Assembly (NCBI GenBank): GCA_022843465.1 | Contig: JALHNO010000003.1 | Span: 62,001 to 126,000, forward strand | From: Pseudomonadota bacterium | GTDB lineage: Bacteria > Pseudomonadota > Gammaproteobacteria > Xanthomonadales > Ahniellaceae | Length of the DNA: 64,000 bases | Direction: 5' to 3' | In this document: positions 1 to 64,000 of the stretch, piece by piece | Numbering within the stretch: position 1 is the first letter of the stretch | Layout of the letters: every line of letters begins with the position of its first letter | Translations under genes and position numbers: made by a program | The notes under the pieces: generated by a model | Seen by the model: only the letters and a program-made list of their open reading frames with translations | What the model was told of the DNA's origin: nothing | Database searches by the model: none

Positions 1-412
1 AGCTCATCACAGGAGTCGCGCGCATGCGGCAGACGTCCATCAATTTGATGGTGCGCTCCTCCACGCCCTTGGCGACGTCGATCACCATCAGGGCCGAATC
101 GACCGCTGTGAGGACCCGATAGGTGTCCTCCGAGAAGTCGGCATGGCCAGGTGTATCGAGCAGGTTGATGATGCGGCCCTCGTAGGGAAACTGCATCACC
201 GATGAGGTCACCGAGATGCCGCGTTCCTTTTCCAGTGCCATCCAGTCCGAAGTCGCATGGCGCGCCGCCTTGCGTGATTTCACACTGCCGGCCATCTGGA
301 TGGCGCCGCCGAACAGCAGCAGCTTTTCGGTGAGGGTGGTCTTGCCGGCGTCGGGATGCGAAATGATCGCAAACGTGCGACGCCGCATCGTTTCGCGGAT
401 GTGGTCGGTCAT
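1..412 (-). CDS. prfC: Peptide chain release factor 3, N-terminal part (runs off the window)
   Basis: RF3 is the translational GTPase that removes RF1/RF2 from the ribosome after termination. The 137 residues visible here are the start of the G domain. The P-loop HPDAGKTT is at residues 19-26 and the G3 motif DTPGH at 86-90. The segment between them, with [14 protein letters not shown], is the RF3-type switch I region, which separates RF3 from EF-G. The ATG at 410-412 gives [20 protein letters not shown], a normal RF3 start. The remaining three quarters of the protein (family length about 530) lie outside the window. It is divergent from the prenyltransferase gene with a 190-bp gap. Confidence 0.95.
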
Positions 413-602
413 GATCGGGTCGGAGTGTGGCGCGCAGGCGCGCGCGAAGTGGGCCGGGATTATAGGGGAACGCCGTCGCCCTGGTGTGCCGCGCCGAGGG
501 CAGGCCGGAGAAATGTGGTCCGGTGCAGCCCAGTTTGCGGTGGGGTTTGCCTGTGCAGGGCCGCGCACGAAAGTTAGAATCGACTGCCCATTGGAACCCT
601 TC

Positions 603-1496
603 ATGCCTCTGACCGCGCTACTGCAACTGCTGCGACCGCACCAGTGGGCCAAGAACCTGCTCGTTTTCGTACCCCTGATTACCTCGCACAGCTGGGGCCG
701 TGGCGAGGCATGGTTGGGCGCGCTGATCGGCTTTGGCGCGCTGTGCCTGCTTGCCTCCGCGGGGTACGCCCTCAATGACGCTCTGGATGCCGAGCGCGAC
801 CGCGCCCATCCCGACAAATCGCGGCGACCGATCGCTGCAGGCCTGCTGACCCGAGGCACCGGCCTGATCACCGCCCTGCTGCTGGCGGTGCTGGCCCTGG
901 CCGGTATCGCGACCCTGCAACGGTTTGGCGCCGGGCTTGCGATGAGCGCTTCGATGCTGCCGGCGCTGGCGGGCTATCTGCTCGGCACCCTGGGCTACAG
1001 CCTTTGGTTCAAGCGTCACGCCATCGCCGATGTCTGCCTGCTGTCCCTGCTCTATGTTGTGCGCATCGTGGTCGGCGCCGCGGCGATCGGTGTCCCGCTG
1101 AGTCCCTGGCTGCTCGCGTTTGCCGGTTTTGTCTTTCTCAGCCTTGCCGTTCTCAAACGCGTGATCGAGTATCGCCAGCGCGGAGCGCAGGCCGGCGCGG
1201 ATCGGCCGTATCTCGTCGATGACCTGCCCCTGCTCGAAAATGCCGGAGTCTCGGCGGCCATGGGCTCGGTATTGGTGCTCGCCCTGTACACACAGAGCGA
1301 CGATGTGCGGCGGCTGTACGCCAGCCCCGATCTGGTCTTCCTGCTCTGTCCGGTGCTGCTGTTCTGGCTGCTGCGCATCTGGCTGCTGGCCCGGCGCGGA
1401 CTGCTGCCCGGCGATCCGGTGCTGTTCGCACTGCGCGATCCGATCAGCTGGCTGAGTGTGTCGCTGATGCTGATCGTGGTGCTATGCGCGATCTGA
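603..1496 (+). CDS. UbiA-family prenyltransferase, decaprenyl-phosphate phosphoribosyltransferase-like
   Basis: A 297-residue integral membrane protein of the UbiA superfamily. The Asp-rich motif NDALDAERD is at residues 58-66 and is followed by [14 protein letters not shown] (67-80). This form is typical of the branch that moves phosphoribose onto polyprenyl phosphate (DPPR synthase, Rv3806c type) rather than of ubiquinone or heme O synthases. About eight hydrophobic segments follow. The frame is open far upstream, but the ATG at 603 has GGAA just before it and gives [20 protein letters not shown], a typical family start, so I chose it. It overlaps the next gene by 13 bp, so the two are probably co-translated. 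Family is confident; the exact substrate is inferred. Confidence 0.85.
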
Positions 1497-3328
1497 TCCA
1501 TGAGCGCAGGGGACTGATCCGGGTACTCGCTCTGGGGCTGGTTGTCTTCGGCCTTCTCCGGATCGCGAGTCTGGTGCTGGCCGAGCCGGTGGTCGGCTTC
1601 GCCAACCAGTACGATATGCACCGCAGTTCGGCCTGCCTCGGGCTATGGCCCGACGCGGTTCCGATCGGCATGGCAACGCCGGCGGCACCTCAGCCGCATT
1701 ATCGACGCAGCGCAGCGCGCCCCGCGGAATGCTATCCAAGCAGTCAGGTGGCGGTCGCCTGGCTCGGCATGCAGGCGGGTCAGTTTTCTGGAACAACCGG
1801 TGAGGACGCTGCTGCGCGGATTTCACTGCACTGGATCGGCGTGGCCGGCCTGTTGTGCTGGATGCTTGCCGCGCTGCTGATTGCCTGGATGTTCTGGTCG
1901 CAACCGCTGCTGTTGCTGGGGCATGGCGTGTGCTCGGCCCTGCTGATTGCCGATCCCTTCAACACGCTCTATCTCAATGCCCTGTACACCGAGTTTCCAG
2001 CGGTACTTGCGGCCTATGGCGCCGTCGCCGTCATCGTCTCGCTGTGGGTGCAGGTCACGGCACCGGCCTGGCGTCTGCTGGCTCTGGTGCTCTGTCTGCT
2101 GATCCTGGGTGCCTCGCGCGTCCAGCACCTGGCGCTGCCGATCATGCTGTCGGTGTTCGCGCTGCTGGCGCTGATGCGCCATCCCGAATGGCGACGGCGT
2201 TCGGCGCTGGTGCTGCTGGCCTGCTGCACGCTCATCGTGCTTGCCCAGGTCAGTCAGCAGTGGCGGTTTGCACCGATTGCGCGCGCCAATATCGCCGATA
2301 CCGTGCTCGGTGCGGCAATGCCCGCCGCAGATCCCGAGCGGCTGACGCAGGCGCTGGGCCTGCCCGCCGGCTGTGCCGAGCATGCCTATGCCACCTGGTA
2401 TCGACAGCACGGTGTCGATGTCTTCGCCGAATGCCCGCAACTGGCTGAGGTCTCGCGGCTGCGCCTGCTGGTGCTGTCGCTGCGCGATCCCGAAATCATC
2501 GCGCGGATGCTGTTGCGCGGCCTGCTGATGTCGCAGCACCTGCGGCTGGGCTATCTCGGCGAGCGCGCTGGCGGCGATTTCATTTCCATTGGCCCGCGCG
2601 ACCACCCGCTCTGGTTCAGCGTTGCCGGTGCCGTCAATGCACTGCCGGCCACTGTGTTTCTGATTGCCAGCTGCGCTGCGCTCGGTCTGATTCCGGCATT
2701 CTGGCTGTTTCTGATCTGGCGCCGACCCGGCGCCAGCGCGCCAATGGGCGCGGACTCCTTGGTGATCACGGTGTGTGCCCATCTGTTTGCCCTGACCCTG
2801 CTCAGCAGTGTGTTCGGCGACGGCTACAGCGAAGTCGGGCGCCATCTTCACCTGGGCCTGAACGCATTGCTGGTGTTGTGGGTTCTGCTGCCGCTCTGGC
2901 TCTGGCGACGGCGCGCCCGTTGGCGCACACCCTGGCTGGGCGCGCAGATTGCCTCTGCGCTGGTGCTGACGGCGTGCAGCCTTATGGCCGTCGTGGCAAG
3001 CCTGCGCCTGCCGCTGGCATTTGGTGTCCTGGGTATGCCGGCGCAGGCATTGCCCAGCACGGGCATGATCGAACTGCGTGGCTGGGCGCTGGACCGGTTC
3101 GCGATCCAGCGGCTCTATGCCCAGATCGACGATGGCGCCGAGTTGCCGCTCGCGCGCAGCCCGCATCCGCGACTCGATGAGGTGTTTCCCTATCTCGAAG
3201 AGGCCGCCCTCGGTGGCTTCCACGGCAGCCTTGATGCCGCCCAGTTGCGGGGCGGCGATTACCTGCAGATCTTTGCCGTTGATGCCGGCGGTCGTCCGGT
3301 CCTGATCGAACGCCGGCGCATCCGTTAG
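1484..3328 (+). CDS. Polytopic membrane protein of unknown function, possibly glycosyltransferase-like
   Basis: A 614-residue protein with roughly ten or more hydrophobic helices spread from residue 12 to about 520, then a soluble C-terminal region of about 85 residues. The layout, a short first helix, a long first loop and many later helices, resembles lipid-dependent (GT-C type) glycosyltransferases, but I see no diagnostic motif. The C-terminal part contains MIELRGWALDRFAIQRL, like a small beta-rich domain (GWAxD then a DG turn) seen at the ends of some surface-polysaccharide enzymes. It starts inside the UbiA gene (13-bp overlap). A role in using or moving a polyprenyl-linked sugar is plausible from that neighbour but is inference only. 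Confidence 0.6.
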   Translation: MRDLIHERRGLIRVLALGLVVFGLLRIASLVLAEPVVGFANQYDMHRSSACLGLWPDAVPIGMATPAAPQPHYRRSAARPAECYPSSQVAVAWLGMQAGQFSGTTGEDAAARISLHWIGVAGLLCWMLAALLIAWMFWSQPLLLLGHGVCSALLIADPFNTLYLNALYTEFPAVLAAYGAVAVIVSLWVQVTAPAWRLLALVLCLLILGASRVQHLALPIMLSVFALLALMRHPEWRRRSALVLLACCTLIVLAQVSQQWRFAPIARANIADTVLGAAMPAADPERLTQALGLPAGCAEHAYATWYRQHGVDVFAECPQLAEVSRLRLLVLSLRDPEIIARMLLRGLLMSQHLRLGYLGERAGGDFISIGPRDHPLWFSVAGAVNALPATVFLIASCAALGLIPAFWLFLIWRRPGASAPMGADSLVITVCAHLFALTLLSSVFGDGYSEVGRHLHLGLNALLVLWVLLPLWLWRRRARWRTPWLGAQIASALVLTACSLMAVVASLRLPLAFGVLGMPAQALPSTGMIELRGWALDRFAIQRLYAQIDDGAELPLARSPHPRLDEVFPYLEEAALGGFHGSLDAAQLRGGDYLQIFAVDAGGRPVLIERRRIR

Positions 3329-3720
3329 TCGTCGCGAGGACCATGGTCGCCATGCGGTCCACGACCTGCACCGCCGGCAGCGTTTCCATCGGGCGGACGG
3401 CGCTGACCCCGCGCATGGCGCTGTGCTGCCATCTCGTCGAATCGTTTCAGCTGCTCTGCACTGAGCAATTTCGCCAGTTCCTGGCGATTCGCCTCCTGCA
3501 GGGTCTCGCGCTGGTTGTGGTTTCCGGTCTCAACTGCGCGCATTTTCTCGCGGTGTGCGCTGAGCTGCTTGCGCACGGGTTCGCGCTGCGCTTCCGTCAA
3601 CTCCAGCATGTGGGCCAACTCGGCGAACGCCGGCGGTGGCTGGTGGCGGCCGCGTGGACCTTCAGCGCGCGCCGCCGCCACGACCAGCAGAAGAACCACC
3701 ACGAACAGGGCGCGTGTCAT
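3325..3720 (-). CDS. Spy/CpxP-like periplasmic protein (LTxxQ motif)
   Basis: A 131-residue exported protein with a signal peptide at about 1-19 (ending VAAARA). It has two LTxxQ-type motifs, LTEAQ at 41-45 and LSAEQ at 86-90, with charged helices between and after them. This is the pattern of the Spy/CpxP family of small helical periplasmic chaperones or stress sensors. The last 30 residues are rich in Gly, Arg, His and Asp. The ATG at 3718-3720 has a good GGAG site. It is divergent from the BaeS-like kinase gene; since spy is a BaeSR target in E. coli, control by the neighbouring system is likely but inferred. Confidence 0.75.
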   Translation of the reverse strand: MTRALFVVVLLLVVAAARAEGPRGRHQPPPAFAELAHMLELTEAQREPVRKQLSAHREKMRAVETGNHNQRETLQEANRQELAKLLSAEQLKRFDEMAAQRHARGQRRPPDGNAAGGAGRGPHGDHGPRDD

Positions 3721-3887
3721 GTCTTTCTCCGGAGCTGGGATATCACATCCCGGTACCTGGATGCTGCGCGCCGAATGCGGAGCCAGCGCGCAGCAATAGT
3801 GGAGAAATTGCGCAGTTGTGCGGGAGGGCGCGCATGCTGGCGGGCGCCGCGTATAGTGCGCGTACCTGTCCGAAAATCCTGAAACCA

Positions 3888-5414
3888 ATGCGTCTGCGAC
3901 TGCTGCACCGCCTGTTTCTGGCCTTTGCTGCACTCAGCATCGCCGCGCTGGCCGCCTTCGTGGTGTTGCAGCAGGATGGTTTTCGTCGCGGCTTTCTGGT
4001 CTACCTCGATGCCCTCAGTGCCGAGTTGCTGGAGAAGGGCAGTACGCGCCTGGCCGAGCGCTATGCGCTCCATGGCAACTGGGACTTCCTGCGTGGTCGG
4101 CCGCGGCTGATGATGGACGCGCTCGGCATCATGGTCGACGCTCGCTCCGAGGCAGGGCTGGATGCCGACGACGTTGCCAGACGACGCCCGCGTGGTGGCC
4201 CGTTCGCGGGACCTCGCGACCCGGGTCGGCCGCCGCCTCGTCCCCTGGAAGGCCGGCCGCGACCGCCATTTGGGCCGCCACCGCAGCATTCACGATCACT
4301 CGCCGATGATCCGCTGGATATCGGGGGCCGGCTGACCCTGGTCGATCAGAATGGAATCGCGGTGGTGGGCAATCCCGAAATCTCTGCCAATGCGCGCGCC
4401 TTCGATGTGGTCCTGGACGGTCAGCTGGTTGGACGCCTGCACCTGGCGCCGTTGCCGCAGTGGCGCGGCCGGCTCGATGAGGCATTTGCGCGTTCGCAAT
4501 GGCGGCGAGGCTTGATCGGTGCGGCGGCGATCATGGTCTGCGCCCTGCTGCTGGCCTGGTTGCTGGCGCGCTGGATGCTGGGTCCGATCCGCGCTCTGGC
4601 CGCGGGTGCCCAGGCGCTGGCAGCAGGGGATTACCGCACGCGGGTAGGCAGCGCGGGCAAAGACGAGCTGGGTGAACTGGTACAGGATTTCAATCGGCTC
4701 GCCCAGGCGCTGGAGCGCAACCAGAGCGCGCGCCGGCAATGGAGTGCCGACATCGCCCACGAACTGCGCACGCCACTGGCGATCCTGCATGGCGAGATCC
4801 AGGCGCTGCAGGATGGCGTCCGCAGCTTTGGTCCCGCCACGCTGGAGTCCCTGCAGGCCGAGACCACGCGGCTGACCGCACTGGTCGAAGATCTTTACCA
4901 GCTCGCGCTTTCGGATATCGGTGGACTGGAGTATCGCTTTGTCGAGCTGGACCTTGCTGATCTCGTTGCCGAAGCGCTGCGCAGCCAGCAGGGCATGCTG
5001 GTCGATGCCGGCATCGTGGCCGATCTGAGCCGGGTACCGCCAATGCCTGCGCCCATCAGCGGGGATCCGCGCCGACTGGCCCAGCTGTTCGGTAACCTGC
5101 TGGCCAACACCGCACGCTATACCGATGCACCCGGTACCTTGCAGATCGAGTTGATCCGCGACGGCGCCGATTGGCGCCTGCGCCTGGACGACTCACCCCC
5201 AGGCGTCACTGAAGCCCAGCTGCCCTTGCTGTTCGACCGGCTCTACCGCACCGACGGATCGCGCAATCGCGCCAGTGGCGGAGCAGGTCTGGGCCTGGCG
5301 ATTGCACGCAATATCGTCGAAGCGCATCGCGGCACGATCACGGCGGCGAATTCGCCACTCGGCGGCCTGCGGATCGAGATCCGTCTGCCGGTTTCCGCAG
5401 GGGCGAGTCGATGA
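3888..5414 (+). CDS. baeS: BaeS-like sensor histidine kinase
   Basis: A 508-residue membrane kinase. TM1 is at about 8-28, a periplasmic region at 29-205, and TM2 at about 207-230. A HAMP segment (LGPIRALAAGAQALAAGDY) follows, then the phosphoacceptor box SADIAHELRTPL with His291, an N box with NLLANTARYTD, and a G box with GGAGLGLAIARNIV. The periplasmic part carries a Pro/Arg/Gly-rich stretch at about 98-134 that standard BaeS proteins lack. The ATG at 3888 puts the first helix at the N-terminus. It overlaps the regulator gene by 4 bp (ATGA). Envelope-stress sensing is inferred from the family and the Spy-like neighbour. Confidence 0.85.
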   Translation: MRLRLLHRLFLAFAALSIAALAAFVVLQQDGFRRGFLVYLDALSAELLEKGSTRLAERYALHGNWDFLRGRPRLMMDALGIMVDARSEAGLDADDVARRRPRGGPFAGPRDPGRPPPRPLEGRPRPPFGPPPQHSRSLADDPLDIGGRLTLVDQNGIAVVGNPEISANARAFDVVLDGQLVGRLHLAPLPQWRGRLDEAFARSQWRRGLIGAAAIMVCALLLAWLLARWMLGPIRALAAGAQALAAGDYRTRVGSAGKDELGELVQDFNRLAQALERNQSARRQWSADIAHELRTPLAILHGEIQALQDGVRSFGPATLESLQAETTRLTALVEDLYQLALSDIGGLEYRFVELDLADLVAEALRSQQGMLVDAGIVADLSRVPPMPAPISGDPRRLAQLFGNLLANTARYTDAPGTLQIELIRDGADWRLRLDDSPPGVTEAQLPLLFDRLYRTDGSRNRASGGAGLGLAIARNIVEAHRGTITAANSPLGGLRIEIRLPVSAGASR

Positions 5415-6091
5415 CCGCCGCTGCGCATATCCTGGTTGTTGAAGACGAGCCCAAGCTGGCGACCCTGCTGCGCGACTATCTCGAACGCGACGGCTACCGC
5501 ACCACGATGCTGCACGATGGCGCTGCGGTCGTGGCGTGGGTGCGCCAGCATGCGCCTGATCTGGTCCTGCTGGACCTGCTGCTGCCGGGCAAGGACGGTC
5601 TCAGTATCTGCCGGGAACTGCGCAGTTTCAGCGAGCTGCCGATCATCATGGTGACCGCGAGAGTGGAGGAAATCGACCGCCTGCTCGGACTGGAGATCGG
5701 CGCCGACGACTACATCTGCAAGCCATTCAGTCCGCGCGAGGTGGTGGCGCGCGTACGCGCCCTGCTGCGGCGCGCACGCGTCAATGCCGGACCGGCGACG
5801 GAGCGCCCGCTGCAATTCGACGATGATCGCTTCGAGGCGCGCCTGCACGGCAAGCCGTTGCCGCTGACCCGGGTCGAGTACCGGCTGCTGCGGGCGTTGG
5901 CCGAGCATCCTGGCCATGTGCTGTCGCGCAACCAGCTGATGAACTCGCTGTACCTGGATCATCGCGTCGTCAGCGATCGCACCGTCGACAGTCACGTCAA
6001 GAACCTGCGCCGCAAGCTGACGGAAGCCGTGCCCGATCAGGACCTGCTGTCGTCGATCTATGGTCTGGGCTACAAGCTCGACTGGTCGTGA
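5411..6091 (+). CDS. baeR: BaeR-like OmpR-family response regulator
   Basis: A 226-residue regulator. The receiver domain (about 5-120) has acidic residues EDE at 11-13, phosphoacceptor Asp55 in LVLLDLLLPG, and the BaeR signature EEIDRLLGLEIGADDYICKP. The C-terminal half (about 135-226) is a winged-helix DNA-binding domain with RVEYRLLRALAEHPGHVLSR and RTVDSHVKNLRRKL. The ATG lies in the ATGA overlap with the kinase stop, so translation is coupled. By family it activates genes for periplasmic chaperones and efflux pumps; both kinds of gene lie within 7 kb here. Confidence 0.88.
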   Translation: MTAAAHILVVEDEPKLATLLRDYLERDGYRTTMLHDGAAVVAWVRQHAPDLVLLDLLLPGKDGLSICRELRSFSELPIIMVTARVEEIDRLLGLEIGADDYICKPFSPREVVARVRALLRRARVNAGPATERPLQFDDDRFEARLHGKPLPLTRVEYRLLRALAEHPGHVLSRNQLMNSLYLDHRVVSDRTVDSHVKNLRRKLTEAVPDQDLLSSIYGLGYKLDWS

Positions 6092-6094
6092 GCG

Positions 6095-7768
6095 CTACTC
6101 GAAGCCATTGGCCAGCAGCAGGTCGGGCACCTCACCGAACACCACGATGCGGAAGGCAGGCGTGATTGCAAGGCCATCGGCCGCCGACGGATCGGCGATG
6201 TAGAAGCGACCAAACAGGGTGCTGCCGAGCAGGGCGGGGTCATCGCCAAGGTCGACCTGGACCGATCCCGAACCGGCACCGGGGCCGCTGCCAGCAAGGC
6301 TCATGCTCAGGTTGGCGAACGATCCGGTGGGAATGCTCGACTGCACGCCCGGGTCGCTGCTGTGCACCACCAGGGTGGCCAGGGCGCCACCGAGGGCATC
6401 ACTCACCGCGACGGTGAAGTTGTCGTTGCCGAGCAGGGGCGGTTCCAGCGCGATGATCGTGGGCGCAAATCCGCCGCTTCCGGCCGTGGCAGTGCCGATG
6501 ATCTGGGGCACCCGGTCGGATTCTGTGTAGAGCCGTGGACGATCGAATGGCGCTGCTTCAGCTGCCACCCGGGGATCGGTCAGGGGCCGCCGCAGGAAGG
6601 CGAGCAGGGCGTTCTTCTGGCCCTGGGTCAGATTGCGCGGCCGCACCCGCGGATCCTTGTTGGGTGCGGTGAAATCGCCGCCGCGGTTGTAGAACTCGAC
6701 GACATCTTCGAGTGTCGCCAGGCGGCCGTTGTGCATATAGGGCGCGTGCAGTTCGACATTGCGCAGGCTGGGCACGCGAAAGGCGCCGCGATCGGCATTG
6801 TTGCCGGTCTGCGCAAAGCGGCCGAGGTCCTCGCCGACCGGGCGTACGCCGATGTAGCGGAAGTTCTCATCGGTGAAGCGATTGCCGGCATGACAGGCGG
6901 CGCAGTCGTTGTTGATGAAGACCTGTTGGCCCGCCAGTTCCTGCTGTGTCAGCACCTGCTGCCCGGCGAACTGCTGATCGATGGGTGCCTGGGTCGAATT
7001 GAGGCTGCGCTCATAACTGGCCATGGCCATGGCGACCCGTGCCGGCGTGGTTTCCGGCGTGCCGAATACCTCGTTGAACAGTGCGGGATAATCGCGTCCG
7101 CCGATCCAGGCACTGAGCGCCGCGGGGATGCTATCGGCCAGGGCCAGTGGCCGCATTGCGGCCAGTCGCGGTCCGAGGCTCGCAATCTGGGTGCCCATCG
7201 CGGCCATTTCACTGGTGTCGAGCAGGGGCGCAAGCGACTGATTCTCGAGCGCAGCACCCTGCGGAATCAGTACTTGCCCGCTCAGTGGATCTGCAAAACT
7301 GGTTCCCGCGCGGCCGTCCCAGAACAGCAGGGGCGAGTAGCCGGCGTTGATCGCCGATGGCGACTTGCGTGCGCCGACTTGCGCGGTCATGCCAAAGCGT
7401 GCACTGGACTGGTAGTGGCCATCGCTGCTGTGTGCTGGCACGCCTGCCGAACCCTGGATATCGTCGGCGTTGCCGAACACATTATCGGGTCCGGGATGGG
7501 TGCTGCCGGCATTGACAAAAAGGCTGCGCGGATCACCACCGGCCGAATCGGGGCGATGGCAGGTACCACAGGCGACCGTGCCGGTGATTGCAAGCTGTTC
7601 TTCCCAGAACAGGGCCTTGCCGAGATTGATCTTGGCTTCGGACTGTGGGTTTTCCGGGGGAACCGGCGGCGGCCCGAGCGGCTGCGGTGGGGCCTGTGCC
7701 GTCACCATGGTGCTGATGCAGAGACCGAGACCCAGACCGAGCGTACGGGAGAGGCGAGGCAGTGACAT
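6095..7768 (-). CDS. Secreted di-heme cytochrome c peroxidase / MauG-family protein
   Basis: A 557-residue exported protein with a signal peptide ending near VTAQA (residue 25). There are two covalent heme sites, CGTCH at 67-71 and CAACH at 289-293, about 220 residues apart as in bacterial cytochrome c peroxidases. FWDGRAGTS (149-157) and the RVPSLRNVELHAPYMHNG stretch are also typical of the family. After the peroxidase part (to about residue 390) there is a further domain of about 150 residues of uncertain fold. The protein ends PDLLLANGFE, resembling a terminal tag on exported proteins in this order. The ATG at 7766-7768 has an AGGAG site, so the longer upstream frame is not needed. Confidence 0.85.
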   Translation of the reverse strand: MSLPRLSRTLGLGLGLCISTMVTAQAPPQPLGPPPVPPENPQSEAKINLGKALFWEEQLAITGTVACGTCHRPDSAGGDPRSLFVNAGSTHPGPDNVFGNADDIQGSAGVPAHSSDGHYQSSARFGMTAQVGARKSPSAINAGYSPLLFWDGRAGTSFADPLSGQVLIPQGAALENQSLAPLLDTSEMAAMGTQIASLGPRLAAMRPLALADSIPAALSAWIGGRDYPALFNEVFGTPETTPARVAMAMASYERSLNSTQAPIDQQFAGQQVLTQQELAGQQVFINNDCAACHAGNRFTDENFRYIGVRPVGEDLGRFAQTGNNADRGAFRVPSLRNVELHAPYMHNGRLATLEDVVEFYNRGGDFTAPNKDPRVRPRNLTQGQKNALLAFLRRPLTDPRVAAEAAPFDRPRLYTESDRVPQIIGTATAGSGGFAPTIIALEPPLLGNDNFTVAVSDALGGALATLVVHSSDPGVQSSIPTGSFANLSMSLAGSGPGAGSGSVQVDLGDDPALLGSTLFGRFYIADPSAADGLAITPAFRIVVFGEVPDLLLANGFE

Positions 7769-8020
7769 GAGCGGGCTCCTGGAGAGGGATGGATTGCCGG
7801 CGCATTCGGTCGGTGCGCATCTGACCGTCACTGTGTTCCTGCAATGTGCAAACAGGATGGAGAAATGATGGAAGCTGCCCGCGCAAGTGGCAGCGCGAAC
7901 CCGCGCCAGTCGCAACATGCGGTGGGTCGTTGCGGAACAGCGCCAGATCGAAGTCGAAGTGGTTGTCGGGGCCGCGGCGTCGGGTTAGGGTCGCTACCGA
8001 CGTGGATGAGGTGCGCGGCC

Positions 8021-8611
8021 ATGAGCAGAACGATCCTGTGTGGCGCTGGTGGGGTACGGCAACTGATGGCGCTTGTGTGGTTGATGCTGCCGGCGGTAGC
8101 GACCGCAGATGGCGCCACCGAATCCCGGCATGCCGGTCCGCAGGTTGCCGCGACCGCATTCGCGAAGCTCGCTACCCTGGTCGGAGACTGGCGTACCAGT
8201 GCGCCTGGCGGAAGCGCGATCCGGGTCAACTATCGGTTCAGCGCCGGCGATTCGGTGTTGGTAGAAACCTGGGCCATGCCTTCCGGGCGCGAATCACTGA
8301 CGCTCTATCACCTCGACGGTGACCGCCTCATCGCGACCCATTACTGCCCACAGGGAAACCAGCCACGGCTGCAGCTTGATCAGGTCGACGCTTCGGGTCG
8401 GATGGGATTCGTTTTCCGCGACGGAGGCAATCTCGGCGTGGCCGGCGCTGCGCATCAGCATGCGATGTGGCTGCAACTGGAATCGCCGGATCGGCTCTGG
8501 CGCAGCGAAACCTATGTCGACAATCTCGCCTCTTCAGAAGGAATCGCTACCGCCGAAGCGGGCGCCGCGCAGCTGTTCGAGCGCGTGTCCGCCGGGCCCG
8601 CTGCACACTGA
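8021..8611 (+). CDS. Secreted lipocalin-like protein of unknown function
   Basis: A 196-residue protein with a signal peptide ending near AVATADG (about residue 30). The mature part begins AFAKLATLVGDWRTS and contains YHLDGDRLIATHYCPQGNQPRL, a pattern known from a family of small beta-barrel (calycin-like, DUF1579-type) secreted proteins with no assigned reaction. It is divergent from the peroxidase gene with a 252-bp gap. The ATG at 8021 places the signal peptide at the start; an ATG at 8006 is also in frame. Function unknown. Confidence 0.65.
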   Translation: MSRTILCGAGGVRQLMALVWLMLPAVATADGATESRHAGPQVAATAFAKLATLVGDWRTSAPGGSAIRVNYRFSAGDSVLVETWAMPSGRESLTLYHLDGDRLIATHYCPQGNQPRLQLDQVDASGRMGFVFRDGGNLGVAGAAHQHAMWLQLESPDRLWRSETYVDNLASSEGIATAEAGAAQLFERVSAGPAAH

Positions 8612-8772
8612 GCCGGGTCGGCCGGTGATCAACGGTCCAGCGGATATTGGTGCGCAAGCCCGCTGCGCACTGCATGCCTTTTCATTTGCTGAATAGCTGT
8701 GGCTGTTTGAACGGCACAATGGCGGTATTCAAGCTATCGTGGGGTATCCCTTTATCCACTTCGAGTACCCCC

Positions 8773-9963
8773 ATGAATCAGTACGGCAACGCTGTGCTCA
8801 CGCGCAGCTGGCGGCGTGGCCGCGGTCTTGCACCTGGGAGTGAATTGCGGCATCGGCCAAATCCGGGCCGGCACAGCAGACGCCGCGATCTGCACATGCT
8901 GGTCGGCGGGCTGCTGGCAATCCTGCTGGCGAGCTGCGGCAAGCCACCGCAACCAGTAAGCACGCAACCGAGCCTGACCGTAACCGTCGGCACCCTCGAG
9001 CAGGTCGACCTGGTTCGCGATATCGACGCGGCGGGCTCGGTGCGCGCCTGGGAAGAAATGAGTCTGGGGGTCGAACTCACGGGTGTGCGCGTTGCCGAGG
9101 TGCGAGTGGAAGTCGGTGATGCCGTGCGCAAGGGCGATGTGCTGGTCCAGCTTGATCGCCGCACAATGGAAGCCGAACTGCGTCAGCATGAGGCCATGGT
9201 GGCGCAGGCGCTGGCCAATGAAGTGCTCGCGCGTGCCAATGGCGAGCGTGCGCGGGCGATGCGCGAGCGCAAACTGATGGCGGCCGGTGATATCGAGCAG
9301 ATGATTGCCAGCGAACGTGTCGCCGAAGCCGCTGTGCTGAACGCGCGCGCCGCCCTGGCTTCCGCGAAACTGCGGCTGGAGTTCACCAGCCTGCGTGCGC
9401 CCGACGATGGCCTGATCTCGGCGCGCAGCGTGCAGCCCGGTCAGGTGATCGGTGCCGGGGCAGAGTTGCTGCGGCTGATCCGCCAGGGTCGACTGGAATG
9501 GCGCGCGGAACTTCCCGAGTCGGATTTTCTGCAGCTCGCAGTGGGTGCACGGGTGGCAGTCGCCTCGCCTGCCGGCGATGTTGAGGGTCGTGTGCGCGCC
9601 TTGTCGCCTTCGCTCGACGCGGTCAGTCGAACCGGCATTGCCTATGTCGATCTGCCGCAGCCAGGTGCTCTGATTGCAGGCATGTTCGCCGCGGGTCGAA
9701 TCCACCTCGCGGCCACCGCGGCAACGATGCTGCCGTCAGCGGCGATTGTCGAGCGCGATGGCTATCGCTATGCCTTTGTACTGGATGCAGACGATATCGC
9801 GCGGCAACGTCGTGTCGAGGTCGGTCAGGTATCCGGTGCGCGCATTGAAGTGCTTGCCGGCATCAGCGCGGACGATCGGGTTGTCGTTCGCGGCGCGGCC
9901 TTCCTCAGCGACGGTGATCGCGTGCGGGTAGTGGCGGACGACGCCAGCGCGACGGAATCCTGA
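8773..9963 (+). CDS. RND efflux periplasmic adaptor (membrane fusion) protein
   Basis: A 396-residue protein from the ATG at 8773. A strong lipobox, LLASC with Cys55, follows a run of basic residues and a hydrophobic stretch, so the mature protein is probably lipid-anchored in the inner membrane. VRVEVGDAVRKGDVLVQLD is the biotinyl-lipoyl-like half motif of HlyD/AcrA adaptors. It is followed by a coiled-coil hairpin (about 145-215), a second lipoyl half and a beta-barrel domain. The signal peptide would be unusually long from this start; the ATG at 8896 (MLVGGLLAILLASC) is a possible true start. It lies 3 bp upstream of the pump gene. No outer-membrane channel gene is present. Confidence 0.85.
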   Translation: MNQYGNAVLTRSWRRGRGLAPGSELRHRPNPGRHSRRRDLHMLVGGLLAILLASCGKPPQPVSTQPSLTVTVGTLEQVDLVRDIDAAGSVRAWEEMSLGVELTGVRVAEVRVEVGDAVRKGDVLVQLDRRTMEAELRQHEAMVAQALANEVLARANGERARAMRERKLMAAGDIEQMIASERVAEAAVLNARAALASAKLRLEFTSLRAPDDGLISARSVQPGQVIGAGAELLRLIRQGRLEWRAELPESDFLQLAVGARVAVASPAGDVEGRVRALSPSLDAVSRTGIAYVDLPQPGALIAGMFAAGRIHLAATAATMLPSAAIVERDGYRYAFVLDADDIARQRRVEVGQVSGARIEVLAGISADDRVVVRGAAFLSDGDRVRVVADDASATES

Positions 9964-9966
9964 GTC

Positions 9967-16425
<6,459 letters not shown>

Positions 16426-16473
16426 GGCATTGCCGAGGCGCCTTGCCCCTGCTATCGGATTGTGATTCTGTCG

Positions 16474-16646
16474 AACGGAGCTTGCCTCGCTGCTTTTGCC
16501 CTTGATGTTGTAGAGCGGGGCTTGCCCCGCTGTTGTTGATCTTGCAATCCAAGCCAGAGCAGCGGGGCAAGCCCCGCTCTATGAAATCCCCTTTAGGGGA
16601 CAAGATCAACAGCCGATCAAGTGCAGCGGGGCAAGCCCCGCTCTAC
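16474..16646. repeat. Cluster of REP-like palindromes between epmA and glmM
   Basis: Three good copies of a palindrome with core AGCGGGGCAAGCCCCGCT lie at 16512-16533, 16557-16582 and 16622-16645, and a decayed copy (CGGAGCTTGCCTCG) at 16474-16493. The first good copy is inverted relative to the other two, so copies 1 and 2 can pair over a longer distance. A separate perfect palindrome, TCCCCTTTAGGGGA, sits at 16587-16600. Together these fill most of the 328-bp gap between two same-strand genes. No REP-associated transposase is in the window. Confidence 0.85.
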
Positions 16647-16753
16647 AAGAACTTGTGGGGACCCGGTTGATGGAAAAAACAGCGCAAGCAGACCAGGCCT
16701 CCACAAGCACGCCGTACTCGGCGATACTGCACGATATTCGAGACGGAACCACC

Positions 16754-18109
16754 ATGGGGCAACGACAGTATTTCGGCACCGACGGCATCCGCGGACATGT
16801 CGGTGAGGCGCCGATCACCGCCGAGTTTGCGCTGCGACTGGGCAATGCGGCGGGGCGGGTGCTGGCGCAGGACAACCAGCGTACGGTGCTGATCGGCAAG
16901 GACACCCGGCTTTCCGGCTATATGCTGGAGGCTGCGCTGCAGGCTGGATTGATTGCGGCCGGTGCCAACGCCCAGTTGCTGGGTCCGATTCCGACGCCGG
17001 GCGTCGCCCAACTGGTCAAGCAGACCGGCGCCTGTGCCGGCATCGTGATCAGTGCGTCGCACAATCCACATCACGACAACGGCTTCAAGTTCTTCTCCGC
17101 TGCTGGCGAAAAGCTCAGCGACGGTGTCGAGCAGGCGATCGAAGACGCCCTCGCCGATACCTTCTTCAACTGCCCGCCCGACATGCTGGGCAAGGCCTCG
17201 CGCATGGTCGATGCCGGTGCGCGCTATCTGGATTTCTGTCAGGCCAGCGTTTCCGAAGGTTTTCATCTGCGTGGTCTGCGCCTGGTCCTCGACTGTGCCC
17301 ATGGCGCGACCTATAAACTGGCGCCGCAGTTGTTTGCCGGCTTGGGCGCCGAGGTCTACAGCACCGGTGTCGCGCCCGATGGGCTGAACATCAACAGCGA
17401 GTGCGGGTCCACCCATCCGCGCGCGTTGCAGGCAGCGGTGCTGGAGCAGAATGCCGATATCGGCATTGCCTTCGATGGCGATGGTGATCGCCTGATGCTG
17501 GTGGACCGTGGCGGCGGCATCCTTGATGGCGATGATCTGCTGCACCTGCTGGCCGCGGTCTGGCATCAGCAGGGCCGGCTGCGCGGGCCGGTGGTCGGAA
17601 CGCTGATGACCAATTTTGCGCTCGAGAAGCGTTTCGCCGAACTCGGCATTCCATTCGAGCGCGCCAACGTCGGTGACCGCTTCGTCCATGAGCGACTGGT
17701 CAGCCTGGATGGCATGCTCGGTGGCGAGGCGTCGGGGCATATTCTCTGTCTGGACCGTGCCGGCACCGGTGATGCCCTGGTCAATGCCCTGCAGGTGCTT
17801 GAGGCTTTGCAGACGAGCGGCCGTTCGGCCGCCGACTGGCGTGAATCGATGCCGCGCTTTCCGCAGCAGACCGTCAACGTGCGGGTACCGCGCGGTGCCC
17901 GTCCGCTGCAGAGCGAACGGGTCCAGGCCGAGCGCGCGCGGATCGAAACCCTGCTGGCTGGGCGCGGCCGATTGGTGCTGCGCGCCTCCGGTACCGAGCC
18001 CCTGGTCCGGGTCACCGTCGAGGCGGAATCGGCAGACGAGGTCGCGGAACTGGCGAGCACGCTGGCACAGGCCGTATCATCTGCGGCCCAGGCATCCTCA
18101 GCGGCCTGA
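16754..18109 (+). CDS. glmM: Phosphoglucosamine mutase
   Basis: Converts glucosamine-6-phosphate to glucosamine-1-phosphate for UDP-GlcNAc, feeding peptidoglycan and the lipid A genes further along. It has 451 residues: the N-terminal YFGTDGIRG (6-14), the catalytic phosphoserine loop [12 protein letters not shown] with Ser102, the metal-binding loop FDGDGDR, the sugar-binding GGEASGH, and the phosphate-binding [11 protein letters not shown] near the C-terminus. The ATG at 16754 gives the normal start [11 protein letters not shown]; 33 extra upstream codons are open but not part of the family. It follows the REP cluster. Confidence 0.95.
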
Positions 18110-18176
18110 AAGGGGTCGCCTTGCGGCAGCGCAGCGATCGATGATCGAGTTCCCCAATACGAGCACAGACCTTCCG

Positions 18177-19115
18177 ATGAGCAAGCACGTACCCACGCTG
18201 GACATTCGCCGCTTCGATACCGATCGCAGCGCCTTCGTCGCCGAGATCGGCAGTGCCTATCGCGAGTACGGATTCTGCGGGATCAGTGGTCATGGCATCT
18301 CCAAGGATCTGATCGATCGCTCGTATCAGGCGTTCAAGGAATTCTTCGCCCTGCCCGAAGCGGTGAAGCGCAAGTACCACGTGCCCGGCAGTGGCGGCGC
18401 TCGTGGGTACACCGGCTTCATGGTCGAGACCGCCAAGGATTCGAAATACCCGGATCTGAAGGAATTCTGGCATTTCGGTCGCGAGATCCCGCGCGATTCG
18501 AAATACGCCGATGTCATGCCGGCCAATCTGTGGCCGGAAGAAGTACCGGGCTTCCGCGAATACGGCTACGGGCTCTATCAGGCGCTCGACGATCTTGGTG
18601 CCCGCGTGCTGCGCGCGCTCGCCTTGCACATCGATCTGCCGGAGCATTTTTTCGACGACAAGATCAACTTCGGCAACAGCATCCTGCGCCCGATCCACTA
18701 TCCGCCGATCACCGCGCCGGAAGTGCCCAATGTGCGCGCCGGTGCCCACGAGGACATCAATTTCATCACCCTGCTGGTCGGCGCCAGTGCGGCCGGTCTG
18801 GAGCTGCTGACCCGCGAAGGAAGCTGGCTGCCGATCACCACCCAGGGCGACACCATCGTGGTCAATATCGGCGACATGCTGCAGCGTCTGAGCAATCATG
18901 TGTATCCATCGACCACCCATCGCGTGGTCAATCCGCCCGGCGAACTGGCGCGGCAGCCGCGGTACTCGGTGCCCTTCTTCCTGCACCCGAATCCGGATTA
19001 TCTGATCGAGACGCTGCCCAACTGCATCAGTGCGGATCGGCCCAATCGCTATCCGACACCGATCACCTCGCACGACTACCTGATGGAGCGCCTGCGCGAG
19101 ATCAAGCTGGTCTGA
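18177..19115 (+). CDS. 2-oxoglutarate/Fe(II) dioxygenase, isopenicillin N synthase-like family
   Basis: A 312-residue soluble enzyme. The N-terminal DIOX_N part includes REYGFCGISGHGI (29-41). The double-stranded beta-helix core carries the iron triad His191, Asp193 (AHEDINF) and His248 (THRVVN), and the 2-oxoglutarate clamp Arg262/Ser264 (RYSVPFF). The motifs look intact, so the protein should be active, but the substrate is unknown; relatives act on small metabolites. The ATG at 18177 is chosen because it gives the common start MSKHVPTLDI; an in-frame ATG at 18141 would add 12 residues. It lies 67 bp after glmM and is convergent with rnhB. Confidence 0.83.
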   Translation: MSKHVPTLDIRRFDTDRSAFVAEIGSAYREYGFCGISGHGISKDLIDRSYQAFKEFFALPEAVKRKYHVPGSGGARGYTGFMVETAKDSKYPDLKEFWHFGREIPRDSKYADVMPANLWPEEVPGFREYGYGLYQALDDLGARVLRALALHIDLPEHFFDDKINFGNSILRPIHYPPITAPEVPNVRAGAHEDINFITLLVGASAAGLELLTREGSWLPITTQGDTIVVNIGDMLQRLSNHVYPSTTHRVVNPPGELARQPRYSVPFFLHPNPDYLIETLPNCISADRPNRYPTPITSHDYLMERLREIKLV

Positions 19116-19178
19116 TCTGCGCTTCCTGCGCCGGGAGTTTGGTGCCCGCACGCATCAGCATCGTCGGGTCCGGCAAGT

Positions 19179-19760
19179 TCAGAAGAGACCGGGCTCGATC
19201 ACCGCACGCACCGGCGCAAAGCTGCGCCGGTGTTCGGCACAGGCGCCGAGTCGGCGCAGCGCGTCCAGATGGTCCGGCGTCGGGTAGCCCTTGTGACGCG
19301 CAAAGCCATAGCCCGGATGGATGTCTTCCAGGGCGATCATCAAGCGGTCGCGTTCAACCTTGGCAAGGATGCTGGCCGCGCTGATGGCAGGCTCCAGTGC
19401 ATCGCCGCCGATCAGCGCACGGGCCGGGCAGGGCAGGGCCAGCGGCAAGCGGTTGCCGTCAATCAGCGCAAGCTCGGGGATCGGTCTGAGCAGGTGCAGT
19501 GAGCGCGCCATGCCGCGCAGGGTCGCCTGCAGGATATTGTGCTGATCGATTTCGGCGCGGCCGACGATCTCGATATGGAATGCCAGGGCCTGGGCCCGGA
19601 TCAATGGCGCCAGGCGCTCGCGTTCGGCCTCGCTGAGCCGCTTGGAGTCGTCGAGGCCCGCAATCGGCCGCTGCGGGTCCAGGATCACGGCGGCGACGAC
19701 GACCGGACCTGCGAGCGGGCCTCGGCCGGCCTCATCGACACCGGCGACAAGCTGGCTCAT
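19179..19760 (-). CDS. rnhB: Ribonuclease HII
   Basis: Cuts the RNA strand of RNA-DNA hybrids and single ribonucleotides in DNA. It has 193 residues from the ATG at 19758-19760: the catalytic [14 protein letters not shown] with Asp9 and Glu10, [23 protein letters not shown] with the third acidic residue, and [13 protein letters not shown] with [12 protein letters not shown]. An earlier ATG (19812-19814) would add 18 residues without family support. In related genomes rnhB directly follows lpxB; here an opposite-strand gene separates them. Confidence 0.93.
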
Positions 19761-19856
19761 CCGGGTGGCCGATGACGCCGTGTCGGCGTCGGGTACTGCA
19801 CTTTGCGCGGGCAATCCGGTAGGGTCATTGCCCAGTATTCTACGTCAGAGCCAGTC

Positions 19857-20579
19857 ATGGACATCGAAAACAGTCCAGTAGCCGCGCCGGGCGCGGCACC
19901 TCCGCGTTTGACCATGGCCGCGTTCTGGCGTGACTTTGGCGACGAGGTGCTGAGTCTGGATCGCGGCCTGCCGTGGACCTTCATGCAGATGCTGCTGCGC
20001 CCCGGCTTGCTGGTGCGTCGCTACGTGCTGGACCGCGACGCGCGGGTGGTGCGGCCGTTGCGCTATTTCCTGATCGGCTTTGCGCTGCTGGCTGTGTCCG
20101 CGCAGATCAGCGGCGCTGCCGGCGCCGCACTGCACGGATTCGAGCGCGGCTTTACCCAGCAAAATGGCGCCGGGCCTGAGAGTGCGGCCATCGTCGCGGT
20201 GCTGAGCCAGGTCCAGTGGCTGCTGCTCGGCATCGGCATGCCGGCGATGGCTGCCGCCCTGCTGCGGCTCAATCACGCGCAGCAGCCCAATTTCGCCGAG
20301 ATGTGGGTGCTGTCGATGTTCGTCACCGGCCATAGCCTGCTGCTCTGGGCCCTGCCGATGCTGCTGGGCGAGCAGATGCCCGCCATCGTGCTGCCGCTGA
20401 TGCTCTTGGTGCCACCGTTCTGGTTCGTGTCGACCGCGACCGGCTATTTCACCGGGTCGCTGGCTGCGCGGATCTTTCGTGCCCTGCTGGCGATGATGCT
20501 GGCAGCCGTCCTGATGATCCTGTTTCTGCTCGGATGCATCGCGATTACTTCGGTCGTGCTGCGATTCTGGTCGGTTTAG
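19857..20579 (+). CDS. DUF3667-like membrane protein
   Basis: A 240-residue protein. The cytosolic N-terminal part has FWRDFGDEVLSLDRGLPWTF then LLRPGLLVRRYVLDRDARVVRPLRYFLIG, the pattern of the DUF3667 family, followed by four or five hydrophobic helices. Function unknown. It sits on the plus strand between lpxB and rnhB, both on the minus strand, and is divergent from rnhB with about 95 bp between starts. The ATG at 19857 is supported by the start of the conserved part; an upstream in-frame start at 19803 seems unlikely because it would overlap rnhB's control region. Confidence 0.7.
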   Translation: MDIENSPVAAPGAAPPRLTMAAFWRDFGDEVLSLDRGLPWTFMQMLLRPGLLVRRYVLDRDARVVRPLRYFLIGFALLAVSAQISGAAGAALHGFERGFTQQNGAGPESAAIVAVLSQVQWLLLGIGMPAMAAALLRLNHAQQPNFAEMWVLSMFVTGHSLLLWALPMLLGEQMPAIVLPLMLLVPPFWFVSTATGYFTGSLAARIFRALLAMMLAAVLMILFLLGCIAITSVVLRFWSV

Positions 20580-20616
20580 GCCGAGAACCGATGCGCTGGT
20601 GGTCATTCGCTCAGTC

Positions 20617-21780
20617 TTAATCTGCGCTGGCCGCCGCGCGCGTTGCCAGCAGGTCGGCGATGGCTGCAGCGGCGGCCACCGCACCGCCGCCTTGCAGCGC
20701 GCGATGTTGCGCCACAAACCCCTCGATCTGGCGCGTCGCCGCGGTCGATCCGGGCATCAGTTGCAGCAGGGCATCGGCGAGCCGGTCGGGTTGGCAGTCG
20801 CCCTGCAGCAGTTCCGGCACGACCGCACGGCCAGCGAGAATATTGGGCAGCGATACCGACGCTGACTTGAGCAGACCGAAGGTCCTGACGATCCAGTAGC
20901 TGAGCGCGGCGATGCGGTACGCGACCACCATCGGGCGCTTGCTCAGCATCACTTCGAGCGCCGCGGTCCCGGAGGCGACCAGCACCACATCGGCCGCCTT
21001 CATCGCCAGCTGGGCCTGGCCGTCGAGCACGCGCAGCTTGGACTGCGCGTGGAGTTCGCCGAGCAGCTGCTCGAATTCTGCGCGACAGGCGGGTGTTGCC
21101 ATCGGCGCGAGCAGATACAGGCCATTGCCGCTCCGCTGCTGGCAGATCAGGGCAGCAGCCACAAAATCCCGGGCCAGCCGGCGGATCTCGCCGAGCCGGC
21201 TGCCAGGCAGAACGGCAAGTACGGTCGCGTCGGCTGCGATCCCCAACTGCTGGCGCGCCGCCGAGCGATCCGGTTGCAACTCGAAGCGGTCTGCCAGCGG
21301 ATGCCCGACGAAGCGGGCGTCCACATCGTGGCGTGCGTAGATCGCTGGTTCCATCGGAAACAGGCATAGCACGCGATCCGCGCTGGCACCGATCTTCTGT
21401 GCGCGTTGCTCGCGCCAGGCCCAGACCGATGGACTGACATAGTGCACGGTGGCAATGCCGGCGCGGCGCAGTTTGCGTTCCAGGCCAAGGTTGAAATCCG
21501 GCGCGTCGATGCCGATGAAGACATCGGGTCGCCACTGCAGCAGTTGCTGGTGCAAGCTGCGGCGCAGCCTGAGCAGACGCGGCAAATGGCGGAGCACCTC
21601 GACCAGACCCATGACCGCCAACTCGTCGGCGCGGTGCCAGGCGGTGAGGCCGGCCGCGATCATTTCGGGTCCGCCGATGCCGGCGAACTCGGCATCGGGA
21701 TAGCGCGCGCGCAGCGCTGCGATCAGGGGGGCGCCGAGCTGGTCTCCCGAGGTTTCACCGGCAATCAGTGCAATGCGCAT
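20617..21780 (-). CDS. lpxB: Lipid-A-disaccharide synthase
   Basis: A GT19 glycosyltransferase that joins lipid X to UDP-diacylglucosamine in lipid A synthesis at the inner membrane. It has 387 residues: the start MRIALIAGETSGDQLGAPLI, then FAGIGGPEMIAAG, YVSPSVWAWRE and FPMEPAIYARHDVDARFVGHPLADRF are family signatures, and the nucleotide-binding C-terminal part follows. The ATG at 21778-21780 matches the usual start; 17 extra open codons upstream are not family-like. It is the last gene of the lpxD-fabZ-lpxA-lpxB run and lies 87 bp after lpxA. Confidence 0.95.
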   Translation of the reverse strand: MRIALIAGETSGDQLGAPLIAALRARYPDAEFAGIGGPEMIAAGLTAWHRADELAVMGLVEVLRHLPRLLRLRRSLHQQLLQWRPDVFIGIDAPDFNLGLERKLRRAGIATVHYVSPSVWAWREQRAQKIGASADRVLCLFPMEPAIYARHDVDARFVGHPLADRFELQPDRSAARQQLGIAADATVLAVLPGSRLGEIRRLARDFVAAALICQQRSGNGLYLLAPMATPACRAEFEQLLGELHAQSKLRVLDGQAQLAMKAADVVLVASGTAALEVMLSKRPMVVAYRIAALSYWIVRTFGLLKSASVSLPNILAGRAVVPELLQGDCQPDRLADALLQLMPGSTAATRQIEGFVAQHRALQGGGAVAAAAAIADLLATRAAASAD

Positions 21781-21867
21781 CGGCGTTGGTGACTCTCTGG
21801 GCTGGGACGCAAGGGTGATGCGGCGGCTCAAGGCTTGCCATGTTGCCCAGGCGCGGCTGGACAGGTT

Positions 21868-22656
21868 TCAGCGGATCAGGCTGCGCTCACTGCGATCGAT
21901 GAACTCGACCAGCATGCGCAGTTCCTGTTCACTGCCCGCCGCCGCGTCGATCTGATTGCGTGCCTCGGCGAGCGGCAGACCGGCCAGATAGAGCGTCTTG
22001 TAGGCGCGGCGGATCGACATGATGGTGTCGGGCGCAAAGCCGCGGCGCTTCAGGCCCTCGCTATTGATGCCCTTGGGCTCGGCAAAATTGCCGGCGACGG
22101 TGACATAGGGCGGCACATCGCGATTGATCACTGAACCCATCGAGGTAAAGGCATGCGCGCCGACCTGGCAGAACTGGTGGATCAGGGTGAATCCGCCCAG
22201 GATGGCGAAGTCGTCGACACGGACATGACCAGCGAGCGAGGCGGCGTTGGCGAAGATCGTGTTGCTGCCGATGATGCAGTCATGCGCGACATGGACATAG
22301 GCCATCAGCCAGTTGCCATTGCCGATGCGGGTGATGCCGCCGCCGTCGTCGGTGCCGCGATTGAGGGTGACGAACTCGCGGAACATGTTGTCGTCGCCGA
22401 TCTCGAGCACGGCGTTCTGCTCACCGTGATACTTCTTGTCCTGCGGGTCGGCGCCGATCGAGCCGAACTGGTAGAAGCGATTGCGCTGGCCAATCCGCGT
22501 GGGTCCCTGGATCACCACATGCGGACCGATCCAGCAGCCGTCCCCGATCTCGACACCGGCACCGATGATCGAATACGCGCCGATGGCGACCTGATCGCCA
22601 ATCCGCGCGCCCGGATCAATGATCGCGGTCGGATGAATGAGGCCCGCGTCGGTCAT
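21868..22656 (-). CDS. lpxA: UDP-N-acetylglucosamine O-acyltransferase
   Basis: First acylation of UDP-GlcNAc in lipid A synthesis. A 262-residue left-handed beta-helix protein with many hexapeptide repeats (IHPTAIIDPGARIGDQVAIG at the start), the catalytic His in YVHVAHDCIIGSN, and the helical C-terminal part with RRGFAPDTIMSIRRAYKTLY. The ATG at 22654-22656 overlaps the fabZ stop by 4 bp, so the two are translationally coupled. Confidence 0.96.
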   Translation of the reverse strand: MTDAGLIHPTAIIDPGARIGDQVAIGAYSIIGAGVEIGDGCWIGPHVVIQGPTRIGQRNRFYQFGSIGADPQDKKYHGEQNAVLEIGDDNMFREFVTLNRGTDDGGGITRIGNGNWLMAYVHVAHDCIIGSNTIFANAASLAGHVRVDDFAILGGFTLIHQFCQVGAHAFTSMGSVINRDVPPYVTVAGNFAEPKGINSEGLKRRGFAPDTIMSIRRAYKTLYLAGLPLAEARNQIDAAAGSEQELRMLVEFIDRSERSLIR

Positions 22657-23123
22657 ACACTCGGCTCCGGTGCGGCGCACAGGATGTCGGCGCTGGCGAC
22701 TTCGACGCCATCGACCGAGGCAGTGCACTGGTACTGGCCCATGCGCCGGATCATCCGCTTCTGCACCACGTCCATCACCAGTTGATCGCCGGGCACTACG
22801 GTGCGCGAGAACCGCGCGTTGTCGACGCGCACCAGATAGTAGAGCTGGTTGGGCTTGGCATTGAAGCCATTGGAGAGCTGGGTCAGGATGCCCGATGCCT
22901 GTGCCATCGCCTCAATGACCAGCACGCCCGGCATCACCGGATGACCAGGGAAGTGCCCCATGAAGAACGGCTCATTGCAGGTGACGTTCTTGATCGCGCG
23001 CACACGCTTGCCGGGCTCGAATTCGATGACGCGATCGACCAGCAGAAACGGATAGCGATGCGGCAGGATGGCGGCGATCTGCCGCACATCGATGGGCAGC
23101 TTGATGGCGGGTTCAGTGTTCAT
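22653..23123 (-). CDS. fabZ: 3-hydroxyacyl-ACP dehydratase
   Basis: A hot-dog-fold dehydratase of fatty acid synthesis that competes with LpxA for 3-hydroxyacyl-ACP. It has 156 residues with LPHRYPFLLVDR, the catalytic His in FFMGHFPGHPVMPGVL, and the helix Glu in VLVIEAMAQASG. The start ATG (23121-23123) lies inside the last codons of lpxD and has AGGAAG upstream; the 3' end overlaps lpxA by 4 bp. An earlier in-frame start would extend deep into lpxD and is rejected. Confidence 0.96.
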   Translation of the reverse strand: MNTEPAIKLPIDVRQIAAILPHRYPFLLVDRVIEFEPGKRVRAIKNVTCNEPFFMGHFPGHPVMPGVLVIEAMAQASGILTQLSNGFNAKPNQLYYLVRVDNARFSRTVVPGDQLVMDVVQKRMIRRMGQYQCTASVDGVEVASADILCAAPEPSV

Positions 23124-24144
23124 TGCCTTGGCTTCCTGGAGGTTTGATTTTGCGGGCCAGCTCATCCAGATGACGGAAGCGTGCGGCATTCTTGCGCCAC
23201 GCGCTTTTTTCCTGGATAGGCGTCCCCGAACAGTATTCGCCGGGCTCGCGCAGACTGTGCGTGACCAGACTCATGGCGCCGATCACCACGCGATCGGCAA
23301 TTTCGATGTGACCTATGATACCGGCACCACCGCCAATCAGGCAGCGCCGGCCGATGCGGGCACTGCCGGCGATGGCTGCGCAGCCCGCAATCGCGGTGTG
23401 GGCGCCGATGAAGACGTTGTGCGCAATCTGGATCTGGTTGTCGAGGCGGACGTCCTCCTCAAGCACGGTGTCCTCCAGTGCGCCACGATCGATCGTGGTA
23501 TTGGCACCAATCTCGCAGTCGTCGCCAATGCGCACGCCGCCGCGCTGCGGCACCTTCAACCAGCGGCCGGCATCCATGGCCAGGCCAAAGCCATCGGCTC
23601 CGATCACGGCGCCGGGGTGAATCAGCACGCGAGCGCCCAGTTGCACGCGTTCGACCAGACAGACCCGGGCAACCAGGCGGGCGCCGGCACCGACCACGCA
23701 GTCGCGGCCGATGATGCAGCCGGGCCCGAGGATGGCGCCTGCACCGATGCGCGCGCTGGCGTCGATGACACAGAGCGGACCAATACTGGCGCTGTCGGCG
23801 ATCTCGGCACCGGCAGCGACCACGGCGGTAGGATGGATGCCCGCGTCCACCGGCCTGCTGATTTCGAAGCAGGCACTGATGCGGGCGAAGTCGGCGTAGG
23901 GATTGGCGCTGATGAGGCAGGCGCCGGTGGCATGTGCGGCATCCGCCTTCGACAGCACGACGGCTGCCGCCTGGGTGTTCGCCAGCGCGCCGCGGTAGCG
24001 CGTATTGGACAGAAAACTGATCTGGTCGGTCCCGGCATGCGCCAGCGTCCCGACGCCGCGCACGACCACGGTCCGCTCACCGATCAATTCCAGCGCAAAG
24101 CGGTCGGCCAACTCACCCAGGCTAAGGCCCGTGGGCGTGTTCAT
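23113..24144 (-). CDS. lpxD: UDP-3-O-(3-hydroxyacyl)glucosamine N-acyltransferase
   Basis: Third acylation-pathway enzyme of lipid A. A 343-residue trimeric beta-helix protein. The N-terminal uridine-binding part has SLGELADRFALELIG and LAHAGTDQISFLSN. Hexapeptide repeats run from about residue 100 to 300, with the catalytic His region IQIAHNVFIGAHTAIAGC. The C-terminal helix (WRKNAARFRHLDELARKIK) is normal. It overlaps fabZ by 11 bp and skp by 4 bp, giving a tightly packed operon. Confidence 0.95.
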   Translation of the reverse strand: MNTPTGLSLGELADRFALELIGERTVVVRGVGTLAHAGTDQISFLSNTRYRGALANTQAAAVVLSKADAAHATGACLISANPYADFARISACFEISRPVDAGIHPTAVVAAGAEIADSASIGPLCVIDASARIGAGAILGPGCIIGRDCVVGAGARLVARVCLVERVQLGARVLIHPGAVIGADGFGLAMDAGRWLKVPQRGGVRIGDDCEIGANTTIDRGALEDTVLEEDVRLDNQIQIAHNVFIGAHTAIAGCAAIAGSARIGRRCLIGGGAGIIGHIEIADRVVIGAMSLVTHSLREPGEYCSGTPIQEKSAWRKNAARFRHLDELARKIKPPGSQGNEH

Positions 24145-24698
24145 CTGGGTGTGTCACTGGCAGCGGCCTGGGCCCGCAATCGGGCCAGCACCTCGTCGGT
24201 GATATCGATCCGGGCACTGGCATACAGCATCGGTGCCGGGACCACCAGATCATAGCCGTTGGCGCGGGCATACTCGATCACCGCATCGGTGATCTCGGGC
24301 CAGCGGCGGCTCAGTTCGGCGTCGCCACGTGCCTTCAGGTCATCGTTCAACTGCTTGCGCGTACGCTCGATACCACGTTGCAGGGTAAGGATCTCGCGCT
24401 GCAGGGCCTCGGCGGCCGGCTTGGTCATCGTCGCCGCATCGCGCCGCTCGCGCACGATCAGTGCATCCAGCCTGGCCTGTTCGACCTTGAGCTGGGCGTC
24501 GCGCTCACGAAACTCGCTGGCGATCTGTGCGCGTGCGGCGACCACCTGGGGTGCGTTGTCGAGCAGACGCTTCATGTCGACGTAGCCGATCTTCTGCGCG
24601 CCCGGTGACTGGGCCAGGGCGATCAGCGGAAAAAGCAGGGCCAACAGCATCCATACGATGCCGCCTGGCCCGCGTTTTGTTCCGCCGATTTCCCGCAT
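24141..24698 (-). CDS. skp: Skp/OmpH-family periplasmic chaperone
   Basis: A 185-residue exported chaperone that escorts outer-membrane proteins to the BAM complex encoded just upstream. The signal peptide covers about 1-30 (ending LIALAQ). The mature part begins KIGYVDMKRLLDNAPQV, then two long charged helices (about 50-130) form the tentacle coiled coil, and the C-terminal strand region has YARANGYDLVV. The ATG at 24696-24698 has GGGAAGG upstream, better than the further open codons. It overlaps lpxD by 4 bp. Confidence 0.9.
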   Translation of the reverse strand: MREIGGTKRGPGGIVWMLLALLFPLIALAQSPGAQKIGYVDMKRLLDNAPQVVAARAQIASEFRERDAQLKVEQARLDALIVRERRDAATMTKPAAEALQREILTLQRGIERTRKQLNDDLKARGDAELSRRWPEITDAVIEYARANGYDLVVPAPMLYASARIDITDEVLARLRAQAAASDTPR

Positions 24699-24729
24699 GC
24701 TGCCTTCCCGGTTGCCCTGATGATACCGG

Positions 24730-27162
24730 TCAGAACTGGTTGCCAAACGAGAACTGGATGGATTCCGTACGGTCGCCATCCTTCTTTCTCACCGGTGTCA
24801 CCAGGTTGATGATGATCGGGCCGACCGGTGCCTGCCACTTGAAGGACAGGCCGGTAGAGGCGCGCAGCTCATCGGCATCGAATGCATCGTAGTCGGCGAA
24901 TACGTTGCCGACGTCGAAGAACGCCGAGAACTGTGCGGTGTCGCTGTCCGCCTTGGCAAATGGCGTCGGGAAAATCAGTTCCACCGAGCCGACCGCCTTG
25001 AACGAACCGCCGAGCGGCTGGCGGAACGCATTCTCGCCAGTGCCAAAGGCCTCCGACGGTCCCAGCGTATTGTCCTCAAAGCCACGTACCGAGCGGGTGC
25101 CGCCGGCGTAGAAGTTCTGATAGAACGGCAGCGTCTTGTTGTTGCCGTAGCCATCGCCGTAGCCGAGTTCAGCGCGGGTCAGGATCGACCAGGCGCTGCT
25201 GATCGGGAAGTAGCGGCCGTACTCGTAGTTCAGCTTCCAGTATTCGAAATCCGAGCCAGGCAGGGCGACTTCGGCACCGACACGCTGGAACGAGCCGCGC
25301 GTCGGGGCAAAGAACTTGTTGCGCGAATCGCGCGACCAGCCGGCCGAGGCGCTCCAGGTATTGACGTTCCAGCGACGGTTGGCGCCGTAGGTAAGCGCGT
25401 CGATACCGGGAATGCCATCGTCATCATCGACATCGTTGGGGTCGTTGTCGCCGTCATCATCGAGATGGAATACCGGAAACAGGGCGCGCGGGCCGAGTTC
25501 ATCCACCAGTTGCAGGATCAGCGAACTCGGTGTCACGCCATCGACCGTGGTCAGCTGGTTGCGATCGATGCCCAGCGACAGCGACACCGTGTCGGTCTCG
25601 GTCAGCGGAATGCCGGCAAGTACCTCGGCCGAAACGATGTCGGAGGTGTACTGGGCCAGGTTGGTATTGCTGCTGTAGTCCTGCTTGCGATAGCTCAGCT
25701 GATAGCCCAGGCTGATGCCGTCATCAGTGAAGTAAGGATCGAAGAAGCTGAAATCGAAGCGCTTGGTATAGCGGTTGTTCTGCACGGTGACGCCGACGCT
25801 GTTGCCGCTGCCCAGGAAGTTGCGCTGGGTCAGCGAGACCGTGGTGATCAGGCCCTGGAATTCCGAATAGCCGAGGCCGAACTGGAAGCTGCCGGCGCTC
25901 TGTTCGGTCAGCTTGACGATGACGTCTACCTGGTCTTCCGAGCCCGCTACCCGCGGCGTCTCGACGGTAACGTCCTTGAAGAAGCCGAGGCGCTGCAGAC
26001 GGATCTTCGAGCGATCGACCGCGGCCTGCGAGAACCATGAGCCTTCGAGCTGGCGCATTTCGCGGCGCAGCACCTCGTCCTGGGTGCGTTCATTGCCGAC
26101 GAAGGTGACCCGGCGCACGTAGACGCGCTTGCCGGGGTTGACCAGCAGGGTGATGCCGATCGTGCGCTTTTCCTTGTCGATCTGCGGAATCGGTGTCACT
26201 TCGGCGAACGCATAGCCGACATTGGCCAGCACCCGCGTCATCGCATCGGCGCTGTTCTCGAATTTGCGGCGCGAGTAGATCTCGCCGGGCTTGGCGTAGA
26301 TCAGCCTGCGCATCACGTCTTCCGACAGAATCAACTCGCCGGTCAGCTTGACGTCGGACAGGGTGTAGACCTCGCCTTCGCGCACATTGGCGGTCAGGAA
26401 CAGATTGCGCCGGTCCGGGCTGATCGACACCTGGGTCGACTCGACCGCGAAATCGACATAGCCGCGATCCTGGTAGTACGAGGCCAGCTTCTCCATATCG
26501 CCGGAGAGCTTCTCGCGCGAGTACTGGTCGTCCTTGCTGTACCAGCTGAGCCAGCCGGTCTCGCTCGACTCGAAGTCTTCGAGGATGTCCTCGTCGGGAA
26601 ACTGGGTGTTGCCGACGATGTTGACGTGGCGGATCTTGGCCGGCTTGCCTTCCTTGATCGCGATGGTGATGGCGACCCGGTTGCGGTCGAGTTCCTTGAC
26701 GTCGGGCTTGATCGAGACGCTGTACTTGCCGCGGTTGTTGTACTGCCGGGTCAGTTCCTGGACGATGCGATCGAGCTGCAGGCGATCAAAGGTTTCACCT
26801 TCGGCGAGGCCGATCTCGCGCAGTCCCTTGGTCAGATCCTCGGTCTTGATGTCCTTGTTGCCGACCAGATCAAGCTTGGCGATGGCCGGACGCTCGACCA
26901 CGGTAACCACAAGAATATTGCCCTGCTTGGAGAGCTGGATATCGTTGAAGAATCCGGTCTTGAACAAGGAGCGCACGGCGTCTGCGGCACGCAGGCGGTC
27001 GATACGGTCGCCCTTCTCGATCGGAAAACTCGCAAACACGGTGCCGGCCGGCACGCGGGTCAGACCCTCGAGCCGGATGTCGGAGACCACAAAGGGATCG
27101 AACGCCGCTGCCTTGGGGGCATAGAGGGCAGCGAGCAGGATCAGGGCAGCAATACGGCGCAT
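24730..27162 (-). CDS. bamA: Outer membrane protein assembly factor BamA
   Basis: The central Omp85 protein of the BAM complex. It has 810 residues: a signal peptide at 1-20 (ending PKAAA), five POTRA domains to about 420 (the first begins FVVSDIRLEGLTRVPAGTVF), then the 16-stranded barrel. The loop-6 motif VRGFEDNTLGP is present, and the protein ends FSFGNQF, an aromatic C-terminal beta signal. Extracellular loops hold an Asp-rich stretch (DDDGDNDPNDVDDDDG) that could bind cations or simply be acidic and exposed. A GAAACTCGGAG site precedes the ATG. Confidence 0.97.
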   Translation of the reverse strand: MRRIAALILLAALYAPKAAAFDPFVVSDIRLEGLTRVPAGTVFASFPIEKGDRIDRLRAADAVRSLFKTGFFNDIQLSKQGNILVVTVVERPAIAKLDLVGNKDIKTEDLTKGLREIGLAEGETFDRLQLDRIVQELTRQYNNRGKYSVSIKPDVKELDRNRVAITIAIKEGKPAKIRHVNIVGNTQFPDEDILEDFESSETGWLSWYSKDDQYSREKLSGDMEKLASYYQDRGYVDFAVESTQVSISPDRRNLFLTANVREGEVYTLSDVKLTGELILSEDVMRRLIYAKPGEIYSRRKFENSADAMTRVLANVGYAFAEVTPIPQIDKEKRTIGITLLVNPGKRVYVRRVTFVGNERTQDEVLRREMRQLEGSWFSQAAVDRSKIRLQRLGFFKDVTVETPRVAGSEDQVDVIVKLTEQSAGSFQFGLGYSEFQGLITTVSLTQRNFLGSGNSVGVTVQNNRYTKRFDFSFFDPYFTDDGISLGYQLSYRKQDYSSNTNLAQYTSDIVSAEVLAGIPLTETDTVSLSLGIDRNQLTTVDGVTPSSLILQLVDELGPRALFPVFHLDDDGDNDPNDVDDDDGIPGIDALTYGANRRWNVNTWSASAGWSRDSRNKFFAPTRGSFQRVGAEVALPGSDFEYWKLNYEYGRYFPISSAWSILTRAELGYGDGYGNNKTLPFYQNFYAGGTRSVRGFEDNTLGPSEAFGTGENAFRQPLGGSFKAVGSVELIFPTPFAKADSDTAQFSAFFDVGNVFADYDAFDADELRASTGLSFKWQAPVGPIIINLVTPVRKKDGDRTESIQFSFGNQF

Positions 27163-27319
27163 TCAATCACTCCGAGTTTCTTCAATGTTCGCGGAATCTT
27201 CCCCGCTGTCGCGGGCGTCCTCGGGTTGCAAAGGGCGCCAGCAGTACCTTTTTATTTTGTCTTGCATCGCGGCAATCTATTGATATGCAACGAGTTTTAC
27301 GCGCGATTACGACCCCGGC

Positions 27320-28648
27320 TCAGCGCAGGATGTCATTGAAAACCGCAAGCCCGATCAGGCAGGCCAGCATCCCGAGTCCGAGGTACTGGCCCACTATAAC
27401 CGTGCGTTCACTGAGGGGGCTGCCCTTGAGCGACTCGATAAGGTAGCTCAGGATGTGTCCCCCGTCCAAGATCGGGATCGGCAGCAGGTTCAGAATCGCG
27501 ATGCCGATCGACACGGCGGCGAGGAATCCGAGGAACCAGGCCAGCCCTTCCTTGGCCACCGCATTGGCGACACGGCCGATCGTGATCGGGCCCGAGAGGT
27601 GTTTCGGCGAGATCGCGCCGATCAGCATGTCACGCAGGAAGGCGAGGGTCTTGGTGGTTCCGGTCCAGGTTTCGCGCAGGGCCGCGGGCAGGGCGGAAAT
27701 GGGATCGTGACGCAGCAGGGTATCGAATCCATTCGCCGGCCCGACGCCGATGCGATGGACCTTTACACCGGGTTCCACCTCCACTTCGCGCGCAGTGACC
27801 GCGATGTCCAGAATCTGGCCGTCACGCTGCAGACTCAGATTGAGCACGGGATCGAGACTTGCGGCCTTGCGCAGCAACTGCGAAAAATCTTCGAAGCCAG
27901 TGACCGCCTGCCCGTTGACGGCCAGCAATTTGTCGCCCGGCTTGAGGCCAGCGCGCGCTGCCGGCTCGCCTTCGACCACGGTGCCGAGCACGGCCGGAAG
28001 CTGCCGATACAGACCGATCTTTTCGTATAGTTCGCGATCGGGTAGATCAACCGGAAGCCGCGACAGCGAAAGTACAAGGTTCTGCTCGCTGCCGTCGGGT
28101 TGCCGCACGCGCAGCAGCGCGTCGCGGCGATACACACTGCTCTCGGCGACGGCACCGAACACTTCGGACCAGGTCGTATAGGCCTCGCCATTCACGGCGA
28201 CGACACGACTCCCGGCAATCACGCCGGCCTCGGCTGCCAGTCCCTCGGCGCGACCGAGCACAGGTTCGTGGTCGGGCTTGCCGATCGCGAACATCAGCCA
28301 GAACGCCAGCACCGCGAGCAGGAAGTTGAATCCCGGGCCGGCCGCGGCGATCAGGATCTTCTGAAAATTGTTCTTGTTGTTGTGCGCCATGTGCCGCAGC
28401 TCGGCCGGTACGTCTTCGACGCGCTCGTCGAGCATCGAGACATAGCCGCCGAGCGGAATGGCGCCGATGCTGTAGACCGTGCCATCACGGCCGGTGCGTG
28501 ACCACAGCGACTTGCCGAAGCCGATCGAGAACTTGAGTACCTTGACGCCGCAGCGGCGCGCGACCCAGAAGTGGCCGAACTCGTGGAAGGTGACCAGGAC
28601 ACCAATGGTGACCAGATACCACCAGAAAGAACCAAGGACTTCATTCAT
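27320..28648 (-). CDS. rseP: RIP zinc metalloprotease RseP
   Basis: A site-2 protease in the inner membrane that completes anti-sigma-E cleavage and clears signal peptides. It has 442 residues: zinc-binding HEFGH (22-26) in the first helix, two PDZ domains (about 115-280) with [16 protein letters not shown], and the second active-site motif PIPILDGGH near the C-terminus. The ATG at 28646-28648 lies inside the end of dxr (8-bp overlap) and gives [20 protein letters not shown], placing the active helix correctly; the 45 open codons upstream belong to dxr's region. Confidence 0.95.
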
Positions 28649-29849
28649 TGCACGATCCAGATGTACGTGACTGCCAACGCGCGGTTTCCACGCCCGCCCG
28701 CTGTCTTGCTTCGGCGTCCACAGCGAGCACGGAGGCAAGTGTAGAGATGTCTGACTGAACCACGGCAGCCATGACCTGTTCAATGACTTCGGCTATGCCC
28801 AGAAATGACAGACGTCCTGTTAAAAATGCGTCTACCGCGACCTCGTTGGCGGCGTTCAGGACGGCCGCTGCCGCGCCGCCAGCGCGCAGCGCGGCGTAGG
28901 CCAGCTCAAGGCAGCGAAAATTGCCGCGGTCGGCTGCCTCGAAGTGCAGGGCGCCGACGCTGAGCAGGTCGAGCCGTTGCACGCCGCTGTCGATGCGCTC
29001 CGGCCAGGCCAGCGCCTGCGCAATCGGAGTGCGCATGTCAGCTGGTCCCAGTTGCGCCAGCATGGAACCATCGGCGTACTCGACCAGCGAATGCACCAGA
29101 CTTTCCGGATGCACCACCACGTCGATGCGATCGGCGGGCAGACCGAACAGCCAGTGCGCCTCGATCACTTCCAGGCCCTTGTTCATCAGGCTGGCCGAAT
29201 CCACCGAGATCTTGCGGCCCATCTGCCAACGCGGATGCTTGACGGCCTGCTCAGCAGTGACAGTCGCAAGCTGTGGCCGATCAAAGCCACGGAATGGCCC
29301 TCCGGATGCGGTCAATACCAGGCGACGAATGCCACAGGCATCCGGGTTGCGCTGGTAGCCGCTGGGCAGGCACTGGAAGATCGCATTGTGCTCGCTGTCG
29401 AGCGGAATGATGGTGGCGCTGCCGCGACGGGCTGCATCAAGCAGCAGGGCACCGGCCATCACCACGGATTCCTTGTTGGCCAGCAGGATGCGCTTGCCGG
29501 CCGCCGCAGCGGCGAGCGTGCTCGACAATCCGGCAGCGCCGACGACCGCAGCCACCACGGTATCGACGCTGCCTGCGCTGGCGATCTGATCCAGTCCTTC
29601 AGAGCCAGCGAGCACCTCGATATTGGCCTGGTCCTGCGCCCGCAGTGTGCTGCTCAGCTCCGCAGCACAGCCGGTGTCGGCGATCGCGACCCGTTGCGGC
29701 CGAAAGCGGGCGCACAGGCGTGCCAGACCGGCGACGTCACGATGGGCGGCGAGGGCTTCAACCTGGTAGCGGTCCGGATGCCGGGCGATCACATCGAGCG
29801 TGCTGGTGCCAATCGAGCCCGTCGCGCCCAGCACTGCCACCCGATTCAT
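28641..29849 (-). CDS. dxr: 1-deoxy-D-xylulose-5-phosphate reductoisomerase
   Basis: Second enzyme of the MEP isoprenoid pathway, supplying precursors for UppS two genes upstream. It has 402 residues: the N-terminal Rossmann motif [39 protein letters not shown] with metal-binding acidic residues, LTASGGPFR, and [23 protein letters not shown] for substrate binding. It overlaps rseP by 8 bp and cdsA by 4 bp. Confidence 0.97.
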
Positions 29850-30685
29850 ACGCCGAGCACCATCTTGCCCAGTACGAACACGGGGAGCGCGGCAAACAGG
29901 CTGTCGAAGCGATCAAGCGCACCGCCATGCCCGGGGAACAGATGTCCAGAATCCTTGATCCCGGCATGGCGTTTCATCAGGCTCTCGAACAGGTCGCCAG
30001 CGATCGAGATTGCCACCGTGACCATGCTCAGGCCAACAAAGGCCAGCAGCATCTGCCCGCGGATGCCGAACAGCCAGCCACAGGCCAGTGCATACAGGCC
30101 AGCGCCGAGCAGGCCGCCGTAAACACCCGCCCAGGTCTTGCCCGGACTGATCCGAGGGGCAAGCTTGCGGCCGCCGAAGCGACTGCCGCTGAAGTAGGCG
30201 AAGACATCGGCACACCAGATCAGCACGACCACGAAAAGTACCCAGATCGCGCCGCGATCGGGGTCCGCATGCAGCAGCGCACCGGCGCACCAGGCCGGCA
30301 CTACCACCAGAACGCCAATCAGATGCTTGAACAGCGAGGTCGCAACGGCAGGCTGCGCGGCAAATCCGTAGTACTTGAGCCAAAGCGGCGTCAGGCACCA
30401 GAAGATCACCCCGACACTACTGACATCGCGCAAAAGCGCCGGGCCCTGACGCCAGAGTCCGAACATCAGCAGGGCGTTCAGCCCCATGTAGACCAGTCCA
30501 ACGGCCGGTTTGGCGAGGCCGGCCAGTCGTGACCATTCGCGCAGCCCCAGCAGACCGACCAGACCCAGCAGCACGGCAAATCCGGCGGTCGGCAGGTAGA
30601 TAACGGCGGCGATGCCGAGCGGGGCGAGAATCAGCGCGGTGACCGCGCGCTGGCGCAGTCCGCTGGCGGCCGCGAGCGCGTTCAA
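29846..30685 (-). CDS. cdsA: Phosphatidate cytidylyltransferase (TTG start)
   Basis: Makes CDP-diacylglycerol for all phospholipids. A 279-residue protein with about eight helices and the CDS signature near the C-terminus: [29 protein letters not shown]. No ATG lies near the expected start. A TTG at 30683-30685 gives (M)[19 protein letters not shown], overlaps the uppS stop codon, and is preceded by GGAG six bases upstream. I therefore call TTG as the start; the ATG at 30766 would lie well inside uppS. It overlaps dxr by 4 bp. Confidence 0.92.
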
Positions 30686-31434
30686 GAAGCGCTCCGCAGT
30701 TGCGCACCGGTACGCCCGAAGCGGCGCTCGCGCTGGGCGTAGGCGTGCAGGGCCTGATCCAGACAATCAGCATCGAAATCCGGCCACAGCACTTCGGTAA
30801 ACCAGAGTTCGGAGTAGGCGATCTGCCAGAGCAGGAAATTGCTGATGCGCTGCTCGCCACCGGTGCGGATGAACAGATCCGGCTCGGGCAATGCGCTCAG
30901 GGCGATTTCCGCGTGGAGCGAGGCCTCATCGATCGACTGCGGATCGACTTCGCCAGCTGCGGCACGCTGCGCCAGGGCGCGCGCTGCACGCACGATATCC
31001 CAGCGGCCGCCATAGTTGGCAGCGATATTCAGCATCAGTCTTTCATTGCCGGCAGTTTTCATTTCGACCCGGCTCATGCGTTCCACAAGTTCGCTCTGGA
31101 AGGCGCTGCGATCTCCGATGAAGCTCAGCCGTACGCCATTGTTGTGCAGGCCATCCACTTCCCGATCCATCGCGCGCATGAACAGATCCATCAGGGCACT
31201 GACCTCGGAGACAGGGCGCTTCCAGTTCTCGCTGGAAAACGCGAACAGGGTCAGCGTCGATACACTGCGCCGGATGCAGGCTTCGACCACCTGACGCACC
31301 GCCTGCACCCCGGCATGGTGGCCAAAGGTGCGCGGGCGGTGACGGGCCTCGGCCCAGCGGCCATTGCCGTCCATCACGATGGCGATGTGGCGAGGTAGAC
31401 GCTGGACCGCGATGGCGGGATCGATGGTGCTCAT
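30682..31434 (-). CDS. uppS: Undecaprenyl pyrophosphate synthase
   Basis: A cis-prenyltransferase making the C55 carrier for peptidoglycan and polysaccharides. It has 250 residues: [17 protein letters not shown] with catalytic Asp22, [21 protein letters not shown], and the C-terminal [24 protein letters not shown] typical of the family. The ATG at 31432-31434 gives [16 protein letters not shown]; an earlier in-frame start at 31464 would run into frr. It ends inside the cdsA start. Confidence 0.96.
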
Positions 31435-31460
31435 GATGGGCGATGATCTGCTTGCGCAGA

Positions 31461-32018
31461 TCACATCGACATCACTTCCTTCTCCTTCTCCCGTACCACG
31501 ACATCGACATCGGCAATGTGCTTGTCGGTGAGTTTCTGGATGTCGGTCTCGGCCTTGCGCTCCTCGTCTTCGGAGATTTTCTTGTCCTTCAGCAGTTCCT
31601 TGACGTGCTGCATGGCGTCACGGCGGACATTGCGGATGGCGACCTTGGCGTTCTCGCCTTCGTGATGCACGAGCTTGGCCAGTTCCTTGCGGCGCTGCTC
31701 GGTGAGCGGCGGCAGGTTGATGCGGATGACTAGGCCGGCCGTGGTGGGATTGAGGCCGAGGTCGGACGAGATGATCGCCTTCTCGATCGGCTGCACCATG
31801 TTCTTTTCCCAGGGCGTGATGGTCAGCGAGCGCGCGTCGACCACGGCGACGCCTGCCACCTGCGACAGCGGCACGTCGGATCCGTAATAGTTCACTTTCA
31901 GGTGCTCGACCAGGCTGGTCGAAGCGCGACCGGTACGCAGTTTGGACAGGTCGTGACGCAGCGCGTCCAGGCTCTTGTTCATGCGCTGGTCGGCGTCGGT
32001 CTTGATGGGGCTGATCAT
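31461..32018 (-). CDS. frr: Ribosome recycling factor
   Basis: Works with EF-G to split post-termination ribosomes. It has 185 residues, the standard length, with [55 protein letters not shown] and the helical C-terminal region. The ATG at 32016-32018 gives [20 protein letters not shown], the normal start. It is between pyrH (148 bp upstream) and uppS (26 bp downstream). Confidence 0.97.
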
Positions 32019-32166
32019 GGCCGGGGCTCGAAGGTTGAAGGGACGCACAGTATAGCGTCTGCGGCATCAGCTTCAGCCGATACCGCAGGATCCGGGCCTG
32101 GTGTGCACGAGGCGAGCCGGGTTTTTCCTGATCGGTTCGTTGTCCGCTGGCGGAACAGTCGGGCAA

Positions 32167-32883
32167 TCAGGCGCAGACCAGGGTACCGATCTGGTCGCCG
32201 CACATCAGTCGCATCAGATCGCCACGCGAGGTCATGTTGTAGATGCGCAGCGGCATGTTGTGATCGCGGCAAAGCGCAATCGCTGCGGTATCCATCACGC
32301 CCAGGTTGCGCTGGATCACATCCTCATAACTCAGGCGCTCGTAGCGGGTGGCGCTGAGGTCTTTCTTGGGATCGGCGCTGTAGACGCCATCGACCTTGGT
32401 GGCTTTCAGCAACAGGTCGGCACCGACCTCGACCGCGCGCAGAGCGGCGGCGGAGTCGGTGGTGAAGAAGGGATTGCCGGTGCCAGCGCCGAACAGCACG
32501 ACGCGGCCTTTTTCCAGATGGCGGATGGCGCGACGACGGATATAGTCCTCGCAGACCTCGTTGATCTTGATCGCGCTCATCGTGCGCGCCACGGTACCGC
32601 GCTTCTCGAGCGCGTCCTGCATGGCCAGGCAGTTCATGACGGTGGCGAGCATGCCCATATGGTCGCCGGTGACGCGATCGACGCCACTGGCCGCGAGACC
32701 GGCACCGCGAAAGATGTTGCCACCCCCGATCACCACACCAACCTGGACGCCTGCGCGTGCCACTTCGATGATTTCATCAGCGAGTCCGCCGAGCACGGCC
32801 GGATCGATGCCATAGCTTTCGCGGCCCATCAGGGCCTCGCCACTGAGCTTGAGCAGGATGCGTCGGTAGATCGGCTTGGTCAT
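32167..32883 (-). CDS. pyrH: Uridylate kinase
   Basis: Phosphorylates UMP to UDP. It has 238 residues: [14 protein letters not shown] at the start, [27 protein letters not shown] and [29 protein letters not shown], all hallmarks of the bacterial hexameric UMP kinase. A terminator lies between tsf and this gene, so pyrH probably has its own promoter or receives only read-through. Confidence 0.97.
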
Positions 32884-32950
32884 GGGATTCTCCTGGAACG
32901 CTGGTGCAGGTACATCGGTCGCGCGGGGCGCGGTCCGGCAAATTCAGATC

Positions 32951-32983
32951 AAAAAAAAGGGAGCACCATGGCTCCCTTTTTTT
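32951..32983 (-). terminator. Intrinsic terminator after tsf, probably bidirectional
   Basis: The hairpin GGGAGC-ACCATG-GCTCCC (32959-32976) is flanked by eight A on one side and seven T on the other. Read on the minus strand, the stem follows the tsf stop and is followed by eight T, a textbook Rho-independent terminator. It touches the last base of the tsf stop codon. The symmetry means it could also act on plus-strand transcripts. Confidence 0.92.
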
Positions 32984-33858
32984 CAGGCCAGTCCGGCCTG
33001 CTTCATTACTTCGGCGGCGTAGTCTTCAACCACTTTTTCAATGCCTTCGCCGACTGCCAGTCGATGGAAGCTCAGTACTTCCGCATTGGCGGCCTTGAGC
33101 ACGGCATCGACGCTCTTGTCGCTGTCGAGCGCGTACGGCTGACCGGTCAGGGTCACTTCGTTGACGATCTTGGCGATCTTGCCGCTGATGATCTTCTCGA
33201 GGATTTCGGCAGGCTTGGCCTTGTCCTTCTCGCTCATCTTGGCCAGTTCGATTTCCTTTTCCTTGGCAACGAACTCTGCCGGCACATCGGCCGCCTTGAT
33301 GTAAGGCGGATTGAGCGCTGCGATATGCATCGCGATGCCCTTGGCCAGTTCGGCGTCGCCCCCCTTGAGCTCGACCAGCACCCCGATACGGCCGCCGTGC
33401 ACGTAGCCGGCGACATGGTGGGCACTGTCCAGACGCGCCAGACGACGCAGCTGCACGTTTTCGCCGACCTTGGCGATCAGGGCGGCGCGGGCTTCCTCGA
33501 CGGTGGCGCCGTCGATCTTCGCGGCCTTGAGGGCCTCGACATCGGTAGCGCCCGTGCTCAGCGCGGTCGCCGCAACGGCCTTGGTGAAGGCGATGAAGTT
33601 GTCATCCTTGGCGACGAAGTCGGTCTCCGAGTTGATCTCGACGATCACAGCCTTGCCGCCCTCGTGGGCGAGCACAACCCGACCCTCAGCGGCAACCCGA
33701 CCCGCCTTCTTGTCGGCCTTGGCGAGACCGGACTTGCGCAGGTTCTCCATGGCGACTTCGATATTGCCCTGGGTCTCGGTCAGAGCTTTCTTGCATTCCA
33801 TCATGCCAGCGCCGGAGCGCTCGCGCAGTTCCTTCACCATTGAAGCGGTGATTTCCAT
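32983..33858 (-). CDS. tsf: Elongation factor Ts
   Basis: Nucleotide exchange factor for EF-Tu. It has 291 residues: an N-terminal UBA-like part with [19 protein letters not shown], the core motif [11 protein letters not shown], the dimer/core domain, and the C-terminal [19 protein letters not shown] site precedes the ATG. It ends directly against the strong terminator and lies about 100 bp downstream of rpsB. Confidence 0.97.
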
Positions 33859-33957
33859 AGTGACCTCGTTTGTCTTTCAGAATTAGGCGCAGACCAGGTC
33901 TGCGCCATAACGTGCAGTGGATCGGGTGCGCAAACCGCGCGCACCTGCAAAGCGTGC

Positions 33958-34914
33958 TTACTCGGCCGCGTCGGCGGCCGGAGCTGCCTCATCTGCCGCG
34001 GGTGCAGCGGCAACCGCTGCTGGTGCTGCAGCGGCTGGCGGGCCACGGCGCTGTGCAGCCGGTGCCGGCTTGCGGTTGTTGCTGTTGTTGTCACGACGCG
34101 GCGCACCCGGCTTGTTGTTCGGACGACGACGGTCGTCCTCACGCGGACGTGCGGCCTTCGGCGCCGAAATCGGGTTGCCTTCGGCATCCAGCTCGACGAA
34201 CTCATCCTTGACCTGGGCGGCCGTGATCGGCGCTGCGGCCTTGCCTTCGAGCACGGCATCGGCGGCGGCACGTGCGTACAACTGCACGGCGCGGATGGCG
34301 TCATCGTTGCCCGGAATCACATAGTCGATCAGCTTCGGGTCGTAGTTGGTATCGACCACGGCGACCACCGGGATGCCGAGGGTGCGGGCTTCCTTGATGG
34401 CGATCTCTTCATGGCCGATATCGATGATGAACAGGGCATCCGGGAGAGCCGGCATGTTCTTGATGCCGCCGAGCGAGCGCTCGAGCTTTTCCTGCTCGCG
34501 CTTGAGTTGCAGCACTTCGTGCTTGACCAGCTTCTCGAAGCGGCCATCGGTCGACATCGCCTCGATTTCCTTCAGGCGGGCGACCGACTGCTTGACGGTG
34601 CGGAAGTTGGTCAGCATGCCGCCGAGCCAGCGGTGCGCGATGAACGGCATGCCGCAGCGGCTGGCTTCTTCCTTCATGGCTTCACGTGCCGAACGCTTGG
34701 TGCCGACAAACAGCACGGTGCCGCGACGCTGCGCCATACCCGACAGGAAATTCATCGCGTCGGTGAACAGCGGCATGGTCTTTTCGAGATTGATGATGTG
34801 GATCTTGCCGCGCGCACCGAAGATGTACGGTGCCATACGGGGATTCCAGTAGCGCGTCTGGTGGCCGAAGTGAACGCCGGCTTCCAGCATCTGGCGCATG
34901 GTGACTTGGGACAT
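33958..34914 (-). CDS. rpsB: 30S ribosomal protein S2 with a long low-complexity C-terminal tail
   Basis: The S2 core covers about 1-245 ([50 protein letters not shown]). At 318 residues it is about 75 longer than E. coli S2 (241). The extra part begins after [13 protein letters not shown] and is first Arg/Asn/Pro-rich ([20 protein letters not shown]) and then Ala/Pro-rich, ending in an acidic stretch. A strong AAAGGAG site lies before the ATG at 34912-34914; the longer upstream frame is not S2. It is the first gene of the leftward operon. Confidence 0.96.
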
Positions 34915-35279
34915 GGAAAACTCCTTTACGGTGAAGCGCAGACGCAGGGCGTGGGTGACCCTTGGTGATGCGTGAAACGCTTCGGGGTTGGGCCTCCACG
35001 ATTCCCTGTTCCTGACCATTCAGCGCGGATCGGGATCCGGCGGAACAGCACCCCAGGAACGGGTTGCGAATCGTGTGTGGATTGGCGACATCGCCTGCCT
35101 GACGGACTTTGGTCCGAAAAAGCCGCGGAATCATAGCGGTAGCCCGGGCTCCGGGCAAGTCTGCCGGGTTCATGGCTGCCGCCGCTGCGGCGCCCATTGA
35201 ACGGACGGTCGCCGCCATCCGGCCGCTGCCGCCCGCCCTGGGGTCGTATCGCAAGGCCGTTGCCGGCTAAACTAGCGGG
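34915..35279. other. Divergent control region between rpsB and map
   Basis: A 365-bp gap between two divergent genes, which must hold promoters for both. On the minus side rpsB has a strong ribosome site and room for a leader of 200 bases or more, where S2 autoregulation would act in relatives. On the plus side a TAAACT (35268-35273) lies only seven bases before the map ATG, which would suggest a very short or absent leader if it is a -10 box. I see no convincing -35 for either and no open reading frame with family support. Confidence 0.45.
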
Positions 35280-36059
35280 ATGAAAATCTCGCTCAAGTCC
35301 CCAGCGGACATCGAAAAAATGCGTGTTGCCGGCCGCCTGGCGGCCGATGTGCTGGACATGATCGGCCAGCATGTCAAACCCGGGGTCAGTACCGAGGCCC
35401 TGGACCGGCTCTGCTACGAATACATCGTGGATGTTCAGAAGGCGATACCGGCCAATGTCGGCTACAAGGGCTTCCCCAAGACCATTTGTACCTCGGTCAA
35501 CAATGTCATCTGTCACGGCATCCCCAGTCCGGCCAAGGTGCTGAAGGATGGCGACATCGTCAATATCGACGTCACCGTCATCAAGGACGGCTGGCACGGC
35601 GATACCAGTCGCATGTACATCGCCGGACAACCCTCGGTGCTCGCCAGGCGACTGGTCGATATCACCTTCGAATCGATGTGGAAGGCGATCCGCATCGTTC
35701 GCCCGGGCATCACCCTGGGCGATATCGGGCATGCGATCCAGCAGCATGCCGAGTCAAATCGATTTTCCGTTGTGCGTGAATACTGTGGTCATGGCATTGG
35801 CCAGATCTATCATGAGGATCCGCAGATCCTGCATTATGGTCAACCCGGTACCGGCCCGCGCATTGAAGAGGGCATGACCTTCACCATCGAGCCGATGATC
35901 AATGCCGGCGCCCGGCATACCCGGCTGATGCCCGATGGCTGGACCGTCGTGACCAAGGATCATTCGCTGAGTGCTCAGTGGGAACACACGATTGCGGTGA
36001 CCCGTGACGGCTTTGAAGTGATGACCCTGGGCGCCGCTGACCGCGCGATGGCGGCGTAG
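35280..36059 (+). CDS. map: Methionine aminopeptidase, type I
   Basis: Removes the initiator Met from new proteins. It has 259 residues with the pita-bread fold: ICHGIPSPAKVLKDGDIVNIDVTVIKDGWHGDTSRMY supplies the substrate His and the first two metal Asp ligands, YCGHGIGQIYHEDPQI the His ligand, and GMTFTIEPMIN and SAQWEHTIAVT the Glu ligands. No obvious ribosome-binding site precedes the ATG. A 98-bp tandem repeat array begins 32 bp after the stop. Confidence 0.97.
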   Translation: MKISLKSPADIEKMRVAGRLAADVLDMIGQHVKPGVSTEALDRLCYEYIVDVQKAIPANVGYKGFPKTICTSVNNVICHGIPSPAKVLKDGDIVNIDVTVIKDGWHGDTSRMYIAGQPSVLARRLVDITFESMWKAIRIVRPGITLGDIGHAIQQHAESNRFSVVREYCGHGIGQIYHEDPQILHYGQPGTGPRIEEGMTFTIEPMINAGARHTRLMPDGWTVVTKDHSLSAQWEHTIAVTRDGFEVMTLGAADRAMAA

Positions 36060-36091
36060 GCGGGCATCGCACGAGTTGGGCGGACTCTGCA

Positions 36092-36797
36092 GGAGACCCG
36101 AGGCGGGCCGACCGTGGTCTTGCAGGATGGCCTCCGCGGTCGCGCCAAGCTGGCGCTCCCACACGCGGGACTGTCTCAGGATCTTCGTAGGAGGCCCGAA
36201 GCGGGCCGACCGTGGTCTTGCAGGATGTCCTCTGCGGTCGCGCCAGGCTGGCGCTCCTGCACGCGGGATTGTCTCAGGATCTTCGTGGGAGGCCCGAAGC
36301 GGGCCGACCGTGGTCTTGCAGGATGTCCTCCGCGGTCGCGCCAAGCTGGCGCTCCCACACGCGCGACGGTCTCAGGATCTTCGTAGGAGGCCCGAAGCGG
36401 GCCGACCGTGGTCTCGCAGGATGGCCTCCGCGGTCGCGCCAAGCTGGCGCTCCCACACGCGGGATTGTCTCAGGATCTTCGCAGGAGGCCCGAAGCGGGC
36501 CGACCGTGGTCTCGCAGGATGGCCACCGCGGTCGCGCCAGGCTGGCGCTCCCACACGCGGGATTGTCTCAGGATCTTCGTAGGAGGCCCGAAGCGGGCCG
36601 ACCGTGGTCTCGCCGGATGGCCACCGCGGTCGCGCCAGGCTGGCGCTCCCACACGCGGGATTGTCTCAGGATCTTCGTAGGAGGCCCGAAGCGGGCCGAC
36701 CGTGGTCTCGCCGGATGGCCTCGGCGGTCGCGCCAAGCTGGCGCTCCTACACGCGGGATGGTCTCAGCCGTGGCGCCAAGCTGGCGCTCCCACATCG
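36092..36797. repeat. Tandem array, 98-bp period, about seven copies
   Basis: The start of the unit (GGAGGCCCGAAGCGGGCC) recurs at 36190, 36288, 36386, 36484, 36582 and 36680, exactly 98 bp apart, with a slightly diverged first copy at 36092 and a truncated last one. Each unit holds two hairpins, GGCCCGAAGCGGGCC and GCGCCAAGCTGGCGC, joined by GACCGTGGTC and followed by a linker of about 29 bp (GGGATTGTCTCAGGATCTTC). It fills the gap between map and the convergent BON-domain gene. Because 98 is not a multiple of 3, long frames stay open on both strands, but these are artefacts of the repeat. Confidence 0.95.
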
Positions 36798-36871
36798 GAT
36801 AACCCAAACGCAGAGCGGGACCCCCGAAGAGGCCCCGCTCCATGCTCATCCGATCTGAGCTGTCCCACTCC

Positions 36872-37492
36872 TCAGCGTACGACCAGCTTGCTGGCGTTGA
36901 CGTTGCGCACGCCCTTGGTATTGCGGGCGATGGCGATGGCGGTATCGCGCATCTTGGCGCTCGGCACCACGCCGCTCAGCATGACCACGTTTTCCTTGGT
37001 CTCGACCGAGATATCGAGACCCTTGACGTCATTGTCGGCCAGCAACTGGGTCTTTACCTTGGTGGTGATCCAGGAGTCGTCGATCTTGTCGCCGGCCTCG
37101 TCAGCGGCTTCGCGCACCTCGCCCGAAGCGGTGGCCGTGTTGGCGTCCTGGCGACGCTCGCTGCCGGGGGCCGCGACGATCAGGTTGTTGTTCACCGAGA
37201 CCACGCCCTTCACAGTGCGGGCGATGTCGGTGGCGGCAAGCCGGTCGGCCAGGGAATCGGCGCCGCCCTCAAGGGTGACGTGGCCCGACTTGGTGGTGAC
37301 ATTGATGTCGAAGCCTTCGGTGCGCTTGTCGGCCAGCAGGGCCGTCTTCACCGAGGCGGTGATGGTGGCGTCATCGATCACGACGCCGGCGCTCCGGTTG
37401 GGCTCTTCGGCCACGACAGCAACCGGTGCCACTGCCGCAAAAGACAGGGCGATGGCAAGTGCAAGTGCAGTGCTTCTGGTGGTGTTCTTCAT
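36872..37492 (-). CDS. OsmY-like periplasmic protein with two BON domains
   Basis: A 206-residue exported protein with a signal peptide at about 1-28 (ending VAVVAEE). The two BON domains are at about 38-100 (VIDDATITASVKTALLADKR, SGHVTLEGGADSLADR) and 130-206 (IDDSWITTKVKTQLLADN, VVMLSGVVPSAKMRD), joined by an acidic linker. BON domains bind membranes or phospholipid, and OsmY-type proteins act in osmotic or envelope stress. The ATG at 37490-37492 has a GAGGAAAA site. It lies between map and glnD, which are usually adjacent in relatives, and is convergent with the 98-bp array. Confidence 0.85.
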   Translation of the reverse strand: MKNTTRSTALALAIALSFAAVAPVAVVAEEPNRSAGVVIDDATITASVKTALLADKRTEGFDINVTTKSGHVTLEGGADSLADRLAATDIARTVKGVVSVNNNLIVAAPGSERRQDANTATASGEVREAADEAGDKIDDSWITTKVKTQLLADNDVKGLDISVETKENVVMLSGVVPSAKMRDTAIAIARNTKGVRNVNASKLVVR

Positions 37493-37903
37493 GGGTTTTC
37501 CTCGCTTGATGCCTGGTGGCTTGAATGTTCTGGAACCAGCGGCTCGGGGCTGCTGGTTCCGGCTGCCCTTCCACGCACCGGAATGGGAACGGGTGGCTGC
37601 GGGGTCCATTACTCATGTTTCATGCCAAGCTGCTGGGCGAGCGTAAGGTATTGAATATAAACGACTGTTATGCGCGTCCAGGGGCTGGATCGGGGCGCGG
37701 ATGCATGCAGATGGCATGATTCCAGCGCGCCGACCCCGGCAATTTGCACGAGGGCGCGTGGTCTTGGCATCCGTCCGCCTGCTGCGATCGGGCGCCGCGG
37801 TCCTGACTTCCCGTGGATACTTTCCACCATAAAACTTGCTGTAGTCTCGGGCAGTAACGCGGCGCGCCGCGTGCGATCGTTCGACACCGAGCCGGGCGTA
37901 CCG
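37493..37903. promoter_or_regulatory. Divergent control region between the BON-domain gene and glnD, with a strong inverted repeat
   Basis: A 411-bp gap between divergent genes. At 37532-37540 and 37552-37560 there is a perfect 9-bp inverted repeat (GGAACCAGC / GCTGGTTCC) around an 11-base spacer. It lies 40-70 bp upstream of the BON gene start, so it could be an operator or a leader hairpin. A GGATACTTTCCACC stretch and a TGTAGTCT lie nearer glnD but I cannot assign a clear promoter. No coding frame with family support was found. Confidence 0.5.
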
Positions 37904-40522
37904 ATGAGCAGCATTCCAGCCGAAACCAGCACGCCACAGGCCTTCGATACTTCGGGCTGGCGCGAGCGGCTGCGTCGGGCCCAGTTCGAGGACGAGACCG
38001 GATTTGCCATGGGCATCCCGATTCTCGATCTGCTGCATGCCCGCTGCGCGCGGGTCGAGCACGCCTGCATCGCAGCGTTTCAACACGTATTCACGGATTC
38101 GACCGGGATTGCCCTGATTGCCACCGGCGGTTTTGGCCGTGGCGAATTGTTTCCGCAATCCGATGTCGACCTGCTGTTTCTGATTACCGACCAGCATGAC
38201 GTCCGGCTCAAATCCGGAGTCGAGCGTCTGCTCGGCCTGCTCTGGAACATCGGCCTGCAGGCCAGTCATGTAACCCGCACCGTGGCCCAGTGCGGCGAGG
38301 AGTCCGAGTCCGATCTGGCCTCGGCGACCGCGCTGTTCGAGGCGCGCCAGCTCAGCGGTGATGCCGGCCTGTTCGCCGACATGCTGGTGGCGATCAGTCC
38401 CGAGCGGGTCTGGGATGGCGCGCGTTTTCTGCACGCCAAGCGCGATGAACTGCGCGCGCGCCATCTGCGCTTCAACGACACCGCGTTCAATCTGGAGCCG
38501 AACGTAAAGGAAGGCCCCGGCGGACTACGCGATCTGCATGCCCTGATCTGGGTGGCCGGTCGTGCCTTTGGACTGCCGCAGATCGCGCAGTGGCCGGCTG
38601 CCGATCTGTGTTCCGCTGCCGACGCCCAGCGCCTGCTCGATGCGCAGGAATTGCTGAGTCGGGTGCGCTATGGGCTGCATCGCAGTACCCAGCGCCGCGA
38701 GGAGCGGCTGCTGTTCGATCAGCAGCGTGCCCTGGCGAGGATGTTCGAGCCGACCCTGGGCGAGCGTGAGAACGTGGTCGTCGAGCGTTTCATGCAGAGT
38801 TTCTTCCGGGCCGCCGGCAATGTGCGGCGCGTCGGCGAGCGGCTCTGGGCGGCCTGGCTGGATCGGGTCGAGGGCCGTCAGGCCGGTCCGCAAGTTCCGC
38901 TCGAAGGCGATTTCATTGCGCGCGGGCAGCGCCTTGGGCTGGATCGCGGCGAGCTCGATCCGATCGCTGCCATCCAGGCATTCGAGATGTTGTCGCTGCA
39001 CCCGGAACTTATCGCGATTGAACCGCTGCTGGAGGCACGTATCTCGGCGCTGTGCCTGGAAACAGACACTGCGGCCTGGCGCGATCCGCGGATCGCTGCC
39101 GGCTTCCTGCGCATCCTGCGCGATCCCGGCGATGTGATGAAGGTGATCGATCGCATGGTCGACAGCGGCGTGCTCGGTCGTATCGTGCCCGCCTTCGAGC
39201 GCGTGACCGGGCGCATGCAGTACGACATGTTCCATGTCTACACGGTCGACCAGCACACCCTGTTCGTCATGCAGAAACTGCGCAGCTTTGCCGACCCGGC
39301 GCGCGCAAGTTCGCATCCGCTGGCGCACGAGATCTACGCGCGTCTGCGCAAACCCGAGTTGCTGCTGCTGGCGGGTCTGTTCCATGACATCGCAAAGGGG
39401 CGTGGCGGCGATCATTCCGAACTGGGTGAGGTCGACGCGCGCGTCTTCTGTGAGTGGCTCGGCCTGCCTGAGATGGACACCGACCTAGTGGCCTGGCTGG
39501 TGCGCCAGCATCTGACCATGTCGGTCACCGCACAGAAGAAGGACATCAGCGATCCCGAGATCGTTCATCAGTTTGCCGCTGTGGTGGAGGATTGGGAGCG
39601 GCTGGACTATCTCTATCTGCTTACCGTCGCCGACATCTTCGCGACCAGTCCCAAGCTGTGGAATTCCTGGAAGGGACAACTGCTGGCGACCCTGCATCAG
39701 GCCACGCGCTATGCCCTGCGGCGCGGGCTCGAACATCCGGTGCATGCCCGCGAGCGGATTCTGGAAGCGCAGTTCGGTGCGCTGACCAGTCTGGCGCAGT
39801 CCGGATACGACGCACTCAGGGTGCGCGCGCTGTGGGACGAATATCCCGAGGAGAATTTCCTGCGCTTCACGCCCGGCCAGCTGGCCTGGCAGACCGCTGC
39901 AATCCTTGATCACGGCGACAGCAGTGAACCGCTGGTCACCGCGCGTGCTGCCGGCGAACGCGGTAGTACCGAGGTATTCGTTTACTCGGTGGATCGCGAT
40001 GGACTGTTCGCCACCATCACCGCGGTGCTCGATCGCTTCCAGTTGACGGTACAGGAAGCCCGCATCGCGACCTCGCGGCAGGGACATGTGCTGGATGCCT
40101 TCCAGGTGCTCGATGCCGACCAGAAGCAGGTCAGCGATCCGCAGCGACTGCAGGAACTGGTCGAGCGCCTGCGCGCCGAACTGCTGAAGCCGGAGTTGAA
40201 CCTGACGCCGGCGCGGCGCGCCTGGACACGCCAGCAGAAACACTTTCATGTGCCACTGCGTCTTGAATTCCAGAGTGACGACAAGCGCGGTCGCACCGGA
40301 CTGGCCCTGGTCTGCTCGGATCGCCCCGGCCTGCTTGCCCATGTCACCCAGGCGTTTCGCGCCTGCGGTGTCCGGGTCCACGATGCCCGCATTGCGACCT
40401 TCGGCGAGCGCGTCGAGGATCTGTTCGAACTGACCGATGAGAACGATCAGCGCCTGGATGATGTCCAGATGCGCGCCCTGCGCGCCACCTTGACGCACGA
40501 GCTGGAAATTCCGCGGCGCTGA
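37904..40522 (+). CDS. glnD: Bifunctional PII uridylyltransferase / uridylyl-removing enzyme
   Basis: Senses glutamine and modifies PII proteins. It has 872 residues: a nucleotidyltransferase domain with GGFGRGELFPQSDVD (75-89), a helical region with NVKEGPGGLRDLH, an HD domain with LFHDIAKGRGGDHSELG (uridylyl removal), and two C-terminal ACT domains (VFVYSVDRDGLFATITAVLDR and LALVCSDRPGLLAHVTQAFRACG). The ATG at 37904 gives MSSIPAETSTPQAF just ahead of the conserved part; the frame is open further upstream but unlike the family. Confidence 0.95.
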   Translation: MSSIPAETSTPQAFDTSGWRERLRRAQFEDETGFAMGIPILDLLHARCARVEHACIAAFQHVFTDSTGIALIATGGFGRGELFPQSDVDLLFLITDQHDVRLKSGVERLLGLLWNIGLQASHVTRTVAQCGEESESDLASATALFEARQLSGDAGLFADMLVAISPERVWDGARFLHAKRDELRARHLRFNDTAFNLEPNVKEGPGGLRDLHALIWVAGRAFGLPQIAQWPAADLCSAADAQRLLDAQELLSRVRYGLHRSTQRREERLLFDQQRALARMFEPTLGERENVVVERFMQSFFRAAGNVRRVGERLWAAWLDRVEGRQAGPQVPLEGDFIARGQRLGLDRGELDPIAAIQAFEMLSLHPELIAIEPLLEARISALCLETDTAAWRDPRIAAGFLRILRDPGDVMKVIDRMVDSGVLGRIVPAFERVTGRMQYDMFHVYTVDQHTLFVMQKLRSFADPARASSHPLAHEIYARLRKPELLLLAGLFHDIAKGRGGDHSELGEVDARVFCEWLGLPEMDTDLVAWLVRQHLTMSVTAQKKDISDPEIVHQFAAVVEDWERLDYLYLLTVADIFATSPKLWNSWKGQLLATLHQATRYALRRGLEHPVHARERILEAQFGALTSLAQSGYDALRVRALWDEYPEENFLRFTPGQLAWQTAAILDHGDSSEPLVTARAAGERGSTEVFVYSVDRDGLFATITAVLDRFQLTVQEARIATSRQGHVLDAFQVLDADQKQVSDPQRLQELVERLRAELLKPELNLTPARRAWTRQQKHFHVPLRLEFQSDDKRGRTGLALVCSDRPGLLAHVTQAFRACGVRVHDARIATFGERVEDLFELTDENDQRLDDVQMRALRATLTHELEIPRR

Positions 40523-40540
40523 AACGGTGGCGGCGGTGAC

Positions 40541-41032
40541 TTACATCCACAGCACCGGATTGCGCCACCAGAGGCTGGCGTTGAGCATTGCGGCAAAGCT
40601 CACCCAGAGCAGGTAGGGCAGCATCAGCCCCGCTGCCAGTGGCCGGATGCGCCAGAACAACCACATCGTGATGACGATAAGTACCCACATCACCAGGATG
40701 TTCAGCAGGGCGAGGGCTCCCAGTTGCCAGGCGAAGAACAGCCAGCTCCAGAGCGCATTGAAGGCCAGTTGCGCGACGAACAGCCCGAGCGGCAATGCAC
40801 CGCCGGTGTAGCCGCGCGCTCGCCAGATCAGCCAGGCTGCCACGGCCTGCATCGTGTAGAGCAGGGTCCAGACCGGACCGAACAGCCAGGCCGGCGGTGC
40901 CCAAGCTGGCTGATCGAGAACCGGGTACAGCTTGGGTGCATCCGCCGAGCCCAGTCCGCCGAGGGCGGCCGCTGCGAAACAGAGCAGCAACCAGCCTGCC
41001 AGTGCCGCCCATTGTTGCCACTTGCTCGTCAT
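40541..41032 (-). CDS. tspO: TspO/MBR-family membrane protein
   Basis: A 163-residue protein with five helices. The hallmark residues are in [50 protein letters not shown] and [23 protein letters not shown], the Trp/Pro-rich pattern of TspO. Members bind porphyrins and other tetrapyrroles, and some degrade protoporphyrin under light or stress. It is on the opposite strand between glnD and dapD and is convergent with glnD, so it has its own transcript. Confidence 0.9.
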
Positions 41033-41152
41033 GTCTCGGTCTCCGGATGGGATGCGTGATGGTCAGGGATTGCGGGCGGGCCGCCTGTGCTACAGCACAC
41101 ATTGGAATATCGCAGGGCGAATGTACAGGCGACGGCAACGGGCGTAGGCATC

Positions 41153-41158
41153 TACAAT
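41153..41158 (+). promoter_or_regulatory. Possible -10 box upstream of dapD
   Basis: TACAAT lies 23 bases before the dapD ATG in the short divergent gap with tspO. It matches a sigma-70 -10 box well, but I find no good -35 at the right distance, so this is a weak call. Confidence 0.3.
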
Positions 41159-41181
41159 TGCTGCTTTGGTCGGAGTGCACC

Positions 41182-42000
41182 ATGAGTGAGCTGCAGGGAA
41201 TCATTGACCGCGCCTGGGAGCGTCGCGCCGAGTTGTCGGACGCGCCTATCGAGGCCTCACTGCGCGAATCGGTCAACACGGTGCTCGCCGATCTGGAATC
41301 GGGCAAACGTCGCGTGGCCGAGAAGATCGATGGCGTCTGGCAGACGCATCAGTGGATCAAGAAGGCGGTGCTGCTGTCGTTTCGAATCGAGGGCAATCGG
41401 CTGATGGCGGGTTCGCCTGCGCCCTATTACGACAAGGTCGGGCTGCGCTTTGAAGGCTTCGACGAATCCGAGTTCAGCGATGCCGGCGCGCGTATCGTGC
41501 CTGGTGCCATCGTGCGCCGTGGCGCGCATGTGGCGCGCGACGTGGTGCTGATGCCGAGCTTCGTCAATATCGGTGCCCATGTCGGTACCGGCACCATGGT
41601 GGATACCTGGGCCACAGTCGGTTCCTGTGCCCAGATCGGTGCCCATGTGCATCTCTCCGGCGGCGTCGGCATCGGCGGTGTGCTTGAGCCCCTGCAGGCG
41701 AATCCCACGATCATCGAGGACAACTGCTTCATCGGCGCGCGTTCGGAAGTGGTCGAGGGCGTGATCGTCGAGGCCGGCAGTGTCATCGGCATGGGCGTCT
41801 TTCTCGGCCAGTCCACTCGCATCTATCACCGCGAGCACGACGAGATCAGCTACGGGCGGATCCCCGCCGGCAGTGTCGTGGTCGCCGGTTCCCTGCCATC
41901 CGCCGAGGGGCGTTGCAGTCTCTATTGTGCGGTGATCGTCAAGCAGGTCGATGAGCGCACGCGCAGCAAGACCAGCATCAACGAACTGTTGCGGATGTAG
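41182..42000 (+). CDS. dapD: 2,3,4,5-tetrahydropyridine-2,6-dicarboxylate N-succinyltransferase
   Basis: A lysine/diaminopimelate pathway enzyme using succinyl-CoA. It has 272 residues: an N-terminal helical domain, then a left-handed beta-helix with hexapeptide repeats ([51 protein letters not shown]), [29 protein letters not shown] and the CoA-site C-terminal region. GGAG precedes the ATG. It forms a set with dapE, two genes downstream. Confidence 0.96.
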
Positions 42001-42058
42001 GCGGCCGCCGTATCGTGTCTATCGAAGCCTGTCGTTTCCCTGAGTCCAGTATCCCATC

Positions 42059-42424
42059 ATGACCAGCACGCCCATCCTGTACGGACTCGACAACTGCGAT
42101 ACCTGCAGGAAGGCGCGCAAGTGGCTGCAGCAGGCCGGCATCGCGCACGAATTCATCGACTACCGCAAGACGCCGATTGCCGGGTCGATGTTGCGTGACT
42201 GGGGCGCGCGACTGGGTTGGCAGAATCTGATCAATCGCAGCGGTACGACCTGGCGTGCCCTGCTGCCGAACCGCAAGAATCCGCAGAGCGATCCCGAGCA
42301 TGTTCTGCTGGTGCGCGAGAATCCCAGCCTGGTGCGGCGGCCGGTGATGCTCATCGGAGATGAAATCCATCTCGGCTTCAGTCACGGCATGTACGAAAAA
42401 ATCTTTGCAGGTGCGACACCATGA
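42059..42424 (+). CDS. ArsC/Spx-family thioredoxin-fold protein
   Basis: A 121-residue protein with the start ILYGLDNCDTCRKARKWLQ (CxxC at 13-16) and DYRKTPI, like the YffB branch of the ArsC family. It lacks the motifs of true arsenate reductases that act with glutaredoxin, so arsenate reduction should not be assumed. It sits between dapD and dapE with a 4-bp overlap to dapE, an arrangement common in this order, but its role there is not known. Confidence 0.85.
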   Translation: MTSTPILYGLDNCDTCRKARKWLQQAGIAHEFIDYRKTPIAGSMLRDWGARLGWQNLINRSGTTWRALLPNRKNPQSDPEHVLLVRENPSLVRRPVMLIGDEIHLGFSHGMYEKIFAGATP

Positions 42425-43569
42425 ACAGCGAAGTGCTCGATCTGACCATCGAACTCTGTCGGCGCAAGTCGCTGACGCCCAATGATGCCGGCTGCCAGGC
42501 GTTGATCGCCGAACGCCTTCAGTCGTGCGGATTCAGCGTCGAGCATCTGCGCTTCGGCGATGTCGACAACCTCTGGGCCTGGCATGGCAGCGCCGGCAAG
42601 GTGTTCACCTTTCTCGGACATACCGATGTGGTTCCGGTCGGCGATTTGCCGGCCTGGTCATCACCACCGTTCGAGCCCAGCGTGCGCGACGGCGTGCTGT
42701 ACGCACGCGGCGCTGCCGACATGAAGGCCGGTGTTGCCGCGATGGTGCTCGCACTCGAACGTTTTGTCGCGCGGGCACCGCAGCACGCGGGTGTCGTCGG
42801 TCTGCTGCTCACCAGCGACGAGGAAGGCATTGCGGTGGACGGCATCAAGCGTGTCGCCGAGACTTTTGGGCAGCGCGGTCAGCGCATCGACTATTGCCTG
42901 GTGGGTGAACCCTCTTCAGAGCAAAAGCTGGGCGATCGCATCCGCATCGGCCGCCGCGGTTCCCTGCACGGACACCTCAAGGTGCGCGGCGTGCAGGGTC
43001 ATGTTGCGTTCCCGGAGAAGGCGCTCAATCCGATCCATCATGCGCTGCCGGCCCTGCACGAACTCGTCGGCATCCGCTGGGACGAGGGCGACGACCACTT
43101 TCCGGCGACTTCGTTCCAGATTTCCAATGCGCATGCCGGTACCGGTGCCACCAATGTGATCCCGGCCGATTTCCAGATCGATTTCAATTTCCGCTACGGC
43201 GCGAGTTCCCGGGTCGAGGACCTGATGCGCCGCGTCGAAACGGTGCTGGCCCATCACAATCTCGACTACCGCATCCGCTGGGTGCATTCCGGCGCGCCCT
43301 TCGTCACCACCCAGGGTGCGTTGCGCGATGCGGTTACCGCCGCCATCAAGTCGCAGTGCCAGATCACTCCGCTCGCCGACACCGGTGGCGGCACCTCGGA
43401 CGGACGATTCATCGCCCCGATGGGTGCCGAAGTCGTCGAGTTCGGTCCGGTCAACGACAGCATCCACAAGGTCGATGAAAACGTCCGCATCGCCGATCTG
43501 GACATCCTCTGCGACGCCTATGGCAAGGTGCTCGATCAACTCAATGTCGCTGGAGCCGATACGCCGTAG
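42421..43569 (+). CDS. dapE: Succinyl-diaminopimelate desuccinylase
   Basis: A zinc amidohydrolase that removes succinate in DAP/lysine synthesis. It has 382 residues of the M20 family: FTFLGHTDVVPVGD (first His ligand), ARGAADMKAGVAAMV (bridging Asp), LLTSDEEGIAVDG (catalytic Glu), CLVGEPSS, and SDGRFIAPMGAEVVEFGP near the end, with a dimerization domain in the middle. The ATG overlaps the ArsC-like gene stop (ATGA). A palindromic repeat begins just after its stop. Confidence 0.96.
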   Translation: MNSEVLDLTIELCRRKSLTPNDAGCQALIAERLQSCGFSVEHLRFGDVDNLWAWHGSAGKVFTFLGHTDVVPVGDLPAWSSPPFEPSVRDGVLYARGAADMKAGVAAMVLALERFVARAPQHAGVVGLLLTSDEEGIAVDGIKRVAETFGQRGQRIDYCLVGEPSSEQKLGDRIRIGRRGSLHGHLKVRGVQGHVAFPEKALNPIHHALPALHELVGIRWDEGDDHFPATSFQISNAHAGTGATNVIPADFQIDFNFRYGASSRVEDLMRRVETVLAHHNLDYRIRWVHSGAPFVTTQGALRDAVTAAIKSQCQITPLADTGGGTSDGRFIAPMGAEVVEFGPVNDSIHKVDENVRIADLDILCDAYGKVLDQLNVAGADTP

Positions 43570-43573
43570 CGAT

Positions 43574-43670
43574 GCAGGGCGCAATATCATTGCGCCGGAT
43601 TGAACGTAACGCAGGCGCCCGGCTTGCCGCACAATGCGGCGCAATGCGATCCAGTTATTGCGCGCTACCC
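43574..43670. repeat. Dispersed palindromic element, copy 1
   Basis: Begins GCAGGGCGCAATATCATTGC and runs to GTTATTGCGCGCTACC. It shares the GGCGCAAT-ATC-ATTGCGCC palindrome and the following GGATT with copies at 44393 and 51228. It covers the end of the convergent membrane-protein gene, whose stop codon is inside it. Confidence 0.75.
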
Positions 43671-44239
43671 CCGATCTCGTCAGACCGGGTTGTTCGATTT
43701 TCTTCGTTCCTCATCCGTACGAAGGTCGCTACCGCAAAGATCAGCTCGATGCCCGCGCCGGTGAGCGCGCTGAGCGCCACCGGAGACCGGTTCAATGCCA
43801 GCGCCAGACCTGCTGCGCACAGCGTCGCGCCGAACAACCAGTAGATGCGCAGGCCGTACAGAGTCTGGAACGTCAGGTAACGGCCACCAATCACCAGCAG
43901 CATCGCCGGAAAGAACCACTCCAGGCGCAGGATGTGCATCGCGAATGCGATGGCGATGCCCGCGAACATCCACAGGGTGCTCTCGATGGCGAGCAGGGCG
44001 AGCGGATTGCCCTTGCTGTGGGCGCCGCTGCGCCCCAGCAGCCTGGAGCCCAGCATCGCGAGTGGATGGATCAAGGCGCCGCCAATCAGCAGACTGAGAA
44101 TCGCGACCATGTCCGAGGCAAGGATTGAAGCCAGTCCTGCGGTCAGCCAGACCGAGCCCGACGCCAGAATGCCGGGAGCGCCGCCATAGTAGCCACGGCG
44201 CATATCGGCTTGCGCCTGGGCAAGGGTGAGTTGGGTCAT
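43655..44239 (-). CDS. Polytopic membrane protein of unknown function
   Basis: A 194-residue protein whose conserved-looking start is MRRGYYGGAPGILASGSVWLTAGL, followed by about six hydrophobic helices to residue 175 and a short charged tail. The YYGGAPG pattern belongs to a family of uncharacterised bacterial membrane proteins; I cannot assign a function. The ATG at 44237-44239 is preferred over an earlier in-frame start at 44323. The last codons and the stop overlap a dispersed palindromic repeat, so the C-terminus may have been reshaped by its insertion. Confidence 0.65.
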   Translation of the reverse strand: MTQLTLAQAQADMRRGYYGGAPGILASGSVWLTAGLASILASDMVAILSLLIGGALIHPLAMLGSRLLGRSGAHSKGNPLALLAIESTLWMFAGIAIAFAMHILRLEWFFPAMLLVIGGRYLTFQTLYGLRIYWLFGATLCAAGLALALNRSPVALSALTGAGIELIFAVATFVRMRNEENRTTRSDEIGGSAQ

Positions 44240-44392
44240 CGGCGGCACTCGGTCTTTGTGGGCACGCCAGTGTAATCCAGTGACCGGGCGTGCAAAAGAC
44301 TCGCTTCCGATGGGTCTCGACACCTGCCTGCAGGGTGACGTTCAGCAAGGCGCGTAGCAGCGTCCTGCATCCTGCGACGGCTCCGCTTCCGC

Positions 44393-44470
44393 AGGGCGCA
44401 ATATCATTGCGCCGGATTCAATCCTCGACAGACTTCCATCGCGTCGCACAATGCGGCGTTGTGCCCGATA
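44393..44470. repeat. Dispersed palindromic element, copy 2
   Basis: AGGGCGCAATATCATTGCGC followed by CGGATTCA matches copies 1 and 3. It is followed by TCGCACAATGCGGCGTTGTGCCC, as in the tail of copy 1. It lies between two minus-strand genes. Confidence 0.7.
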
Positions 44471-44510
44471 GGTCGCGCGCGGCGGGACGCTGCAGCTGAT
44501 CGGGAACGGA

Positions 44511-44876
44511 TCAGTCGGGACACTGCAATTGCGCGAAGCTCACCTTGGCGGATTCGCGCGCTCCGGAAGTGATCAGTTGCAGGCATTCGCCGGATGATCG
44601 GGCAAAGAAGAACAGACAGTTGTCCAGACCTGTGCCGGAGCACTGCTGTACCTCGCTGAACCCGAGTTCGTGGAAGCAGCCAGCGCTGGGCGATTCGGTG
44701 ATCTGGAAGCGTCGCGGTCGCCAGCCATCGTCGAGCACCAGCTTTCTGGCCTTCGGATAGGGTAAATCCAGCACGCGCGTCAGGATCGGCAACGGCGGCT
44801 CCGGGCTCGACAGCATCGGCTCGATCGAGCACCCGGCCAGTGTGGCAATCAGGACAAAGGGGCGTAGGAACTTCAT
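44511..44876 (-). CDS. Small lipoprotein of unknown function
   Basis: A 121-residue protein with a lipoprotein signal ending LIATLAGC (Cys18). The mature part has several further Cys (CFHELG, QQCSGTG, DNCLFFF, GECLQL, and QCPD at the end), suggesting disulfides in the periplasm. I recognise no family. The ATG at 44874-44876 has AGGACA upstream and places the signal peptide at the start. Confidence 0.6.
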   Translation of the reverse strand: MKFLRPFVLIATLAGCSIEPMLSSPEPPLPILTRVLDLPYPKARKLVLDDGWRPRRFQITESPSAGCFHELGFSEVQQCSGTGLDNCLFFFARSSGECLQLITSGARESAKVSFAQLQCPD

Positions 44877-45043
44877 CTTGTGTCCTGCCTTGTGTGGCCG
44901 ACGGCCGTGCATGAAATGTGCTCCGCCATGCACAAATAAACAAGGGCCTGGTCGAAGCAATCGCCGCTGGATTGCCGTCGGTCGGTCACGGCCTCAGCTG
45001 CGCCGCTGCAGGCTAGGCGGAATCGACAGGGCAGGGCCGATCA

Positions 45044-45562
45044 TCAGTCCATCCAGTGCGCGAACGCCGCAGGTTCCGACTCCAGATCCGGTACCTGGTC
45101 GAGCACAGACTTCGGACCGCCGTAGCGCGCGTACAGCGCGACGTGCGCGGCCAGCGACATCGGCCCATCGCGGTGATAGTAGTCGCTGACCCAGGACAGC
45201 AGGAACGCCAGTCGCTGGTCCTGATCGGACTTGGAGGCGTACTTGTGCGGTTCCCAGGGACGCTTGCGGCAATGGGCGAGACACGCCGCCTCACCCGGGT
45301 TCAGGAACACCAGGCGCGGCGCGTAGGTCAGCGACGCGGCGATCAGATTCGCATAACAACCTTCGATCAGCCAAGACGGGTTCTGCGCGCAGAAGGCATC
45401 GACATCCTGTTCCGCTGCCGCAGGCGGCCGCGCCACACCTGCCTGCTGCGGCTCCCAGGCCACGGTGTCCAGGTCGAGCACGGGCGCACCCGAACGTGTG
45501 GCCAGCCAGCGCGCCAGCGTGGACTTTCCCGAGCCCGAATTTCCGAGGATGGCGATGCGCAT
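45044..45562 (-). CDS. P-loop NTPase, FlaR/adenylate-kinase-like
   Basis: A 172-residue protein starting MRIAILGNSGSGKSTLARWL, with the Walker A motif at about 7-15. LDLDTVAW follows, then WLIEGCYANL, the pattern of the small kinase-like family that includes FlaR. The second half has RKRPWEPHKYASKSDQD. The substrate is unknown. It lies 46 bp downstream of the GrpB-family gene on the same strand, so the two may be an operon. Confidence 0.7.
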   Translation of the reverse strand: MRIAILGNSGSGKSTLARWLATRSGAPVLDLDTVAWEPQQAGVARPPAAAEQDVDAFCAQNPSWLIEGCYANLIAASLTYAPRLVFLNPGEAACLAHCRKRPWEPHKYASKSDQDQRLAFLLSWVSDYYHRDGPMSLAAHVALYARYGGPKSVLDQVPDLESEPAAFAHWMD

Positions 45563-45608
45563 GTTGATTCCGTTCCAGGGGCAGTGATTCAGGTCAACAA
45601 ACCTGACG

Positions 45609-46136
45609 TCAGACGGGCTTTGCGGCCGCCGATCCGAGCGACGCCAGCACCGCCTCGATGAAGGGCCCCTTCGCCGCGGTGTAGGCGGACTTGTCACCGG
45701 CAAAGCGCTCGGCGAGTTCCAGTTTTAATGTCTGGTACTCGCTGCGGAGCTGCACATCGGAGCGCAGCAGATCGCGGAAGGCGAGTTGTGCGCGCCAGAA
45801 TTCCGAGTGCAGTTCGACAGCATGAAGATGAATGCGCGGCATGGTCGTGGCGGGCCGGACAAAATAGCGGCGCATCGGAAGTTCGGATTCATACCTGGAG
45901 ACATAGTCGTACCCGAGCGCGCCGATTGCTTCGATGCGCGACTCCACATCACCCAGGCTCGGCGCCCCCAGCAACACATCGATGACCGGCTTGGCCACCA
46001 GTCCTGGCACCGAGGTGCTGCCGATGTGCTCGATCTCCACGGGCAACGCTACGAATACGGTACGCAGCTCGTGGCGAAGTTCCTGGTAATGCCGAGGCCA
46101 GCTTGCGGAGTAGGGGCTGAGCAGTGACTTGGACAT
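45609..46136 (-). CDS. GrpB-family (UPF0157) nucleotidyltransferase-like protein
   Basis: A 175-residue protein with SPYSASWPRHYQELRHEL at the start and VEIEHIGSTSVPGLVAKPVIDVLLG, the GrpB signature (GST then a KPxIDxxxG block). This fold belongs to the polymerase-beta nucleotidyltransferase group; in some bacteria it is fused to dephospho-CoA kinase. Here a separate P-loop kinase-like gene follows. Biological role unknown. Confidence 0.85.
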   Translation of the reverse strand: MSKSLLSPYSASWPRHYQELRHELRTVFVALPVEIEHIGSTSVPGLVAKPVIDVLLGAPSLGDVESRIEAIGALGYDYVSRYESELPMRRYFVRPATTMPRIHLHAVELHSEFWRAQLAFRDLLRSDVQLRSEYQTLKLELAERFAGDKSAYTAAKGPFIEAVLASLGSAAAKPV

Positions 46137-46157
46137 GGTCCTGGCCGAGTACATCGA

Positions 46158-46565
46158 TCAGCTGGAGGCAGGCGCGTCGAACGCGCGCAGCTGGATGATA
46201 TTGCCTTCGACATCGCAGGCATTGCGTATGCTGAAGCCCGGGCCATCCCAGACCGAGCCGAACAGGCGGCCACCCAGCTCGGCGGCAAGGGCTTCAGCGC
46301 CAGAAAGACTCGGCACTGTGAAGTAGGGCTTGATGGCCTGCTCCTCGCGCAGCTCGGGTGGCACCGCAATCACGATGCCTTCGGCGATGTGGGGCGGAAT
46401 CGCATGAAGGATCAGCTGGCAATCTGCTGATTCAAGAATATGATGTTCGCCATCGGACAGCAGTACGCGCATTCCGAGCAGGCGCTGATAGAACGTGGAC
46501 ATAGGTTGCAGATTCTTGGCGTAGATCAGCACTCCGGCACGGCTGGGGCCCGGCTTCGGACTCAT
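46158..46565 (-). CDS. VOC-superfamily protein
   Basis: A 135-residue glyoxalase/bleomycin-resistance-fold protein: LIYAKNLQPMSTFYQRLLGMRV at the start of the first half, LQLILHAIP-like strand text, and the second half ending FSIRNACDVEGNIIQLRAF. The usual metal ligands are only partly clear, so enzymatic activity is uncertain. The ATG at 46563-46565 fits the family start. It lies 21 bp from the GrpB-family gene on the same strand. Confidence 0.8.
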   Translation of the reverse strand: MSPKPGPSRAGVLIYAKNLQPMSTFYQRLLGMRVLLSDGEHHILESADCQLILHAIPPHIAEGIVIAVPPELREEQAIKPYFTVPSLSGAEALAAELGGRLFGSVWDGPGFSIRNACDVEGNIIQLRAFDAPASS

Positions 46566-46992
46566 GGGGAGGGCTTCCTGTATTCGGGAGGGGGCAGATA
46601 GTGCAGAGGCACGCCGAAGCGCCGCGTGCAGATCGGCATTGTAGGCAAACTTGCCCGTGAAGTGCTCAACCGTACGCGAGGCAGTTGCCGACACAAGCGG
46701 TCTCACGCTCGAGCCTTGGCAACAACCACGCCACTTGCATCATCCGAGGTCCGATGACTGCAGAGAACAGGCCGATTCAGGCGTGCGGATGGTCGGCCGT
46801 CCACTGGGGGCAGGCGCAAACGGCCTCGGGTGAACGCCTGTCCGAGCCCGCATTGCTCCGTCGCCCTGCGCCAGGATTCGGGATCGCCGACTGAGCCGCG
46901 ATGAGCAGTCCGAATCCGGCGAGCACGCGAATGATGGGGCTGGTTCAATGCCGCCCACAACGACTCATCGCAGCCCGCATCAGGAGACCTCA
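46566..46992. other. Non-coding gap between divergent VOC and DUF1203 genes
   Basis: A 427-bp stretch with the promoters of two divergent genes. I see short open frames in several registers but none with a ribosome site or family likeness, no palindromic repeat of the kinds found nearby, and no tRNA-like fold. A GGAGA site ahead of 46993 belongs to the DUF1203 gene. Confidence 0.4.
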
Positions 46993-47457
46993 ATGAAACT
47001 TGCTGTTCGCGGTATTCCCACCAATGCGGTGGAGCGACTTCGCGCTGGCGGCCTGGACGCCAATGGACAGCCAGCGCTGGTTGCGATCGCTGAAGGCTCG
47101 CGCAATCCCTGTCGTCATTGTCTGCAATTGATCGCCGAGGGCGAGGAAATGCTGGTGCTCAGTTACCGTCCGTTTGCGCACGCACAGCCCTACGCAGAGA
47201 CCGGTCCGATCTTTCTGCACAGGCAGGATTGCCCGCGTTACGAGGCATCGCAACTGCCTGTGTGGATCGCGCAGATGACGCCGGCCATCATCCGCGGCTA
47301 TGACCGCAACGACTGGATCAAATACGAGACGGGCGCGGTGGTCTCCGGTAACGAACTGGGCGTCGAGAGCGAGAAAATCCTGGCTGATGGCACGACGGCG
47401 TACGTGCACATCCGATCACGGTTCAACTGCTTCCAGTGCCGAGTCGAACGCGCGTAG
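46993..47457 (+). CDS. DUF1203-family protein
   Basis: A 154-residue protein with the family features NPCRHCLQLIAEGEEMLVLSY (CxxC at about 38-41), PYAETGPIFLH, and a CFQCRVER ending. Cys and His clusters could bind a metal. Function unknown. A CAGGAGACC site precedes the ATG. Its TAG stop directly abuts the 74-bp tandem array; the first base of the array is the last base of the stop codon. Confidence 0.8.
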   Translation: MKLAVRGIPTNAVERLRAGGLDANGQPALVAIAEGSRNPCRHCLQLIAEGEEMLVLSYRPFAHAQPYAETGPIFLHRQDCPRYEASQLPVWIAQMTPAIIRGYDRNDWIKYETGAVVSGNELGVESEKILADGTTAYVHIRSRFNCFQCRVERA

Positions 47458-47678
47458 GAGCGCCCTGGGGGCGCGACCGTTGAGGCAAGCTTGCGGGACC
47501 ACGGTCGGCGCGCCTCGGGCCTCCCACGCAGGAGCGTCCGAGGGGCGCGACCGTTGAGGCAAACCTGCGGGACCACGGTCGGCCCGCCTCGGGCCTCCCA
47601 CGCAGGAGCGCCCTGGGGGCGCGACCGTTGAGGCAAGCTTGCGGGACCACGGTCGGCCCGCTTCGGGCCTCCCACGTC
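47457..47678. repeat. Tandem array, 74-bp period, three copies
   Basis: Units start with GGAGCG at 47457, 47531 and 47605, exactly 74 bp apart. Each holds GGAGCGCCCTGGGGGCGCGA and ACCACGGTCGGCCCGC followed by TTCGGGCCTCCCACG. The reverse complement of a unit aligns over about 69 bp with the 98-bp unit at 36.1-36.8 kb, so the two arrays share one element in opposite orientation. It lies between the DUF1203 gene and a convergent serine hydrolase gene. Confidence 0.93.
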
Positions 47679-47737
47679 GGGCCCGTCGCAAGCCTGCGCA
47701 CCTGCGGCGCCGCCGATGCGATGCGCTGCCGGTTGCC

Positions 47738-48877
47738 TCAATCGTTTCGGGCTTTCAGGTCCCATTGTCTGTGCAGAAAATTGGCAATGGCGAAGCAGCC
47801 AGGAATGTCCTTGTTGGACAGCACGATGATGGTCTCGGCGGTCTCGGGGTAGGTGCGGACATCGGTACAGATACCATCTGCGCTGCCGCCATGGCCCCAG
47901 CGGAATTCTCGCGAGGTGTAGCCCGGTCCGTAGCCTGTGGCGAAAAATCCCAGGCCCATGAACTCGTGGTGCGGCCTGATCGCATCAGCGAACAGTGGCG
48001 CGGAAACCAGTGCTCCGCTGCGCAGCGATTCGACGAAGCGCAACATGTCTGCTGCCGTCGACACCTGGCCGCCAGCCGGGAAGCCGCGTGCGGGCAGGGT
48101 CTCGCAATTGCGCAAGGACTTGTCATTCACCTGTGCGTAGCCGGCGGCGATGTCAGCAGCCGGATCCGTGCAATCGGCAAATCCGGTTCGGGTCATTCCG
48201 GCAGGCTCAAACACGTGCTGTTTCAGGTAGGACTCGAAATCCTTGCCGGAAAGCACTTCGACCATTCGACCCAGTACAACGAAGCTGAAGTTCCCGTACT
48301 CCTGTTGTGCGCCAGGTTCGAACGCGGGCGCACGGTCGTGGTGCAGGGCCAGCATTTGGGCGACGCTGCGCGCGCTCGTCCGGTTGCGGGCGTTCTCCAG
48401 CCCAAAGAGGTCGATATCGCCGGCGCCGGAAGTATGGGTCAGCAGATGGCGCACCGTGACCTTGGCTGCAAACTCCTTGTTCGGGTAGTCCGCCAGCACT
48501 TCGCCGACGGTGGTGTCGAGCGTCAGCTTGCCGCGCGCAATCTGTTGCAGGACTGCGGTGCTGGTGAACATCTTGCCGGCTGAGGCCAGGTTGAAGCGGG
48601 TCCCGGTGTCGACGACCGCTTCTTCCTCTGCGTCGATCAATCCGTAGGCTTTCTCGAAAATCACCTTGCCTTCGCTGGCAACCAGTACCACACCGGAGAA
48701 CCGCTCTGCCTCGACAAGTCCAAGCGCGAATCCGTCCAGTGCTGCCAGTTCGACGGCGCTGGCGACGTACTTCTTGCTCGCTACCGGGTGATCGGCGGCA
48801 AGTGCGATGGGCGTGATGATGAATACCGCGATGCAGATCGCCAGTCCCCAGAACAGCATAGACACAGACGATTTCAT
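47738..48877 (-). CDS. Serine hydrolase, class C beta-lactamase/esterase family, exported
   Basis: A 379-residue protein with a signal peptide at about 1-27 (ending PIALA). The SxxK motif is at Ser99-Lys102 (NLASAGKMF), YxN at 194-196 (YGNFS), and HGG takes the KTG place in RWGHGGSADG. The three motifs are intact, so it should be active on esters or peptides; family members range from D-alanyl peptidases to esterases, and resistance to beta-lactams should not be assumed. It is convergent with the 74-bp array. Confidence 0.85.
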   Translation of the reverse strand: MKSSVSMLFWGLAICIAVFIITPIALAADHPVASKKYVASAVELAALDGFALGLVEAERFSGVVLVASEGKVIFEKAYGLIDAEEEAVVDTGTRFNLASAGKMFTSTAVLQQIARGKLTLDTTVGEVLADYPNKEFAAKVTVRHLLTHTSGAGDIDLFGLENARNRTSARSVAQMLALHHDRAPAFEPGAQQEYGNFSFVVLGRMVEVLSGKDFESYLKQHVFEPAGMTRTGFADCTDPAADIAAGYAQVNDKSLRNCETLPARGFPAGGQVSTAADMLRFVESLRSGALVSAPLFADAIRPHHEFMGLGFFATGYGPGYTSREFRWGHGGSADGICTDVRTYPETAETIIVLSNKDIPGCFAIANFLHRQWDLKARND

Positions 48878-48952
48878 GGATTTCCTTTGGAATACAGACC
48901 GAAGAGCTGGTATGGAGCGCAGCGCCGACAGGCGGCGCGCACGACCGGGTTT

Positions 48953-49639
48953 TCAGGAGGGAGGCCGCTTGCCGCGCGCCTCAAGGACCAGCGCCGCATA
49001 CATGATCAGCAGCACCGGCAAGGCCAGCATCGAAAGCGAGGACAGCGCCACCACGATGGCATACGAAGTATCGGCCGGCGATCGGTTCTCTGGCGCAATG
49101 CCGGCCATGATCGCGAAGGCGGCATGCTCAAGATTCAGGAACATCAGGGCGACAATGATCAGGGCAATCGGCAGCAGGGTGCCGACCATCACCTCGACCA
49201 TCGAGAGTTGCGCCGAACGCGACAGGAAACGCACCAGCAGGGCCACGCGCCAACTGGCGACGATGGCAAGAAACCAGGCATTGGTCGATTGCGCGGCAGC
49301 GAGCGACATGAAGCGCTCGACCGGTATTGCATACAGCAGGGCCGGTGGCGAGCACAGCGTGACAAAGATCAGCACGTTGCGCAGCGACCAGCGCGCAGGC
49401 CGCAGCGGATACAGCAGAATCCACAGCAGCAGCGCCAACACCAGAACATAGATCAGCGAGCCCAGACCGAGATGCTGCGCCAGATGGGCCTTTGGATTGT
49501 CCCAGTAGCGGCCGATGCCGGTGAGCCAGGTCACGATCAGCCCAAAACCGAGAAACCATTGCCAATGCTGGTGAATCGCCGGGCTGGGCCTGCGGAAGCT
49601 CAGCATCCGCAGCGTGTCGGCAATCACCTGTCGCAACAT
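48953..49639 (-). CDS. Polytopic membrane protein of unknown function
   Basis: A 228-residue protein with about six hydrophobic helices. Its first loop has GIGRYWDNPKAHLAQHLGLGSL, a pattern seen in an uncharacterised membrane family. A GAGGAAAG site precedes the ATG. It lies 75 bp upstream of the serine hydrolase gene on the same strand and 35 bp downstream of a VOC gene. Function unknown. Confidence 0.6.
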   Translation of the reverse strand: MLRQVIADTLRMLSFRRPSPAIHQHWQWFLGFGLIVTWLTGIGRYWDNPKAHLAQHLGLGSLIYVLVLALLLWILLYPLRPARWSLRNVLIFVTLCSPPALLYAIPVERFMSLAAAQSTNAWFLAIVASWRVALLVRFLSRSAQLSMVEVMVGTLLPIALIIVALMFLNLEHAAFAIMAGIAPENRSPADTSYAIVVALSSLSMLALPVLLIMYAALVLEARGKRPPS

Positions 49640-49674
49640 GAGTGGTCTTTCCTCGGGCGGCTTCTGGGGGCGGG

Positions 49675-50046
49675 TCAGCGGTGCTGGTCGAACAGGATCG
49701 GATTGCCATCGGGATCATGGACCACAAAACTTGCCGGCCCGCTGGTGGATTCATCGGCCTCGGTCTCCAGTGTGATGCCCTGATCCTTCAAGCGGCGCTG
49801 GATGGTGCGGACATCATCGAACTCCGGCATTTCCTTGGCGTCACTGTCCCAACCCGGATTGAAGGTGAGCAGGTTCTTGTCGAACATGCCCTGGAACAAT
49901 CCGATCAGGCTGCTGCCATGCTTCATGATCAGCCAGCCCTGTTCCTGGTTGCCGCCAAACACCGTGAAGCCGAGGATCTCATAAAAGGTACGCGATGCCT
50001 GGATGTCCTTCACGGTCAGACTGATCGAAAACGCACCGAGCTTCAT
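49675..50046 (-). CDS. VOC-superfamily protein (glyoxalase-like)
   Basis: A 123-residue protein with FSISLTVKDIQASRTFYEIL, a GGNQEQGWLIMKHG strand pair, and the C-terminal SFVVHDPDGNPILFDQHR, the PDGNxxxF pattern of stand-alone VOC proteins. The substrate is unknown. CAGGAGGAA precedes the ATG at 50044-50046, so the longer upstream frame is rejected. Confidence 0.87.
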   Translation of the reverse strand: MKLGAFSISLTVKDIQASRTFYEILGFTVFGGNQEQGWLIMKHGSSLIGLFQGMFDKNLLTFNPGWDSDAKEMPEFDDVRTIQRRLKDQGITLETEADESTSGPASFVVHDPDGNPILFDQHR

Positions 50047-50232
50047 GGCGATTCCTCCTGTGGTTGGGCTGCCGACAATAGCCTCTGCGCACGCCTCTGC
50101 CGGGTTGCCTTCTCGCCCAGACACAGTCGCAGTCCGGATTGCGCTATTGCATCTGCAGTGTACTGCGCACCGCCCGCGCCACCAGAGCTGCGCTGGCGTG
50201 AGGTGTGCCCGAACCGCGGGATCGGGCGATCG

Positions 50233-50652
50233 TTACGACAGCAGATCCTGCATCAGCAGCCACGCCCAGTACACCGCGATAAGCATCTGTACGGCAAATG
50301 CGGCAAACCGCAGGCTGACGGCCGCCGCGCTCTGCGAAGCGAGATGGAATCCGGTCTGGACCAGTCTGGCGCCCAGCACCACGTAGGCGAGTGGGTCGGT
50401 AAGTGCGTTCTGGCCCGTGACCAGTGCCACCAGCATCAGCCCGCCAAAGACGGGCAGGCCCTCCAGGCAATTGGCATGCGCGCGGGCCAGGCGTTGCATG
50501 AACGGTGACAGGTTGCCATTGTCCGGCACGAAGCCATTGGGTGCGATCTGTCCGGTCAATACCATCCAGCTGCGGATGCTCTCCATCAGCAGCAGCAGGA
50601 CCAGCGTCCAACAGATGAATCCAGTGAGTGCGATCGCAGTATTTGTGCTCAT
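50233..50652 (-). CDS. MAPEG-family membrane protein
   Basis: A 139-residue protein with four helices and the family motif RLARAHANCLEGLPVFGGLML (RAxxNxxE). The MAPEG fold is known from membrane glutathione transferases and eicosanoid enzymes; bacterial members are mostly uncharacterised. The ATG at 50650-50652 is chosen; a GTG three codons upstream (50661) is possible. Confidence 0.82.
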   Translation of the reverse strand: MSTNTAIALTGFICWTLVLLLLMESIRSWMVLTGQIAPNGFVPDNGNLSPFMQRLARAHANCLEGLPVFGGLMLVALVTGQNALTDPLAYVVLGARLVQTGFHLASQSAAAVSLRFAAFAVQMLIAVYWAWLLMQDLLS

Positions 50653-50732
50653 GTGTGTCACCGTATGCGGTTTTCCGGTGCCGGGCGTGCGGTCCGGAGC
50701 GGGTGTGTGAAGGCGCGATCAGACGGCTATGC

Positions 50733-51116
50733 TCAGGTCATGCGCTCGACCAGATGGCGACGGTTTTCCCTGGGTTCGAACGGCTCGGGCCAGTACTCGA
50801 CCAGTCGACTGATCCGCCCCTGCGCGATCGTGAAAAACGAGATCGGCTCGGCCGATTGCACGCCATCGGTCAGACTGACCTGGGTGACCACGCGCTCGCC
50901 CTGGGCCAGCAACCGGTTGATCTGGAACTGCCATTGCCCGTTCGTCGGATATTCGCTGTTCACCCGTGCGAAATTTTCTGCGCCGCGGATGCGCTCGCCG
51001 GACTGTGGCCACTCCAGCACGAAATCCGCCGCCAGCACTGATCGCACCAGGGCAAAATCATTGCCGGCCATCAGTCGCCAGAATTGCCTTACTACGGCTT
51101 CAGGGTCCGTGCTCAT
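50733..51116 (-). CDS. NTF2-like / SnoaL-type protein
   Basis: A 127-residue single-domain protein of the NTF2-like cone fold: AVVRQFWRLMAGNDFALVRSVLAADFVLEWPQSGERI, and SFFTIAQGRISRLVEYW. The fold is used for small enzymes and binding proteins, so no reaction can be assigned. It is followed downstream by the MAPEG gene on the same strand. Confidence 0.78.
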   Translation of the reverse strand: MSTDPEAVVRQFWRLMAGNDFALVRSVLAADFVLEWPQSGERIRGAENFARVNSEYPTNGQWQFQINRLLAQGERVVTQVSLTDGVQSAEPISFFTIAQGRISRLVEYWPEPFEPRENRRHLVERMT

Positions 51117-51227
51117 GGTCGGTTTGGGTTCCGTGGGTTTGCTTGATTACTTGACGTACCGCCTTGTCCACGGCCCAAACATGCGCGGGGCGCCTGCTTT
51201 GGAGCAGACATGGCAGAGCAGTCGGAC

Positions 51228-51345
51228 GTAGGGCACAATATTATTGCGCCGGATTCAGTACTCGGTGCCGTAGGCCGACGCAATGCAGCTTGCGCGGGTG
51301 GGGCGCCGATACGGCGCAGTGCCCTTCGGTTACTGCGCCCTACGG
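51228..51345. repeat. Dispersed palindromic element, copy 3, with inverted ends
   Basis: Starts CGTAGGGCACAATATTATTG and ends TACTGCGCCCTACGG. The outer ends CGTAGGGC and GCCCTACG are inverted repeats, which makes this the most complete copy (about 118 bp). The inner part shares ATTGCGCCGGATT with copies 1 and 2. The shape fits a miniature inverted-repeat element or a paired REP unit. Confidence 0.75.
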
Positions 51346-51362
51346 TCTGTTGGCGCCGCAGT

Positions 51363-52403
51363 TCAGCCGAGCTTGAAGTTGATCGTGGTGCGCGCCCGCG
51401 CTTCGACGACTTCGCCGTCACGTTCGCCGGGCTTGAATTTCCAGCGCGACAATGCGCGCACCGCAGCGCGATCGAAGATTCCTTCGGGTTGCGCGCGGAC
51501 CACTTCGATCTCGCTGGCAACGCCATTGGTACCGACGACAAATTGCAACTCGACCCAGCCCTCGGCTCGGCGCTTCTTGGCCGCGGCTGGATACTCGGGC
51601 GCGAACTTGACCAGTGGGACTGGGTCGCTGCTGACCCCACCCGCTCGCGTGCTGGCGTTTGCGACCGCGGTCGGAATTGCCGGTGGCGCCGGGACCGGCG
51701 TTGTTGGCGGCGATTCGACCGGCGCGCGTGGCGCATCGTCCGCGGCAGCTTGTCTGCTGCCGGCAGTTGCTGCGCTGGCGATCGCGTCGCGTGCTGCTGT
51801 CGGCTGCGCAACCGCTTCCTCGCGCGGAGCGGCCGAGGTCAGTGCAGAGGCTGGTGCAGGAACGACTGCCGTTGGCGCGCTGCTGGCCACAAGCGCTGGC
51901 TCAGGTTGCCGACTGGCAATCTCGAGGCGGCGCTGCAGGTTCTGCACGATCAGGGAATCCGGACTCGCCGCGGCCAGCAGATCCATGACGCGCTGCGCCT
52001 CGGCCAGTTCGCCGGCCTTGATGTCGACTTCGATCGCCGAGGCGGCAATCGGTGTGATGTCGACAATGATCTCATTGGCGCCAGCATTGCGCGGATCAAG
52101 GCGGATCGCCGTCAGTGCATGCTCCAGCGCACTGTCCCCCGCGGGCTTGACGATGCGATTGGCACGAAACGCGGCGTTGGCCTGTGCCAGTGCCGACTGT
52201 GCGGTTTCCGTGGGCGCCACGACGACCGGCGCCGGAGCACTGGCGTCAGCGGCAGCGGTGTCGCCGGGCGCATCGGAGCCAGCGCAGCCGGCCATCGACA
52301 GTGCGCCCAGCAGCAGCCATACGCCAGCGCAGACACGCCAGCGCCGAGGCCGGACGGGATCCGGGCGAGGTCGAAGAAGTAGGCGGCATTCGGCTGTGTT
52401 CAT
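51363..52403 (-). CDS. Lipoprotein with a TonB-like C-terminal domain
   Basis: A 346-residue protein. A basic N-region (RPRPDPVRPRRWR) leads to a hydrophobic stretch and the lipobox SMAGC with Cys40. A helical region follows at about 70-170 (repeat-like, ALAQANAAFRANRI and LAEAQRVMDLLAAASPDSL), then an Ala/Pro-rich spacer at about 180-255, and a TonB C-terminal domain (FAPEYPAAAKKRRAEGWVEL then AVRALSRWKFKPG). TonB proteins normally have a membrane helix, so lipid anchoring is unusual. No ExbB/ExbD genes are nearby. Confidence 0.8.
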   Translation of the reverse strand: MNTAECRLLLRPRPDPVRPRRWRVCAGVWLLLGALSMAGCAGSDAPGDTAAADASAPAPVVVAPTETAQSALAQANAAFRANRIVKPAGDSALEHALTAIRLDPRNAGANEIIVDITPIAASAIEVDIKAGELAEAQRVMDLLAAASPDSLIVQNLQRRLEIASRQPEPALVASSAPTAVVPAPASALTSAAPREEAVAQPTAARDAIASAATAGSRQAAADDAPRAPVESPPTTPVPAPPAIPTAVANASTRAGGVSSDPVPLVKFAPEYPAAAKKRRAEGWVELQFVVGTNGVASEIEVVRAQPEGIFDRAAVRALSRWKFKPGERDGEVVEARARTTINFKLG

Positions 52404-52559
52404 GGCAATCCCGCCTGGCAATGTGAAACGGGCAAATTAGCAGACCATGATGACAAACTACTCAGATGTCACAGTCGCACTGTGCGCTGTGTCGCAGTTT
52501 GGGAATAGCCAAGAATGGGATGAAGCTGCCCGTGGTTGCTGATTGCGCCGGGCAAGGTC

Positions 52560-53366
52560 TCAGGCGAGCTCGGCTTCGAGCGCACCATGAGAGCGCGCCG
52601 CGTTCTGGCGATGGAAGTAGCGCAATTCGAGTTCGCCGCTGAATGATTCGGTGATCGCCGACAGGCTCTCCACCCAGTCGCCATCATTGACGTACCAGAT
52701 GCCATCGATCAGGCGCAGCTCGGGCCGGTGGATATGTCCGCAGACCACCCCATCGAGCCCGCGTCGGCGCGCCTCCGAGACGAGCGCATGGCGGAAGCGT
52801 TCGATATAGCGTTCGGCGCTGCCACTCTGGCGCTTCAGGAAACTGGCCAGCGACCAATACGATTGGCCGCGGCTGCGCCGCCAGCGGTTGGCCAGACGAT
52901 TGCTGCTGAGGATGCGGTAATAGAGCCATTCGCCGAGCCACTCACGGGCGCCGCCATGACGTACCTGGGCGTCGAATTCGTCGCCGTGGGTCACCAGCAG
53001 GCGGCGACCATCGGCCGTGCGGTGGATGGCGCGACGCCGGATATTGACGCCCGGGAGCACCAGACCGCAGAAGCGGCGCAGTTGCCAGTCGTGATTGCCG
53101 GGGATGTAGATCACCTGGGTACCGTGCTGGGCCAGCATCCGGATCGCCTCGATCACGGCGGTCTGCGCCGGGGTCCATGCCAGCCGGCGCTCACTCAGCC
53201 ATTGCAGATCGAAGACATCGCCGACCAGATAGAGCTGTTCGCAGTGCAGCGCCTCGAGAAATTCCGCCAGCGGCTCGGCATGACAATGGCTGGAACCGAG
53301 ATGCAGATCCGAAATGAAGACGGTGCGATGGCGATGCGGCAATTGCACGATGACCGGGCCATTCAT
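52560..53366 (-). CDS. LpxH-like calcineurin-type metallophosphoesterase
   Basis: A 268-residue protein with all metal-binding blocks: VFISDLHLGSS, LVGDVFDLQW, IPGNHD, VTHGDEFDA and GHIHRPEL. It resembles UDP-2,3-diacylglucosamine diphosphatase LpxH but belongs to the longer relatives whose substrate is not established. The ATG at 53364-53366 overlaps the stop of the fused acyltransferase gene by 4 bp, so the two are translated together and probably act in lipid metabolism. Confidence 0.82.
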   Translation of the reverse strand: MNGPVIVQLPHRHRTVFISDLHLGSSHCHAEPLAEFLEALHCEQLYLVGDVFDLQWLSERRLAWTPAQTAVIEAIRMLAQHGTQVIYIPGNHDWQLRRFCGLVLPGVNIRRRAIHRTADGRRLLVTHGDEFDAQVRHGGAREWLGEWLYYRILSSNRLANRWRRSRGQSYWSLASFLKRQSGSAERYIERFRHALVSEARRRGLDGVVCGHIHRPELRLIDGIWYVNDGDWVESLSAITESFSGELELRYFHRQNAARSHGALEAELA

Positions 53367-55120
53367 GCTGCCTCCCGCCGGAGTCTCGGGCACGTGGTCG
53401 CCCGACTCGCCGGGTCCGGTGCAGCGTCGAGGTAGCGCCGACGCTTCTTCAGAGTCACGCGATCGAGATCAACCCAGATCAGGCCGTCGACCGAATTGCT
53501 GAAGTCGGGATCGACACCGAAGGCGATAAAGCGTGCGCCGCCCGGTTCGCAGAGCTCGGTGTACTGGCGGTACAGGGTTGGAATTCGCGCGCCGAGCGCC
53601 GCCAGATTGTCTCGCAGCAGTGCAAGGCTGCGCTCGGCATCCAGCGTGCCGAATTGTGGTTCCGGACCGCTGTAGCGAAACGGATGATGCGCCATCGCCA
53701 GTGCCGACGAGGCCCCGAAGTAGCGGCTGTAGTAGGCAACCAGCAGATCGCGCGCCTGCGCCGGCAGGGTGGCGCTGATCGAGACTGGACCATAGAGGTG
53801 GCGCACGTGCGGATGTGCGCGCAGCCAGGCGCCAATACCCATCCAGAGATAGTCGAGGCTGCGGCTGCCCCAATACCTGGGCTGCACAAAGCTGCGGCCC
53901 AGTTCCATGGACTGGCTCAAACGGCTGATCAGCTCCGGCGTGAACTCGAACAAGGTGGCGCAGTAGAGGCCCTTGAGCCCGAGTTTGTCGATTACCTCAC
54001 GGCAGTCGGCAATGCGATAGGCTCCGGCGACCTCGAGTTCTGCCTTGTCCCAGACGACCAGCTGCTGATAGTGCGCATCGAAGGCGTCCTGATCGAGTCG
54101 AAGACCGGTGCCTTCGCCGACGCTGCGAAAAGTGAACTCGCGTAGCCGGGCTATTTCCTGCATCAGGGCACTGTCGCTGCGTAGGCGTCCGCACAGAATC
54201 TGCTTGCCGTCTCCGGTCTCGCCGAGTTGTTGCAGCTGTGCAATGTCCATCAGCAGGGCACGCAGCCTGGGTGCGTGCGCAACGGGTGGCGCGATGTCGG
54301 CGTAGGGTCGGAGTCCGCGCGCGCTGGCGTACAGCGCGTTGCGCAAGTGCGCCACCAGATCGGCGCGCCGCGGATGTGCGGCTTTCAGCTGAGAGATTGG
54401 CGGAAGTTGACTCAGACGTATGCCGATGCGACGCGGCAGCGCACTGCTCAGCTCGCGCGCAAGCAGCGCCGCACCGAGCGGTCGATAAAGGGCAGACAGC
54501 CCGTAGAACAATGCCGAATTGCGCGCACTCAGATGCGCCAGCACCAGGATCGCCGAGCTGCGTTCGGCGAGTGATACGAAGCCCTTCTGCCAACGTCCAT
54601 CGCGAATTCCACGCGGGCCAAGGCGCGAAACTTCACCGGCCGGAAATACGATCGCTGCCTGGCCGGCACGCAGGGCCGCGCCGATCAGCTGCAGGCTGGA
54701 GACAGTGGGTGCTCCGCCCAGTATCCGGACCGGTAGCAGCAGCGGTCCGAGACCACTGACATCGGACAGGAGCTCGTTGGCGACGATGCGCACATCGCGG
54801 CGGATGTCGCCGACACATTTGAGCAGGGCGAGCGCATCCAGACCACCGAGCGGATGGTTGGCGACGATCAGGCAGGGGCCCGACTCGGGAATATGTTCGC
54901 GTTCGACATCGTCGACCAGGTAGCGACAGTCGCGATCACGGAGTACCGCGTCGACGAAGGCCAGCCCTTCAAGGTGCGCATGTTGACCGGCGATCCGTTC
55001 CAGTACATCGAAGCGATTGAATCGGGCCAGCGAGTGCAACAGCGGTCGCGTGATCATGGCCTTGCGGCCCTCGAACCACTGCGGGAAACGGCGTTCCAGT
55101 CCGGCCTGGATATTGAGCAT
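53363..55120 (-). CDS. OlsF-like fused acyltransferase (PlsC domain plus GNAT-like domain)
   Basis: A 585-residue two-domain protein. The N-terminal half has the glycerolipid acyltransferase motifs CLIVANHPLGGLDAL (catalytic NHPxxxxD, about 85-95) and VFPAGEVSRLGPRG. The C-terminal half (about 310-560) has LCGRLRSDSALMQEIARLREFTFR, YRIADCREVIDKLGLKGLYC and FELGR-like SMELGRSFV, as in OlsB-type N-acyltransferases. The same order occurs in the ornithine-lipid synthase OlsF. Ornithine or another amino-lipid as product is inferred. A GTG three codons upstream is an alternative start. Confidence 0.8.
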   Translation of the reverse strand: MLNIQAGLERRFPQWFEGRKAMITRPLLHSLARFNRFDVLERIAGQHAHLEGLAFVDAVLRDRDCRYLVDDVEREHIPESGPCLIVANHPLGGLDALALLKCVGDIRRDVRIVANELLSDVSGLGPLLLPVRILGGAPTVSSLQLIGAALRAGQAAIVFPAGEVSRLGPRGIRDGRWQKGFVSLAERSSAILVLAHLSARNSALFYGLSALYRPLGAALLARELSSALPRRIGIRLSQLPPISQLKAAHPRRADLVAHLRNALYASARGLRPYADIAPPVAHAPRLRALLMDIAQLQQLGETGDGKQILCGRLRSDSALMQEIARLREFTFRSVGEGTGLRLDQDAFDAHYQQLVVWDKAELEVAGAYRIADCREVIDKLGLKGLYCATLFEFTPELISRLSQSMELGRSFVQPRYWGSRSLDYLWMGIGAWLRAHPHVRHLYGPVSISATLPAQARDLLVAYYSRYFGASSALAMAHHPFRYSGPEPQFGTLDAERSLALLRDNLAALGARIPTLYRQYTELCEPGGARFIAFGVDPDFSNSVDGLIWVDLDRVTLKKRRRYLDAAPDPASRATTCPRLRREAA

Positions 55121-55254
55121 GGCGATCACCCGAGCTTGGTCTCGGGATCGACAATCTAGTGCCGGGTCGCGTCAACTCTGTGGCGTTTGTGCTGCACTCG
55201 CGTGTCAGTGCGCGACGCTCATCCGTTCCGCCAGCACATTCGCGCCAGCAACAA

Positions 55255-57489
55255 TCAGACCCGCTCGATGCCCTCGACCTTGGTATAGCCGCGCGGCAGC
55301 AATTGGCCGCGACTGGCACGGGCGCCACCGACCTCAACCAGGTCGGACCACTTGCGACTGAGCTTGCGGCCATTGCTCCAGATCACGACTTCGCCGCCTT
55401 CGGGTACCACCGCTACGCCGGCGACCTGCTCGGTGCCGAGTTTGGACTTGGGAATCTCGATCAGCTTGTTGCCCTTGCCGCCCTTGTCGAGCTCGGGCAA
55501 TTCAGCCACCGAGAACATCAGGATATGACCGGCCGTGGTGACGACCACGACGCGATCGCGTGAGGAATCGCCGACCAGGGCAGGCGCCAGCACGCGCGCG
55601 CCCTCGCTGAGCGCGACGATTGCCTTGCCGGATTTCTGTCGCGAGACCAGGGACTCGAAACGGATCACGAATCCGTAGCCGTGGTGGCTGGCGATCACCA
55701 GCTTGCTGTCGTTGTCGGCTGCGACCAGGGCATCAAAACGGGCACCAGCCGCTGGCGAGAAGCGCCCGGTCAGCGGCTCACCATTGCCACGCGCCGACGG
55801 CAGCGTATGCGCGCCGGTGGTGTAGGCGCGGCCTTCGGAGTCGAAAAAGGCAACCTGATGCGTACTGCGGCCGCGGCAGGATGCCAGCAGGCTGTCGCCA
55901 TCGCGATAGCTCAGGCTGGCGGCGTCGATCTCGTGACCCTTGGCGGAACGCACCCAACCCTTGTTGCTGAGTACGATGGTGACCGGCTCGGAGGTGATCA
56001 GCTCGGATTCCGCCAGTGCCTGGGCAACACCGCGCGCGATCAGCGGTGAGCGACGCTTGTCGCCATAGGCATCGGCATCCTTGCGGATCTCGTCCTTGAT
56101 CAGGGTGCGCAGGCGCGACTCCGACTTCAGTGTGCCAGTGAGCTTTGCGCGCTCTTCTTCAAGCTCATCCATCTCGCCGCGGATCTTCATTTCCTCGAGG
56201 CGGGCGAGTTGCTTGAGCTTCGTGTCGAGTATGTAATCGGCTTGCGTCTCGGACAGTCTGAAACGCGCAATCAGACGATCTCGCGGCTCGTCCTCGGTGC
56301 GGATGATCCGGATGACCTCATCGAGGTTGAGGTAGGCGATGCGCAGACCTTCGAGCAGGTGCAGCCGCTTCTCGACCTTGTCCAGGCGATGCTGCAGGCG
56401 GCGCTTGACGGTATTGATGCGGAAGGCGAGCCATTCGGCGAGGATGGCCTTCAGGTTTTTCAGCTGCGGTCGGCCATCCAGGCCGATCACATTGAGGTTG
56501 ACGCGGAAACTCTTCTCCAGATCGGTAGTGGCAAACAGATGCCCCATCAGTTCCTCGGCATCGACACGGCTGCTGCGTGGCACGATGACCAGACGGATCG
56601 GATTGCGGTGGTCGGATTCATCGCGCAGATCTTCGACCAGGGGCAGCTTCTTCGCGCGCATCTGGCCGGCGATCTGCTCGAGAATTTTCGCTGGTGACAC
56701 CTGATGCGGCAGGGCGGTGATGACGATATTGTTGTCTTCGCGGGTGTACACGGCGCGCGAACGGACGCCGCCATTGCCGGTTTCGTAGATCTTCAGAAGA
56801 TCCTCGCGCGGTGTGATGATCTCCGCCTCGGTCGGATAGTCGGGACCCTTGATGTGCTCGCAGAGATCGCGCACGGAACACTCGGGTTCCTCGATCAGGC
56901 GGATACAGGCGGCCGCCACTTCGCGAAGATTGTGCGGCGGAATATCGGTGGCCATGCCGACCGCGATGCCGGTGGTGCCATTGAGCAGGATCTGCGGCAG
57001 CCGCGCCGGCAGCCAGTTCGGCTCCTGCAAGGTGCCGTCGAAGTTGGCGCTCCATTCCACCGTGCCCTGATCGATTTCATCGAGCAGAAGCCCGGCGACC
57101 TTGGTCAACTTCGACTCGGTATAACGCATCGCGGCGAAGCTCTTCGGATCGTCCGGCGATCCGAAGTTGCCCTGACCCTCGACCAGTGGGTAGCGATACG
57201 AAAACGGCTGCGCCATCAGCACCATGGCCTCGTAGGCGGCCGAGTCGCCATGCGGATGGAACTTGCCGATCACATCGCCAATCGTGCGCGCGGACTTCTT
57301 CGGCTTGGCGCCGGCATCCAGGCCGAGTTCGCTCATCGCATAGATGATGCGGCGTTGGACCGGTTTGAGGCCATCACCAACGAAGGGCAGGGCGCGATCC
57401 AGTACGACATACATCGAGTAGTCGAGATAGGCGCGCTCGGCGTAATCCTTGAGTTCCTGCTGTTCAAAATTGCTGTTTGGCGTGGTCAT
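55255..57489 (-). CDS. parC: DNA topoisomerase IV subunit A
   Basis: Decatenates chromosomes. It has 744 residues: the start [40 protein letters not shown], and the quinolone-determining region [15 protein letters not shown], which keeps the Ser and Glu found in sensitive E. coli ParC. The catalytic Tyr is in [13 protein letters not shown] long coiled-coil region and a C-terminal beta-pinwheel follow; the latter is shorter than in GyrA and lacks a clear GyrA box, which together with length favours ParC. parE lies 5 kb away. Confidence 0.96.
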
Positions 57490-57529
57490 TGGTCAACGGC
57501 TGGGCGAATGCGACCGGCGATTGTACTAG

Positions 57530-57551
57530 CCCGCCTGGGTTGCTGGGCGGG
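57530..57551. other. Short inverted repeat upstream of parC
   Basis: CCCGCC (57530-57535) and GGCGGG (57546-57551) flank a 10-base spacer, 40 bp upstream of the parC start and about 140 bp upstream of the divergent transporter. It has no T-run, so it is not an intrinsic terminator. It could be an operator, or chance in GC-rich DNA. Confidence 0.3.
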
Positions 57552-57692
57552 TAAAGAATGGCAATGTCTTACGGTGGGATCGTCCATCGCGCACTGGTGG
57601 AATTCTGACCAGCGGGAGATCGCCCGTGACTTGCGGCGCGTTTGCAGCACCGGCCGAGCCGCTAAGCTGTCCTGTCCCGCCAGGCGCCGCCC

Positions 57693-58967
57693 GTGAACAG
57701 CAAGCCCTTCCCCCCGGCCAATACCCATCTGTCGCATCCGGTCGCCCTGGCGGCACTGTTGGCGGGCCTGTCGATGTTCGGTCCGTTCACGATCGATGCG
57801 TTTTTTCCTGCCTTCCATGCCATCGCCGAGGATCTGGATGCCTCGCCGTGGCTGATGCAGCAGACTATTTCTCTGTATCTGCTTGGCTATTCGGTGATGG
57901 CACTGGTGCATGGTCCGCTGTCGGATGCCTATGGGCGTCGGCGGATCATCCTGGGTGGCGTGGTCGCCTACACCTTGAGTTCGGTGGGCTGCGCCCTGTC
58001 AGGCAATATCGAAACACTGCTGGTGTTCCGCTTTCTGCAGGGCTGCGCCACCGGCGCCGGGATGATCGTCGGTCGTGCGCTTGTGCGCGATCTGTACCAG
58101 GGGCCCGAGGCGCAGCGGGTGATGGCGATGATCTCGATGTTCTTCGGCATCGCCCCGGCGATCGCGCCGGTGATTGGCGCGATGATCTTTTCGGTTGCCA
58201 ACTGGCAGGCGGTGTTCCTGTTTCTGGTCGGTTACGGACTGGTGCTCTGGCTGCTGTGTCTGCGCCTGTTGCCCGAGACCCATCCGCCTTCGGCGCGCAC
58301 GCAGTTCCGCCCGCTGCCACTGATTCGGGTCTACGTCGGCATCCTGCGCGACTGGCGCTTCCTGCTGCTGGTGACGGCGTCGAGCGCGGGGTTCGGTGGG
58401 CAGTTTCTGTACATCAGTTCGGCGCCTAGCTATGTCGAGCGCTTTCTCGGTCTCGGCAGCTTTGGCTATGCCTGGTTTTTCGTGCCGATGATTGCCGGTA
58501 TGACCCTGGGCGCGTTTGCTGCATCCCGTCTGGCGGCGCGGATTACGCCGGAAGCCTGCACCCAGCAAGGATTCGTGGTGATGGCGGTGGCGAGCCTGGG
58601 CAATCTGGCGTACAACTTCGCGATCGCAACGCCCGCAGTGCCCTGGGCAATCATTCCGAACTTCGTTTATGCCTTCGGCGTAGCGCTGACCTTTCCGCCG
58701 ATGAACCTGCTTATGCTCGATCGGCATCCACGCAACCGTGGTTCGGCTTCCAGCGTGCAGGCCTTCGGCAGTGGCCTGATCATGGCCCTGATCAGTGGCG
58801 TCGCCGCCGGCTTCGTGCTCGGCTCGGCCTTCAGCCTGGCCGTAGGTGCCAGTGTGCTGTTCCTGATCGGCGCGCTGGCCTGGTGGCTGTATCTGCGACA
58901 TACGCCGACCGTGTCGCATGCCGGTGCCGAGCCGGAGCGCCTCGATCCCGACGAAATGCCGCTTTGA
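57693..58967 (+). CDS. Bcr/CflA-family MFS drug exporter
   Basis: A 424-residue transporter with 12 helices. The first-half motif is GPLSDAYGRRRIILGG (MFS motif A), preceded by MQQTISLYLLGYSVMALVHG, and ARALVRDLYQG-type text (GRALVRDLY) marks the Bcr/CflA group of proton-driven exporters (bicyclomycin, chloramphenicol, sulfonamides in relatives). The start is a GTG at 57693; there is no ATG close by. Substrate unknown. It is divergent from parC. Confidence 0.85.
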   Translation: MNSKPFPPANTHLSHPVALAALLAGLSMFGPFTIDAFFPAFHAIAEDLDASPWLMQQTISLYLLGYSVMALVHGPLSDAYGRRRIILGGVVAYTLSSVGCALSGNIETLLVFRFLQGCATGAGMIVGRALVRDLYQGPEAQRVMAMISMFFGIAPAIAPVIGAMIFSVANWQAVFLFLVGYGLVLWLLCLRLLPETHPPSARTQFRPLPLIRVYVGILRDWRFLLLVTASSAGFGGQFLYISSAPSYVERFLGLGSFGYAWFFVPMIAGMTLGAFAASRLAARITPEACTQQGFVVMAVASLGNLAYNFAIATPAVPWAIIPNFVYAFGVALTFPPMNLLMLDRHPRNRGSASSVQAFGSGLIMALISGVAAGFVLGSAFSLAVGASVLFLIGALAWWLYLRHTPTVSHAGAEPERLDPDEMPL

Positions 58968-59042
58968 GCCGGATTTCCGCCGAAGATTGCCCGCTCCGGA
59001 GTCTGGCCTTACCCTTGTCGGCCCTTTGTTGAGGTTTTTGTG

Positions 59043-59531
59043 ATGATCGAGAAGAACAAGGTTGTTTCCTTCCACTACACCCTGGCTGACGACGGTGGCC
59101 AGACCATCGACAGCTCGCGCGTCGACGACCGCGAACCGTTGACCATGCTGCATGGCCATGGTGGCCTGATTCCCGGTGTCGAGCGTGCGCTCGATGGTCG
59201 TGTGGTCGGTGACCGCTTTACGGTGGTAGTAGCGCCGGAGGAAGGCTACGGCCTGCGCGACGAGTCACTGACCCAGCGGGTGCCGAAGAAATACTTTCGT
59301 GATGCCGAGCGTCTGCGTGCTGGCACGCTGGCCGTGATCCAGACCGGCCAGGGCCAGCAGCAACAGGTGATGGTGCAGAAGGTCGGCAGCAGCGTGGTCG
59401 ATATCGATGGCAATCATCCGCTGGCCGGCGTCACCCTGCATTTCGATATCGAGATCACCGAAGTCCGCGATGCCAGCGAGGAAGAAATCGCCCACGGCCA
59501 CGTGCACGGCCCGGGTGGCCATCACCACTGA
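59043..59531 (+). CDS. SlyD-like FKBP-type peptidyl-prolyl isomerase
   Basis: A 162-residue protein with VSFHYTLADDGGQTIDSS, the SlyD-type FKBP start, then MLHGHGGLIPGVERALDG and VVVAPEEGYGLRD, and an inserted IF domain (about 70-120). The C-terminal tail EEEIAHGHVHGPGGHHH is His-rich and could bind nickel or zinc, but it is much shorter and less Cys-rich than E. coli SlyD. The ATG at 59043 follows GAGG; a GTG one codon upstream is also possible. Confidence 0.92.
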   Translation: MIEKNKVVSFHYTLADDGGQTIDSSRVDDREPLTMLHGHGGLIPGVERALDGRVVGDRFTVVVAPEEGYGLRDESLTQRVPKKYFRDAERLRAGTLAVIQTGQGQQQQVMVQKVGSSVVDIDGNHPLAGVTLHFDIEITEVRDASEEEIAHGHVHGPGGHHH

Positions 59532-59601
59532 GTATTGAAATCTGATCCGCGGCACAGCCGGCTGCCTCCTCGGCGGCTCGCCGGGCGCTGATCCGATCCG
59601 C

Positions 59602-60897
59602 ATGCGATTCACTACGGAGCCATCATTGAGCGCCGAGCGCCCCACCGCAACGCAGTTTGATGTCGCCATTGTGGGTGCGGGCGTGATTGGTCTGAGCTGC
59701 GCCCTGCATCTGTTGCGGGCCGGCCGCAGTGTGGTCGTGCTCGAGCGCGATCGCGTCGGCGCCGGCGCTTCGCACGGCAATTGCGGCACGATCACGCCCT
59801 CGCACGCGCTGCCGCTGGCCCAGCCCGGCATGGTGCGCAAGGCGCTGCGCTGGATGCTGACCCGGGACGCGCCATTCCATGTGGCGCCGCGGCTCGACCC
59901 TGCGCTGCTGGCATGGCTGCTGCGCTTTGGTCGCAACTGCAACTGGAACCAGGTGCGCAGCGCCACGCGTGATCGCGCGGCCCTGCTCAAGCTGTCACGG
60001 CAGTTGCTCGAGGATCTGATCCACCAGGAGTCGATCGATTGCGCGTTCAGCGCATCGGGACTGCTCACGGTGTTCCGAGACGAGCGCGCCTTCGACGAAT
60101 CCCGCGTGCTGGAGTCCCTGCTGGCCGAAGTGGAGGTGCCGATCGAGGCACTCAGCGGCAGCGAGGTTCAGGCGCGCGAACCCGCGCTCAGGCCGGGCGT
60201 CGTCGCGGGACACTGGTATCCGACCGACGCCGTGCTGCGGCCCGATCACCTGGTCGCCGGCCTGGCCCGCATCGTGCGGGCGTTGGGTGGCGAGATTCGC
60301 GAACAGAGTCCGGTGGAATCCTTCCGCTTCGGGTCGGACGGCGCGCCGCGGGCCGTGGTCGCCGCACAGGCGGTCGTGGCGCGCGAGTTGCTGCTCTGTG
60401 GCGGTGCCTGGACGCCGCAGATTGCCCGCATGCTGGGCCTGCGGGTCCCGATGCAGCCGGGCAAGGGCTATTCGATCACCTATCCGGCACTGGCCGCGCC
60501 GCCGCGCACACCCTTGGTCCTGCGTGAACGCAGCGTCTGCGTGACTGCCTGGGGCAGCGGTTTTCGTCTGGGCAGTACGATGGAATTTTCAGGTTACAAC
60601 ACTCAGCTCAATCGTCTGCGCCTGGATGCCCTGGTGCGCGGTGCTGCCGAGTACCTGCAGCCTCCACTGGGCGGCGCGGTCCAGGAGGAGTGGTATGGCT
60701 GGCGGCCGATGATGGCGGATGATCTGCCGATCATCGGCGCATCATCGCGCCTGCCGCATCTCTGGTTTGCCGGCGGTCACGGCATGCTCGGTATGAGCAT
60801 GTCGGCGGCGACCGGCCAGTGCCTGACCGAATTGATGCTGGGTCGCACGCCATCGATTCCGACTGCGCCGTTTGCGCCCGGGCGTCTGGGTTTGTAG
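59602..60897 (+). CDS. FAD-dependent amino-acid oxidoreductase, DadA-like
   Basis: A 431-residue flavoenzyme with FDVAIVGAGVIGLSCALHLLRAG (GxGxxG at 25-30), VVVLERDRVGAGASHGNCG and the C-terminal DLPIIGASSRLPHLWFAGGHGMLGMSMSAATG, typical of the DAO/DadA family. D-amino-acid oxidation is likely but the residue specificity is unknown. It lies 48 bp upstream of an N-formylglutamate amidohydrolase gene and 70 bp downstream of the SlyD-like gene, so these may be one transcript. Confidence 0.85.
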   Translation: MRFTTEPSLSAERPTATQFDVAIVGAGVIGLSCALHLLRAGRSVVVLERDRVGAGASHGNCGTITPSHALPLAQPGMVRKALRWMLTRDAPFHVAPRLDPALLAWLLRFGRNCNWNQVRSATRDRAALLKLSRQLLEDLIHQESIDCAFSASGLLTVFRDERAFDESRVLESLLAEVEVPIEALSGSEVQAREPALRPGVVAGHWYPTDAVLRPDHLVAGLARIVRALGGEIREQSPVESFRFGSDGAPRAVVAAQAVVARELLLCGGAWTPQIARMLGLRVPMQPGKGYSITYPALAAPPRTPLVLRERSVCVTAWGSGFRLGSTMEFSGYNTQLNRLRLDALVRGAAEYLQPPLGGAVQEEWYGWRPMMADDLPIIGASSRLPHLWFAGGHGMLGMSMSAATGQCLTELMLGRTPSIPTAPFAPGRLGL

Positions 60898-60945
60898 GCC
60901 GGGGTCGATGCGCTGCACAGCGTCGTCGGCCGATACAATGGCAGC

Positions 60946-61737
60946 ATGGAAATTTTCAGTCTTCACCAGGGCAGCGCCGCGCTGCTGATCAGTCTTCCGC
61001 ACAATGGCGTGGAGATTCCGGTCTCGATCCGCTCAAGAATGACCGAGGCCGGCCGCCGGGTTGCCGATACCGACTGGCATGTCGATCAACTCTATGGCTT
61101 TGCGCGCGAACTCGGCGCCTCGATCCTGGTGCCCAACTACTCGCGCTACGTGATCGATCTCAATCGACCCCGCGATGGCGCCGCGCTGTATCCCGGACAA
61201 CGCGAGACCGGCCTGGTGCCGACGATCAGTTTTGCCGACGAAGCGCTGTATCTCGAAGGGGCCGAGCCCGACCATGCCGAGATTGCCGATCGCGTGCGCC
61301 ATTACTGGCAGCCCTACCACGACGCCCTGAGCGCCGAGATCGGGCGCCTGCACGCCCGCCACGGGCGTGTCGTGTTGTGGGAAGGGCATTCGATCCGCAG
61401 TCAGGTACCGATGCTGTTCGACGGCCGCTTGCCCGATCTGAATCTCGGGACGGCGAGCGGCGACAGTTGCGATGCCGATCTGCAGGCGCGGCTGGCGAAA
61501 TGCCTGCAATCACAGAGCCGCTATACGCATGCGGTCAATGGTCGCTTCAAGGGCGGCTACATCACCCGCCACTACGGCGCGCCAGCGCAGTCGATCAGTG
61601 CCGTGCAGATGGAGATCGCGCAGGCTGCCTACATGGATGAAGAGAGTTTCGAGTACCGGCCGGCGCTGGCGGCGCAGTTGCAGCCGCTGTTGCGTGACTT
61701 GTTGGCGCTGATCTTGACCCGGAGCGGACAGGAATAG
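60946..61737 (+). CDS. hutG: N-formylglutamate amidohydrolase
   Basis: A 263-residue zinc hydrolase that splits N-formylglutamate into formate and glutamate, the last step of one histidine-breakdown route. LLISLPHNGVEIP, TDWHVDQLYGFA, YVIDLNRPRDGAALYPGQ and VVLWEGHSIRSQVPMLFDGRLPDLNLGT are characteristic; zinc ligands are in DWHVD and the later His-rich loop (GYITRHYG). No other hut gene is in the window. The large nested repeat array starts 14 bp after the stop. Confidence 0.92.
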   Translation: MEIFSLHQGSAALLISLPHNGVEIPVSIRSRMTEAGRRVADTDWHVDQLYGFARELGASILVPNYSRYVIDLNRPRDGAALYPGQRETGLVPTISFADEALYLEGAEPDHAEIADRVRHYWQPYHDALSAEIGRLHARHGRVVLWEGHSIRSQVPMLFDGRLPDLNLGTASGDSCDADLQARLAKCLQSQSRYTHAVNGRFKGGYITRHYGAPAQSISAVQMEIAQAAYMDEESFEYRPALAAQLQPLLRDLLALILTRSGQE

Positions 61738-61750
61738 GTGTGCTGTAGGG

Positions 61751-62428
61751 CTCGCCATGGAGGGTCGCGCTCCTGCGCGGCCGCTTTGGCTTTCGGTGAA
61801 GATTCCGATAGCCCATTCACCTGGCCTGTAGACCGACCAAGCGCCGCGGGAGCAGCGCCCTCCAGCGTGACCGCTCGCAATGGAGGGTCGCGCTCCCGCG
61901 CGACCGCTTTGGCTATCGGTGAAAATTCCCATAGCCCCTTCGCCTGGCCCGTAGACCGACCAGGCGCCGCAGGAGCAGCGCCCTCCAACAGCCCATCAGG
62001 CGCCGCAGGAGCAGCGCCCTCCTACAGCCCATCAGGCGCCGCAGGAGCAGCGCCCTCCAGCGTGACCGCTCGCAATGGAGGGCCGCGCTCCTGCGCGACC
62101 GCTTTGGCTTTCGGTGAGGATTCCCATAGCCCGTTCGCCTGGCCCGTAGACCGACCAGGCGCCGCAGGAGCAGCGCCCTCCTACAGCCCATCAGGCGCCG
62201 CAGGAGCAGCGCCCTCCTACAGCCCATCAGGCGCCGCAGGAGCAGCGCCCTTCAGCGTGACCGCTCGCCATGGAGGGTCGCGCTCCTGCGCGGCCGCTTT
62301 GGCTTTCGGTGCGGATTCCCATAGCCCCTTCGCCTGGCCCGTAGACCGACCAGGCGCCGCAGAAGCAGCGCCCTCCAACAGCCCATCAGGCGCCGCGGGA
62401 CACGCGCTTCTGCGCGACCGCTCGGCAG
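61751..62428. repeat. Nested tandem array: 87-bp core plus variable runs of 36-bp units
   Basis: The core beginning CTCGC(C/A)ATGGAGGG starts at 61751, 61874, 62069 and 62264. The spacings are 123, 195 and 195 bp. These equal 87 bp of core plus one, three and three copies of a 36-bp unit, CAGGCGCCGCAGGAGCAGCG followed by CCCTCCTACAGCCCAT. The fourth block has one full and one broken 36-bp unit. The core has the hairpin GGTCGCGCTCCTGCGCGACC; the 36-bp unit has GGCGC-GCGCC arms. It fills the gap between hutG and the convergent parE. Confidence 0.95.
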
Positions 62429-62449
62429 TCGTGCTGATCCAGTCCAGGC

Positions 62450-64000
<1,551 letters not shown>

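Follow-up and report, generated by a model that had tools for sequence, protein, structure and literature searches.

The two tandem arrays of the window, i.e. the whole stretch of 64,000 nucleotides analysed here, are built from one and the same 74-nt module, in which two different GTAG/GTGG-tagged REPs are paired head to head around a spacer of approximately 22 nt (a REPIN, or BIME heterodimer). Each array very probably goes back to one REPIN insertion at its site, followed by local tandem duplication of the REPIN together with a little flanking DNA. Such array growth is an ordinary, already described mode for repeats of this kind, and this one known element accounts for both window arrays as well as for many other repeat blocks of the genome. 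The features in question are the following:

35280..36059, + strand: gene of an M24 metallopeptidase, upstream of the 98-bp array
36089..36750, + strand: 98-bp tandem array, seven modules of 74 nt (starts at 36089, 36187, 36285, 36383, 36481, 36579 and 36677) with six 24-nt linkers between them
36383..36408, + strand: left REP arm of the reference module (GTAGGAG, hairpin GCCCG-AAG-CGGGC, CGACCG)
36409..36430, + strand: inter-REP spacer of the reference module, 22 nt
36431..36456, + strand: right, inverted REP arm of the reference module (CGGTCG, hairpin CGCCA-AGC-TGGCG, CTCCCAC)
36457..36480, + strand: example of a linker in the 98-bp array, 24 nt, ACGCGGGATTGTCTCAGGATCTTC
36751..36793, + strand: ragged 3' edge of the 98-bp array
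36872..37609, - strand: gene of a protein with two BON-domain matches, downstream of the 98-bp array and convergent with the peptidase gene
46948..47457, + strand: gene of a DUF1203 protein, upstream of the 74-bp array
47454..47457, + strand: GTAG at the edge of the 74-bp array, with its TAG serving the DUF1203 gene as stop codon
47454..47675, - strand: 74-bp tandem array, three modules head to tail without linker (47454-47527, 47528-47601 and 47602-47675)
47738..48877, - strand: gene of a serine beta-lactamase-fold hydrolase (PF00144), downstream of the 74-bp array, convergent

Thus, the 98-bp unit consists of the module plus a 24-nt linker, and the module alone, on the other strand and without linker, makes up the 74-bp unit. 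Tandem Repeats Finder reported 6.9 copies with 94% matches for the former array (36091-36767) and 3.0 copies with 91% matches for the latter (47456-47676). The ragged edge, delimited by sequence inspection and a further row of the same program (36709-36794), is made up of a shortened linker (36751-36767) and a fused half module (36768-36793) that represents the right REP arm. At gathering score, Rfam gave only a match to t44 near 35 kb and none within either array. We take the M24 metallopeptidase to be of the methionine aminopeptidase type.

The earlier note had described the two units as one element in opposite orientation. Aligned with two adjoining 98-bp units, the reverse complement of the 74-bp unit gave a local score of 77, which was reached by none of 1000 dinucleotide shuffles (mean 16.6, maximum 32), compared to a score of only 24 for the forward strand, which 32 of 1000 shuffles reached; the claimed orientation is thus correct. 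The multiple alignment of all units (7 + 3) covered the full 74-nt unit with 51 invariant columns, so that the shared part is 74 nt rather than the approximately 69 bases assumed before, and the additional linker 24 nt rather than about 29 bp. A likeness by chance between GC-rich palindromes, for which one could cite the abundance of other palindromic repeats in this genome, is refuted by the shuffles and by at least 150 covariance-model matches in the genome, all with E values of 1.7e-11 or better, albeit with a model that includes the modules of both window arrays; we give this explanation practically no weight. In particular, the likeness is not confined to the palindromes, since the inter-REP spacers of the two array consensuses are identical at 16 of 22 positions, which none of 20,000 spacer shuffles achieved.

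According to the folding models, a single-stranded module can form a four-way junction composed of an outer stem (GTRGGAG/CTCCYAC), two hairpins and an inner stem (CGACCG/CGGTCG). Over 39 distinct genome modules, 97.2% of the cells were paired in this fold versus 37-42% after sliding of the partner. Innermost in hairpin 2, the pair was G-C in 17, C-G in 14 and A-U in five of these modules. For two modules, each tested on both strands, DNA folding predicted the four-way form in all four cases, with the outermost three pairs open in three of them and modest z-scores of -0.7 to -2.5; RNA folding predicted another form for three of four strands. In the covariation count, neither the doubly changed pairs (2) nor the pair types (8) were above shuffles.

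A BLAST search of the genome yielded 233 matches. Among the matches listed, at least 186 modules were parsed in at least 28 clusters, the cluster count being a lower bound; at least 25 of the clusters hold 2-23 modules, and 183 of the 186 parsed modules are clustered. All 25 multi-module clusters have a single module direction, which differs from site to site, so that the flip between the two window arrays, although true of the sequence, has no special meaning. Nor are these two arrays a special or sister pair: they are just two of at least 28 clusters, and among the parsed arrays each is nearer to others (best consensus identity elsewhere 0.878 for the 98-bp and 0.851 for the 74-bp array) than to its counterpart (0.797). 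Most of the 28 parsed clusters are located between predicted genes, and five are overlapped by predicted ORFs, some of them probably due to overlong predicted starts. In being palindromic, many times repeated and mostly intergenic, the element resembles GTAG-type REPs, which are short palindromes of 20-40 bp. Of the 183 N-free modules, 77 have GTAG and 96 GTGG as left tag, compared to 42 with GTAG and 117 with GTGG on the right; 115 modules carry at least one GTAG, with GTGG being the commoner end tag. GTAG at both ends was seen in four of the 183 modules and in no cluster consensus (n = 27; p = 0.057 when counted by clusters, which are not independent), which is suggestive of double-GTAG modules being rare. 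Of the 171 modules used, 99 have a spacer of 22 nt and 49 one of 18 nt; 15 of the 186 (with N or of odd length) were dropped from the spacer and divergence comparisons, together with linkers of at least 46 nt and arrays in which fewer than four modules were usable. The inverted REPs, their spacer of conserved length and their ability to fold as a unit are the features of REPIN/BIME dimers. In two relatives, the module model found clustered places at 2 of 39 (G003) and 6 of 23 (G004), versus 183 of 186 modules here, a contrast that we do not count as evidence, since the model, having this genome as its training set, misses diverged copies of relatives, and since arrays exist there, too (L181).

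The linkers behave differently from the module. The 18-nt core of the linker of the 98-bp array is complete in this array only, and of nine matches in the genome with up to three mismatches, six lie within the array and the other three have three mismatches each. Other arrays carry other linker sequences, typically of 12-44 nt, or none. Linker identity averaged 0.85 within and 0.22 between arrays, and 20 linker-bearing arrays fell into 15 linker groups, with similar between-array pairs only in two shared-linker groups; this comparison left out linkers that contained N, exceeded 60 nt or had GGAG beyond the tenth base, a filter that left array L046 with two unrepresentative linkers. Beside the outer modules, the linker was not above background in six of the 20 arrays, a point against linkers being captured flank. 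The notion of one mobile or amplifying element stands insofar as a single small palindrome of REP type underlies both arrays, but not for the linker as a part or variant of it; from the array-specific sequences, we infer that the linker belonged to the flanks prior to array growth. A linker belonging to the mobile unit, such that 98-bp and 74-bp elements, one derived from the other in either direction, moved whole and pre-linked, is improbable. One 12-nt linker is indeed common to five arrays elsewhere in the genome, which occupy four places because two of these arrays are approximately 2.4 kb apart, so module and linker can travel together, but the core and group counts speak against this as the general case, and two arrays with this linker, L043 and L051, are also like each other and the singleton L058 in their flanking sequence, which suggests that some spread as a larger composite repeat.

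Among the parsed modules, there are 99 distinct spacers, only six of which occur in more than one array (counting the singleton L058 as one), all within the two shared-linker groups and L058. That spacers are almost all private to their array fits one founder per site. Array L048 mixes 70- and 74-nt modules, which prompted the idea of module exchange; a genome-wide exchange between arrays is not supported, as shared spacers stay within the two linker groups and L058, and as the four-gamete count gave three sets in total, in two of 19 arrays. CRISPR arrays, with constant repeats and unique spacers, were dismissed, the linkers being alike within an array. Instead, the unit of REP dimer plus locus-specific DNA is that of SMAG-like tandem arrays.

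The preferred sequence of events, one insertion and subsequent local duplication, would start with a RAYT, an HUH single-strand transposase, placing a single REPIN at each intergenic site. The REPIN would then have been duplicated in tandem on site, by slippage or unequal crossing-over and perhaps aided by the hairpins, with flanking DNA of the above lengths elsewhere, of 24 nt in the 98-bp array and none in the 74-bp array; the flank captured in this duplication would be the linker, and the anatomy of the arrays supports this step. Shifts in copy number and partial homogenisation of the copies within each array may have followed. Duplication in place is deduced from the arrays themselves, since the 41 genomes compared offered no site without array: no unexpanded or empty site was found in a strain or close relative, and the BON neighbour gene was present only in this genome and in one congener (45% identity).

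As to the RAYT genes brought up in the earlier note, transposase genes with the same REPs alongside exist in this genome. Pieces of one such gene lie at the ends of contigs 35 and 44, and the REP of the module adjoins both. Because their halves match and a 14-nt inverted repeat is present at the breaks, we read the pieces as a single gene, which, with the REP on both sides, appears to be split by an insertion sequence. Taken as one gene, it is a RAYT flanked by the same REPs, as in REPIN/BIME systems, and its apparent split means that REP dispersal may have stopped and would let one ask whether arrays grow without the transposase. Another transposase gene is intact and has one such REP downstream. 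Of 30 other genomes, 10 gave matches to genes of the kind of the split RAYT; GTAG-type inverted pairs were seen by eye near many of the 13 such genes whose flanks were viewed, and the module model matched four of 23 RAYT loci of relatives at E <= 0.001. For the transposase of contig 36, the scan kept 80 relatives at 45-55% identity. It seems doubtful that the arrays are products of the RAYT itself, which would process single-strand intermediates (circular or rolling), and not of recombination or slippage. The 74-bp array without linker is what one would expect of joined ends, but the array-specific linkers of most arrays would not be acquired by a circle made up of the REPIN only, and the RAYT in question appears interrupted, although the break could be recent and another transposase could serve.

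Growth by local duplication has parallels in known systems. SMAG repeats of Stenotrophomonas maltophilia are described as GTAG-ended palindromes, single or dimeric, that also occur in tandem with tracts of flanking DNA, and the 103-bp unit of locus XII, a 72-bp SMAG dimer plus 31 bp of flanking DNA, is built nearly the same as the 98-bp unit (PMC2613905). The SMAG consensus given there, GTAGTGCCGGCCGCTGGCCGGCA, differs from the module, and unlike SMAG, nearly all parsed modules here are clustered and GTGG outnumbers GTAG as end tag. REPINs are likewise described as inverted REP doublets foldable as a unit, in ordered tandem clusters that take in flanking sequence, and with a RAYT beside the same REPs (Bertels and Rainey 2011, PMC3116915); those of SBW25 are reported as mostly singlets with a largest ordered cluster of four, compared to up to 23 modules here, and for the present family movement is putative. 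As described for Escherichia coli BIMEs, a linker connects a REP with an inverted REP of another kind, and such units often follow one another in tandem, a likeness of description and not of compared sequence (PMC8266576). There are also parallels of arrangement with the GTAG superfamily, at the level of the superfamily and not of one numbered family: head-head heterodimers with GTAG outside, clusters in tandem that take in variable lengths of flanking DNA, location between convergent genes and a GTAG end supplying the stop codon TAG (Di Nocera et al. 2013, PMC3733652).

Both window arrays sit between convergent genes. Given this position, any role in the cell would likeliest be that of 3'-end RNA or DNA hairpins, acting on transcript ends or supercoiling, by analogy with the REP literature. 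The BIMEs of E. coli are bound by gyrase, IHF or Pol I. Whether selection holds the arrays as transcription terminators, mRNA ends or topoisomerase sites, with copy number being functional, is a further question, which we would answer rather in the negative. Convergent pairs flank 11 of 21 classifiable clusters compared to seven of the 38 gaps that the window contains (p = 0.009, with clusters that are not entirely independent, a simple gene caller, and seven of 28 clusters unclassified), but harmless insertion would equally give a position between gene ends. In 14 of 17 arrays, the left REP arms are less divergent than the linkers (p = 0.013), and in 18 of 19 they are less divergent than the spacers, but in the 98-bp array of the window arms and linkers are equally divergent (0.051 versus 0.050).

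The many private arrays, mostly with their own captured flank, form a natural series on the conversion of a REPIN into a tandem array, and they also suit the question of what holds the folded REP arms constant. As a speculative reading, which we regard as unlikely in this complete form, the family may be one whose transposase was cut by an insertion sequence, so that only local tandem growth was left and produced private arrays, with the REP arms, and not spacer or linker, kept constant through selection or gene conversion. In the 98-bp array, linker and spacer both contain GTCTC..AGGAT, and a candidate reading of this is that the linker is a decayed copy of the spacer.

The two tandem arrays of the window, which lies on contig 3 of the 5.18-Mb genome, and their neighbouring genes are as follows.

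36089-36750, + strand: 98-bp array, seven 74-nt modules with six 24-nt linkers between them
up to 36793, + strand: 3' end of the 98-bp array, a shortened linker followed by a half module
either side of the 98-bp array: M24 peptidase gene and BON-domain gene, convergent
47454-47675, - strand: 74-bp array, three modules without linker
either side of the 74-bp array: DUF1203 gene and beta-lactamase-fold gene, convergent

When the reverse complement of one 74-bp unit was aligned with two adjacent 98-bp units, a local score of 77 was obtained, as high as in 0 of 1000 shuffles, versus a score of only 24 for the forward strand, which 32 of 1000 shuffles reached; all ten units could be aligned over a common length of 74 nt. 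Thus, the two arrays consist of one element in opposite orientation, as the earlier note had proposed, except that the shared part measures 74 nt (about 69 in the note) and the linker 24 nt (about 29 in the note). A likeness confined to the palindromes, the alternative named in that note, was also assessed and fails, since the inter-REP spacers of the two consensuses are identical at 16 of 22 positions (matched by 0 of 20,000 shuffles). The interpretation was right in kind; it was wrong in treating the pair as special and, as set out below, in its view of the linker. The two consensuses agree at 0.797 with each other, below their best agreement with arrays elsewhere in the genome (up to 0.878 and 0.851), which rules out that they are sisters.

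Each module, a head-to-head pair of GTAG/GTGG-tagged REPs (a REPIN), reads GTRGGAG, hairpin GCCCG/CGGGC, CGACCG, spacer, CGGTCG, hairpin CGCCN/NGGCG and CTCCYAC, so that its two REPs have unlike hairpins. In 39 distinct modules, a four-way fold gives standard pairs in 97.2% of cells compared to 37-42% with slid partners, and cells changed on both sides number 25 compared to 13.3 in shuffles (0/500). Neither the doubly changed pairs (2) nor the pair types (8) exceed the shuffles, and the covariation support thus comes mainly from the innermost pair of hairpin 2 (G-C 17, C-G 14, A-U 5, unpaired 3). For two modules, the four-way fold was predicted in 4/4 strands as ssDNA (z -0.7 to -2.5), 3 of which leave their three outermost pairs open, and in 1/4 strands as RNA.

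The 98-bp unit gave 233 BLAST matches in its own genome, and a covariance model built from the 39 distinct modules gave at least 150. From the stretches fetched around the listed BLAST matches, at least 186 modules were parsed in at least 28 clusters, both totals being lower bounds. Two to 23 modules are held by 25 of the 28 clusters, and within any one cluster all modules point in a single direction.

The earlier note had described one form of the element as having an added linker. The linker is not part of the element, and linkers are array-specific except in two groups of arrays: with up to 2 mismatches, the core of the 98-bp linker does not occur outside its own array, and with up to 3 mismatches its 18-nt core is found at nine places in the genome, six inside the array and three elsewhere, each with 3 mismatches. 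Among 20 arrays with linkers, mean linker identity is 0.85 within arrays and 0.22 between them. The 11 similar linker pairs are confined to two groups, one of five arrays with a common 12-nt linker and the other of two neighbouring arrays on contig 23, giving 15 linker groups among the 20 arrays. Since two arrays of the 12-nt group (L043, L051) and a singleton (L058) also have flanking sequence in common, this group was apparently dispersed within a larger repeat. Only 6 of 99 distinct spacers are shared between clusters, and these six fall entirely within the two linker groups and L058. Beyond the outer modules, a linker-like stretch stands above background in 14/20 arrays, in some of which the continuation reflects truncated outer modules, and not in the other 6/20. 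In the 98-bp array (36089-36750) the linker resembles the inter-REP spacer, with GTCTC..AGGAT in both, and might be a decayed spacer instead of plain flanking DNA.

The linker and spacer pattern fits a model in which one founder REPIN would have settled at each site and then been duplicated in place, some flanking DNA included. The BON neighbour gene was matched in 2 of 41 genomes (own included) at the cut-off used, the one other genome having it at 45% identity, and none of the relatives offered a comparable site. Comparable arrangements are described in the literature: in S. maltophilia, SMAG monomers and dimers recur in tandem together with flanking DNA, one such 103-bp unit consisting of a 72-bp dimer plus 31 bp of flank, and tandem copy number differs among strains (PMC2613905); GTAG dimers form clusters in which flanking DNA, variable in length, is repeated along with them (PMC3733652); REPINs form ordered clusters with flanking sequence included (PMC3116915); and BIMEs hold REP/iREP in consecutive tandem copies, the TnpAREP mechanism being set out in the same source (PMC8266576). 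The window arrays belong to this published class of tandem REP-dimer arrays and are ordinary, being already explained in outline. Arrays after RAYT loss did not appear to be treated in any paper listed by a narrow search, which is no proof of absence.

In 19 arrays with at least 4 usable modules each, mean pairwise difference was 3.4% for the left REP arm, 7.7% for the right arm, 15.9% for the spacer and 10.5% for the linker. The left arm was less divergent than the spacer in 18/19 arrays; 17 of these arrays have linkers, and in 14 of the 17 the left arm was also less divergent than the linker (p = 0.013). In the window, the 98-bp array showed no such difference between arm and linker (0.051, 0.050). 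Selection or conversion may act on the REP arms, with the caveat that the search would also miss modules whose arms are badly changed.

With a simple codon-usage gene caller, the surroundings of 21/28 clusters could be classified (7/28 could not): 11 have convergent neighbours, 8 have neighbours that run in the same direction and 2 have divergent ones. The convergent share compares to 7/38 gaps in the window (p = 0.009). Six gene ends in 5/28 clusters, including that of the window's DUF1203 gene, have their TAG stop inside the tag at the array edge. Both features are known for GTAG REPs (PMC3733652). An Rfam match to t44 RNA (34987-35097, - strand, 58.4 bits) is separated by about 180 bp from the peptidase ORF start and is directed away from this ORF.

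The Y1 transposase family gave 16 matches in the genome, within 15 fetched stretches (4.5-13 kb), and a half-site of the module REP was found in only two of these, on contigs 36 and 35. On contig 36 the transposase gene is intact and encodes 283 aa; one module REP lies downstream of it at about 110 bp, and two others are about 2.3 kb off. Its group contains many relatives of 45-55% identity, most of which are Proteobacteria by record title; it is possible that this transposase serves the module REP family. It is adjoined by a longer dispersed repeat (GGCGACCGCARCTCAAGCCRGTGCGCCGACCACCC..., L070:1060-1145 and 3180-3370), which recurs about 2 kb away and whose terminal part equals one half of the module REP.

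The gene on contig 35 codes for a 108-aa RAYT piece in which the HUH region is kept. With the RAYT of a family relative as query, the matching C-terminal piece, 66% identical over residues 108-148, was located at the end of contig 44, the remaining matches in the genome being other genes at 27-38% identity. Both pieces are adjoined by a module REP, and a 14-nt inverted repeat stands at the two breaks. The simplest reading of these sequences is that one RAYT was cut by an insertion sequence between the two contig ends, which would separate the region of the catalytic tyrosine, presumably located in the ARYxxANP stretch, from the HUH part. Similar genes were matched in 10/30 other genomes, and GTAG-type inverted pairs were seen by eye near many of the 13 loci, out of 14, whose flanks were viewed. 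The module model matched 4/23 of the relatives' RAYT loci at E <= 0.001 and 5/30 other genomes, the congener not among these five.

A further tandem array, of another REP type (GCGCCGCAGGAGCAGCGCCCTCC..., 61750-62400, periods of 123/195/36 bp), is 68-94% alike over pieces to repeats on the flanks of another RAYT-like gene, L077 on contig 16, which has an open frame of 182 aa. This resemblance makes a second, apparently intact RAYT/REP system likely. A third RAYT/REP-like pair is formed by a RAYT-like gene on contig 28 (L079, about 31.8 kb), whose predicted frame extends back into repeats, and the many TAGGGCATCTCTGCGAGATGCCGTC copies on its flanks. At 16508-16648, the inverted repeat AGCGGGGC(AA/TT)GCCCCGCT is present in three copies in both directions, and IS200-like genes at other places in the genome (L072, L073) have the same sequence nearby. 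Several copies of this IS200-like transposase family (L065, L072-L076, L078) are broken or shortened, and GCCCCGAAGGGGC and CAGGGCGTTGCCCTGG palindromes appear in their printed flanks. A 38-nt palindromic repeat in three copies (43573, 44390 and 51227; 79-100% alike, core near GGCGCAATATCATTGCGCC) is probably one more dispersed repeat family.
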